Positions 1 through 64,000 of a DNA stretch of 64,000 nt are shown here, piece after piece. Both the position numbers and the translations under genes were made by a program. The notes under the pieces were generated by a model. It did not search any database. It worked only from the letters and a program-made list of their open reading frames with translations, and had not been told where the DNA came from. The DNA is from Branchiostoma floridae. Taxonomy: Eukaryota > Chordata > Leptocardii > Amphioxiformes > Branchiostomatidae. Within the stretch, counting starts at the first letter, position 1. Each line of letters opens with the position of its first letter. The stretch is taken from the NCBI RefSeq assembly GCF_000003815.2, contig NC_049992.1, positions 8,034,976 to 8,098,975 on the forward strand, given 5' to 3'.

Positions 1-1289
1 TTTTTTTAGCTTGTCGCTTTTGAAGTTCTTTTTTTTTTTTCTTGTTTTATTTTTTTATTTAATTTCATTTTCTACTCTCTTTTATATTTTTCCTGTTACT
101 ACATTTATACAGAAGGCTATTGTACACTCATTAGGGACACATAAATGTAGTATATCAGTTTAAAAGAACAAGAAGGTTAAAAAAAGGATGTAACCTTGTT
201 AGTAATAAAGCAGAGACTGCACTGTTATAGTCACCAGGCAATACATCTACTGGGTATGAGAAACTGGTCCAATCCATCAGTAAGTAATACTTTGTTTTTT
301 GCGACACCTCGGGGCCAGAGTCAATTTTATTTTGTGTATCATTCAGCTTGTCACTTATAGTAGTTCATGTTTTCCTTGCGTTCTTTAAGTTATTTTTTTT
401 CACTTTATTTTATATTTGCCTGTTACTACATTTTGCTGAAGAGGCTATAACAAACTATTGTGCGTTAGGTTCACCTAAATGTATTTTATCAGTTCAAAAG
501 ACCAAGGATTTAGCCTTCTTGATAAGATCAAAGCAGAGAACTGGTTTTCTCTTAATCAATATTTTTTCAAATTTTATCAGTTGATGACTAGTTTTTAGGT
601 AATGAAACACATACATATAATCTTATCCCATAAGCTTATTAACATAACCTTTATTTTGTCTTTAAATTTGATGACTTGTTTTTAGGTAATGAAACACATC
701 AGTATTATTGTATCCCATAATCTTATTAACATAACCTTTATATTTTCTTTAAAACGTCCATATATATCCATGTTTTCCCATGTATCTATTTTATCTAGTA
801 ATAAACAATGATGAAACACAGTGCAGCCCATGTCATATACGTTGTTAGAACATCTTCATTATTCAATAAATGTAAATAATAGTTAACTCGTTGTAAGTGT
901 AGTTTTTTAATCACTGTACTGTGTCTGCTTTTATGGGCCATGGGCCTTATTCGAACAAATAAATAAATAAATAAATAGACCTTCAGAGAAAAGCAGAATC
1001 TACTCCTGAGTGAAACGTACATACGGTATATAACTTATTTCCGATACAATTCCGTTACCTTTGAGCTCACTTTCCTAAACAACCAGGTAGTTTTCACTGA
1101 AAATAAAGCCAATTTATTTTCAGTGACCAAAAAAAATGCCATTTTCGACATTTCAATGAGAACGAGGGACATGTGTTAGGTACCAGTCATTTTGATGGCG
1201 TGGGATCCAATCCCACCGCTGCCACCAGGTATATGAAGGAACGTTTAGTCTGGGAAGAACGTCCGCTCTTCTTCGTGTCTTGGGTGAGA
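1..1289. other. AT-rich stretch without a recognisable gene
   Basis: I see no exon with splice signals or recognisable protein similarity here. There are T-rich runs and a near-repeat of a sentence of about 60 bases around 575-640 and 665-735 (both contain 'gatgacttgtttttaggtaa'), which is a small local tandem duplication. The short open frames present have no family resemblance. Confidence 0.5.
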
Positions 1290-1722
1290 CGGTAACAGGT
1301 TGTTCGCAGTTCGCAACAAGGCAAGTCTTTTCGCAACAAGGTACAAGTCGTTTCGCAACATTTTAACGTTATTAATCTTGATAGCCTAATAGTATTAGGA
1401 ATCGTATTGCTAACATAAATTGTATTCCTTCCACGTAAAAATCTTACCGGGTGCGAAAGACAACCCCGGCGGCAGAGGAACATGGGGCTGCATGGACCTG
1501 ACAGCCCGATGATTTCATACGCCAGGCGGTACAGTTTCATACGCGGCGTGCACAGGCAGGAGTATAATCATGTTAGGAATACGATTTCTAATACTATTAG
1601 GCTATCAAGATTAATAACATTGAAATGTTGTGAAACGACTTGAACCTTGTTGCGAAAAGACTTGCCTTGTTGCGAACTGACGGTTGCGAACTGACATTGT
1701 TGCGAAACAACCTGTAACCGGT
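1290..1722. mobile_element. Foldback / long-TIR element
   Basis: The left arm (about 1290-1420) and right arm (about 1570-1720) are inverted copies of each other over more than 110 bases. Both contain 'cctaatagtattagg'-type sequence followed by 'gatagcc', 'cgaaacgactt' and 'cgcaacaaggcaagtc' in opposite orientation. The arms enclose about 150 bases of unrelated GC-richer sequence. The outer ends pair 'ggtaacaggttgtt' with 'aacaacctgtaacc'. This is the structure of a non-autonomous foldback DNA element. No transposase is encoded. Confidence 0.75.
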
Positions 1723-1835
1723 GAGACTCATCTGGGGACATCCGGGTCCCTTCCTTTATTGGGAAGGATAATTCACAGCAGATGTCACAATACTGTCATG
1801 AGCTTACTGAGTCTGTCTGACAGTAAACATGCGTA

Positions 1836-1905
1836 CTTCCTTACAAACTATAGTTGCGTACGCACCATGTCCTGATTTTTCGGTATGTGGCGTAAAAAAA
1901 GACCC
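1836..1905 (+). repeat. Dispersed 70-bp repeat, copy 1
   Basis: A stretch reading 'ttacaaactatagttgcgta', followed by 'cgcaccatgtcctg' and 'aaaaaaagacccc', recurs almost unchanged at 5996-6066. The two copies are in the same orientation, about 4.2 kb apart, with only a few substitutions. It is part of an unidentified interspersed repeat. Confidence 0.7.
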
Positions 1906-3845
1906 CTAACAACTTTAATGACCGTATGTAACATAACAAACTAACAATACTGTGAGAAGGAACCACTGATACAACAGGATTAGGACAATTAAGTTGTATT
2001 GAACAAAAAAAAAACTCACGATACGTTATAAGTTTGTTGTTTACTATAAACATACGTAGGTTTGGTGGAGAATGAAAATAAGTAGAATATTTGGGCCACA
2101 CTTGTTTTTTCATTGCACGCTCGCATCAGTTGGGGGGGGGGGGGGTTTCAGAGGATGTCATCCATATAATCAAATCAATACGGCCTGATGGCTTATAATC
2201 TCGTCCCTCCGGCGATTTTCCCTACTAGCCTCCACCCCTCCATATACATCGCTTTGGAACAGTCCTGCGTATCTTGTTGTTGATTTAAGGGTAGGTCGGT
2301 AAACACGAGTGTGCCGCGCACACACGGGGAGGACCTGGTCAGTCACCTGTGTAGTAGTCGGTCACGGCGGTCACGTCTGGAGACCTCTACCTGTCCGTGC
2401 TGTTCCACACACCTGAAGGACTTCGCCTTCAAACACCTGTACGTCCAGGAAGGGATATGGGAGAACACAGGTAGTACAGGTGAGTTTAAGGTGCAGTTCT
2501 CTTCACATACCTGTCATTCTGTCATACGGAACCCACCTGGCTTTTACCTAGCAGGCAACCACGACGGAGAGTGAATCGAGGGTGTGTAGCTAAACAACAC
2601 GCAAGCTGCGTTTGCAGAATGTTAGGATTACGCGCGTGGGCTTGAAAAGTAGACTCTGTAGTATTAAATAGATGTGTTTCCTAGAAGGCTTGTAGGAGTG
2701 AGCACTTGGTTTTAAAGTGGTCTGGAGTTATGTATTTAATCTGCGATAGATCATGAGAATCTTGGTTCAGTTTTTATGTATCTAGGGTTGAAGACTTCTG
2801 CCAGTGGTTTTGTGGTTTTATCATAATGGAATTCATTCCTAGATCCTTGAAAAAATAGCTCATGATACAGTCCCTTATAGAACAAGTTCACGAAGACGAC
2901 GCAGACCGTTGTCGCTGCCTCACTTTACACGCTGGTTTGCCGCAAAAATCGAGATTGGGTAAATGTACAAAAAGCTACATACTTAAAGAAGAGTCGTGAT
3001 CAAAGTTCTGTGACACTGCTTCCGGCCATTCCAAGAACTCGTGCCAACATTCGCTCGTTTGATGATGCTTGTCATGGGTTCGTTATCACTGGTATTCTCA
3101 TAACAGCCATAAGGTAATTGTAATGAACAGGTGTACGTTAGATCCTAGTCCTCAAGTGGTTCCTGATTCACACTGTTTCTAGTGGGCAAAACAAAATAAT
3201 CCTACATACACCACTTAATAAGTTGACCTTTATGTACTGCGCTTTATGTATGAGGTTCTTGAATCTTTTAAACGCTGCCCATAAATAAAATAGTGCCATT
3301 TCAGGTATGTTGTTACAAAACAAATATCATTTCAATAGGTAAACTATAATTTTTCGGCTAGCGAAATGAATCCTTTTATAATCTGTTGACTGTAAACATT
3401 GCAATGTTTATGCCCAACCCAGTGTGCTACTGAGCTGGGGGTGGGGGAGGGGCATTTATCTAAATTTATGTCTGGGCAAGACTGGGATCAGTCAAAACTC
3501 AGCGCAGGTTTCATCGGAGTATGACATTTTTCTTTCCGTTGGGCCTCATTGCAGAATCTGATAGCCTCGAGTACAGTTCACGTCAATGCGCATGTTTCAT
3601 CGGATTGTGTTTTTTGTCAACCAGCTGTACTGCGTTGAGGAGTCTGATAGCCTCGGATACAAAGGTAGACGATAGCAAGTGTACCTTTTAATTTTGGTCT
3701 GAGCTTAGCCAGACAAACTGTCAGGAGGCCACTCTTATAACTAGAGTTCGGCGACCTCATACCTCCATGAAAATTTAGAGCTTTCGTAAATTTCATGCAA
3801 TTGACTAACACATTAACATAATTCATGCATGGTGTTGTTAATCAT
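1906..3845. other. No gene recognised; poly-G tract at about 2130-2146
   Basis: There is a run of about 15 G near 2131. A GC-richer patch at 2300-2575 is open on the plus strand, but the protein is unlike any family I know and has no flanking splice logic. A short direct repeat with 'tctgatagcctcg' occurs near 3555 and 3640. Confidence 0.4.
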
Positions 3846-3849
3846 TGAC

Positions 3850-4758
3850 TAACGTACACATGTCACAATTATAAAATTCCCATTATTAATCATAAAGTGG
3901 TTTTGCAATTTTTACATGAATTATGCAAATAAGTTCCTCATTACCATATTTGGTATCTGCTTATATTCCACTTATCATAATTAACATGTGTTACATGTAT
4001 CTAGGTCCAGTTATTGAAAACAATGGAACTATACAATTTCCTAATTGATTATGCAAATTAAGTCCTCATTTGCATAACATGCATATCATTATAAACAACT
4101 TTGCCTAAGCTACCTGCATGCCTAAAATGCAGGCAATCCGTCGTTCCTTTCTGCAGTAATCCTCTTTGGAGTGTCTTGACAAAAACACCCCTGCAGTTGC
4201 ACAATTAAATGTTAGGGTGCTGAAACTTGCCCCGCTTGTTTATGGCACTAAAAGCTATCTACCACCTACATGTCAAGACCATAGCATGTCTGGAACAAGA
4301 GATACATTGAAAAAACTGCTATGATAGAATATTCTCATTAATTATGCAAATGTGCTCCTAATTTGCATAATTAGTATCTTATCTTGTAAGATATTGTCTA
4401 AAGTACCTACACACCAAAAATGATGAAAATCCGTTGTTCCCTTCTTGAGTTATCCTCTTCAGAAGTTTTTGACAAAAATGCCCCTGCTATCCCAAAACTA
4501 GACGCTAGGAGGCCCAAACATATGTCATTTCTTTCTGAGCACAAGAGCTATCTAATACTCAAAAATCATGACCATAGCATGTTCAGAACACCGAGATAGC
4601 AAAACCGTAAGTTGCGCTGCAGTACCAAGGTCACACACCAGGGGGCCCAAAATTGACCTTCACCTTCGTCTTCCCAACCCCTACCCACATACCAAATATC
4701 ATCGTAGTCCATCAAGAGGTTCTCAAGTTATGATGTCCACAAATAAGCGGACACACAG

Positions 4759-4789
<31 letters not shown>

Positions 4790-5040
4790 GACACACACAC
4801 AGACACACCAAAAACTATACCTCCATTTTTTCATGGAGGTAATCAGTAGAAGCTAACACTGTTGTTATCAAAAGGTGGCTTGCCAACTTATGTTTTATAT
4901 CTAGGTCAACCCAATCAAAATCTAACGAAACCGGAATATAAAAAGGCTGCGTGATTTCTTCACCACTGTCTCCATGTTCTATTGATCCAGGGAAGGGTTA
5001 TTTATAACCCTCTACTACTAAGTATGTTTGGAAAGTAAGC
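3850..5040 (+). repeat. Interspersed repeat with internal tandem units and CA microsatellite
   Basis: Segments at about 4030-4300 and 4320-4580 are diverged copies of one unit of about 265 bases. Each starts with 'attatgcaaat', then a Gly-less 'ccgtygttcc' stretch, 'gacaaaaa.gcccctgc' and 'gaccatagcatgt'. A CA microsatellite lies at 4749-4806. The part from 4501 to about 5035 reappears inverted at 11757-12290 with very high identity, so this is a mobile repeat family. A frame of about 90 codons runs through the CA tract but is not a credible gene. Confidence 0.7.
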
Positions 5041-5995
5041 CAGCGTCTAGAAAGTAAAGTGACTTTGGGCACACTTCCTGAGCTATAAAGAAGAAGGGCG
5101 CTCAATTGGCCCCGTCAGGGGTCGTGTTTTGGCCTGTCAAAGTATAGAGAGATTCTTTTTTTTTTCATTCCAACGTCCAGTGATTGAAACACGCAGCTGA
5201 TGGAATCGGTGACGTTATGATTTGGTGAATATGTCAGTGGGACTGACATAGGGACATATTGTTTGCTTGAGATGGGCCAAGGTGTTGGATACCTTGCTTT
5301 GACTTTATCATAATAATAATGTTTGATTGCAAATGCATGCCCATGGGGCTATTATAATTGCAAATGAATAGATTCAAATACTAACGTACTAACATGAAGT
5401 GACTATTTGTGGGCTATTTACAAGTGAGTAATCTAAATTCTAACATGAAAAGATTTTTAAAATGCACATACGGTATATATGTATAAATCATACATAGTGG
5501 TAATAAAGAATATTTCCGTTGTTAATGACTCAAAATGATTTATGTATGTATGTGTTCCTGCAAGACCTGGAGAAAGCAGCTGCAGACTTATGCTATCCTT
5601 ATAAACACTTACTTGGCGTATGGACCACACCAGAACACAGTTTGCACAATATTTACGTCATGCCTTCGTCATGTTGTTGGTGAGTGGCTCTTATCGTGTT
5701 CACAACAAGAAACCAAGATGGAGGATTACTGGGCACCCAAACACGGGATTACTGACCTTTTGTTAATTACTGATTTGTCTAAATACACAATCTGTTTACA
5801 TAGAAACGATGAGTTTTCATTTTCGTAACACTTTCACTTATATGCATTGAAGGGAGGGGGTTAGTTCAGAACCCAGACGACAAAGTTCATTTCGCCTCTT
5901 GTACCTACTCTAGCAACGACATGCATGCTAGCGCGTGATCATGGTATTGCTGTTACACAGTAGCACTTCTGTATTCTGGGACGGTAAATCGGCGT
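5041..5995. other. No gene recognised
   Basis: AT-rich sequence without exon signals. A frame at 5535-5828 has no recognisable features. Confidence 0.4.
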
Positions 5996-6066
5996 CCTTC
6001 TTTACAAACTATAGCTGCGTACGCACCATGTCCTGGTTTTTCGGTATTTGGCGCAAAAAAAGACCC
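5996..6066 (+). repeat. Dispersed 70-bp repeat, copy 2
   Basis: Second copy of the sequence at 1836-1905. It is the better conserved copy around 'tgcgtacgcaccatgtcctg'. Confidence 0.7.
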
Positions 6067-6299
6067 CTTTTCAAATGCCCTGACATATTTTTTGGTCTAC
6101 TGCCACCCCCCCACCCGCCTACGACAAGACCGAGTAGCACAAACAGCTCTCAGGCTTCAAGATTCAGCGTTTCGAGTTGTTGTGATACTATGGTAGTACA
6201 GAAAAATTAGGTATACACGAATGACAATATCATTTAATTCCAGAAACGTCAGCAGGACTTCAATATGTATAACACTGCATTTTATGGACGAAGCTAGAT

Positions 6300-7105
6300 T
6301 TCATAAGCTGGCAGAATGTTTGCAGAGAGTCTCAATTCTTTCAGCATGAACAGTCACGGGTCCATACCTCTGGTCCGCCACGACTCGCGGCTTGTAGTGA
6401 ATCTGTGCCAGGTAAACCCGTCCATGTGTGACCGATCCTAAAGTTGTGTAAACGCAAAAGTGGACACCTGATACGGACCTGACATGGGGCGTGGCCTCGC
6501 TCACTGAAGGGAGCGGTCGGGACACCATGGTCCAGCCTGTAATGTAAGGATACATAAAAACATGGCTGTTATAAAGAAAATTGTGCATCGATCCGAAAAC
6601 GTTACACCCTGCGTTAGCGTCAAAGACAAATACTTAATGATCTTGCATTCTACATTTTTTGTAACACGTATGGGTTCTACTTTGTTTTGGGGATAGGTCT
6701 TCTGAGGTCTAACCTACTTCTCAAGCGTGATACCACCATTGTTTGTAACGGTTACGCTCAAGGTCTTAAAGGATGAAGACGCAGTAGGATAAGTAAGAAA
6801 GAAGACAAGTGCAGATGCGTAAGAAAACGGCGTCAGTAGTCTCGAATTTCTGACAGTGTCTAAACTTGTTGCCAGCCTGAAAAAAGATAACGTTGCCCTA
6901 AGAGGCTCTCCTTTTTAAGACTCTAAAAGAGGTCCGTATACTACTGTATTGACCAGGTTACCTCTCTTGCGGGTACGTCATCCCATACCTGTAACCCGTC
7001 TGCCTATGACGAGGCTTACAGTTCGCCCACAGCCCGTTAAACTGTGACGATATCGCCACATTAGGACCCGTGACCCGAGTCCTGGAACCCCTGCTGCGAG
7101 CAAAA
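6300..7105 (-). other. Two possible minus-strand exons, unidentified (weak claudin-like motif)
   Basis: On the minus strand an open segment at about 7096-6990 is preceded by an AG acceptor and followed by 'TTACAG|gtatgg'. It reads ...RVTGPNVAISSQFNGLWANC..., which resembles the claudin first-loop pattern (GLW..C), but the preceding Trp and the second Cys are absent. A second open segment at about 6544-6301, after 'cattacag', reads GWTMVSRPLPSVSEA... and ends at a stop; I do not recognise it. The two need not belong together. They may be exons of an undetected gene, remnants, or chance. Confidence 0.2.
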
Positions 7106-7556
7106 GAAACATTTCTCCTGTAGATCGCCGTGCAAAATAGGCAAGCTAGATCTAGCATATATGGGTACTTGTATTTGGCTCATACCATACCCGCTACAGT
7201 GTCGTTGTACGTAAACCTGAGTTACGTCATCTTTTGAATGCTGAACGGTGTTCAGCTACAGGTAAGGAAATAATGAGGGGCGAGCTTAAATCGGTTATGT
7301 GGGGCTGATGTTACAAGCACAGTCGTTTCAAATGACCCTTTGGGACAAGATGTGCACGTATACAGTTAGACAGATTTGCCAACTCTTTATGATGTAACTC
7401 AACCGACAAATTTACCAGTCTGAGAGTAATGAGTCTTTGTGCCAGCCGTATAGGCATGGCCGAAAAAGGCAAAACAGTTTTTGGGGTAATTCTTATTTGC
7501 TTTCAGACAAACACAAGGTGGCACTGCACTCAAGTTAGGAACTTATTTCAACAGTA

Positions 7557-7557
7557 T

Positions 7558-7602
<45 letters not shown>
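7557..7602. repeat. (TA)n microsatellite
   Basis: About 45 bases of alternating TA with one or two interruptions, about 140 bases upstream of the first transporter coding exon. Confidence 0.9.
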
Positions 7603-7605
<3 letters not shown>

Positions 7606-7742
7606 ATGATATGGACTATTAATATTAACGGTGAGCCAACAGCTCGTCGTCCTATGTCGTGAAATTCACCACTAACGTTATATCGGATTCTGCAAAATAG
7701 TCGAAAAATGTTTTGTTTTTGTTTCCAGATCTGTGATCCGCG

Positions 7743-10700
7743 ATGCCACCGTTCCGCCAGGAGTCCGACCCCCGGGCTAACACCCCTCCCCCTCGGGCCC
7801 GCTCCTCCCTCTGGGAGGCGGTGTTCCGGCGGAAGCTGATCGGGCCCTCCACGTTCCGGTCCCCGCTGAGGCGATGCCTGGAGGCCCGGGACCTGATGGC
7901 CCTGGGGCTGTCGGCGGTGCTCGGTACGGGGATATACATTACGGTGGGACTGGTGGCCAGGCAACACGCAGGTCAGGGGAATCTTTGCGTGTAATAACTC
8001 AAACATTGTCTGAAAATGATACCTACGTATGCGCAGGAAATATCTCGATCAGTTTGCGTGTAATAATTAAAATATTGTCTTAAAACAAAACCTGCGTCGA
8101 GAAGTCTAAACGGTGACCTATAATTTCTCCTTGTTTCGTCGACGACTCAAGATGTTTCAACAATAGTCATAAAACACATGAAAATAAACATCTCGACGCT
8201 CAGAGCGCTTTAATATGATATCGACTAAGCAGACTTGCGAAATGGCAAATCGATGTCACTCAAGCCATGGCTCAAAACAGCAACTTATACAAGTTATAGA
8301 CATGCCTTTAGTCGCGACTTACGGACGAAGGGCGATGACCGGCAGCCTGGTTTTTGTCAGTCCCAAGATGTTCATATTCTTTTTCTGTCCATACAGGTCC
8401 GGCAGTGCTGGTGTCCTTCGTAGTAGGAGGCCTGGCCGCCTTCCTGACCAGTCTGTGCCAAGCCGAGTTCGTAGCACGGCTCCCATTGGCCGGCGCCACC
8501 TACACGTACATCTACGTCACGGTAGGCGAACTGTGGGGCTTTCTTATTGGCTGGAACACTGTGATGGAGCTAACGGTGGCGCTGGCGTTCGTGGGTCGCA
8601 CCTGGAGTTCACACCTGGACGCCTTGTGCGGTCACGCCATCAGTATCTACCTTAAGGCCCACGTGGCTACCTGGGACCTCACGCCTTTAGCTGACTTTCC
8701 TGACTTCTGCGCGTTCGGCGCGGTGTTGCTAACTGTGCTGTTCGTCATCATAGGAGCTAAGATATCGAGTTGGGTTTCCGCCATCTTTATTTCCATCAAC
8801 TTCGTGGTCATCATCTGCGTCATCGTTGCGGGCGCGTTCGCGTCACACCTGGGAAACTGGACGGAGGCTGAGTTCGCGCCATTTGGGTGGGAGGGCGTCA
8901 TAACCGGCGCCGCCATCGCCTTCAGCTGCTTCACCGGACTCACCGTCATCCTGACGTCAGCGGAAGAGACGCATGAAGCTAACACGTCACTTCCGGGATC
9001 CTTGATCATGACGGTGGTGACGTCACTTCCGCTATACATAGGAGTGTCCGTTATATTAACAATGATAGTGCCATGGGACTCGATTGACGTAACGTCACCA
9101 TTGCCGAGCGCTTTTCTGAACCACGGACGTAACTGGCGCTGGGCGTGGTATCTGACGACAGCCGGGTGTCTGTCGGCCATGTTGGCTGCGCAGGTCGCCA
9201 TTTTGGTGGCCCTGTCGCGGACCGTGTATTCTCTAGCAGCTGACGGGCTCTTCTTCTCCTTCTGTGGGAAGGTGAGCAGGACGACGCAGGTGCCCGTGGT
9301 GGCCGCGCTGATTTTCGGCGGGGTGGCGTCGTTCCTGGCCTTGGTGCTGGACGTAGAGTCGCTGGTGAAGTTCGCGTCCATGGGGTCGCTCCTGTCGTAC
9401 ATCGTGCTCCCGATGTGCTCCATCATCTCGCGATACCAGCCGCCGTTACCGCACGAGATCCCGCACATCCAGTACCAGTGGGTGCAGCAGCAGATGCGCG
9501 AGCACGCCTACGACACCGAACCGCCTCGGGTTTCCTCGGAAGACTTCGTGAACGAGTTCGGCCCGAGGTTCCGCCGAGTCGGCGAGCTCAGATCGACGTC
9601 AAGGTACTTAGACTGCATCAAGAACCTTCCCGCCGGTCACGTGATCACCACGTGCATCCTGTCCCTCACTATCGTGCTCGTCGGCTGCAGTGTCCTGGTC
9701 AAGCATGCGCAGTGGGAACCTGTGACGTCACACTGGTGGGTGTTCTTGCTGCTGACGCTGCTGCTGGCTGCCATGGCAACCATACTGGCCGTGATCTTCG
9801 CACATCATCAGAACGAGGACATTCCGACCTTCAGGGTAAGGCCAATAACATAAAAAAGCAGAAAGCATCAACCCAGATTGTTGGCATAAAATGGATTAGA
9901 TTTTTAGAAAGACAATTAAAGAAGAGAAAATATATGATCTACTTTCATTTGAGAAAAATGCATTATTGTATTGGAAATGGCAATCCAAACCAATGACATT
10001 TTTGCTGTTATGAATAATAGTTTGGGGACTACAAATTATCTACCAAAGCAGAGATAGATTATGATAAATAGCCATCAAAATAATAGATAGTTGGTTTTAG
10101 ATAATAAGTTCACCTTTATCCGCGGGATAACCTATATTTGTGTGTTTGAAAACAAAGAATTCTAAATTATAATATATACAAAATATATCAGTTTGAAACC
10201 ACAGTTTGTCAACTTGATATCAATAACATGTTCTGTTTTGAAAAACAAACCAAACAAACAACGGATGTAGGTTAAAGGTGAACTAGCGGATAAAGCCGAA
10301 CTAGCTTATATGCTAAGATCTAAGACATGACAATGCGTCCACGTCCATTGTTAACCCTGTAACCTGTGCCCCCTCCCCTAGTTACGGATGATCCCGTTCG
10401 TCCCGGCGCTGTCCCTGTGTCTGAACGTGCTGCTGGTGGTGCACCTGGACGGGAAAACCTGGGCACGCTGCGCCACGTGGATCGGAATAGGTGGGTAGTC
10501 CACGGATCATTCTCTCCAGAAATATGAAAAAGATACTATCACAATCTTCGAACACATGCATAACAGCCCCTTGATACTCCTTGCAAAACACATTTCAGTT
10601 ATACTTCTATTTCATACTATACATGTATATTTAAAAGTTTTTAGAAAAGTTTTTGGCTGACTGCCATTTTTGCGTGCAAAGAATACTTGATATCAAACTA

Positions 10701-11299
10701 ATCTGTTTCTGTTTCCTTAGTTATATACCTGACCAGTGTCTTAAAAGCAAGTTAAGCATTTCGATATGATTGGAAAATCTAACAGTACCTCCAATTTTGG
10801 CAACACCCAAGGGGCGGGGCCATATCTAATTTACCACTTATTAAAAGAAAACTCCATAGAAATGAAACGAGCTAGGATAACAACCAATCGGTATATCGTA
10901 ACCCTTTTTTTCAATTTGATGAATTGTTTTACAGGTCTGCTCCTGTACTTTGGGTATGGATTTCGCCACAGCAAAGCACTGACCCATCCCCACGCACCCC
11001 TTCCCGAAGAGTGGGTCCGCCCGCCCCGGGGAAGGCTTTTCCACAGGGAGGACTTCGTCTTGGTGGAACAGCCGCCTTCCCGAATCCGGGACGACATTGT
11101 CTTATTTGATAGAACTCAACAACGCGATGACGTCACCGCCATGGTACGGGACGATATGCTGAGAAGCATTCCCGATGACGATGATGACGAAGAAGAGCGC
11201 CCCCTACTGCCCGAAGGATGGAACCGCAAGGGAAAGAAACAAAATAGAGGGGAACACTTAGAGAGGGAACCAGTGGTGTTCTATGACTCGAACATTTAG
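7743..11299 (+). CDS. CAT-type amino acid transporter, SLC7 family (4 coding exons)
   Basis: Coding exons 7743-7971, 8397-9835, 10382-10490 and 10935-11299 join in phase (1, 0, 1) to give 713 aa, close to the usual 620-770 aa of CAT/SLC7A1-4/14 proteins. All introns are GT-AG. Exon 1 (aa 1-76) holds the conserved entry to the first membrane helix, ARDLMALGLSAVLGTGIY, with the Gly-rich unwound segment typical of the APC superfamily. Exon 2 (aa 77-556) supplies most helices, including PLAGATYTYIYVTVGELWGF and the CFTGLTVILTSAEET segment equivalent to the CAT 'FVGFDCIATTGEE' region. Exons 3 and 4 carry the C-terminal helices ending in GIGLLLYFGYGFRHS. The cytosolic tail has an acidic run (DDDDDEEE) followed by PLL, a candidate acidic dileucine sorting signal. 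The family moves cationic or other amino acids across plasma or lysosomal membranes; the substrate cannot be read from sequence. The ATG at 7743 follows a possible acceptor (AG at 7727-7728), so a noncoding first exon is likely. It is tail-to-tail with its paralogue. Confidence 0.9.
10108..10312. mobile_element. MITE, 'GATATC' family copy 1 (in transporter intron)
   Basis: The left end reads 'cacctttatccgcgggataa', followed by 'cctatatttgtg'. The right end reads 'caacggatgtaggtt', then 'aaaggtgaactagc'. The ends are inverted copies, with 'gatatcaat' inside. Two more members lie at 23148-23358 and 34750-34990. Confidence 0.7.
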
Positions 11300-11375
11300 A
11301 TTCAAGAGTGAAATTTAAGAAAAGAGATTGTGACTTGTTAGAACGCTACATATATGTCTATGCAACTATTTGTGC

Positions 11376-11381
11376 AATAAA
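11376..11381 (+). terminator. Poly(A) signal AATAAA of the plus-strand transporter
   Basis: AATAAA lies 77 bases after the stop codon at 11297-11299 and is followed by AT-rich sequence. It is the first such hexamer after the stop. Confidence 0.6.
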
Positions 11382-11619
11382 AATAAGTGACGTAATCGTA
11401 TTTTATTCTCATTTTTTGTTGTTGAATGCTCATGTCTCTCCAGTGTTCATAACAGCAGAATTATTCATTTCAATGCTCAAAATGATTCCAATCAATGAAA
11501 GGAGACAAATATGATAAAGTATGATCGACAAGAAGAACTTTTTTTATCACAAACTTGTTTCTATTTTAACTTTATATCTATATATCTATATATCATATTA
11601 TCTATCTATCTATGTATAT

Positions 11620-12001
11620 ACCAAAAAATAGTTACTCAGGCAACTGGATATGGTTTNNNNNNNNNNNNNNNNNNNNNNNNNNNNNNNNNNNNNNNNNNNN
11701 NNNNNNNNNNNNNNNNNNNNNNNNNNNNNNNNNNNNNNNNNNNNNNNNNNNNNNNNTTTCCAAACATACTTAGTAGTAGAGGGTTATAAATACCCCTTCC
11801 CTGGATCAATAGAACATGGAGCCAGTGGTGAAGAAATCACGCAGCCTTTTTATATTCCGGTTTCGTTAGATTTTGATTGGGTTGACCTAGATATAAAACA
11901 TAAGTTGGCAAGCCACCTTTTGATAACAACAGTGTTAGCTTCTGCTGATTACCTCCATGAAAAAATGGAGGTATAGTTTTTGGTGTGTCTGTGTGTGTGT
12001 C

Positions 12002-12032
<31 letters not shown>

Positions 12033-12325
12033 CTGTGTGTCCGCTTATTTGTGGACATCATAACTTGAGAACCTCTTGATGGACTACGATGATATTTGGT
12101 ATGTGGGTAGGGGTTGGGAAGACGAAGGTGAAGGTCAATTTTGGGCCCCCTGGTGTGTGACCTTGGTACTGCAGCGCAACTTACGGTTTTGCTATCTCGG
12201 TGTTCTGAACATGCTATGGTCATGATTTTTGAGTATTAGATAGCTCTTGTGCTCAGAAAGAAATGACATATGTTTGGGCCTCCTAGCGTCCCATATCCAG
12301 TTGCCTGAGTAAATATTTTTTGGTG
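11620..12325. mobile_element. TIR element containing an inverted copy of the 4.5-5.0 kb repeat
   Basis: The two ends are near-perfect 34-base inverted repeats with one difference: 11620-11654 begins 'accaaaaaatagttactcag', and 12291-12325 is its reverse complement. Between them lies a 100-N gap and then an inverted, nearly identical copy of 4501-5035, including a TG microsatellite (about 11985-12040). No transposase is visible. The region lies in the 1.55 kb between the two transporter genes. Confidence 0.7.
11657..11756. other. Assembly gap (100 N)
   Basis: Exactly 100 N, the usual placeholder for a gap of unknown size. It sits next to one terminal inverted repeat, which suggests the hairpin or repeat blocked assembly. 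Confidence 0.99.
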
Positions 12326-12854
12326 TATCGTATTACCTGGATGTCTATCTTACATCGACGTATCTATGTATATATTCATATATCTATATCTATACAAATC
12401 TCATCCTATAATCTCAAATTCCATCTATTAGAAGTTGAACTAGAAATAGCTATCATGTTACTTTCCACATAATGCGACCTACCTAGTTAAATCACTTGTC
12501 TCAGATCTAAGACATTTAGGAGATAACTTTGAGAATTCAAAATTCACATTTACTGATAATATTGCACATGGTACACCCACGTTAAAGTACCTATCTTGAA
12601 ACGAAATTTACCCTTTTGGCCCTAACGCTAGCCAGTTCACCGTTCTGTTATACTTCTCACTATCTTTAGCTTTCCCAGTTCTAAATTTTCAGGTTTTGAC
12701 ACATCTCAAAATTTAGTGACGTACATAAAGAGTGATTTTTAAAGCTTCAGCAGCATATATAAAGCCGTGGTTTCACTCGCTACTTATAATGGTTACCGTT
12801 GTCATGAGAAGCTGAAAGATGTACATTATCTTAATTCAGGAGCCTCTCAAAGCC

Positions 12855-15800
12855 TTACACAGCAAACGTCAGACACTTGTGATGCTTGTGACGCTTTCCC
12901 ACGTGACTGGGGATCACCTGCTCGTTAAAGAGCGCATGCGTGGAGATGGGCTTCAGGAGGATGGCCTCGGTCTCGTGCGGGTGATATCCCTTTGAGAACC
13001 GCTGGGTGGAGTGGCAGACGCCGTAGAACAGGTAGTTCAGAATCCCTGGGAGGGACAGAACAGAAATCGTATCGATCAGGCCTACATATACATTTTTAAA
13101 GGCTGTTAAAGTTGGTAGAAATTACTATAGACTCTACTCTACTTCGCTCTTGATATTTTCCTCGACTGGTAAGCCCTAAAACGTGTGAATGCCTGATCAT
13201 ATAAGTTTCATTTTCCAATCGATCCCAATTTTTTTTCAGGTCCGTTTTTTCTGGACCAGTCCAACGAGAAAAAACGGTTTTGTACCGGTATACCGTACCG
13301 GTACCCACCCCTAATCGGGATACATCGATCACACTATCATTCTATGATAGTGAACTAATTGCATACATGTACATGCTGTGCTACGAAAGCATTTTTGGCG
13401 ACGCCTAAGAGAACAGAAAGCGTCCGTTTGGCAAAATTTCCCCAAATTCGATAGGCATTTCTGGAATTTTTCCGCTTGTGCCTAGTAGCCACATTTGTGT
13501 ATTCCCTCGGAAATTTTTTCCTCAGGTATATCCTCTTGGCTAAAAGAAACAAACTGCGTACCTATAGCCATCCAGCCTCCGTACAGTACCCATGTCTTGT
13601 CGGCCAGGCCCGCCATCATGGCGCACGTCCCCACCATGGCCAGCACGGCCAGCCAGGGCATGACGGGCGCGCGGAGCACCAGTCCCCCCCGCCCCTGGGG
13701 CAGGTACAGCAGCACCCCCACCGCCCCCAGCACGGTGGTGGTCAGGCCGATCAGCACCAGGATACCCCACACCTGCATGGGTTCAAACAAGAGTACTGTT
13801 TCGTGAGTGGTTGAAGTTGTTTTTTTAACCCTTGTCATGCTAAGAATGTTTTTCAAATCTAACAAGTTGAACCCTAAGCTGTCTGTTTAATTAACCAAAT
13901 AAGTAAAATTTGACCTATTCTTTGCTGCTGCCGCAGGTATACTTCTCTAATTACTGTGGTATGCCGTATTTAAGTGAGAGATGCCCCAAACCCGTAAAGG
14001 TACTGGACCCACAAACAGGCATAATGTATGTACAACCCGTATATGTATACTAGTCTATACGGGCTCAGTAAGGTTTTAACACTGTCAACGCCAAGGGAGG
14101 GAACGAATTATTGTTCTGTTACTCATTGCCGCATGGTGGCGTTGCGGCAACAAGAATGCGATCTTAACATGTCTGAGTCTGTATCCCCCTCGTTTCAGTT
14201 TGACGTTGTTTCTTCTTATTAAGAGTATGGTATAACTGACTCCATACTTGGTCAAAATTCATTACAGGAAAAAATTCGGGAAACAAATGTGATATTTGTT
14301 GTGAAATGTTGATTTTTTCCTGAAATTAGTAATCCCCAATGCCATGCTCAATGATGATTTCTTTCAGTGTTGAGTTTTCTTTCAATATGGTTTGACGGAA
14401 TACCCACCTGATAGAACACTTGGTCGGGGTTCCTGACGCACACCGTTGCTAGGGCAACTAAGCTGACAACTGACAACAGAACCATGGACGTGGCGATGTA
14501 TCCCGTCATCCTTGTGGGCACGACGTATTTCCGCATCCGCTTGTACAGAGGCGTGGCCTGTGCGGGTCCCTTGCTGGCCATGTTGCTCGCACGCCGTCGA
14601 TAAGCCTCCATGATGGCGTAGATGTCCACTTCTTCATCTTCGTCCTCCTCCTCCTCATTCTCGTCCCCAGAGCTCTCTGCACTTGAGTCCGACAAGGTCC
14701 CGGATGTGGTAGTCCCCGTGTAGGTTACATGTCCTGCTGACGTCAGCTCTTCGACTTCTAAGATTCCTGCTGATCTTTCCGAGTGATGACGTACACGAAC
14801 TGCGTCATCGTTGCCAGTGTCACGTGACAGCCCACTGCCATCGTCCTCCACAGTCCCGCTCACTTGGTAGCAAAGGATGATGACGCATGCGCAGGAAATC
14901 GTCTGGACAACAAGAGACGTGCTGGCGCAAAGTTCTATCAAGTCTGCCTGCCGAAAAGCGAGGGATAAAAGGCCGACAAAGATTCCCGATAGGAGGATTC
15001 CGACGACAGGTTTCGTGGTGCCGACCCGTTTTCTCAGCAGATAACTGACGAGGCCGTCGTTTGCCATGTTCTCTGCAAGTTGTGGAATTCGGTAAGAGAC
15101 GAATATGATTGCGACCGACAATATTGCCACCTGCCATAACGCGACTATGTACGTCGCAAACTTGGCTGCCGCCACAGCAAAGGCACTCGGGAGCGGGGCG
15201 AAATGATCCACCTGAGACTGGGGGGAGAGATGTGATTGTACAATGGTGACCATGGTAAACGAGGTGACTATTGCGAAAGGAGTCATGACCAGAGCGCCCC
15301 AAACGTTCCGTTTCTTGGTCCCTTTACGCTCGACTCCAGTCCGAGCCAGTTCTTCGAACCCAAGGAACCCCGGAGACAAGATGGCTGCTCCTGACGCCAC
15401 CTGTAGAGATCATACAAAAAAACGCCATGAACTTAAGTTTTACGCCCTGCACGTCCTAAGGTATTCAAGTACATGGCGACCATAGGTCATATGAAATCCA
15501 GCATAGAAGCAATGATTCATGAAGAGATCTCTTATAAGTCTTTTAAAAGTTTTTCTAAACAAGTTCTTTGGAGAACATTGTTGACAAAATCAATGGCAAT
15601 TGTGTNNNNNNNNNNNNNNNNNNNNNNNNNNNNNNNNNNNNNNNNNNNNNNNNNNNNNNNNNNNNNNNNNNNNNNNNNNNNNNNNNNNNNNNNNNNNNNN
15701 NNNNNTTTTATAGTAAATATAAATAAAAAATACAAATCATGCCATAAAACTGAAAGCAAGTCGTATAGGTCTGTACAACTATTATTGTATAAAGAACTAG

Positions 15801-18800
15801 AAAGGCCGACATTTGCTTAAGAGCAAATACAGCATATTTCAGCCATACCCCTTCCCACGCAACATTGGACTGTTCCAAATCACCCCTGCGCAAAAATGGA
15901 ACATCCTCTTAACAGTACATTATCCCCCAAAGTGGACTGGTATTGTGAATTGATTCCAGGTAAAAACAGAGCTTGCTTCTATTTTTCAGAAAATGACAAT
16001 AATCACACCTTCCATTCAGAAAATTTTCATCATGACTGAAAATTGTTGAATGACTTCATGTAATGTCATTAACAATTTTCAGTACGATAACTAGGTGTAT
16101 GTTTAAAAAAGTATAAGCTCCTTGTGATGTGGGTACATTTATTATTGCAGTGAACTTTTTTTATTCAAGTAGGGCATACGATTTAATAATTATCAAGCAG
16201 GTGCAGGTACTGTAGGGGCGTTTGTTTTCTTCAAGCTGTAAAACTGTTAAACTGTTTTACTTTGTATGCAATCAGTCATCGAGCCTATTCTTATTTTAGT
16301 TTAACAACTTCCTGCCAGACCGGGAAGATACGATTGAACCTTGTTCGAGGATTTATTTTCGTCTGTCTGGTCAGTCTGTTCATACCCTGGCACTGAGAGT
16401 GTTTTATTGGGCTGAAACTCTGGCAGTTTAAAGTTACTTACAATTTAAATGTTCAAAGTTTATGTCAAACAACAACAGCACTAGGAAATGTGGCCACTAT
16501 AGACAGGTGGTCACTATAGAGAAAATGCTGATCTATTGACTAGGAGCCATACGTTACACATGATTTCAGTACACTGATCATTAATCATATACACATTGCA
16601 CAGGTAAGCCAATTGTTTAGATGTACAATTAAGTTCAAATAATTCTGAAGAGAAATATTGATGAGAAAATAATCATTCTCGCCACTGTCTAACTTATAAT
16701 TATGTATCAAAACTAAACGCAGATTTTCTAACTAACGCACCTTTCGCCGACTTCATCAAAGGACCGCCGGCTATCAATCAAATACGGCTGTTGATTAGAC
16801 TTAGAGTTTCAAACAGTCATGTGCTGTGTGCCAGTTGACAGCGAACTTCATGCTACGTGATGTATTACATTGGTTGGACCTTCTTTCCTACAGCGGTGCT
16901 TCTACAAAATATTTAGACTGTAACACTGAGTCCCACATGTTTTATAGAATAGAATTTGACGCAGAACAGCGTTTTTTGCTGGGTATTTTTCTTGAAACAT
17001 GTCCGTGGGAATATCAGCGAGGCGGCGACGTAGGGATATCAGACCGTCAACAAAAGTCGCACGGCGGCTAACGGCGCAGCGAAGATACTAGCGCTATAAA
17101 TAAGCGCTTCAACTAAGGATGGCAACCCGTACAATATTTTTGTATACTGTTGAGCTAAGTAAAGTTTGTTGTTGATGAGGTTTTAGTTGTCTTTGAAGCT
17201 TTGACCCGAAATATTTTAAAGTCAAACTGCTGAAGAGAAGTAAGTGGCTGCTACGATTATCGTAGATATGGCCCTAAAAAAACTGATAAAAGAAGCCTTC
17301 TCAATAGTCTAAAATGCAAGAGCTTCCGGGGGGGGCTTCGCCCACCTGGGTCCCCCCCCACAGTGGCCCTGCCCCTGGACCCCGCCAGGGACATTCGGCG
17401 GCCCCCGGACCCCTGTCCGACGCTTTGAAAAAATCCTGGCGAGAAGTCTGTACGGCCTGAGTCTTCAAGTTAACGTATTGTGTGGTCCCGCTTATGAATA
17501 TTGATTAGCCTTCGCTTTCCTCTTCGCTGATTGGCTGAACCATTAATTGAATTAACTCTTCCTGACGGCTAGACGCAGGTGCAGATGTCGGCTCTGTGGG
17601 GTGAACGTCCGAAAGGTCATGGCATGGAGAACGAAAGAAAACCAATTTCCCCTAAAAAAAGTGCTGTAATTAAGCCTTTTACAGTACTTTATGCCAAAAA
17701 TTTTACTTGGATCATTTTACCAACTATCTTATGCCTATCTATACCAAATGTTACTCATACCAGGGTACAGGGGTGCAAAATATACCGTTATAAGACCGTC
17801 AACAACAGTCGCACGGAGCTAACAGCGCAGCGAAAATACCATCGCTAGCGTTTCAACTTCGGATAACAAGTTATAAGTACTGTTGAACTCAGTAACATTA
17901 AAGTTTGTTTTTAGTTGCCTTTGACGGTTTGACCTGAAATAGTGTTACGCTAAACTCCTGAAGAGAAGTTAAGTGACTGCTGCGATTATCATAGATATGC
18001 CCCTAAGAACTGATACAATATAAAGCCTTCTGAATAGTCTAAAATGCGAGAGCCTTAGGCGGGCTTCGCTCCCGCTGGCGGGAACACTGCTATATACGGG
18101 ATCATGAGGCCCCGCTTATGAATATTAATTAGCCTTTGGCCTCCTCTTCGCTGATTGGCTAGGTCTTTGATTCAATTAACTCTCCGGCTGACGCGCACAG
18201 GTGTGGCTCTGCGCGGGGTCACGGAAGGTCACGTCAGGAGGCCAAAAGAAAACAAATTTCCCCTCAGAAAAGTGCCAAAATTAATCATTTTCAAGTTGTT
18301 TATGTCAAAAATTTTACTTGAATCTTGTTACCAAGTAGCTAATGCCTATCTATACCAAATTTCAGGTCATTTAATTGTAATACCAGGGTACAGGAGCCAA
18401 AAGTGTCCTTTTTTGGTCAAAAATTGGCCAAAAATCGCAAAAATAAGCATTTTGTTGCACTGTACACCAAAAGTGTTATTGAATTTATATGAAGGGATTA
18501 TCAAGGCACATCTGTGTCAAATTTCAGCTCATTCGGTTGCAATACCAAGGTACAGGAGCCAAAAGTGTCCTTTTTTGGTCAAAAATTGGTCAAAAAATCG
18601 CAAAAATAAGCATTTTGTTGTACTGTACACCAAAAGTGTTATCGAATTTATATGGGGGCATTATCAAGGCACATCTCTGTCAAATTTCAGCTCATTTGGT
18701 TGTAATACCAGGGTACAGGGGCCAAAATATACAGTTTTGGTCTAAAATTGACCAAAAAATCTCAATAAAATCATTTTAGAGGCAGATATGAAAAAACTGA

Positions 18801-20214
18801 GAAAAAAGCATCAAGGTATTGGCCCATTCTACCCCTGTGCCAAATTTCAGGTCATTCGGTCCAGGAACGGCGGAGATGAATCACTTTGAAGATTTGACAG
18901 GAGAAAGAAAGAAGAAACATTACGAATACAATATATTTCACCATACTATGTATGGCTGAAATATAATGACTCACCAAACGTATAACGTCTGTCGTCATTT
19001 CCGAGTGTTTCCAGTTTGCACTTTGGGTGAAGAACAATCCAATGGAGAAGACAAACACCAACAGAGTGCCGGCTAGAACATGAAGGATGTCCAGGAAGAA
19101 GTTCTGTACATCCGACTTAAGTTGGGACGACACCAGACACGCCAAAACTCCGAAAATGAAAGCTAAAAAGTCTGGGTAACTTGACATGTGGGGAAGTCCT
19201 CCAATGCTCATGCTCAGTTCGTCGCTCATCACGTGACTGGACAGGTAGTCTATGGTCTGACTGAGCGCGCGTGCGCAGCAAGCACCTCCGGTCATTAACT
19301 GTAGCAGGCTGGTCCAGCCGATGACGTAAGCCACGAACTCGCCGATGGTTGCGTAGCAACAGCTGTAGGTGTCGGGCAGCTCCGAGCTGTCCGGGAGGAC
19401 ACGCAGTGCGCGTGCGCGAAGCTCCGTGTGAACCAGACCTGTTGATGTTAGAGATAAAAAGTTCTATGCAGATTTTACAATGTACTGATCATGTATCATA
19501 ACCTATCGGTATTCTCGTATTTTTATGTCAGTATTGTCGCAATTTAGGTAGAAAGGAATTGTTCATATTAGATAAAATGTGTGTATTCTTATTATATAGC
19601 GACTTCACTCTTTCTCTCCAATAACTTAGGGCTTATAACTAAGCTCATATCACTTATTGATCTGTTTTAGACACAAACACATCTATTGTTCCAACTTTAG
19701 CATCCTGTTCATTGCCTCTGGTGTGCATGGACGTTTTTTGTTATTGCTTTTTCCCTTAATATAAACTATAGAGTTAAGACAATTTTATGTGTACAATTTT
19801 TAAGCTGACATTATAGAATCTATCTATTGTATCATGATCAGATGAATGTGTACTCAAAAGACAAATAATATTTACAAGTACATATAGAGTAGTAGGTGAT
19901 ATAGAATGCCTTTACCCACCTGTTAAGAGGTTTGTGACGCATACCACGGCCAGGGACAGGAGAAGAACAGGACCGCCCACCCCCTGTATGGCGAAATACC
20001 CCGTCAACACGGCCAGTCCGAGCCCGTACTCCCCACCGAGCCCGGCTCGCACCAGGCTTCGGATCCGGGTAGCCCTGGGCCCGACGGGTGCGCCCTCCCC
20101 AGCCGGTGAGCTGGGCCCAAAGGGAGTATCGCTACCCGGGATGGTATCCAGTCGGCGCGTACGGAATAACGTCCGCGCAGTGTCCCGCATCCAGGCAGAC
20201 ATGTACCCCGGCAT
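12855..20214 (-). CDS. Diverged CAT-type SLC7 family transporter (5 coding exons)
   Basis: Exons in transcript order: 20214-19920, 19438-18975, 15400-14408, 13772-13562 and 13045-12855. They join in phase (1, 0, 0, 1) to give 717 aa, normal for a CAT protein. Exon 2 begins GLVHTELRARAL and includes YATIGEFVAYVIGWT, matching the CAT 'VTVGELWAFITGWN' helix. Exon 3 opens with ASGAAILSPGFLGFEELAR, matching 'SGAATCFYAFVGFDCIA'. The last junction, MAIG|ILNYLFYGVCHS, is at the same place and phase as in the plus-strand paralogue. Odd features: the first helix reads GGEYGLGLAVLTGYFA rather than the usual GxGIY motif, and the loop encoded in exon 3 carries a long acidic run (ENEEEEDEDEE). This may be a CAT relative with altered or lost cationic transport, as known for SLC7A4; that is inference. 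The ATG at 20214 is the first in-frame one; a 5' noncoding exon is possible. The intron between exons 2 and 3 holds a 100-N gap and tandem repeats. Confidence 0.88.
13215..13315. mobile_element. Partial copy of the 51.7 kb hAT-like element
   Basis: The sequence 'aggtccgttttttctggacc' continues to 'gtaccggtacccacccctaa', resembling the ends of the element at 51700-52700 (tagggctgggtatcggtac). It lies in the last intron of the minus-strand transporter. Confidence 0.55.
15606..15705. other. Assembly gap (100 N)
   Basis: Exactly 100 N. It falls in the intron between exons 2 and 3 of the minus-strand transporter, so no coding sequence need be missing; the reading phase is intact across the junction. 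Confidence 0.99.
17041..18200 (+). repeat. Tandem duplication with a unit of about 750 bases
   Basis: The first unit starts 'agaccgtcaacaaaagtcgc' near 17041 and the second 'agaccgtcaacaacagtcgc' near 17792. Both continue through 'cggcgcagcgaa' or its variant, 'gaagagaag', 'gaagccttct', 'agtctaaaatgc' and 'cttcgctgattggct' with moderate divergence. It is intronic in the minus-strand transporter. Confidence 0.7.
18377..18730 (+). repeat. Tandem repeat, 162-163 bp unit, about 2.3 copies
   Basis: Starts of 'g(t/c)aataccagggtacagg' at 18377, 18540 and 18702 are 163 and 162 bases apart. Each unit includes 'gccaaaagtgtcc', 'caaaaataagcattttgttg' and 'caaatttcagctcatt'. Long open frames here are a by-product of the repeat. 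Confidence 0.85.
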
Positions 20215-21857
20215 GGTCAGGTTTAGCGTCCGTCTTTCGTCCCCTTTTTGAGATGTTCCACTTAATCTTGGCAAACACTGGCGATCAGTCAGTGCCTTGA
20301 GCTATTCAGAGGCAACATGCCGTAGCAACATGCTAGTATATCCCCTGCAAACCATGACGTGTCACCTTCACTTTTAAACTATACAACAAATATGTGAATC
20401 TTCACCATGGAGCAAAACTTAACGTCGCTTTTCAAGGATATACCCAAGTCAGTGGTAAGAGTCTTGGTTCAGCTGTGCTTTAGTTTTCTACTTTCCTTCC
20501 CCAAGTCTTCTCCTTGCTGTTTATAAGACTCTTACCTGTGTTTTGTTTAGACTAGAGTCTGCACGTTCAGACTTTGTTGACTTTTGCGAAATATGAGAGT
20601 TGTAGGCATGCAGAATGTCTAAGAACAAGACATACTGGCGGATAGGTCTTCTGTATGTCCTGTAGATTCACCTGAGAGTTCTCACCTTTCTTTAGGGAAA
20701 ACAAGCCGTTCACGGTCCAGCTTGAAACACTCCGATTTGGTCTTGTAGCGCTCTCCAAACTTTCCCATCACGCTCCAATTACGTTCATCGGGTCATGTTT
20801 GAACTGTAAAGCCTGTGAAACAATCCCGTCTCGACGCACCCACACGATTTCCTAGAAGCAGCAGCCTTGTCGACGTGTTGGCGAAAGTATGTGCGCAGTC
20901 CCTATAACCACATCCGCCAACAGAAATATCGTCATATTGTGGATATGATATCCTGCAACAATGGCGACGTACACAACAGTGGGGACAGCTGGTAGAACCA
21001 CCTTACCGCCCCGGGGGCGTGTAACAGCCGGGAGCGTGACCCTGCCGAACTCAACCTGCAGGTTCTGTGGTTTAAATCAATAACAACACGAAAGACTCGC
21101 TCTTTAGTTTAGCCAGGAAAACATTTACACAACTTGGTAGACCGATAGCTTAAACTATCACTGTCTTGTTTTGTGCAAATCAGGGTATGTCACAGAATAA
21201 CCCAACTCCAAAGCTAGAGAAGTCCCACTTGACGTAATATATTACCTACAGCCTTTCAACAACAAGGAATACGTGATATTCTCACTTGCACGGTAATATT
21301 TGTAACGTTATGTATTCGTTCCGTTCCTTCATTTCACAAAAGACACCATAGTTTAGGTTTCTCCATGTTGGATTGTCGACCTGTCATGCCTGTTGTTCCG
21401 TGTAACGTTACATACGACTCTCTATCTCGTCATATCATCATCATATCGATTCCTTTGATTCGTCCTTTCCAACAACAACGAAGAAACTCCAACAGCTAAG
21501 GAAGCTTGCAGTGTGTAAAACACAGTGGGAAAAGATGACGAAAGACTGGATGCAGCTATAACGTTAGGGCTCTTCAAAGACTGTAGAGGCAGAACACAGT
21601 GGATGATGATGATGAATTCGTTCTAATCCATCTTATTGTTTCTTTCAATACCATAATGGTCCCCTCCCCATTTTGCTTATATTTTCAATCTACAGACTCT
21701 TAAGTTGTAGATAGACATACTGCCTCAAACATGTCAAACGGCGTCTGACTTTGTTGTGCACCTGTTTTGACTGTGTAGTGCAAGAGCGCCACCTATCTTA
21801 TCTTGGTGAAACTTCAAGGGTCTCGGCTTAGCTCTATGATTCACCATCATCATCATC
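20215..21857. other. Head-to-head intergenic region between the minus transporter and MICOS10
   Basis: 1.64 kb separates the two start codons, which face away from each other. The stretch must hold both promoters and any 5' noncoding exons. I see no CDS. A TGATGATGATG run near 21603 and a CATCATCATCAT run just before the MICOS10 start are simple repeats. No clear TATA box was found. Confidence 0.4.
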
Positions 21858-24412
21858 ATGGCTGCCGAAATTCGGAGTGAGGACGAGCTAGGGAAGAAAT
21901 GGGACCGCTGTCTGGCCGATACAATCGTCAAAATGGGTAGGTACAACTTGGAAACAAAGTCAAGAAGTTCAAGGGCACGACAGGCTTTCCAAAGGCTCTG
22001 AATGCGTTGTGCTTGCCCCTTAAGTTTCGGGTTCAAAGAGTGGGGAGGGGGGCGCTGTGATTTTTTTCCAGTCCAAGGGCATCTTGAACAAAGGGACCGT
22101 ATGAAACATGTGTATTTGACATCCATTTTAAATATAGACATGCCTGAGTAAGAAATCAGTGGACAATTATTCATAGAAGAGATTAAACATTTCATAGCTG
22201 AACGTGCTTTGGGACTTTGAATATCGCTATCCTGATCATACATGCATACATGTGTATATCATACCATTTTATATAACGTTACCGGTAGGTAAATAATTTA
22301 GGTTAGTAGTTTTGCGATTATTTGTCTATTTTCCGTCACAGGCGGTGGTTTGGCTGTAGGTGTGGTGTTCTCTGTCTTTCTCTTCAAACGTGAGTACAAA
22401 AGCTACAAACGTTAAATCTGCTAGAATATTACATAGTTACTGTAAATACATTTAAGTTCGCGGGGATTTAATTTCGCGGTAGCGGGAAAAAGGACTTTTC
22501 GCGGTGGATTTAAGTTCGCGGTAACACCATAGACTGTAGTCTAATACCATGATAGAAAAATGTTCGCGGTGGTTTTAATTTCGCGGTGAAGTGGTCACCG
22601 CGAAAACCGTGAACATTAATCCACCGCGAACATTTCTGCATTTACAGTATACATAATGTAACATAAATTGATATGTATAAATGCTCTTCTGTAGTTCATG
22701 CAGGGTTGAAATAATCTCCTGATGCATAAGCTCAAAACTGGAATACAAACTTAATGCATAATGGTTGTAACCATCATGCACTACTGTAATTTAAGTTTGG
22801 GGGGACTTAATTTCGCGCTAGCGGGAAAAACGCCATGGTTTTAAGTTCACGGCAGCGCCATGTACTGTAGTCTCTTACTGCCATGGAAAAATGTTCGCGG
22901 TGGTTTTAAGTTTGCGGTGAAGTGGCCACCGCGAAAACGGTGAACATTAAACCACCGCGAAAATTTCTGCATTTACACTAAATTACAGTAACTGCAACCA
23001 ATGAATAGATAAGTCCATACTCGATAATTTTGTGAATGTGATGTCAACACATCATACCTATACATGTATTAGTATTATTACCCTAATTCTTACATATACC
23101 ATTTCAATGTTAATCAATTACAAATGTATACAACATGTAATGCTAGTATACCTTTATTCGTGGGGTAACCTATATCCGTTGTGTAAAAAAACACAGCGTA
23201 TCTAGGGATATCAAGTCGATGGATGATGGTTTTAAGCTGCTATGCTTTGAAAATATTTGGAACTGCCATTCTTTGACTTGATATCCTAAAGATACCCTAT
23301 TTTTGAAAACAACAGATATAGGTCACCCCATGAAGAAAGGTGAACTAGTGTTACCTCTTAGTTTTCTTAGAGAATGTCCTATCCTGTTTTTACTGTAGGA
23401 CGGCCGTGGCCGGTAGCTTTCGGCACAGGAGTAGGACTGGGGATGGGGTATTCCAACTGTCAACATGACTTCAGGAACCCAAACCTTCTACATGGAACAT
23501 TCGTCAAAGTATGTCAAACCTTTACATGTTCTGCTTTCATTGCCTTCATATGCCATATGTACTGTAGTACATTTATCTAGAGCATAAGCTATTTTGTAGT
23601 ATTCTAATATTTCCATTTACGCACTCAAATGACAGCCAATTCAGGAGAACACAGAACACTTGTCTATTGTTCAAATTTTTGGTATGTGTTTCCATCACAA
23701 AATTCATGTGTACCCCAGAGAGTGGAATAAGGGAGGCCCTCCACTATACTCTCAGCCAGCTCCACTATACTATTTTTCAAATTTAGTGTGTTTCTTCCCT
23801 ATTTTCTTTGTTAGTTTTGCTAAGATTAATGACAATTCACAGATTTTTGTACCAAGTGGCATCACTTTTCCAGTCAGCATTGTCTGCAAAAACTTGTGAA
23901 TGAGCAATGATCAAAACAATAGTAGTTTTGCCACTTCACAACAAAGGAATAACAACAGTATATTATACTTGTAGTATTTGACACCCTCTGTCATTGCAAA
24001 ATGAACCCATTTTCATGAAAGTGCAGTGCGTTGGTGCGGGTTATTTTTGCCAGCCCCTCCACTATACTAAAAAATTCTGGGGAGAACCCTGTTAAGTATG
24101 AGTATGGGTAGGCAGAAGTCATACCATCTCACTGTATGCATGTAAGCAGCATTCTCTTCTTGAAATTCTGTAATACATCAGCTAATCACTAGGGGGCATT
24201 ACAGTCACAGTATGTGTATATTGGTTGCAGTCTCTTTGTGTAACCTCATAAATTGATGGCATAACGTAAAAATCTTGCAATAGCTTGTACATATTATGTA
24301 CCAATTTTCCTATATTAGAAAGTACCTAACCTTACTCGTTCATGCACTCTAAAGGTCTAATTAATTAATTGTTACTTTGCACTTACAGAAAATTGAGAAA
24401 GGAGAGAAGTAA
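21858..24412 (+). CDS. MICOS10: MICOS complex subunit Mic10
   Basis: Exons 21858-21936, 22342-22389, 23399-23508 and 24389-24412 join in phase (1, 1, 0) to give 86 aa, a normal length for Mic10 (about 75-95 aa). All introns are GT-AG. The N-terminal part (aa 1-25, MAAEIRSEDELGKKWDRCL...) is the conserved matrix segment. Two membrane helices follow, each with the glycine motif needed for oligomerisation: MGGGLAVGVVFSVFLF and GTGVGLGMGYSNC. A short charged tail KKIEKGEK ends the protein. Mic10 bends the inner mitochondrial membrane at cristae junctions as part of MICOS. The start ATG follows a CATCATCAT run and is the only reasonable choice; it begins the conserved region. A likely poly(A) signal is at 24858. 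The introns carry three MITEs. Confidence 0.95.
22436..22651. mobile_element. Palindromic MITE, 'CGCGGT' family copy 1
   Basis: The left end reads 'ttactgtaaatacatttaag' and 'ttcgcgg'; the right end reads 'ccgcgaacatttctgcattt' and 'acagta'. Almost the whole element is an imperfect palindrome built from repeats of TTCGCGGT / ACCGCGAA. It lies in a MICOS10 intron. Confidence 0.8.
22784..22995. mobile_element. Palindromic MITE, 'CGCGGT' family copy 2
   Basis: 'ctactgtaatttaag' at the left and 'ttctgcatttaca' plus 'ttacagtaa' at the right, with TTCGCGGT/ACCGCGAA modules between. It is only 130 bases from copy 1 and in the same orientation. Confidence 0.75.
23148..23358. mobile_element. MITE, 'GATATC' family copy 2
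   Basis: Left end 'acctttattcgtggggtaac' and 'ctatatccgtt'; right end 'acagatataggtcacccc' and 'aaaggtgaactagtgtta'. Inner inverted repeats are 'gggatatcaagtc' and 'gacttgatatcc'. It lies in MICOS10 intron 2, ending about 40 bases before exon 3. Confidence 0.75.
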
Positions 24413-24857
24413 TCAGACACCCCAAGTAGTGATAGCAGCATGACTCGGACCATCTCTCTTCCTTAGGACTTTCCTCATCACGTGAAGACAATTTCTGGAC
24501 ACTACCCTTCCCCTAAAAATTTGTACCTCTTAACTCTTCCTTTTGTCTCAACGTGTAACTAGATCATGCTTGATACTAGATGACTGTTACTGTTAGTATT
24601 CTTTAAAATGGTCCAGTGCCATTGTACCTAAATTATGTTAAAGCATCTTCTTGCTTGTGAAATTACTACGTTTAAAGATGATGCTCTGATGTTTTTCTCA
24701 AAATAAGAAAATTGATGCTCATTGACAATAATTTTTATTGTCTATCATGTGTGAACAAGTAATGTTTGAGGTATTGACAGCCTGTATTCACATTATGTAT
24801 TAATGCTAGTAACAAGTTATTCCTTGTGATACAAGGCTCTTCTTCAACTGAAGACAT

Positions 24858-24863
24858 AATAAA
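24858..24863 (+). terminator. Candidate poly(A) signal of MICOS10
   Basis: AATAAA about 445 bases after the stop codon at 24410-24412; it implies a 3' UTR of roughly 460 bases. Confidence 0.45.
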
Positions 24864-24884
24864 AAGTTCAAAAAGAAATGTGGT

Positions 24885-26227
24885 CTTGTCCTTTATGTGC
24901 CAATAGTTGATTTTCTTTGACTCACTGCAATATACAATTGCAAAAAGCAAGAAATTTCCGACGAGGATTTCTGAAGTAATGCTCATTTCCGGGGGACAGA
25001 AAGTAATTTTTCTTGGTAGACCAAACTTAATGTTGAGGAAAAGGAAATATTGTGACCTCACTTCCTTTAATAGATCAAGGACGTTGATGTAACGTCCTTG
25101 AATAGATGTTAGGGACTTCCTAAACTCAGAGGGAATCAAACTATGTAAACACCCTGGAGACATGTTACCAGTAATAGCCAAGCATTTTCCATCAACCTGC
25201 ATTCCTAACTGTTTTATACAAGAGCTGTACCTGGACAAAAACAAACAAACATTGTGGCCATAGCACGCTCAGAATTGAGGTATGAAAATTAAACTGGACC
25301 TTCTGCTTCAGTTCCACAGACAGCTGCTAGAAGGTCGATAATGGAACTTGTCCTTTGTTTTGACCACACCTACCCACATATATATGCCAAACATCATGTA
25401 CAGATCCATTCACAACTTCTCAAGTTATGCTGTCAACAAGCAAATGAAGGAACACACCTGCCCACAAACACACCTACAAATGACACAGAAAACATAACCT
25501 TGGTGAAAGTGCATGTATTACATACAAAGTGCAGCAAATCCCCATATAATCATTGATTCATACCATGCTGAAAACTTTATCGACATGCCAGAGGCTGCAA
25601 TAACTACAGGTAAGCCTTACATTTGATAAGAAAAAAGCCTATAGATAAGACTGCCCCCAGCAATTATAAAAAGGTTTTGTTGGGTCTTTAGAATTAGAAG
25701 TTCAAGGAATGCCTGAGGTAGGATGTAGGAGCAAGCTTTTATATCTGATATAAAAGCTCCTTGGTAGGAGTTAGTACATGAAATAGATTGTATGTAGATA
25801 CAGGAACTACCAAGGTTTGTAAATGATCATCATGCATCCGGTATTTAATACACTGTTGAGGTACATTAGACGAAAATTTTCCAGTATGACCTGTCGTTCA
25901 TGGCTGACATAAAAGCAGATCCTCACAGTCCCATGTGTCATTCAATCAGTCTTTACCATTATGTATGGTCGATCCACTATGCCCCTCCCTTCTGACAACC
26001 AGAGGCTCTATACAATAGTGGGTCTATATGTATCATTGCCAATCCTTTAAAAAGCAAGCTTAGAGGACCTACATTGGACTGGACCCAAGATCAATATATG
26101 CATGCAGATATCATCTGTGAACCAAACTTTGAGTTAGAACTTGTGCATGTATTTCACCCGGTACAGAATTGCCAGCTAATATGGGATATTTATCTTCTGG
26201 ACAGCTGGGTTTTATCCAAGACCTTTA
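24885..26227. other. No gene recognised
   Basis: A minus-strand open frame of about 170 codons (25244-24735) overlaps the MICOS10 3' UTR region. It has no known motif and no splice logic, so I do not call it a gene. The rest is AT-rich intergenic sequence. Confidence 0.4.
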
Positions 26228-26569
26228 GGCCACACCAATCTTATTTCTTGTTTCTCGGATTTCCCGACCCTATTTTTTCCGATTTAAAAAAAAAAATTCA
26301 AATTGATGGCCACACATTGTGTTGACAAAATTTCACTGCCTCTCCTTTCTCAAATTAACTATGGGCCTCAAATTCCAGTAGCTGTACGTGCCTATTTTGG
26401 ATGGTACGTTTATCATTTTTCTTCAAACTTTGGACTTTTCAACCAGGGACCCCCTAAATGTTGAAAGTTTAAGTTTTCCTATCCAATCTCTCCGACCCCC
26501 AACTTTTTGAATTTTTTTCGACCAATTTTTTTCTGAAAAAATCTGAGAAACAACAAAATTGGTGCGGCC
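26228..26569. mobile_element. Harbinger-like MITE, copy 1 (TTA flanks)
   Basis: Inverted ends 'ggccacaccaat...gtttctcgg' and 'ctgagaaac...attggtgcggcc' are flanked on both sides by TTA (26225-26227 and 26570-26572). A 3-base TTA duplication and GGCC termini fit PIF/Harbinger elements. A second member is at 38242-38493. Confidence 0.65.
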
Positions 26570-27240
26570 TTAGTGGGATTTCCATGCATGACTGTTGAGA
26601 CCATAAGACATAAAATCACAGCCATCCAAAAGGGACTCTTGACGATAAGTTATACCTAATTCCCTTTCATGGATTTATACATTCAGGTTGTCTAAAATAT
26701 CTCTTTGCCAATCACCATATTGGGAATAGAATTAGAATACATGAGAAAGAAGTTGTGGACAAAAAATTGAAGCTACATTTATAGTCTGTATATGAAACAT
26801 CTTACTATTCAAAAACATGTCCAGAGTAATGTTTTGTATTGTGAAAAAGAATATTTAAAATTTGTAATAAATGGTTTCTGCCTGCATGGAACCTGAGCTT
26901 CTATAATGGAACAGTTCTTGAAATTTGTCCCAAGGTTTGATATCAGTCACATATTCTATACATATACATGTACAAGGTTTTACTTCGATTTTCTGTATGA
27001 GTTATGACTAATGTATACATAAACCCTCACCCTTACCCATTCTTTGATATTGTATTCCACTTTAGTGTATAAATCTGTCTGCCGTGGTTTGGTTCTTTCT
27101 GTGCATTGTATTGACTAAATGTACCAGCAGAGTGTATGATAGGGATTATGGTTTAGTCAATAAGATCTATCTCTGTCAGTTGATTATAGCATTCCTGTCA
27201 GTGCCTGAAGTATCCTGGATCCTAGTTCTTACTCCAGTCC

Positions 27241-27545
27241 AGAGTTGTAGCCAGCCTGAAATCATTTTCAGTCCCCTCGATTTTGAATCCGAAAGAACGA
27301 GACGTCGAGCCGAAGGCATAACGTACCTAAGGGGATCCGGGGGCATACTCCCCTGAAAAATTTTGAAATCCAGACGCTCTGAAACCCAATTTCCTGCATT
27401 TTGAGGTGTAGATTTTGCTGGTAGACTAAGCTGTTCATCTGTTTTGGTGAAAAATTACACAAGAAGACATTTTTTTATATCTTTACTGACTTTACATATA
27501 GATTTTTGTCCATTACAGAGGACGAAATGGGCAAAATTTTTTTCA
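27241..27545 (+). mobile_element. hAT-like non-autonomous element, truncated copy
   Basis: Starts 'cagagttgtagccagcctga', then 'gtcccctcgattttgaatcc' and 'gggggcatactcccc', ending near 'tacagaggacgaaatgggca'. It shares left end and body with copies at 50001 and 61481-61758 (inverted). The right terminal repeat is missing. Confidence 0.6.
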
Positions 27546-28662
27546 TGAACTGAATGAACTGAAAACACTATCTTTAATTATTGTAATACTCAAAATGAAG
27601 ACCGAAGAGACAAAATTAATGTTAACAAACACTTTACTGACTGGAGAAATAGTACATTTATATAACATGTGTAGAACCTGCTTCTGAGGTCAATTTGTGG
27701 CCATCTTGTTGTGATCTAGAATTAAAATATGTGAAGATGTATAAAGGGAACATTTCTTTTAAAATCCTTTGGAAAGTGCTTCATATACAAATGCAACACA
27801 TAGGAACAACTGTCACTTCTTACATACAAATAAATATAGATAAAATCACCATATACAGGGATGACTTTATAATACAATATATGCTTTGTACTATTTACAA
27901 ACAAATTCCCTATTGAAATATATGTATAAGCCTAGTTTTGCAAAGCTTATAGTGGAAAACCAGAAGGCAAAGTACATCTTCCAAAGGTAAGTTTCTTTGT
28001 TTACTAAATATGTTTCATTGAAGTATAAAAAATCAAGACAATCCATACTGCATTTGTATGTACCTGAATCTAGATTTTAGTAGCATTATTCTAACAATCT
28101 AGCCATTCAAATATTTTAAAAATCTATTTAGTATTTTAAGCTCCAACAATGTCTTTAAAAAAGACTCAATGATACGGATTAAGAAGTATGTTCCCAGTAT
28201 TGACATACATTTCCTTAGCGTTTTACATTGACTTAGACCTAAAAATAAGGAACCGATGTGGAGAAAGATTGGCGTGTTATTTAGTACATTCTGATCTGCT
28301 GCCATGTATATAATTGGTTTCAAAATGATTATGGTTATCACTGATTGATGACCAAACGCATGATTCAACATCTCTTGCCGTTTCAAAATACATGATTCTT
28401 GCAATAATAAAAAAAAAGAGCGAAAAAAAAAGGATTTTAGAAAACATGATTGAAGGACTGAATGTACAAATATGGCAAACTGCCATTAATTTCAATTCAG
28501 CTAAATTTTTCATAGAAAAAGTGACATGGTAAAAAAAAGGCCACAAAATACAGCCAATATATGTTCATTATAGGTCAACATATACATATTTACGACACAT
28601 CAATAATACATATTGGAATGTAGGATGTCCACATCAAATATATTTTCCTGAACTACCAGTGG

Positions 28663-31600
28663 CTATAACTCCTCCTTTGGTTTTCCCTTGCTTGTCTTTG
28701 TCCTGTGTTTCTTGAGGTTCTGAAGAAGTTTTCTGGCCTGGTAGTGTTCGACTTCGTTGTAACGTTCATCTAGTGTGTACCACATGGCAAGGGCGCATCT
28801 TCTGCCCTTCAGTACTGCCCTAACGCCATGTAGATTCTCCTCACCAGCGGAGAACCCCACTAGCCTACCACACTTGGGCTTTACGCTGGACTGGGTTGGG
28901 AGAAGATGAAAGTTGGTCATAATTATGATCAATAATAATCTTACAGTACTATGATATGCATTTAAAGACACCAGATTGAGTCTTTTGTATTGAAAATGTT
29001 TTCTTTACAAAATTTAATCTTTACAGGCAAATTTTGCAAGGTCTTTTACATACAAGTGCATTTACCTCATACATTGTATGAATAGATCAACATGTTGATT
29101 TTAACATTCATTTTATACTAACTGATTCTTATGTCTAAATATTCTTTTTTGTATATTTGTACACAGTAAGGGTTATCTCCTAAAATGTACTAACTAAATT
29201 AATACAAAGGCTGAAACAATATCAAATTATTTTTGAGCAAAATATAGGGCTGTTGCAATTTGCTTTGCATTTATCATTTGTTGCTAGTCCATTTTTGAAA
29301 GCATAAGGTTTAACCATAAACCTTATAGTTTACTACCCAATAAAGGTCCATATGTTTGTCCTTAAAAGTATCACACTAGTCAATGTGACAGTAAAGCTCT
29401 CACCTGTACAGTTTCATTAGCATGTGTAAAGATGAACTCTCCTCCCTTGAACCCTTCATTTAGATAAAGAATTGCACTGAAAATAAACAGAAGCCATCAT
29501 TACAAGCTGGGCAAGTGCATAAACGTTATACTATGATCACATATCATTCATAACCATGTAATACTACTCTTTTAAACACACATTAGAAAGAACATTAATA
29601 ATCTACAAATTCCATCAAGATTTTGATTTGTGTTTTTTTATGATAGGAATAAGTCACTGTGGTTAAGTACATAAACTTTGCACTACAACCAGCATAACAG
29701 CAACCATAAGATGGATAAGACATAACCTTGTGATAATATTATTTTAAACACACACTGGATAGAACATTGATAATCTTAAACATTTTTAGCTGTTGAAGAG
29801 TTTTTTATGTGAATAAGGATGACTTTCATCATCTACATGTACCTCCAATCTCTCCATGTAAAAGCAGGCAGCTTTTTGGGACAGGACCCATCGGCCAGGA
29901 GGTGGCAGTTGTCTGCATGGATGGGGTGACTTAAGTCTGTCCTGTCATCTGTAGAGTCTGGAAAAAGAAAGGCAATGTTTACACACACAAGATCTTATGA
30001 TAGAGAGGGGAATCTTAGTAATGCCATTATTGATTATTCCATTTGTTTGTATACAAAAACTATGACTATGTGGAACTCCATCCACACACAAACATACAAA
30101 TTTGTCCTTGAAGCTGAACACCATCCACACACAACTATACAGCCCTGTCCTTGGTGCTAAACACCATTCACACAAATATGCATACTTGTCATTGGTTCTG
30201 AATAACATCCACAAACATACAGACCTATCCCTGGTGCAGGACACCATCCACACACACAGACACAGAGACCTATCCTTCATGCTGATCACCATACACACAC
30301 AAATATACAGACCTGTCCTTGGTGCTGAACACCTTCCACACACAAACATACAGACCTGTCCTTGGTGCTAAACACCATTCACACGAATATACATACTTGT
30401 CATTGGTTCTGAACAACAGCCACAAACATACAGACCTATCCCTGGTGCAGAACACCATCCACACACACAGACACAGAGACCTATCCTTCGTGCTGATCAC
30501 CATACACACACAAATATACACACCTGTCCTTGGTGCTGAACACCTTCCACACGCAAACATACAGACCTGTCCTTGGTGCTGAACACCCTCCACACACAAA
30601 CATACAGACCGATGCTGAACACCATCCACACAAACATACAGACTGGTACTGGACACCATCCACACACAAACATACAGACCTGTCCTTGGTGCTGAACACC
30701 TTCCACACACAAACATACAGACCTGTCCTTGCTGATGAACACCTTCCACACACAAACATACACACAGACCTGTCCTTGGTGCTGAACACCTTCCACACAC
30801 AAACATACAGACCTGTCCTTGGTGATGAACACCTTCCACACACAAACATACAGACCTGTCCTTGCCGATGAACACCTTCCACACACAAACATACAGACCT
30901 GTCCTTGCTGATGAACACCTTCCACACACAAACATACAGACCGATGCTGAACACCATCCACACAAACATACAGACCTGTACTGGACACCATCCACACACA
31001 AACATACAGACCTGTCCTTGGTGCTGAACACCCTCCACACACAAACATACAGACCTGTACTGGACACCATCCACACACAAACATACAGACCTGTGCTTGG
31101 TGCTGAACACCCTCCACACACAAACATACAGACCTGTCCTTGGTGCTGAACACCATCCACACACAAATATTGAATGTGTACTCACAAGGCTCTGCTGTCC
31201 TGCAGACCAGGTGTGTATAGGTGAAGAACAGCTGGTGTTTCATGTGGAAGTAGCCGTGAACGTACCGCCGCGCCTTGTTGCTCAGGTTCAAGTACATCTC
31301 AGCATGATCCACCGACACTAGGCCTCTCTTTGCAAGCTGAAAAAAATTACTTCTTGTTAGCTTTAAAGGAAGTTACTTCTTGTTAGATTTGGGCCAGATT
31401 ATAAAATGCAATGGGCTAACTTTAAAGGCAACAGAAGCCAGGGATAAACAAGTCCACTAGCCCTATAGTCCCGGACAAGTGAAAATGCCAATCGGGCAAG
31501 TGCATGTCCTTCCCCACTTGCCCGATCGGACAAGTTAGCTTTTCTCCATTGAGTGAGATTTTGATGTACTTGCTACTTTTCAAAGTCATGGCATCAAGCA

Positions 31601-34600
31601 TTGGTTAACACAGAAAATAGAGCCAATAACAAAAATTCCATTGAAGGCCATGAATGTACATAGAAAAATGTCATTTAGATTTCGGGCAAGTGAAAAGTTG
31701 GTTCGGGCAAGTAAATCTTTTAAGTACTTGCCCGATAGGACAAGTCAATTTTAGAAAACTTGTCCAACCCTGGAAGCTACAAGACATTAAGAAACCTTAC
31801 AGAGAGGAATAAGGGGCCAGTTTCTGGCCTAGGCACCTATGCAAGTAAGTAGGATTTAATATGCTAGAGATAACAAAGAGAATGTAGATGTTGGCAAACT
31901 CCTGTAACAGATACATTTTTAAAAACTTGTATCATTTATTTTTGTAGCCTGACTTCTGCAACATTTTAAAGAGTGAAATCTTACTATTAGACCATTCCTA
32001 TGGAACTGCCAACTTACAACAAGATCAATGTGGAGGAAAGCCTTAACCTTAGAAGTCTATGATCTCCCACAGAAATTTGCAACATGATGGTAAATTTTTT
32101 CTACTCAGTGAATATGAGGCAATTCAGCATAATTTTCATAGCTGAAATAGACAATTCAGAAGCTGACAGGAATATACAAGTGTTAGAACAAAGTGATAAC
32201 AGATGAAATTAGGATAAAAACACGCATACTAACTCCAGGAATAAGGTTAGAGCAACATTCAGCCACAAAAACACAATATCCAGGACTTCTGGATACCCCA
32301 AATTTCATGCAATAGTAACAGGAAATTTTGATTAGCTAGAAGCAAACTCTTAATTTCGTTTTAACTGTAAGTACTGTCTAATGTTGTTATCCATTCAGTT
32401 TTTGTTCATTTTGCCATCAAAACAACAAGTTCATCCATACAACATTGTTAGTGTGGCCCTTCTGAGCTACAAAATGTATGTAGCAAAATAAAAGCATTAC
32501 ACATATATAGCAGCACTACAAATTGAATGGAACAAAACCTGACAATCCAAAATGTACAGGACCTTGAAAACCCACCACAGATGACATGTGCCAACAGACT
32601 TGTGCTATGGTTACACATGTTGCCATAGCAACAGATGTGTCCCATAGCAACAGACAAGTGCCATGGTAACAGATGTGTGCCATAGCAACGGGAGTCTGCC
32701 TTACCCACCTCGACTGCTTTCAGTACCGTCAGGCCCTCAAACCTTTCGTACACTGTGTGCGCGTGGGCACCACGGCCCTTGTACCCGTCTCCGTCCCTAG
32801 CCCCTAGCTATGGGAACACACAGTTAGGGTTAGTATGGAGGGGACACAGAATCTGTTAGATCAGTGGCTTAACCAGGCCCCAATAGCCAGCTGCTGAGTG
32901 ATGACCTTCAAAACATTTCTGACAGCTATTCATGATCTACTGCACAAATCAATGAGGTGATGACAGAAAGCCAAAAAGAACAGAGGGAAATCTATAATAC
33001 AGCTGTCTAAATCTGTATTGTTATACAGCTGTTTAAAGCCGTATTGTTTTTATTAAAGTTGAGCTTGAAAATGGACTTCAAGGTCAAAGTCAGCAGCCAG
33101 TGTTGGAGACTGGGGTTCTTGCTAACGCCCCCCTCCCCACAAACCTCTGCGGCTTGTAGCACTGTGAGTCCATCGAACCGCTCGAACTCTGTGTGCACGT
33201 GTTTGTCGCCCTCATATCCGTTCCCCTCCGTACCACCCTGAAAAATGGCGGATGCGTACAAGTTCTGTCACGGGGTCAAAGGTTAGTCTGATCGAATTAT
33301 GCCGGCTCTTTTGCTTTCTTCCTGATTGGTGTGCCATGCATGTTACAGGTAATCTCAATCCACAGAAATTTCTTGTAAATGGCTAGATCTTGAGAGTCTT
33401 GGCTGAACTTTGAAAAAAAAACTACACTTATACAACTGTAACTGGTTATAATAATTTAGCATTGCTGCAATCTAATCATGAATATTTCTTTAACTATCAC
33501 ATTTTTCATACCATTCTTCATGTTTGTCCTTTATTCAAATTGTGTTATGATTGGAGATTTTACAGATCAATTCTTCGGCAGTCGCAATTCTCTACAAGAG
33601 CATTAAAACTGTAGTTACAAAGCTTAACACTGTCACTAACTTGAATGATTATTGTACAAAAGTACATGTACTAGCCTTTGCTAGATGAGCCAACATCTTG
33701 CACTCCTCCTCAGACGCTATCCCGTCTGCAACCATCCGTTTGGGGCCCTTCAGATCGCGCGGTCCCTTCACCACGGTCACACCCGGCATGTTGTAGCCGT
33801 ACCGCACATCCTTTGTCACCCGGGGCTCAGCTGGGAAATATCATGTTGTAAAAGTCACGAATTTGTGTTTTAAATGTGTTCTCTGTATAAGTCTGATAAT
33901 GTGGGGTCGGATGCTGTAAGTTAAGATTGTGGTCTGTTAGTAACAGGTAAGAGGTTAGACACGTCCTTCGTCACCCGGGGTTCGGCTGGGAAACATTGCG
34001 TTGTAAAAGTCATAAATGGTAAACCAATAAGTCTGAACTACAGGTATTTGGTGTCTTGTCTTATTCTCTGTATAAATCTGATAAGGTGGGGTCAAATGTC
34101 GTACATTAAGTTGTTAATGAGTTGAGAGTGTTGCTTCAACGTAACTTGAATGTGTGAAAGTACGCAAAGTGATATGGTCCTTAACCAGCATCGCACCTTC
34201 AGTTGAATTTGCTGATTGCCAGAGAGTCGACCTTTTTTTTCATGAAAATTCAAACACTGTTACATTGGATGGGATTAAGATGTCTGTTTTGTTGCCAGAC
34301 TGAAACAAACTCAAAGGAGTCCTAAACTCCAGAAAAAGAATAAAGACTTTTAAATTAGGATTCGGAGGTTCATCTCCAATTCAGATCTTATCCTCACCTT
34401 TCTCCTCTCCATCTTCAACCATGTCCTCTTCATCATCTTCCTCTTCTTCTTCCTCCTCCTCCTCCTCATTCGGCCTGGGTGGGGAGGCATTGGGCTGGTC
34501 CTGGTACCAGGCATTACCCTGGAGGCCATCAATGACAAACTGGAACACACAAAACATAACAATACAAGTCAGAGGAGGGTGAAACCAATAGGAATAGTCA

Positions 34601-37600
34601 CCCACATATGTTATACAATGTATGGCTTAGATGTGCCTTATGGCTTAGATGTGACTTATAACACACAGTGCAACAGCAAAAGGCACAGAATAGAATAGGG
34701 ACTTATGAAGACATATACATTACATGTAACTATCTGCCATCAAATGTCAACATGTAACGCTAGTTAATCTTTATCCGCGGGGTAACCTATATGCGTTGTT
34801 TGTAGAGACAGACGTTTAGGGATATCAAAATTTGGACTTCAATATTTTTGCTACTCTAATAACTAATTTGAAAATCTAAATATTTTGATTTGAAAACACC
34901 GTCCGTTGATTGATATCTCTAGATAACACGTTTTAAGAAAACAACGGATATAGGTTATCCAACAGATAAAGGTGAACTAGCGTTAGCCTCAGAGATATAT
35001 ACAGAATCCTATGATCATTAATAAGTTGAATGTTCTTTTCTGGTGCCATGTACACTCCAACTTCTCTAACTGCTGGGAACTTTTTCTCATCCCTTTTTCC
35101 GAGGTCAGGAATTGCGAAAATACAAAGTACAGCTTTTTTCCTGCAAAAAACAAAAATTAACCAATTTTCTGGCAATCACCTGTCATAAACTTCTCCCTGT
35201 TACTGAACCGGAGGTCAGGAATTTCGAAAATAAAAATTACAGCCGTTCTCACATTTCCTATAGAAAATGAACCAACTTTTCCCACAATCACAAGTCATAA
35301 ACTTTCCCCTGTTAAGGTACATGTACCCTTTTGGCACAGAAGTTGTATCGATCACAGGTTGACCAGAAGGGAGAAGGTCTAAAGAGGCTCGTGCCCTCCA
35401 GGAAGCCAGTTGATTAACAACGTTACGACCGCAGAGTTTGCAACTCTCCCCACAGAGCACTCCCAACCTCCCTCTCCTGCCATTCACTTGACCACTAAAG
35501 CTTCCCAGACGCAACTTGATAGGTCTTTTTAAAAGGTCACTTTCATCTAAGTCAAGGAGAACCATTAATATCCGCATGGAGGGGGCTCAAGTGGGGAGGG
35601 CACATTATTGACTTTGTGTCTTTTGGTCAGAGTAATGCGATGTTACTGTCAATATGTATGATCAATCACTTACTCTTGTTATGACTTGGTCACTAATTTC
35701 CATCAAATTTTCATGACCCTGATATGCACAAGGAGTGTGTTACCGTTAGTATGCTAAGTTATTGACCTGGAAGTGTGCCGCTTGAAATTGGGTTACCATG
35801 CCAGAGGGTGCAATGAAGTACTGTAAACCTTGAAATGTTTGCAGTGCTTTTAATTTTGCAGTTTTCATGGTGATGTCTCCACAACCAAGTCATGATACAG
35901 TTAAACTTGGTCGTGCAACTACCTGGCAAAGCAACCACCTGCTGTCAGATTCCACATTGAAACAGTCCTGTCCATTTTTATACAGTTAAGACCCTCTCTC
36001 AAGCAGTCTTACCCAACCAGCAAACACTTTTTTGTTGTCCTAAAAAGGCTGACTGTACTGCAAATATGAGTTTCCAATTACTTACTGTACTACAGATGTG
36101 TTTCAACAACAAAGTTTAACACAGAAAATTTCCTCCTCTTTGTCTCGTATTGTGAAATTAACTCAGTGGGTACACGTGAATCGTGGTATGTAAAGTTTTT
36201 GAGCCCAGGTTTCTATCAGGAATTTGATCATTAGTTAGGGGTGAAATGGAACTCTGTCAGACAGAGGTTGGGTCATCATCTGTTACGGAGCTTGTCCTGA
36301 ATTTGCGGCACCCGAGCTATCAATACAATCATTACCACAGATCATCAGTCAACTGCCTCTGAGATACATTGTAATGGAAGTTTGGAAACACCTACAAATG
36401 TTAGTCTTTGTAGAGATTTGTGCATATCATACCAACTTATACTACATGTATATAGTGTCACAGTATTGTTTGTGAGGTTTGATTGTCTTGGCCTTGGAAG
36501 GCACTTCATGAATATTTGAGTCGTGACAGAAATAAAGTGTTAAACATCACGTTACCTATAAGATGCATTTTAGTCTATGTATTTCGTTCTCTGATTTGAT
36601 AAAAAAAATACTGAACTGGCAAGATCAACATGAAATGTAACACAGAGTATGACGACAAAACTTTTACATAGGCACACACAGTTACAGGAAGATTAGCAGG
36701 ATTAAAGCTTTCTTACATGCATATTCATACTGTGCCCCTGCTGAAATGATATTTTACAGCACAAAGTGTCCAACAACAACAAAATGCATTGATGTTACAG
36801 TAGTAGAGCAGCTTACCTCCTTCTTTCATATCTTTCTACCAAATTACTGCAGCTGCTACTTTCTGTGCTTTGAAGATCCTGGGGGTCCCAGAGTACATTC
36901 TACTTCACAATTGGGAATATAAACTTCCTTCTGGCCTTATTCCTTGGTAATGTAACATCCCTACCAGGACCAACGAGCTTCAAAAGAAAAAGAAACACTC
37001 TTTGCTCAAAGGCATCATTAAAGAAACCCCGAAGAAGATAGATTGCACCGCAAAGATTAAAGCCTCCCTATGAAAGCTACCCAAATTGGGGCTGCACCCC
37101 AGGCCAATGGCAAGGGATCTAAGACCTGCATCAACCAGAAATACCTATTAGTAGATGACCTCCTTAGTCATAAATTTCAGAAGCTAAGAACATTAACCCA
37201 CATAAATTTTACCCGTTCTCCCCTTGTTTTGGAAGGCTCAACATTTGTCGTTGTGTTGGTGACAATCGGCCAAATAAATCTGAAAATGTTGGCAGTTTTC
37301 TTTTTGTGGTGACCTCTCCAATGCAAAATGAGTATTCATTCCTGAGTATTCATCATAACAAGTTATTATACCCAATACTACATGTAGTAACATCATCATA
37401 ATACTGCAAAAAAGACAAGGAGGTGGGCAAGTAGAACAGAAATTTTTATGATGATCTAAATTTTGAGGTGGGGAGGGCATTGAAAAAAAAAAACCACAAA
37501 TATTTTTTTCTTTTACAACACATGTATGTAATGTTATCTTCATAATGTTACTACAATTGTACTACTATTACAACTGCAAACTTAATACACCGTGAAAACC

Positions 37601-40600
37601 TCCTTTCTCCTCCTACCATGAAATTAAGTCCCTGCAGAGATCAATGAGTTTGGAAAGAATCTTGATACGTTGCTGGCCAGATCAAAATGACATTGCATAC
37701 ATCATGATACTGTATCACAATTCACATAAAACTTGCCAACAACATCCTAAGATACCTTCCATAGCTCTCTCTACCTGCCAGCTATATCTAAACAGAGCAA
37801 AAACCTGGCCTTTGATTATACACCCTGTCTGTCATGGTTACTTCAGATGGCCCCTGAGCGCCCTATGACAAAAAGCCGCAGGCTTCTGAGAGACTGATGG
37901 GTGAACATTAACGGCAGCGACTTCAAAAATGGAAAAATATTGATCCGGCCTTGCTTATCTCATACTTGCAGCAAGTTTTGCTTTGGAGTGCGGGCGCACT
38001 AATACTTCAATTTATCTTCAAGTTCATATCTCACTGTTGTCTTTGGGCAATTTTTCACATGTATAACCTAAGCTATTTATAGCTATTATACATCATATTC
38101 CTAGGGAGATGAAACCAGTGTTTTTGTATATAAAAAAGTTGCACAAAGGGAACTTCTGGTTTGTTGTGTGAGTATGGTAATACTTCTACAGATTTGAAAG
38201 TTCATATCTCACTGTTGTATTTGGCTATCTTTCATCACTTAGGCCACACCAATTTAACTTGTTGGTTCACAGATTTTGAAAAAATAACTTAAAATAAATA
38301 AGCTTTAACTGGAAAAACATAATGAAAACAAAGCCTGAGGACCAGGTGTATGCCTTGGTGCATTTAGGCCTAGGATTATGGAGTGAACATCGTCATATTC
38401 AAGTTTTCCTCCCGGCCTGTTGCATTTATGATGTCTGCTTGCTATAGTTTCACTTAGAAAATCCGTGAACCAACAAATTAAATTGGTGTGGCCTTATCCT
38501 GTACAATAAGTTATTCATTCTAAGCTGTTGTATATAACCTGGTCCAGTTTTAGTTTGATATGTAGATATAAGAATACTTCAATACACTCCAAGTTCATTT
38601 TTCACTGTTGTCTTGGGGCAATATTCTTCTTCCTATATCCTACACATTCATCATACTTGGCAAAGGCTACATTTTTATGTGAATTGTGCAAGTATCATAA
38701 AGCAATGTCTAAAGTTTGATATGTGGTTGTGCTTATACTTTTGAATCAATACTTACTGTTGCCTTTGGGCAATATCTCTGCATTTATTCCATATTGAAAG
38801 CTGGTATTAGTTTTTGTACATGATTCCATGAGGGATAAGACCCATCCAAGTATATTTATGTGATGCTTCACGATGACATACATTGTGTAAGTCCTGCTTT
38901 ATGTAGAAACCAGTTAAGGCTTGAAGCAAAGTTTTTTTTTGAGAACCAGCTGCACGAGTCATAAACATGATCAAGCATCAGTTTGAAACATTTAGTTAAC
39001 ATATGATAGTTGATATACTTATGAAAGAAAAATTGGGCAAACTTCCCAAATGAATGGTAAGGGAAATACTGGTACATTCAAATTATAATATTGGATTGTA
39101 AAAATGATTCATATTACATATATATCAATACTCAGACTTTGTGCAATTTGCTGACAGCTATGGGTGGTGCAACTATTTTTCTTCACAATTCATTTCTGCT
39201 TTTTTCATTGACTTAATCAATCAATGGCGTTGTATGTGGCGTAACTGGTAGAGTTGGGTTTGGAATCTAGACGTTCCAGGGTTCGATACTCGCCATGCCC
39301 CCGGCGTTGTGCCCTCAAGAAAGGCACTATACACAAATTTCCCTGACATTGAAATGACGCCCATCAAGTTTCAGTGGCTAATCTGCCGATATTGTGTCAA
39401 AAATATACTCGGATTTGGTGTGCCAATGTCCACACATGTACGTGTTAACATTTGCCACTAAGAACTGCATTTTTTTCTGCATGATTGTCTAGCAGTAGTT
39501 TGCATTCCAATTCCATGACTTCGTACAAAGCTTGGTATGCCAATGACCACATGTACACAATGTCATGTACGTGTCAACATTTGTCACTAAGAACCGTAAC
39601 TTAAAAAAAAATCCAATCCAACTCACCTCATCTCCAAAGTTTTTCTGGATGTCCTGGAGTAATTTGCGTTCCAGCTCCATAACCTCGTGCACGGCCGCTG
39701 CCTTCGGTCGCACCTCCAGCATGTCCTCGCTGGCCCAGGGGAGTGTCAGGAAGTAGTCCACGTTCTGGGTCATCATGGGATCAGTCGGGTAGAAGATCAG
39801 GTACGTGGCAGCGTTGCGCATCACGTTGGGATAGTCCTTCACTGTATGGTTGGAAGAAAAGGATAAGTTAAGTGTATTATAAGCAAAAACTTTTAAGGAG
39901 ACGGGTGCAATGGCCGAATGGGTAGAGTGTTTGCCTTGCATTTGGTAGGTCGTGAGTTTGATCGCCGGCCGTGTCATATATATTATTAAAACCTCCTTGG
40001 TCATACCAAAGACTTGCGTTCTCTGCTTAGCACTCAGCATTCAGGAAAGAGTATGGCAGATGAAAATATACCACTACCAGTTGACTAGCCCCTTGGTGTA
40101 GTGATTGTGCAAAGTTGTGTGGCCCATGGCTTCTGAACCGGAGACGGGTGACGCTCTATGCATCTAATAAATGCGCCCTCAAGTTGCAGGAAGGACTTTG
40201 ACTTGCAAAAACTTTTGCACTAGTTTCATTTTAGCATTTTTCGCAATGGCACTCGCACCTCAATGACAATCAAGAAGTTTGCCCAAAGGTTGTCAACAGT
40301 GTGATTTTGGCTCTCATCATGGATTGACATCTGGGATATTGAAAAATGCTGAAGGTGATATCATGTATCCCTCTGGTTAAACAAACAAACAAGTATGCAG
40401 TGAAGGCATCAATTTTTGTGAGCGGTAGGGAGGTGTGAATTTAACCTATTGAGACAATTATTCATTTTTCCTGTAATCAATGAGTTCTTTCAAAGCAAAA
40501 ATGATTTTCGAGCCTTTTGCAGTGGTCTTCAAATATTTCAAACACAAGAGTACATTTGCAATCCACATGAACCTTTTCACAAAGCAAAAATCTTTTTATA

Positions 40601-43600
40601 ATTCATTTTACCCCATTGACCTATAACATACAACTGACCCGGAAGTATGATTATTGTAAATCCATTTCATATTATAGTCGGTAATTGTAGCAGAAAGCTT
40701 TTGATTTTAGCAGTGTGAACAAGGTTCTAGCTGGCCTCAGCACAGCGATGATGAGATTTTAGCGGTTGAATAGTGACCAGTAAAGTTGCTAAAATTAAAT
40801 TAAACCTAACAAGTCAAGGAGAACAGTCACTGTTACAGTAATAGATTATTAAGATTGGGCTAAACTAATGGGTGAGTTATTTAACGTTCAAGCTAAAGTA
40901 TTTGGCACCAAAACTGCATTGGTTATGGGCTGTCTCCAGGACCCATCCTTTGGGCCATGGCCTAGAACGGAAATTTACTTGTTGGGACAGAAAATAATTT
41001 TACTCCATCCGTACCAGAAATGACATGAAACTGTTGAAAATGTTTTCATATGCATACAATGATATATTTTACCAGGAAAATCAGGAACATTGGCACCCAA
41101 ACAATGAGTTCAACAAAAAAAAATTCGAAGATGGAGACAGCCCTATCATATAGGGTTAGGCAGTAGAGAGAAGGTCGATATGATGGTAGCATAATGGGCA
41201 TCTATATGCAGTATCTATATAACGCTATAAACTTAACCGGTGATACACACCAAATCCTATAAAACTGCCTCATCGGAAATGGACTCGATAGTCTCGTAAG
41301 AGCTGCTTTTAAAGCATAACAAATTTTCATTAGTCATAAAATTGCCAATGATTCACTTCCATCATCTGACTGCCATGAAGTAAAGTTTATTCAGACCACG
41401 CTATCTCCCAATCAAAGTAGGTTCTAAATATTGGAATAAAAACAATTCCATTTGCGTTTGGTACAACAAACCCGATTGAATTTCTTTCTTTTATTTTAAA
41501 GGAGGATTTTATAATACTCATATAACAGCCACTGGTTCATAAACAAAATTTGAAAGTCAAGCTTATTTTGGAACTTCACCCCCCCCCCCCCATATTGCAT
41601 CACAATGGTATCACCCATATGCAATTGTAATGAAGTAGAAGAGCGGAAGGCTCCATTGTAATTCCTGCTCCGGGGGAGTTGGTGACGTGGGGCTGATTGA
41701 AGCACGGGGATGAACGAGGTCGGGACTGATCCAAGAGAGGACGGAGGCAGCCGTCCATTCGTTACAAGCTTCTGGCACAGGCAGCAAGGCTAGCTAGATT
41801 GGACGGTCTTTCTAACTGATGTGGGCGCCGCTCACTGATTGACTGAGGGAATTCTTCTCTAATCTCCGGTAGAGTTTCTTGAGAATATTGCTTTCTCAAG
41901 GAAATTGCTTTTCCTCAGCAGCAGTTTCTCAAAGTCAAGACGTCTGAGCAGCAAGGGAGTCGAACGTAGGAACAACATTTGAGCAGAGGTATGTGAGATT
42001 TTTTCCCTGCTTTTAGATTATTCCAAATTGGACCTTATCAGAAAAGGGATGCACACATAACCACACAATTTTACATTTGAAATATATAATTATTATGTCA
42101 CTTTAGAATTTCTTAAAATGTTGGTGTTTCAACAGTTTCTCTGGACATCAAACAAATTTTAAAGTAACAGCTTTCCTAGGTAGGCAGTACTATTATAATT
42201 TCAGCTTACTAAATCAACACAGCAGCAACAAAGGAATATCCTAGGTACTGTGAAAGTAAGGCTATGCCTGCTCCCATACAGACTAGACAGTATGTGGAAG
42301 CATACATGCATGTTTTCTAAAAGTGAGGAGGATGGTACCCAGGCTAACAAAAGAATAGTTTCCTTTCAAGCTGTGAGAAGATCTGGGTGCATCATTAAGC
42401 CTCTTTCTTTTTTGAACAAAGGATACAAAAGGAAGGGAAATTACCTTTCCATGGCACTGTGGTATGAATAGGTGATTAACGGTTCATCATTAGAACATTG
42501 ATTGGAAGGAAATCAAAACATCCTGTGCTTGTTGAGTAATGAGACGTGCTCTGTGTTTCGGTTGTAATTACTGTGACCGTTGTGGAAATGAAGGCAAGAA
42601 GGGTTCGTGAAAAAAGGAAATGAGAAAACAGTCCCTGAGGCCATCTTTTGCTCTGGTAAGGAAGATAATTTTTCCAATACAGAGCATTCGATTTTGTGTT
42701 ACTGGACGGGGTGGTAACCTAGATAATGTCATACCTGGGCCGCAAAAACGTTTCATACAGGTGTTCCGGACCGTGTGATAACTTTCGGTATCACCCGGGG
42801 TTCTAAGTTGTATCACACAGGCTTCCTTCGAGTAAATCGAACTATTTCTAAAGGGTCGAATACGGCACGGTTGACAATTCGAATACAGGATTCGGACGTT
42901 AGAATTGCTGTTGTTACAATCTTTTCTTCGAGGACACAAAATTTTCTCAACTTCTGGTGCATTTTGCATTAAAACATGTGTTTTCTAGGGTGGGTATGAC
43001 ATAAATAGAATACAACACAGTATATTCTGTATCTCCCTCGATCCCAGCCCTCCGGCGGTACAGATCACCCTCCGGCCCGATACGACCCATGGTCCAGTGA
43101 TCTGACCCATGGTCGGGCTGGTACCTTGGGTGATAAGGAATACACCGTGTTGTATTCTCCATGTATATGAATATACAACATAAACCTCTTCTGCATTAAA
43201 GAAGAAGTCATCTAAAACGCAGGTATCAAATGTAACCATTAAACCAAATCCTTTAAACAACACGGAGTACGACAATATGGTAACAGCCACTTTAACGCAG
43301 CAACCTAAGCCGGTAACAGGGTTTTAATTAGACCAATAGCACACACCCTCATCTCAAATGGCCCGAAACAAATACAAGGCATTCATCATCGATGTAATGT
43401 GTGGGCTCAGATGGAAGAGCAGCTCATGCTAACTGGCTTATTTGTCCCTCGTTAGAGGAAACCATCTCATTACCCATTTGTGTGGGATCAATTAGCGGAA
43501 GACGCATGGGTTCATGGAGTGATCGGTCCTGTCTCAATTACAGCCTTGCCGATTCTGATAGGGGTAAATATGAGTGTTGGAATACTACTGTTGGCTGCCA

Positions 43601-46600
43601 CACTTTCAGCAAGTCAGGTGCCAAAAATCATATAATTTTGCTGACCTTAAATTTTCAATCCTATTTGTTATCTTTCTTAATTTGTTAACAATCATATTCG
43701 AATAGTTAGATTCTTTCAACATACTAAATTGCCTGTACATGTACTACGCATTTCATCAATATGACATGAAATTTTTCAAATTGGGTTTCCTGAAGCAGTG
43801 TCTTTTAGAAAGTCTATTGAAAACAAAAAGCAATATGCATCATGAGATGGAACAAAATGCAGCACAGGTGCCATAGAGTCAATATATCAAGCTGGTTAAC
43901 ATTAAATGTTCAACTTTTCACATGCAAACAAAGGCAGCAAAAGTGTACATTACTATAGGAAAGTGTACATTATTAGGAAAGTATTCATAATTTGATAAAC
44001 AAGGACTGTCTTCGACTGTTGCTGCCAAAATATGAAAAGTGGAAATGCAAGAACGAAGAAGCAAAATTAGTGTGGCCATTGTAAGGGAATTTTACGACCA
44101 TAAAGCTGTTTTTGCAGAATCGGCAAACCTATCAAGCGGACCACGGAGGTCAAATAAAGTGCAGCATGTTTTAAACATTGAGTCGATAATTGCCACCAGA
44201 TTAAAGGCTTCTGTCTTCTCACTTATTCATTACGGTGTCATTTATAAGGTGGATAAGCCGTGCATCCGGCAAAGGAAGCCTGATTGAGCCTGCTGATCAT
44301 TAGTAGTGGATGAAGTGCACCAATGGGAATTGAAGTAGCGAGCCAGCAGTAATTGTGCATATATCATGATGTAGTTGCTAGCGACACTCTAGTCTTGGAG
44401 ATAGCGCTAGGGTGGCTGAAGGAGAAAAAGTAGGACTACAGTTTTAAAGGAGTTCTGTATATGTCACAGCTGTTGACCAATCCCAGCTTTCCATTAGAAT
44501 GGACTGTTTAACCAATAATCGAGTGGCTGCACTCGGTCAAATTTTGCATTTCTTAAGTTTTTGCCAAGTTTACATCATGTTTTGAGCACAGTGTTTATGA
44601 CTATATGACACCAGTCTATAACAAAGAAACAGATTTAAGACAATTAGTAAAAAAATTTTCAAACACAATCTCTTACTTTGCCATTTATTCATCCGTTGTC
44701 GAGATCGAATTGTATTATTTTGAATGTTGTTTACCTGGATGTCTAACCTTCATAAACGTTTACTAAGTAGAAAACATTATTTTTAACCTACAAGGAGAAA
44801 GTACATGCAAAACTCTAATAGGAAACAAAATCTACCTGACCTGATATGACTTACACTTAAACAGTTACACCCTTTTCCAAGAAGCCCCTTAAACATTGCC
44901 TATCAAATATTCATGTAGAGCAACCATGCGTGTTCTTCATGGGGTTGGTTACATTACTCCATCTGTCATCCATGTCAACATCACTACCATATCAAATTCT
45001 AACCGTAGGCATCTCCAATTTCATACCTTGCTGGTTAGGATAAAGGGAAATCCTTTTCCCAAAATAGATTATGCTTTCGATGAAATTTTCATACGTAAAA
45101 CACCAGTTACGGTATCCGTGAAGCCTTTTCCCAAAATAGATTATGCTTTCGATGAAACTTTCATATGTAAAACACCAGTTACGGTATCCGTGAAGCCTTT
45201 TCCCAAAATAGATTATGCTTTCGATGAAACTTTCATACGTAAAACACCAGTTACGGTATCTGTGAAGCCTTTTCCCAAAATAGATTATGCTTTCGATGAA
45301 ACTTTCATATGTAAAACACCAGTTACGGTATCTGTGAAGCCTTTTCCCAAAATAGATTATGCTTTCAATGAAACTTTCATATGTAAAACACCAGTTACGG
45401 TATCCGTGAAGCCTTTTCCCAAAATAGATTATGCTTTCGATGAAACTTTCATAAGTAAAACATCAGTTACAATATCTGTGAAGCCTGAATGACCAGCCCG
45501 ACAAAAAACAACTTGTTTCAAAGAATCTATCCACATAGTATGATTACTATCCACATAGCCATTGTTTTTAGTACCATGGACATGACCATGTATTCTTTCT
45601 TTGGTATAAAAAATTCTTCTTATTTCAAAGCATCCATATCTATGCACAGCTTTACTCTGATACATGCAAGTAATTGCCTCAGATATGGCCAGTCCCTTCT
45701 TTCTTTGCCATGTTTAGTCACTTTGCCATGAAAAGCCCTATTTGTTTAAAAGCATCTATTCAAAGTTTGGCTCAGATCCATTCTGGTTAGCAGAAATTGC
45801 TTCAGTACTAGGAACATGGCCAGGTCTTTCTTTATTGCCAAGTTTCCTTTTTTTAGTTGTCATGTTTCAAAGCATTCATCTATACACAGATTTGCTCTCA
45901 ATTCACACAAGGCAGCAACAATAGCTTTAGAACCATGGACAGTACCATGTTTTTTTAAACTTTTGCTTTAAAAAAAATCTTGTTTGTTTCTTGGCTCTGG
46001 CCCACAAAGTTTGGCAGCAATTGTTTAAGACATGGCCAGGTCTTTTTTCCTCTCCATGTTTCAAATAATTCACCTATGCAAAGCTTGGGCCTAGCAAAAT
46101 GCTGTGTTTTCAGTCACAGTCCTGGCAACAATAGGGTCAGTTGGTAGGGATTCTTTCTCTTTTATTTTAGATCTATAGAAGTGATCTGACAAAGACAGAT
46201 TAGCACTGTAAAACTTAAATGCATTAGACACTGATATTCTAAATATCAAATTGTAATTATACAGATGAAATGCAAGGTTTTCAAGTCAAACCAGCAGTGA
46301 CACACTTAACATGTTTGCAAATCATACTAAAAGGAACCTACTTCAGAAACTTACAATGGGATAAATTTTGCTGAGTTTACATTAAGACACGTGAGGAATA
46401 GGAAGAACCTGTACTGAGAAGATTGAATCCCTCCACTATATAACTTTACTACAACCCTCTTTGGCAGTAATGGTTCTTCCAAAGCATTGATGAAATCCCA
46501 TAACAGTTCAGACTTGCAAAATTCAATCTAGTTTCCAATGACTTCCTGCACCCAGAGGAAATGGAAAGCAACATCCAATTCAGCACCATAGACATGCCCA

Positions 46601-49600
46601 GAGCTATGCTGTATTTGCTAAAGCTAAAGTTGCCATGCATCACATTGCAGGGTTCTAGCCAGCTTGAATTTTTTTCCGTCAGCCAATTCCCATTGTCGCG
46701 AAAACACTATTCCAGGAGTTAGAGAGACTGAACTGAGACCTTGAAAACGGATTTTAATGAGATTTAATATCGTATGTGAAAGGGCACCGCCACACATTGT
46801 CAACAATCATAAGTTACATAACAATAGCAAAATAAACAGTGTGTGGCTTTTACGGCCGTGGACAGTGTCCCCAAGCCGCCTGTAGCTTCCACCAAGGAGC
46901 TTTTATCAGATTTTTGTCCGTCAAGGTTGACGGATTGGTTTTGAAATTTTTCCGCCACACGCAGCAAATTTCTGTCAACTGACGGAAAAACGGACGCTGG
47001 CTAGAGCCCTGATCACATTATGATTCGTAGGCCTGGCACCCATCTCAGTGTTTAAGCCCTGGGGTCACACATATATATATATATTGTCACTACAGCAGGG
47101 GGCCAGTCCACTGGTAGTGAAGTGTGTTTAGCTTCCATACTCTTCCTCTTTGCAGAGAAAGAAGTATGTACCATTTTTAAGAGTCTTTGGTATGACCCGG
47201 CTACAACATCCAGTCTTCCTTGGTGGTCTCCCATCCAAGTACTGTCTGGACTGCATGTTGCTTAACTTCTGAGATCAATGGATCGGGTGTACCAACGAGC
47301 CACTGCTGTATTTGTTAGGTTGTTGAACCTAGGCTGGACAAGAAAGTACTTTTTAATCCATGAGAAAAGACAGCATGCCCTTTCCTATAAAGACTCCAGG
47401 ACACTTTTATTGCAGGGATCATGAACGTACTTGAAATATGCCTGCACCACAATATCCTCAGTTTAAGCTGTCCTCAGATCTGTTTTATTGCTTACGCAAA
47501 TATCAATATATAGATCATTGCATTGCATCCTGCAGATACGCATGCACTACACTCCCCTTCTGTTCTCAGTGTGATTGATGTGTTTTTCCATACAGGCGGA
47601 ACGCTTCATCGGCCGCCGCCACATCCTGACACGCTCCCTAACTGATGAATGAATGGGCCCAGTAATCGCTGGAGCACCAGAACAGATCATTATCCCTATT
47701 GGAGAACGTTTCCACAGACTGCTCTGCAAAATTGCGATTTGAAAGGGGAAAGATTCCATGAAGTCTCATCTTCCAGGGACCACAATGTGGTGAGCTCTAA
47801 TGCACAAAAGGATCAACAAGACAGTGGGAAGAGCTGTTCAAAGGAAAGAAGACAATCTTGTTTTCTTCTTCAACGGCACTGCCACAAAGAAATGCAGAAA
47901 CAACTTGCCTGACAGAGAAATGCAATGGTGAGTGTGAGCAACTGTTCCAAGGAATGTGGACCCTTCTAGCCATCTTCAAGACACCAAATTCAAGACACGA
48001 TTCAAGCAGCAGGACTATACAAGCAGCTCGCATTTCCCTGTCCTGAGCAGCAAGACTAACGTCTACAGTATAACATTGAGGAAACAGTAGAAAAACAAGA
48101 GCAGTTGAAATACAGTCTCCACCACATGGAAAACCAGCAAAGCTGTGAGTTGTTGTGAGACTTTTTGATAAAAACATGGCGATGTTGTTTGGGACCAGCA
48201 TCTTGCTGACTACCCTGACTGTGATGCACTGTCTGCCATGTGTCACCCCGGCCAGGGTGTCTTTAGAAGATCTCAGGAGGGTCATCAAGGAGGTGAAGAA
48301 GCTAGAGTCCCGTGCTGACAATAACTCTGTACAGATACAGAAGCTGTTTAACTCTTACACTGGGGACACAAGAAAGGTAAGTTTTGTAGCTTATAGCTTC
48401 GTTAACGTTTGGTTAGACATACACAAAAAAAAACAGTGAAGTTTTATTGACTGTTGTTTTGAACCTAACAAAAGTGTGGTGGGTTCTTTAAGTTTGACGT
48501 GCTTGATGTTTATATAAATATTCTCCCTCTTTTCAAAAACAGGGAGAATGACTCTAGTAGCAGGAGCTACGTACTTGGTTTCATATGAGTAGAGTAAAGA
48601 AATAGATCTAGATGCAATAGCCAGAATGTTGTGCATTTCCTAAGGGCACAACATTGTGGCCTGCTAGGGTTTTACAACTAAACCACAACTTAGACCACTT
48701 TGCCACCTTAAAACACATAAAAAAGAAATCCCTCCACTTCCTAACTTAACGACTTTTCTCTTGGCAGCTATAGTTTAAAATGAAATTGATTTAATTAATA
48801 AAGAAAGAAAAACTATCAAATAGCTGGAGAATAAAGAATATTTCAAGTGAATCTTCTCTAAGCATGCTCCCAGAGAAGGTTTAACAATTTTTTATTATTA
48901 GTGAAATAGGATGTTTGTAAAATGACATGTTTCAGTCTATAAAAGCATTGGAATGATGGTAAATGATGAGAGGTTGCATGCTGTTGCTAGTGTGTTCAAC
49001 TGATAACAACTTTACAGGTACATTTGTGTGCAGTCAAACGTACAATACATGTTGCAACAGACACTTCCTTCCCAAATGATATCCCTTTATCACACAACCG
49101 ATGCCTAAGGGTCAAAAGTATAAAATTTGCACGTAAATGTTCCATAGTTTACTGTTATTGTTCTGCCTGAATGGCTCTATAACTGATGCTTCATTGTAAA
49201 GGGGAGCAAATCAATAATGAAGCTACTGAAGTTTCAGTGAATAATTCAGCTGCAAGAAATGATGAGGTGTTGTTCTGAATTCTCTATGCAATATACGATG
49301 CCCTCAGAATTTTCCAAGTACAGTTTAAGATATCGACTTTTTTGGTCTGCAACAGATCCTACAATCAGACCTTTAATTAATTGTACTGAATATCATTACC
49401 AGGTTGTATATCAAATTAGCATCCACTTGCTACAGATAGCTCAATATAACGTTTTGTAGATTTATCCATCAAAACTTTTTTGTTTGGCAATCCAGATTCT
49501 GTGCTTTTTTCTATGGATGAGACGATAAAGTAAAATTGGAGTACCTTTTGCTGCTGAGGTTTTTTTGATAGATTCTTCATAAGGATTTGGTTATTTTCTA

Positions 49601-52600
49601 TAACTAGAAGGCATAGCTAGGTTATTGATCCATTCCAACATTATTGTGCCTTATCTACAATGCAATAATACCTGGCTCTTCTCCAAAGCCCTCACCATTG
49701 ACTGTGCTGCTGCTATTCAGACAGTACATCAAAGCACTTTGGAGCAGTTTAGTGATACAAAACAGTTGGCATACCTTATTGATTGGGTTACAAATAACAG
49801 ATAAAGAGGGGAAAACTGAAGGGGGTCCTAAATTGCAGGTAATTCAGAGGTAATTACAAGGATTTCTTTTGACAAGTCAACAGAAATATTGGGAGCCGAT
49901 TTACGAGGTAACGAGACACTTGTCAAACTGTGCAAAGAGTCTTGAATAAAAGTATTGGGCCATAGGGTATTTGGATGACAAAATCGAGAAAAGTTCTCCT
50001 CAGGGTTGTAGCCAGCCTGAAATCATTTCCTGTCCCCTTGATTTTAAATCCTGTAGGCGCAATGTTCCTAGGGGGATCCGGGGGCATACTCCCCAGAAAA
50101 TGTTGAAATCTAGCCCCTTTGAAACACCTATTTCCTGCATATTGAGCTGTAAATTTTGCTGAGAGCTGTTCAACGGCATCTGGTGAAAAATTACACAAGG
50201 GAGACAGTAGTTTGCTAGTAACTGATACTGAACCCCCTCTAGTATATATCAAATCCCTCAGAAATGTGATGGTCAGGATTTCCCATTGATTAAGACCTAT
50301 CTATGTGTTCACCATGTTCTAATCAATTTTGTCGACAGCAGACTTACTTAACCCAAAGTATTTAATTTTCTAGAACTTATTGAAAGGGCTTCTGTGAAAG
50401 AAAACCTGTAAAAACTATGACATGCCTGTACGTCTAAATGCGTATTCAATTCACTGCTAAAGACAATGTTGACGAATGTTGAGAAATAGAGGCATTCTGT
50501 ATATCTTACAGAAAACATTTCTTACTTCATAAAAAGACCTTTAAGTATTGTGTGAAAAATTCACATGTTCCCATTGAACGTAGAAGAAGATGAAAGATAT
50601 TGTTTTAACCATAATTATTCTATAAATCTATTAAGCTTCTCAGTAATTTTATTTTGCAGTAGGCCCTAGGGGGTTACAGGAGGCTTTTGCGGTGTCTGAA
50701 GTTTGCCGTTAAAACAATCCTGTATTACAGCTACTGTATCAATACAAAATACATATTACTATTCACTGTGTTATGACTGCATTGGTAAAACGTCACCCAA
50801 AAAAACTTGAAAAATAAAATCACCACAACTAAGCTAGTTTCTAGAACAGAAGCTGCAGTTCTTGCTTGTCATGGTGGTCACAATTTTCACCGCAACAGCC
50901 GTACCACAGGCATGAATTTCACGTTGAGCCTGATTGATTTAAAAGGGCTATGATCGCATCTGCTAGGTCACCTAGTGCTGCTCCAACATGCAATTTTCCC
51001 CTTGGCTTGCATTCTGAATTCCCCAATTTCACCCTGAAGACATGTACATGTACAAGTGATGAAGTGAGAGAACAGTTCTTTTGGAATGATTGATTTGATC
51101 ACCTGGGGAAGCTGAGCTTATGGAACATATAGAATCCACAACAGAGTTTGAAAAACCGATCTTAGAATTCTAAAGATCGCAAGCAAAACTCAGCCTGGTA
51201 TTCCTATCTCCTCTATAGAACTGTAGTTGCCATATCCAGTACAAATTGCCCTGCCCTGCCCTCCACCTGGAAAATAGGGTTCTTTGAAAGGGCCCCAGTA
51301 GATAAATCCAGATGGATACCAGGCCAGGTAAGAATATAGACATTGTCAACTAAAATCACAATTTAGCTTTTATCAGTGTACTACATTTTGTATATGTGTA
51401 TAAAGCTTCCAGGTCGTAGAAGCGAGAATTAGCAACAAAAGAAAAGTATTTCATACCCTCCATACTAGACCTGACAAAATCACATATACAATTTCGACCT
51501 CTGCTCTTTCAGTCTTTCTGGACAACGAGCTCTGTAAATATTTTGACTACCTATCGTTTACAGCTTTGTGATGTGAAGAGTGAAATTGCTCAAGCCTTAA
51601 CTGCCAATCATTAAGCTGCAGGGAACTGGAGAGGGTCTGTAAGCTGGCATTCTAAAATTTTATCTAATACATGTAGTATATGTGTAGCTAACATTGTACT
51701 AGGGCTGGGTATCGGTACAGCGTACCGGTACAAAACCGGTTTTTCTTATTGGACCGGTCCAGAAAAACCGGACCTGAAAAAATTAGGTGGACCGGATGTT
51801 GGACCGATTAGAAAATTACTGTAAATGCAGAAATATTTGCGGTGGATTAATATTCGCGGTTTTCGCGGCGGCCGCTTCACCGCGAAATTAAATCCACCGC
51901 GAATATTTCGTCTGCTGGCGCCGCCTAAGGTGCCCCTTTTCCGCTCCATGTACATACTACTACTGTCTTTGTCACTGTATAATGAAATGTTTGACATACT
52001 TACTTCGGTGAAGTCTTGACTGAAGACACACATGTAATTTTTTCATATCACCATGATACAAAGGTCGTACTACTGTATACTTTTACGTATTGAGAGGGTA
52101 GATACGATTAGATCAGTAACAGTGGCTCACGCAAGAACAAGTCAAAAGCACGGAAACTGTTCTATCCGTCTGTATAGGACCCTTACCGGGTAACCAGCAA
52201 GTGTTTTCCGACTGGCGGTTTGTAGAGGCGCCGGGTTTTACACGGCAGTTTGTGACTACAGTGCAGTGCTGAAAATGCATTGAATTTCGCGGGATGGCGC
52301 TACCGCGAAATTAAATCCACCGCGAAATGTCCATTTTGCCGCTACCGCGAAATTAAATCCCCGCGAAATTAAATGCATTTACAGTAACATATTATTTTAT
52401 CAGGCATTCACACGTTTTGGCGCTTGCAGGTGGAAGAAAATAACAAAAGCGAAGTAGAATAGAGTTTATAGTAATTTCTACCAGGTTTTATAGCCAATCG
52501 TACAGGTGCAGCTAGCGTTGTAGGATTTTAAAGGGCCAATGTAAGTCTAATACTCCACCAAACAGATTTCTTTGTAGTGAAATGGACCATTCGTATGAGT

Positions 52601-55600
52601 CATACTGAATCAGGTCCAGGTTCAGGTCCGGACCTGGACCTGTTTCTATGGACCTGAACCGGACCTGGACGTGAATTTTCTGTACCGGTACCCAGCCCTA
52701 CATTGTACTATTTTATGAAAAAGTTACACTCATTTGCTTGCTTTTCCAGTGTTCTGTAAACACGTCACAGGTATCTTGACCCTATACGATGATATCATTC
52801 AATAATTCCAACCAAACAAAATAGAGAAAGAAGAGCCAAACACGAAAGTAAGATGTGGATTTTAATTTATTTTCAGTGATGAGTGTTTTACGATTTGTGT
52901 CTGATATTTTCAGGCTTTTGTATCAATTTAGAAAGACATTGTTTTCATTGTAATTTCTGTGAACCTTTGCTTGTCGACACATTTTCCTCTCAGGCATTTT
53001 GTTCATGTAACACAGATGTACAATGTGTATATCAGCACCAAATCTCGAAACTTCATTTGCACTATCTGTAACGATTTCTCTTGAGAATGTGTTCACAAGA
53101 AAAGCCCATCTTGTTGATGGTACATGTAACTCACACGTAAGCACTAACACATGAGCCCACGGTCTTGACGAATGGACTGGGCATTAAAGAGGACTGCAGG
53201 CAATGAGTAAGGCTGGCATGACTGATGACTCCCAGCACACAGACGACGTTTCATCAAAAACTCTGGTGCAACTGTCTATTGCCCTAGTGTACTAAGTCTT
53301 GTGTATCATTACACGAATGTATCTGGTCAAGAGGAATGCAATTTTCCTTTGGCTAAAATTGATAGATACAAAGATGTCGTCCGTCAGATCAGGTTTGCGT
53401 ACCGCTGGCCTTAGCCCAGAGCAACCTCACCCTGTCAGATCTCTCCCGCTCTCTGGACCTGATTCGTCCATAAAAACACTTATTTTCCGCTGAGTTGAGA
53501 CTTAACTTCACGACCCTGGAGTTTGTTGCCAATTCCTGCTGGGCACGATAAATCTTTAGAACCCCCTCGTGCGATAATGGGTCGATAAACGGCACCTTCT
53601 GGGCGCGGGATCAGGTGTGAGTCCACACTTAGCCATGGATCAACTTGCATTATGTATTCATCAATGTCTAGAGCGTGTATATATCAATATACGGTCTTTA
53701 CCACATCAATAAGCCACAGCCATTTCGACTAAGCTGGGGTAGTCTTGTAGCTGTTATCTCGACTAGCAAATGGCGTTTTTTACTGCCGGACAACGACAAT
53801 CTGCCAGTAAAGCATGATTGGCTTGGGAAGTAAGCCCATAAAAACTTCACTGACGTGGGAAAAGTTACAAGGCAATGGCAGGAGGGTCGAGGCTGCGCAG
53901 TTGAGGAAGCAACAATAACTGGTCATTGCTCCGTGTAATCAGCATTTCTGCTCGATAAAGCAGGGGCGTAAAACAGTAGTGGCTGCTCAAACTGTACAGC
54001 GTAATTGCACAATTCTGATGGTGAAAGCAATAAAAAACTAGCGATTAGACTCAATGAAAGTCTTTTGCTATTTCTTCCAGTGTTTTTACCAGGATTTTTT
54101 TCACAGCTTACGGGCATCTTACGAGGGGCGTTCAATAAGTAATAATTCTGACTCATTTCCCATAGCAGGAGATTTATGAAACTTGGCACAGATATTAGTC
54201 TTTCTCTTCATAGGAACCACCCAGAGTTATGCATTTCTCCCATCGTTTGATGCAGCTCTGGACACCGTTTTTGTAGGACACCCCAGGTTGGTCCTCCAAC
54301 AGATGCCTCATCAATGGCAGAAGAGGAACGACCAGGTCTGGGAGCTGTTTCCACAGACTTCCGGCCATGTTTGAATTCAGGATTCCAGCGTTTTACAATG
54401 TCATATGATGGGGCATCATCACCATAAGTTTCTTTTATTTCGTCAAAAGTCTCCTTTGGTGTGCGTCCTTTCAAATACAAAAACCGTATCACTGCGCGAC
54501 ACTCAACTGGCTCCATTTCACACCTGGTCCATTTCTCAGTTCAAACACCAGTAAATCAGAAACCACAATTAGTTCAGAGCTCTTTTTTGCAACATAAACT
54601 ATAGAGATATAAATCATTACACATGCAAAATTTCATTTAGATCGAACAACTGGATGTGGGTCAGAGTTATTACTTATTGAACTCCCCTCGTAGTGCAGCA
54701 CAACATGTGTTTAGCTGTAGGCATGAGCACTGGGGGGTCTGGGATCCTACTCCTGAAAATTTGTAAACCTACATGTATAACCCTCAGAAACACTATTTTT
54801 GGGGCCAAATTTACCGAAATAAAACCAACATGTTTACCTTTGTTACAAAAGAACAGAAACACAGCTGGTTGAAACACAGCTTAGGAGCACAAATCACAGC
54901 ATAGGGGTCCAAATCACAGAATAGGGGATCCAAGTCACAGCATAGGAGCCCACTAACACACTATGTTTCATTTTCACCATAGTTGGCTAGTTTGTTTTAA
55001 AGCAGGATAAATCAAAAACCAACTACTGCATAAATACTTTTCATAATGGACAAATCCTCTTAGATTCAGATTACAGGTAATATAAACAAGGTTGCCTGCA
55101 ACTTATGATTGCTTCCAGTGCTACATAATGTATCTAACAGACCCTTTCATTAGGAACAAATCTTTTTTTGTGCGTTGCAGAGCCCCTCCATGTCCCCTCA
55201 GACCATCCAGAAAATGGTGAGCCAGAACATCAACCAGAGTAACATCATCGGCGCTCTACAGGATCAGATGGCAGCTGACAGGCAGAACACTAAGTAAGCT
55301 CAACACGTTCATTCACGAATCTGCGTGATCGTTGATCTGTGCTGGTAGTTAACATACATTGTAGTACACACATGTCAACACAAAACTGGATCAAAATTTT
55401 GACTGCGGCCTTTTGTAGAATTGAAGTATCCGTGGCCTTACAGACATGTGACGTTGACAATTGGTCTAATCATCCGTGTTTTCAGTCTAAGACATATACC
55501 ACAAAAAAGGAATTGTGTTCTCTTTAAAAAGGCTTTGACTTACAGGTGTGTAGTAATTCATCATAATTCACAAAAATCAAGTAAAGGTTTGCCCAAACTA

Positions 55601-58600
55601 CTTAAAAGAATTGATTAGAAGCTGGCAGATTTGTTTTTATACCCTAACATTTTTTATCAACTATAGCACCAAAAATTCTGTTGTCTACATTGACTCCAAT
55701 GCCCCCCCCCCCTTTTTTTTACAGGGATTCACTTGACAAGTTGTCAGTACAGAGCTCTGACCTGGAGAGATACGTCTATGAACAGACACTCCTCATCAAG
55801 GTACATTTGCATTCTATTTATACCACCTACAATTATACTCAGACTATTCTTGACCCCATTTAAGACCAGACATACAAATTTTAGCCTTAATCAGGTTGTT
55901 ACAGAGCATTCTCATACAACTCACATTATCAATAAAACGGGAAGGAACTGACTGCCATGATGGTCTATTTGTATAGGACACCATCATGGCAGTCGGTAGC
56001 CATTCTGTAGCAACCTGATTCAAGTGTGAACAGCATCTATGTGTTTTATTGGTAAGTAACAAGCACACAATCTTTCCATCCCAGGACAAGACAAGACGGC
56101 TGGAGACCAGAAATGCACGACTGGAGAACACCCTGCTGTTCTTACAGCAACGTGTAGAAAACATCAGCGTCAAGAACGAGTTTGGAGATGTGCGAGGTAA
56201 GAAGCATTCTGCATTAAAGTTTCTGAAGGGAATGAAGCCTCTTGTGATTGTTGTTTGCTTGTTCCCAGAGGTCTGCCAAGTCCTACACTTCTTTCTGTTA
56301 TCTTGGTAAACCTCAGGAAAGGAAAAAAGGAATTCTTTTCCATTTTGTCGGATAATGGAAAGACCCATTATTTTGCTTGTCATTAGCAACAAGATTCTGT
56401 CAAATGACGGGGCTGTTCCGTATACAGATGTGATTTAATGTCTATTGTGGAAACAAGGGTCTCCAACATTCTCTTAGCAAAAGATGCTCGCTACATAGCT
56501 TTGCAATTCTATATCCCATTTACATGGTGTAACACTTGCGAAAGTTACCAAGTATTCCAAAAGCATGAAACAAAATGTCAAACTTTTTGCAGTGTCCTCA
56601 TGCACTATATTCATTAATCTTACCCATTTATGATCAAATTTTTCCTCCTGTAGATCGAGTAAAAGACTGTTCCTCCCTCTACAAGAGAGGTTATACCCTG
56701 AACACTGTCTACATGATACCAGCCTACACAGGCCCCTTTGTAATGTACACCATGCCTTCCTTCAACACATACTGTGACATGCAAACCGACGGCGGGGGCT
56801 GGACAGTCATCCAGCGTCGTGTGAACGGTTCCATCAACTTTGACCGCAACTGGACGGACTACAAGTGGGGTTTCGGCGACAAGTTCGGGGAGTACTGGCT
56901 CGGGAACGAGAACATCTATCGTATCACCAACGAGCGGCCGAACAAACTGCGAGTCATGATCGAAGACTGGATGGGGATGAAGGCGTACGCGGAATATTCC
57001 ACTTTTTCCATCTCCAGCGAGCGCGACGGTTACAGACTGTCCCTGGGAGAATATGCGGGGGGTCTTGCAGGGGACTCCATCAGGAATCAGTACAACAGTC
57101 AGAACTCTATGGCGTTCAGCACCAAGGACAGGGACAATGACAGTTCGCCGGAGTCGAGCTGCGCGCAGCGTCGTCGCGGAGGCTGGTGGTACAGCCAGTG
57201 CGGGTGGGCCAGTCTGAACGGACTGTATCGGGTCGGAGGTCAGTACCTGGGCCGTGCCAATGGAATCATCTGGTTCTCGTGGGGAGGGTCGTTCCGATAT
57301 TCTATGAAGAAAGTCACCATGATGGTTCGACCAGCGGACTTCTAGATATCATGTCAACCTTCAACATATACCTATGGTTCTAAATGTGTTATATACCGTA
57401 GAACTGGTTATTTTTTTCTTAAAAAAAAACCCCATCTAATTAAGTGTTATTCCTTCCACCTTTAGTCACGTAAAAGTAGGAATGTACAATTTATTCAAAT
57501 TTTATGTCTAGCGAGCCTGTGAATTGCACGGTATTAGTAGACTCACTAAGTAGATTTTATAATGGTAGGTATACTTACACTGGAAATACACGTACTGCAG
57601 ATAGTGGAACATGTTGGCAAGTAGCTGCTCCACAAATCGTCCCTCAATGTGGGACATCCGTACGATGCAGTTCCGTCGACACAGCAAAAGTTCCACATAG
57701 CGATCTGTAAAAAACAAAAGACATGGACAGAAATATATGAGTAACCATGTATATTACTAAAAGGAGCAGTATCTTCACCACTGCTTTATGCTTGGTAACC
57801 TAACATTGGTGAAAAGACAAAAGATATCATAGACGGTTCAAATACTAGCTGTGATTTTAAAATCGTTATACACACTATATATTCCTAAGGTCTTACAGGA
57901 GCCAATCCAAACTTGACCAGTTTCATACAGTTGTATAAGCTAGTAATACACGTAGTATCTATTGCATGCTGAACCATATTGTATGTACATGTATGTAATA
58001 AGGTGATGTGCCAGCATCTTTTTAATCCACATGTAGCTCACAGTCACAATGGAAAGATTGTTTCAGGGAGGTGGTATACAGTGTTTCTTCAACTAAGTCA
58101 GAATTTAGTGGTTTACACTAAGCAGTACTTTATGAGCTGGATAAATTGTAGTATGGGTAGGTAGATTTGTGTGCCAAGCTGGACACCAACATGTACATGT
58201 ACATGTCGATAACTAACATATATACATGTAGATGTGTGTGAGTTTGATGCTTCAATTATGTATGTTGAATTACATACAGTATGGTAAATTGTTGAAAGGT
58301 ACTAGTGTCAAATGTGTATTGTAGAGGCAATAAAACAACTTGTGTGTGTGTGTCATGACATTGTGATGAAAAATACAGAAAATGTACAAAGATTGTCTAA
58401 TCGTATGTGTATTCCAATCTAGAAAGGAGACAATAGTGCTGGTAGCTCCGATAATAGATATTTATATTCTACAGAAGACCTAGATTACGAGCCGAACTTC
58501 ATTGTGTAGTAGAGCATTCGACTAGGAATCTAGAGGTTTTGAGTTCGATAATCGCCATGCCCCCAGCCTTGTGCTCTTGCCGTCTTGGGAAAGGCACTTT

Positions 58601-61600
58601 ACAAGACCTTCACCCAAGTGTAAAACTGTGTACCTGATTTCAGTCTGGGAGGTTAAAGAATAAAGTACCTTTGCCTTTGGTCTGTACTGTGCATGTGTCA
58701 CTGTTAATATAAGTTACTAACTTAAGTGCAGTGCCACATTGTCCTCATCTGTCCAAAGCAAATAGAAAAGAAAATGATAAAGAACGAAAATAAAAGACCT
58801 ACCCGTGAGCGACAACCACAGGTCGTTTTTGTTGATCACCATGTTGTTTGGTCTTTCGCAGGAGGAACGACACTTGTCGTACTCTTCGTACCACAGTTCT
58901 AGCGCCTCCTCTAGGCTGTCTCTGGCATCTTCAAACTGGTTCATCAGATAATGGTCCATCCCATCCATGAACTTGTGCTACAAATATAAGATCAAGGACA
59001 CATTACTTCATCTACAATGTATACCGCCATTTCAATTGTCTTCTAGAATATAAATTTGGCACAAAAAATCTTGGAAACTTGATTTCAGTCAATATATATC
59101 ATATCTCCATGGACACTTCATCAAAATGCACTGTATCAAATATCATTGGAAAGCTTATTGAGTACAGTCCCATATATGTGTATTATGATTGCACATACCT
59201 GGGTTAAGGTATCGGACCGGAGTTTCTTTTACGATTTCGGAGGTTGGCGGGCAGCCTCAGGCTGAAGGGCTACAGTTCCGCTAGTAAACGTAGGACGCGA
59301 AACTTAATCAATATGGCGGAAAGCCGTTTACTGTCTCTTTCCGACAAACCTATTAGTACCGTCTGTTGCCTCTTTATTTTGGTTAGAATATGTAGTAAAA
59401 TTTTAATTTTGGACCCGAAAACTATCATTTTTTAACACTTTTTTGATCGAAGCTGCTTGGAAAAAACGAATTTTCCCAGGATAACGGCCTACGTGGTAGA
59501 GAAGCTAAATTCTTCATGTTTGTGTAAAATGAAAATAAAAAAATTCCATGTGATAACTTTTTTGCAATCTCCGATGACGTCATTTCTTCGAAATCGCATG
59601 AAAAACGCCGCTATTTGGGTCATCAGGCGAAAAAAACGCATCACCGTTGCAGCGGACTAATACAAAAATGGTTTCGCTGGCCGACCAACTACTCCTCGCA
59701 CAAAAACAATACAACCCACAGGCTTTTCAGAAAATACGGCATATCTATGCTCAGCTATAACGATCACCAAGCCATAGGGAGCAAAAGTTAGGGAGACAAC
59801 AGCGCACTTCCGGCCTATTACACCACCCTTCCGCCAACTCCGGTCAGATTTGAACTCCGACCCGGAACCTTAAGCATCTGACGGCTCAGACAAAACGTAC
59901 ATGATTAGGTTGTGAAAGAAAGGTGCTGCAATTTTACTTGATCATATATGTCCATTGTTTTGTAATAGTCATAATGAAAAATGTGTTTACTACGGGAAAG
60001 CATGCATATTTTCCTTTAAGATGATACCTAATGTGTTATGATCTATCTTTTGTGCAATCAGCACGATGACTGATTCTGTGGTGGGTCAACTAAAAAGTGC
60101 CAAAATTTCTGTCATAAACTATGTTGGTAATAAGAAATCTTAACATTTTTTGTTTTAACATCCTCACACAGTCAGATCTTGTGTTTGACCTTTGAATGTA
60201 CATGTAGGATTGTAACAAATAGACAAATCATTATCAATGGCAATAAATAAACCTTCCAATGACACAGAATGCTATAACAATTGTGCATGATATCAATGTA
60301 CAGTCATAACTATGTTTATATTTGATCTCCTGGTTCAGCATTTTCCATTTCTGTGAACCAACATATTAATATATTGGTGTGGATCTAAATGATGTATTTG
60401 TAGCCAGGAATATGTTGAGCTGTGTGATAAAAAAAATCTGGGAAAAGCGCAAGAGGAAAGATGAAACTACAGTTGTTGGGAACTGATTTCAATTAGGTTC
60501 CAGANNNNNNNNNNNNNNNNNNNNNNNNNNNNNNNNNNNNNNNNNNNNNNNNNNNNNNNNNNNNNNNNNNNNNNNNNNNNNNNNNNNNNNNNNNNNNNNN
60601 NNNNTTCAGAAAGATGAGACAACAGAGGAATTAAATTGATGAATGATGGCTGAAAGAATGCTCTTGATATGATTTGGTATGAATGACACAGATACAAAGT
60701 AAGAAACTCATTTTCTAAATGGCAATCCTTCTTTGATAGTACCATGATGTACACGTATACATGTACAGTACTGTATACTTGCCATGTCATGTTATCTTGG
60801 GGAGGGGCAGCTAGTACATAGGACTTTTTGTCCTATATACTGTAAATGCAGAAATTTTCGCGGTGGATTAATGTTCGCAGTGGATTAATGTTCGCGGTTT
60901 CCGCATTTTTCTATTATGATATTAGATTGCAGTCTATGGTGTTACCGCAAAGTTAAATCCACCGCGAAAAGTCCTTTTTCTCGCTACCGCGAAATTAAAT
61001 CCCCGCGAACTTAAATACATTTACAGTACTTTGACTTGAGACTTTATCTAAAAAATCCATTCGTGACATGCCCTTTGGTAGCACCACTAATCTTCCTGGA
61101 CTTCATGACTAAATGGAATAATAGCATAACACAATTTTTCCAGCACTTGACAAAACAAAACAAAGAACAAATTGACATGAAAGGCAACCAATAGCTATAG
61201 GACTATAGGCAGGAATGAATCTGTTCTGGATTGCAGTTTGACTTTCAATTGGGGAAAGTAATATCATGCTAGAATCCTTTATAATCTTATGGTTACATAT
61301 ACAATGTACTGCACAGTCATGCATTTCACAACAAAGTCATGTTTTTATTTTCAAAATAACAGTGGACAATTTTCCTCCAGAAAAGTTTTAAAATTCAAGT
61401 GAACACTTTAAAAACATCATCCCTCACACAGATTTTGGGACCAGTGACAAATCTTATGCAGAGATCATTACTGTTAGATGCAGGGCTGTAGCCAGCACCC
61501 GTCCTTCCGTCCTTTGACAGAATTTTGCAGCTAAGGACGGGGAAAAAAATTTGCCCCTTCCGTCCTCTGTGACAGACAAAAATCAATATGTAGGAGTAAA

Positions 61601-61984
61601 GATATGATAAAACTCCCTTGAGTAATTCTTCACCAAAACAGATTTTCAGAGGATCTAGATTTCAAAATCTGGACCCCCCCTAGCAATGTCTCTTTGGGTG
61701 CTCGATAGGATTCAAAATCGAGGGGACGGAAAATGATTTCAGGCTAGCTACAACCCTGGTTAGGTGCAACAAGCCCAGCTTTTCTACACGTCTTGTGATT
61801 TGAGCATGCATTAGAATAGCAGTGTAACTGTGCACTGTACTGCTTTTGCATTACAACAAAAAGGTACTGGGCGGTTGACCCTTACCGAACTTTGCACACG
61901 GATCACATTGGGGACATCTGGGTCCATGTCCCAGGTACCATTTAGTGCCCGAAGCACTGAACTCACAGCCCGATCAAGAGCCTC
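28663..61984 (-). CDS. Prolyl 3-hydroxylase (leprecan family), C-terminal part; N-terminal exons lie beyond the window
   Basis: Exons in transcript order: 61984-61886, 58977-58803, 57704-57579, 39841-39627, 34539-34398, 33830-33676, then 33237-33145 or 32807-32709 (alternative), 31336-31186, 29957-29843, 29476-29404 and 28890-28663. All junctions agree in phase, giving about 525 C-terminal residues. The first exons form leprecan repeat sequence with CxxxC motifs (DKCRSSC, LLCRRNC). An acidic low-complexity stretch follows (exon 34539-34398). The last exons form the 2-oxoglutarate/Fe(II) dioxygenase domain: iron ligands H and D in LSHPIHADNC, the distal H in EENLHGV, and the 2-oxoglutarate Arg in LKGRRCALAMW. 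The protein ends KEEL, an ER-retrieval signal of the KDEL type. The family 3-hydroxylates collagen prolines in the ER; vertebrate P3H1 works with CRTAP and cyclophilin B. I cannot assign it to P3H1, 2 or 3. A complete gene lies antisense in the 17.7 kb intron. Confidence 0.93.
29960..31185 (-). other. Hydroxylase intron filled by a minisatellite
   Basis: The intron between exons 31336-31186 and 29957-29843 is almost entirely tandem repeat. Donor 'CCTT|gtgagt' and acceptor 'ttttccag|AC' are both strong, so the repeat is expected to be spliced out. Confidence 0.7.
30070..31166. repeat. Minisatellite, 43-bp unit with 34- and 36-bp variants
   Basis: The basic unit starts 'acagacctgtccttggtgct', continues 'gaacaccttccacacacaaacat', and is 43 bases long. 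Shorter variants lack part of 'ccttggtgct'. A higher-order duplication of about 219 bases links 30141-30359 to 30360-30578. Because 43 is 3n+1, any reading frame passes through all three frames of the unit. None contains a stop on the minus strand, so frames of 230-300 codons result. Confidence 0.95.
31439..31772. mobile_element. Palindromic TIR element with CAGGG ends
   Basis: Left end 'cagggataaacaagtcc' pairs with right end 'ggacaag...cttgtccaaccctg'. Inside are several inverted copies of 'cgggcaagtg' / 'cacttgcccgat'. GAAGC occurs directly outside both ends (31434-31438 and 31773-31777), a possible 5-base target duplication. It lies in a hydroxylase intron. Confidence 0.65.
32621..32696. 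repeat. Short tandem repeat, 4 x 19 bp, beside alternative exon B
   Basis: Units such as 'tgccatagcaacagatgtg' start at 32621, 32640, 32659 and 32678. On the transcribed (minus) strand the array begins about 13 bases after the donor of exon 32807-32709. Related, more diverged units extend further to about 32590. Confidence 0.8.
32709..32807 (-). other. Hydroxylase alternative exon B (99 bp)
   Basis: Preceded by 'gtgttcccatag' and followed by 'gtgggtaag'. It encodes 33 residues starting LGARDGDGYKGRG and ending ERFEGLTVLKAVE, in phase 0 at both ends. It is homologous to exon A and occupies the same place in the protein. With the preceding exon ending HLAK, the spacing from the EEEC motif to GDGY equals that which I recall for human P3H1, so B is the more family-like version. 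The Ala/His-rich middle (RGAHAHTVY) replaces KHVHTEF of exon A. Confidence 0.85.
33145..33237 (-). other. Hydroxylase alternative exon A (93 bp)
   Basis: Preceded by 'ccatttttcag' and followed by 'gtttgt'. It encodes 31 residues, GGTEGNGYEGDKHVHTEF through ERFDGLTVLQAAE, in phase 0 at both ends. It is two codons shorter than exon B. The intron between A and B is 337 bases, so including A alone, B alone or both would all keep the frame. Confidence 0.85.
33961..33992 (-). pseudogene. Partial duplicate of the hydroxylase exon 33830-33676
   Basis: The minus strand reads acceptor 'tttcccag' then codons for (A)EPRVTKDV, the first residues of the neighbouring exon, before the similarity stops. Upstream intron sequence (to about 34110: 'ttctctgtataa', 'ctgataa.gtggggtc') is duplicated too, so this is a tandem duplication of about 150-160 bases with its breakpoint inside the exon. 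The four differences in the coding part all fall at synonymous positions. Confidence 0.65.
34750..34990. mobile_element. MITE, 'GATATC' family copy 3
   Basis: Ends 'aacgctagttaatctttatc' and 'gataaaggtgaactagcgtt' are inverted repeats. Inner parts 'ggggtaacctatatgcgtt' and 'aacggatataggttatcc' also pair, and 'gggatatc' pairs with 'gatatctc'. It is the best-preserved copy of the family. Confidence 0.8.
34991..38238. other. Hydroxylase intron sequence, no gene recognised
   Basis: Part of the intron between exons 39841-39627 and 34539-34398. A local duplication around 35087-35180 and 35205-35300 repeats 'gaggtcaggaattgcgaaaa' or its variant, then 'taca.c' and 'ccaa.ttt'. Nothing else with coding character is visible. 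Confidence 0.45.
38242..38493. mobile_element. Harbinger-like MITE, copy 2 (TTA flanks)
   Basis: Inverted ends 'ggccacaccaatttaacttg' with 'ttggttcacag' and 'ctgtgaaccaa'-like sequence with 'aaattggtgtggcc', flanked by TTA (38239-38241 and 38494-38496). A short related end also occurs near 60340-60385. Confidence 0.7.
39228..39370 (+). mobile_element. tRNA-derived SINE, family 1 copy 1
   Basis: An A-box-like 'tggcgtaactgg' and a B-box 'gggttcgatactcg' stand at tRNA spacing, followed by a body 'ccatgcccccggcgttgtgc' and 'aaaggcacta'. The same body follows a tRNA-like head at 58500-58640. It is not a functional tRNA gene. Confidence 0.7.
39899..40115 (+). mobile_element. SINE with tRNA-like head and shared body
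   Basis: The head has an A-box-like 'tggccgaatggg' and a degenerate B-box 'gtgagtttgatcgcc'. The body contains 'gtcataccaaagac', 'aaagagtatgg', 'accactaccagttgac' and 'gtgtagtgat'. The body matches the element at 47055-47300 (minus), whose head is 5S-derived. Intronic in the hydroxylase gene. Confidence 0.65.
40116..43004. other. Hydroxylase intron sequence, no gene recognised
   Basis: A C-homopolymer of about 13 bases lies near 41579. Several short open frames exist (for example near 42568-42969 on the minus strand) without motif or splice support. Confidence 0.45.
43005..43160. mobile_element. Small TIR element (candidate)
   Basis: 'agaatacaacacagt' near 43007 is inverted as 'cgtgttgtattct' at 43145-43158. 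Inside, 'cgatcccagccctccgg' and 'gacccatggtcgggctgg' give further partial pairing. About 150 bases, no coding capacity. Confidence 0.45.
45051..45484 (+). repeat. 72-bp tandem repeat, six copies, in an open frame
   Basis: The unit encodes 24 residues, KPFPKIDYAFDETFICKTPV followed by TVSV, and repeats six times without a frame break inside an open frame at 44896-45492. Successive copies alternate between CGT and TGT at one codon (Arg/Cys) for the first four units, a sign of dimer-wise (144 bp) expansion. There are few differences between copies and no excess of synonymous ones. I regard it as an intronic minisatellite that happens to be open; a small gene is not excluded. Confidence 0.85.
46648..47011. 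mobile_element. hAT-like non-autonomous element with 8-bp target duplication
   Basis: The 364-base element starts 'cagggttctagccagc' and ends 'gctggctagagccctg', inverted repeats of 16 bases with one mismatch. ATCACATT lies on both sides (46639-46646 and 47012-47019), separated by one extra G at the left. CAGGG termini and an 8-base duplication are hAT hallmarks. Confidence 0.85.
47055..47300 (-). mobile_element. 5S rRNA-derived SINE
   Basis: On the minus strand 47297-47190 reads 'gatctcagaagttaagcaac', then 'cagtacttggatgggagacc' and 'gatgttgtagccgggtc', clearly the 3' two thirds of a 5S rRNA gene including its internal control region. A body follows with 'gtcataccaaagac', 'gaagagtatgg', 'cactaccagtggact' and 'tgtagtgac', ending in a (TA)n tail. 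This is the architecture of SINE3-type elements. It lies 40 bases from the hAT-like element. Confidence 0.8.
48176..57345 (+). CDS. Secreted fibrinogen-related domain protein (angiopoietin-like/ficolin-like), 5 exons
   Basis: Exons 48176-48376, 55181-55293, 55725-55800, 56085-56196 and 56654-57345 join in phase (0, 2, 0, 1) to give 397 aa; all introns are GT-AG. The ATG at 48176 has a good context (A at -3, G at +4) and starts a signal peptide (MAMLFGTSILLTTLTVMHCL). Residues about 30-165 are coiled-coil-like, rich in Leu, Gln and charged residues (for example TRRLETRNARLENTLLFLQQ). The fibrinogen C-terminal domain runs from DCSSLYKRG (about aa 172) to MMVRPADF at the end. It has CDMQTDGGGWTVIQRR, four cysteines for two disulfides, the calcium site DRDND and the GGWWYSQC motif. 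N-glycosylation sequons are visible (NQS, NIS, NGS, NWT). Length and order fit angiopoietin-like or ficolin/FIBCD-type lectins; whether it signals or binds acetylated sugars cannot be told. The whole gene sits antisense in a hydroxylase intron. Confidence 0.93.
48377..49990. other. First intron of the fibrinogen-related gene, no other gene recognised
   Basis: The 6.8 kb intron 48377-55180 carries several transposon remnants listed separately. Its first 1.6 kb shows nothing coding. Confidence 0.5.
50001..50200 (+). mobile_element. hAT-like non-autonomous element, truncated copy
   Basis: Starts 'cagggttgtagccagcctga', then 'cccttgattttaaatcc' and 'gggggcatactcccc'. It shares the left half with 27241 and 61758 (inverted); the right terminal repeat is not present. 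Confidence 0.65.
51700..52700. mobile_element. hAT-like element with perfect 8-bp target duplication
   Basis: Ends 'tagggctgggtatcggtaca' and 'tgtaccggtacccagcccta' are inverted repeats of about 20 bases. CATTGTAC lies directly outside both (51692-51699 and 52701-52708). The 1001-base element has no transposase and contains the palindromic MITE at 51817-52386. Confidence 0.88.
51817..52386. mobile_element. Palindromic MITE, 'CGCGGT' family copy 3, nested
   Basis: Ends 'ttactgtaaatgcagaaata' and 'aaatgcatttacagtaa' with the family's TTCGCGGT/ACCGCGAA modules at both sides. The middle (about 51905-52270) is unlike the other copies, so this is either a larger family member or two copies joined by other sequence. 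Confidence 0.7.
54122..54690. mobile_element. Internally deleted mariner-like element
   Basis: Terminal inverted repeats of about 32 bases ('cgaggggcgttcaataagta...' and '...tacttattgaactcccctcg') are flanked by TA at 54120-54121 and 54691-54692, the mariner target duplication. The 569-base length is well under half of an autonomous mariner (about 1.3 kb). Confidence 0.88.
54208..54516 (-). pseudogene. Mariner transposase fragment (N-terminal helix-turn-helix domain)
   Basis: The minus-strand frame starts MEPVECRAVIRFLYLKGRTP and continues ETFDEIKETYGDDAPSYDIV and KRWNPEFKHGRKSVETAPRP. This is the DNA-binding domain of mariner transposases (HTH_48 type). After about 70 residues the frame leaves the family, and the catalytic DDD domain is deleted. 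It cannot encode an active transposase but could bind the element's ends. Confidence 0.8.
58329..58334 (+). terminator. First AATAAA downstream of the fibrinogen-related gene
   Basis: I find no AATAAA between the stop at 57345 and this site, 984 bases on. If it is the one used, the 3' UTR would run antisense across the hydroxylase exon at 57579-57704. Confidence 0.3.
58500..58640 (+). mobile_element. tRNA-derived SINE, family 1 copy 2
   Basis: A tRNA-like head ('gtagagcattcgactagg' with B-box 'tgagttcgataatcg') precedes the body 'ccatgcccccagccttgtgc' and 'gaaaggcacttta', as in the copy at 39228. Confidence 0.7.
59202..59875. mobile_element. TIR element of about 670 bases
   Basis: The left end 'ggttaaggtatcggaccgga' with 'ggaggttggcgg' is inverted at the right as 'ccgccaactccgg' with 'tccgacccggaaccttaa', about 45 bases with mismatches. 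The inside has a 'tcaatatggcgg' stretch and no transposase. Confidence 0.6.
60505..60604. other. Assembly gap (100 N)
   Basis: Exactly 100 N. It lies in the hydroxylase intron between exons 61984-61886 and 58977-58803; phase agrees across the junction, but an in-frame exon hidden in the gap cannot be excluded. Confidence 0.99.
60838..61027. mobile_element. Palindromic MITE, 'CGCGGT' family copy 4
   Basis: Ends 'tactgtaaatgcagaaattt' and 'ttaaatacatttacagta', with TTCGCGGTGG and CCACCGCGAA modules pairing inside. Confidence 0.8.
61481..61758. mobile_element. hAT-like non-autonomous element, complete, with 8-bp target duplication
   Basis: Starts 'cagggctgtagccagc' and ends 'gctagctacaaccctg'. 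The flanks gttagatg (61473-61480) and gttaggtg (61759-61766) match at 7 of 8 positions. It is 278 bases long and is the only member of this family here with both ends. Confidence 0.85.
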
Positions 61985-64000
61985 CTGGAGGGGGAGGGAC
62001 GGAGTGAGAAAATAGTGGCAGAAAAAGTTACGGCCACAGAACACAGTATTCATCTGCGACCTCTGGAGTCTATCGCATTGCAGTTAAAAAATTTTAAACA
62101 CTTAGACTATGAAAAAGCCAACGAGGCAGAAACTGTCCTACATAGTAGATGAATAAGCTTTGCAGATCGTTTGAGTTGCAATGTGAAGTTTGCCCAGTTG
62201 GCATAAAAATGTTAGTGGACAACACAGCTGTCTGCTAGGGTCAGTGGGTCCCAGGTCTGATGACCTACATTGGATGCCATCTAAACACCAAATTCAATTA
62301 TTTCATATTTGACATTCATTCTTCCACTTCTCCAGTGCCTATCTTATGCACCACTTCTATTGCATGATTTCAACCACGTCAATGTCAGTCACTTTGTGGT
62401 CCTGAATAAACCATGTAAATTTCCATTGGTGAAATACTGTGTTCTGCTACCTTATAGGGTTGGGGGTGGGTAGTCCATTGGGTTGGTGCATGGGTGGGGG
62501 TTGTTGCGGCGAGGGGAGAGAGAAAATGCTCAGAGCTTTGGGAAAATTTGGGGTTTGCATCAGGAAGGGTATTTGTCAGACTCGTCCAGGTTAAATGGAG
62601 AGGCAAAGACAGCTGGAGGTTGGGGAAGTACTTGATAATTAGATTTAAAGGGACAAAGAACAAGCATATTATCAAAAGCAGAAGAGAAATGCATTGTCTG
62701 TAATTGTTACAATGTTTAAAACTCTAAGTGGAAATACTTGTTAGTTAGTGTTTTGTCAACACAAAATTTTCATCTACACTTTTCTTTACCCTGGGTGGGC
62801 AAGATGGCAGTTTGGAAATAAGAGAGTGCAGCGTAGTGCCAGGCATTGTACATGTACATTTTACATTGTCATGCAGTTTCCCCTATTACCAGAAACACAC
62901 GGAAGCGAGTAGAAACAGTCTCCGGCTGGCTCCCAGGATTCAAACCTGCGCCGAATCCGGGCTACCAGCTCACAAACCCAACGCCATTAACCACTATACA
63001 CAAAAAGGCCAGACCCATTTGGCATGGTGACTTTGGTCACTTTGGTGGGGATTGAATTCCACTGTTTCATACATTATGTGTGGGATTTGCAGTATGAGAG
63101 GTATCTGCTAGAGGGACAACCCTTTCTCAACATGGTGAAGAATTCTATTGAAAAAAAATTTGGATGATCTCAAATTCTCAAAATCCATGATAACTCATGA
63201 AATCTAACCCAACCCCAAACCTGACAAATGCATTGCTCCCACTTGTATCCGCCTATGTTGCATCTGCATTCAGTGTTCAAGACTCCTGCTATGCAGAGTC
63301 TGACAGAAATTTCTACTGTTAGAAGGACATCATACCTTCTCCACATAACTTGCCTCAAGGACATATTTGTGAGGGAAATTTAACTAGAACCCCGGCAGTA
63401 CACAGTTACAAAATTAATGTATGTTGACAGCTGCCTGGACTGTCAATCGTATTGTCTTATTGCACATCAATAAAAAGCATATTTAATACAGTATTATGAC
63501 AAAGCTACAAATCAACTTAAACCAAAGACATTTTAGAAAAGGCTTTGTTCTAAAACATTCTTCCTCCAATCCAGGAATCAGACGTAGTAACGAGACAGCT
63601 AGACGAGCAAAAATGTTGAGGCATCAAGCTCAATTCAAAGACAGTTCCATTCCAAGAAATGGTGGCATCTTAAAACAGCTGGAAGAACTTGAGAAAACAA
63701 GGTCACCGCTCTGAGGAAACAGCAGCCTTTGCTCCTGAAAATCTTACAATCTCTTGGTTCAATGCCAAGACTTCACCTTCAGTTAGCCCTCTGCTACTTT
63801 AAACAAGCTGTCATGTGCACAAACCACAAAGACAGAGATCTGGGTGTTACTCTTTTCACCCCTTGAAACCAGAAACTGAATTCAATTTGTGTGACAGTGA
63901 TAAAGTGATATGATCCAGTCTAGCTATTCTTCCACTGGTCAAAACAGAGAAGACTGACACTAGTACACTGTGTACAGTTTTTACAGGTTCTTTGTACTGG
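61985..64000. other. Hydroxylase intron upstream of its first visible exon, no exon recognised
   Basis: The signal peptide and first leprecan repeats of the hydroxylase are missing from the window and should lie beyond base 64,000. Two short frames here (62494-62703 and 63496-63714, plus strand) have no recognisable features. Confidence 0.55.

Follow-up and report, generated by a model that had tools for sequence, protein, structure and literature searches.

Two tandem homologous exons, A and B, in a predicted prolyl 3-hydroxylase (P3H) gene of the amphioxus Branchiostoma floridae are probably used as alternatives, mostly singly, for one segment of 31–33 residues located after the first catalytic-region helix (...EECKMLAHLAK). 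The gene lies on the minus strand of the window, by which we mean the whole 64-kb stretch of DNA analyzed here (C14:8034976-8098975). Both exons bear the marks of purifying selection, and the residues presumed to carry out catalysis are encoded outside the pair.

Gene structure and the tandem exon pair

The 3′ part of the P3H gene comprises seven consecutive exon positions, the third of which is occupied by the A/B pair (Table 1). The joined catalytic part carrying exon B matched human P3H1 (8k0e_A) with an E value of 3e-69 and 47% identity, a homology that extends over the catalytic region, and matched Pfam 2OG-FeII_Oxy_3 at 1.1e-11, starting at residue 147 of the 272 searched. His-148, Asp-150, His-218, and Arg-228 (HxD...H plus Arg; H148, D150, H218, R228) were invariant in all four rows of the P3H alignment; we take them to be the iron and 2-oxoglutarate ligands, and they are encoded in the shared catalytic exons, all of which are open. 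The HPIHADN sequence in exon D is presumably the iron-ligand motif. Farther upstream, three matches to P3H1/CRTAP sequence were found that may represent the CRTAP-like N-terminal helical repeats; their extents are given, two of them from an approximate P3H1 query.

Table 1. Features of the P3H gene, listed in the direction of transcription (window positions)
Feature	Position	Strand	Basis
Match to P3H1 N-terminal region	58849..58974	-	Match extent; approximate P3H1 query
Match to P3H1 N-terminal region	57583..57708	-	Match extent; approximate P3H1 query
Match to P3H1/CRTAP N-terminal repeats	39618..39881	-	Match extent, not exact exon borders
Upstream exon with acidic stretch	34398..34539	-	Exon reading
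Shared exon before the pair; first helix of catalytic region, ends HLAK	33676..33830	-	Human P3H1 alignment
ACTAAC, possible branch point of exon A, ~50 nt before it	33282..33287	-	Motif; function inferred
Exon A, 31 codons, 93 nt, GGTEGNGYEGDKHVHTEFERFDGLTVLQAAE	33145..33237	-	Borders, frame, homology to B, selection
ACTAAC, possible branch point of exon B, ~27 nt before it	32829..32834	-	Motif; function inferred
Exon B, 33 codons, 99 nt, LGARDGDGYKGRGAHAHTVYERFEGLTVLKAVE	32709..32807	-	Borders, frame, homology to A, selection
Shared exon after the pair, begins LAKRGLVSVDHAEMY	31186..31336	-	Exon reading, human P3H1 alignment
Shared exon with HPIHADN (exon D)	29843..29957	-	Exon reading, P3H alignment
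Shared catalytic exon	29404..29476	-	Exon reading, P3H alignment
Last coding exon, ends KPKEEL and stop	28663..28890	-	Exon reading, P3H alignment

An initial annotation of this DNA had read A and B as homologous exons with intact splice sites and phase 0 at both ends, and inspection of borders and frames together with a search of the window confirmed both this reading and the exon positions. Each exon is open and flanked by AG and GT (ag|exon|gt), and the two share 18 of 31 residues and 63 of 93 bases. Within the window, A and B found each other with an E value of ~5e-9, the next matches being at 0.037 (query A) and 0.29 (query B). The segment they encode lies between the first helix and the next conserved block. 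The slot had been placed just before the dioxygenase domain, which is correct insofar as it lies upstream of the Pfam match, but the alignment with human P3H1 runs through it, so that it belongs to the N-terminal part of the catalytic region.

Several other elements were observed in the window. At 34012-33960 on the minus strand, the acceptor and initial codons of the exon preceding the pair recur as a partial tandem repeat (45 of 53 bases equal). This copy keeps the AG and reads EPRVTKDV; by eye, its four differences within codons all fall at third positions, and past the end of the homology it runs to a stop, so that a truncated exon copy sits near the live A/B pair. A degenerate CTGTTGCTATGGCACACAT-like repeat (32690-32590) directly follows the donor of exon B, and a minisatellite-like repeat with units like GGTCTGTATGTTTGTGTGTGGA (30160-31190) occupies the intron after the exon that follows the pair, its long open frames on both strands being probably compositional. 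An open frame on the plus strand (56569-57345), resembling by eye a fibrinogen-related domain, is located inside a P3H intron between the second and third N-terminal matches and is perhaps a nested gene. Frames at 8339-9853 (+), 13482-15409 (-), and 18852-20301 (-) resemble, by eye, pieces of amino acid transporter genes and are possibly related to one another.

Other copies in the genome and selection on the two exons

When the genome (513431437 bases, 431 contigs) was searched with exon B at E ≤ 0.001, two places matched, namely B itself (5.2e-16) and A (3.0e-4), in a search that is too weak for slot exons as divergent as that of the P3H paralogue described here. Of 15 places matched by the catalytic part, the window gene accounted for seven, the paralogue for three, and a degenerate third copy for five. 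The paralogue (C14 8005391-8011176) lies on the other strand, separated from the end of the window gene by ~52 kb; its region (L018, C14:8001500-8011400) contained one clear slot match for A and B (4658-4744, VGVMPGNGGPFTYTNHEMFEGLEVIQAAK); this slot was in phase 0 on both sides as judged by eye, and the preceding exon had an ordinary donor (LAQ|gtgagc). The paralogue ends in NDEL, and one of its introns (~7080-9260 in L018) includes a long stretch that resembles a reverse transcriptase by eye. The third copy (C178:55918-58643; 4079-8638 in region L019), in which exons matched in broken frames, also had one clear slot match (4304-4366 in L019); its last exon is present in several tandem pieces, with matches starting at 7791, 8044, 8210, 8377, and 8543. 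Since exon B finds only itself and A, and the paralogue and the C178 copy have one clear slot match each, the duplication belongs to the window gene; by sequence comparison, the slot and its phases appear common to the window gene and the paralogue, whereas the duplication was seen only in the former.

A and B differ at 5, 8, and 17 of 31 codon positions 1, 2, and 3, respectively, and the NG86 method gave a dS of 1.95 and a dN of 0.24, with the dS being rough and near saturation because only 22 synonymous sites are available. When neutral drift of equal extent was simulated from one copy, the frame stayed open and 18 identical residues were reached in 0.5% or 0.4% of runs. In a two-branch simulation with uniform priors, the observed counts were obtained in 455 of 96000 runs with both exons constrained vs 3 of 96000 with one neutral; an earlier run had given 53 of 12000 vs 1 of 12000. 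The fit was ~150-fold better with both exons constrained than with one neutral. The pair is old by synonymous divergence, and both copies are marked by purifying selection.

The introns preceding A and B, and likewise those following A and B, showed no similarity beyond that of shuffled sequence (80 and 186 of 200 base shuffles were as good). A long-dead exon should resemble these non-similar introns, and long-term death of one exon is therefore disfavored. Death of one exon since the duplication was rejected on the simulations and this intron contrast, although a recent loss is invisible to the neutral test. Human P3H1 and the paralogue agree at ten slot positions, eight of which are preserved in A and eight in B; the exceptions are the first position (a gap in A, Leu in B) and the last (Glu in both). 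The A–B identity of 18/31 compares with 13/31 and 15/32 against human P3H1 and with 13/28 and 12/29 against the paralogue. A duplication that predates the split from the paralogue is unsupported by these identities, though QAA is common to A and the paralogue, and KA to B and the human protein. The earlier view that both exons are functional, fit the same slot, and are not dead is thus well supported by homology, family residues, the selection simulations, and the intron contrast.

Splice sites and use of the pair

The exon before the pair has a GC donor (AAG|GCTAGT) that scored 1.8 bits with an approximate matrix; no other candidate donor that is in frame and open scored above zero. A GT donor at this border was rejected, as the single in-frame, open GT candidate scored −3.3 bits on the same matrix. 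GC-AG introns are frequently linked to regulated splicing. The donors of A and B scored 4.6 and 8.9 bits, and those of the other exons 11.1, 7.0, 4.4, and 10.9, again with the approximate matrix; because the donor of A is no weaker than that of exon D (4.4), weakness alone does not mark A as regulated.

Use of one exon at a time is the likeliest reading because human P3H1 and the paralogue hold a single copy of the segment, which agrees with the proposal of mutually exclusive splicing in the initial annotation, but none of the sequence features tested would enforce such exclusion. A cis feature against joint inclusion is common in mutually exclusive exons, although dispensable, and at this locus no frame shift, short intron, or RNA pairing that forbids joint inclusion was found. 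Exclusion by frame was rejected, as 93 and 99 nt both preserve it. The exons are 337 nt apart and the ACTAAC of B, its likely branch point, lies ~311 nt from the donor of A, so steric exclusion by a short intron is inapplicable. Competing RNA pairing between introns, assessed over the first 600 of the 1372 nt of the downstream intron, was no stronger than expected from shuffled sequence (9, 11, and 17 of 60 shuffles matched it in strength). Site counts for RBFOX, ESRP, PTB, NOVA, CELF, MBNL, STAR, and G-run motifs lay between zero (NOVA cluster) and seven (G runs), raw figures to which we attach no weight; G runs occur downstream of the exon A donor, likewise a raw observation. Exclusive use, if real, would therefore need trans factors or unequal sites.

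Transcripts would mostly carry either A or B, giving two versions of the enzyme with different sequences close to the probable substrate site. Both versions are expected to be active enzymes, as the residues presumed to bind iron and 2-oxoglutarate are encoded by shared exons, and they might differ in the substrates they choose. For the same reason, the A/B switch would adjust the choice of collagen sequence or chain for 3-hydroxylation instead of switching catalysis on or off. More speculatively, A could be the regulated exon and B the one used by default, given the weak upstream GC donor and the lower donor score of A relative to B.

It is rather improbable that A and B are instead separate cassette exons, of which both, one, or neither may be included. 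The reading frame is open to the stop in all four combinations, and no exclusion mechanism was found. Joint inclusion also has a precedent in amphioxus Fgfr, in which exclusive and joint use of tandem exons are both reported, the extra exon IIIx being spliced together with its neighbor IIIc (PMC5703972). Fgfr IIIb/IIIc/IIIx resembles the P3H pair in that a cephalochordate gene has alternative exons in tandem, with an extra one specific to cephalochordates, but it encodes a receptor, is Esrp-regulated, and has one form that joins two exons (PMC5703972). Against cassette use, exactly one segment is present here in human P3H1 and the paralogue, and two segments or none in a compact catalytic domain would probably harm folding.

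There is a slim chance that one of the exons is a hardly used relic whose function was lost only recently. A loss of this kind would escape the neutral test, and the upstream GC donor and the lower-scoring donor of A are consistent with it, but long-term neutrality is disfavored by ~150 to 1, and both exons retain open frames and intact borders. Constant inclusion of both exons, resulting in an enzyme with a doubled segment, is very unlikely: the product would be in frame and the splice sites of both exons are good enough, but a doubled segment was found in no P3H compared, and the same family residues are retained in A and in B, which is what filling the slot singly would predict. An assembly artefact or collapsed alleles can practically be dismissed even though a single assembly underlies the analysis, as the three N gaps in the window (11657, 15606, 60505) are all far from the pair, exon B finds two places only in the genome, both at this locus, and two exons that differ at 30 of 93 bases are too divergent to be two alleles misplaced in tandem. 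Alternative use of A and B, mostly one per transcript, remains the probable reading.

Related exon pairs and the hairpin loop of prolyl 4-hydroxylases

In collagen prolyl 4-hydroxylases (P4Hs), two loops, one of them the hairpin loop, enclose the bound peptide. A global hhalign comparison aligned the P3H helix to the P4H helix and placed the P3H exon border just before the hairpin stretch, although weakly (P 2.3e-4, probability 20%); with fewer rows, the values were P 0.011 and probability 1.7%, and only the C-terminal part was included in the local alignment. With MAFFT, two of the three modes put the slot border at the start of the P4H hairpin region, and the third made the P3H segment an insertion. 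One scan each for viral and prokaryote relatives that might deepen the P3H profile confirmed none. We infer, with good motivation from these alignments, that the A/B segment would correspond to the substrate-binding hairpin loop of the P4Hs.

The exons of a mutually exclusive pair in P4HA1 are 71 nt long, unlike the P3H exons of 93 and 99 nt, which are both multiples of three, and P4HA2 has an exon 12a form. The P4HA1 pair, described as exons 9a/9b (PMC11868403) and named 10a/10b elsewhere (PMC5224494), had been missed in the initial annotation, whose statement of knowing no such pair in vertebrate P3H genes is uncontradicted among the literature matches listed. P4HA1 is likewise a collagen prolyl hydroxylase of the 2-oxoglutarate family whose paired exons are used singly (PMC11868403); its splice variants are reported to alter the substrate-binding hairpin loop of the catalytic domain (PMC9676403), which our alignment places after the helix that also precedes the P3H slot. 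It differs in catalyzing 4- rather than 3-hydroxylation and probably in an independent duplication, and its use is proven by RNA, with a reported cellular effect of the 9a form, whereas alternative use of the P3H pair is predicted from sequence. As for regulation, U2AF is listed as a regulator of the P4HA1 pair (PMC5224494), and a dependence of the pair on both CTCF and polymerase pausing has been reported (PMC11868403). The splice variants of P4HA2 (exon 12b form, PMC9676403) also change a substrate-binding loop of a collagen prolyl hydroxylase, but this is the βII–βIII loop at another place in the fold.

Human P3H1, a member of the same family whose catalytic region aligns through the slot, has one segment there, and an exon pair for this slot in it was not found among the literature matches listed. 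Nor did the matches listed for P3H splicing and tandem exon duplication include a P3H exon pair. Many convergent tandem exon events between distant animals are described, with ion channels prominent, in a paper whose main text names neither P3H nor P4HA (PMC9741552). No literature naming both "prolyl 3-hydroxylase" and "amphioxus" was found with those spellings; a paper matching "leprecan" and "amphioxus" concerns notochord expression in tunicates (PMC3034685). Tandem exon pairs are already known as a kind, and the P3H pair occupies an unusually telling position.

That A and B are mutually closest among the four P3H segments compared, with the paralogue having a single one, argues for a duplication separate from that of P4HA1. 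We tentatively suggest that P4HA1 in vertebrates and P3H in this chordate may have independently made the same substrate-gripping segment exchangeable, a recurrent splicing route for changing, per tissue, the set of collagen prolines that become hydroxylated. If the weakly supported match of the slot to the P4HA1 hairpin holds, splicing has converged on one loop in two related families of collagen prolyl hydroxylases, each of which would have made this segment exchangeable, probably on its own. Collagen 3-hydroxyproline is rare and site-specific, and its function is debated. Two versions of a segment kept for a long time near the probable substrate site would constitute a natural experiment on site choice in these enzymes.
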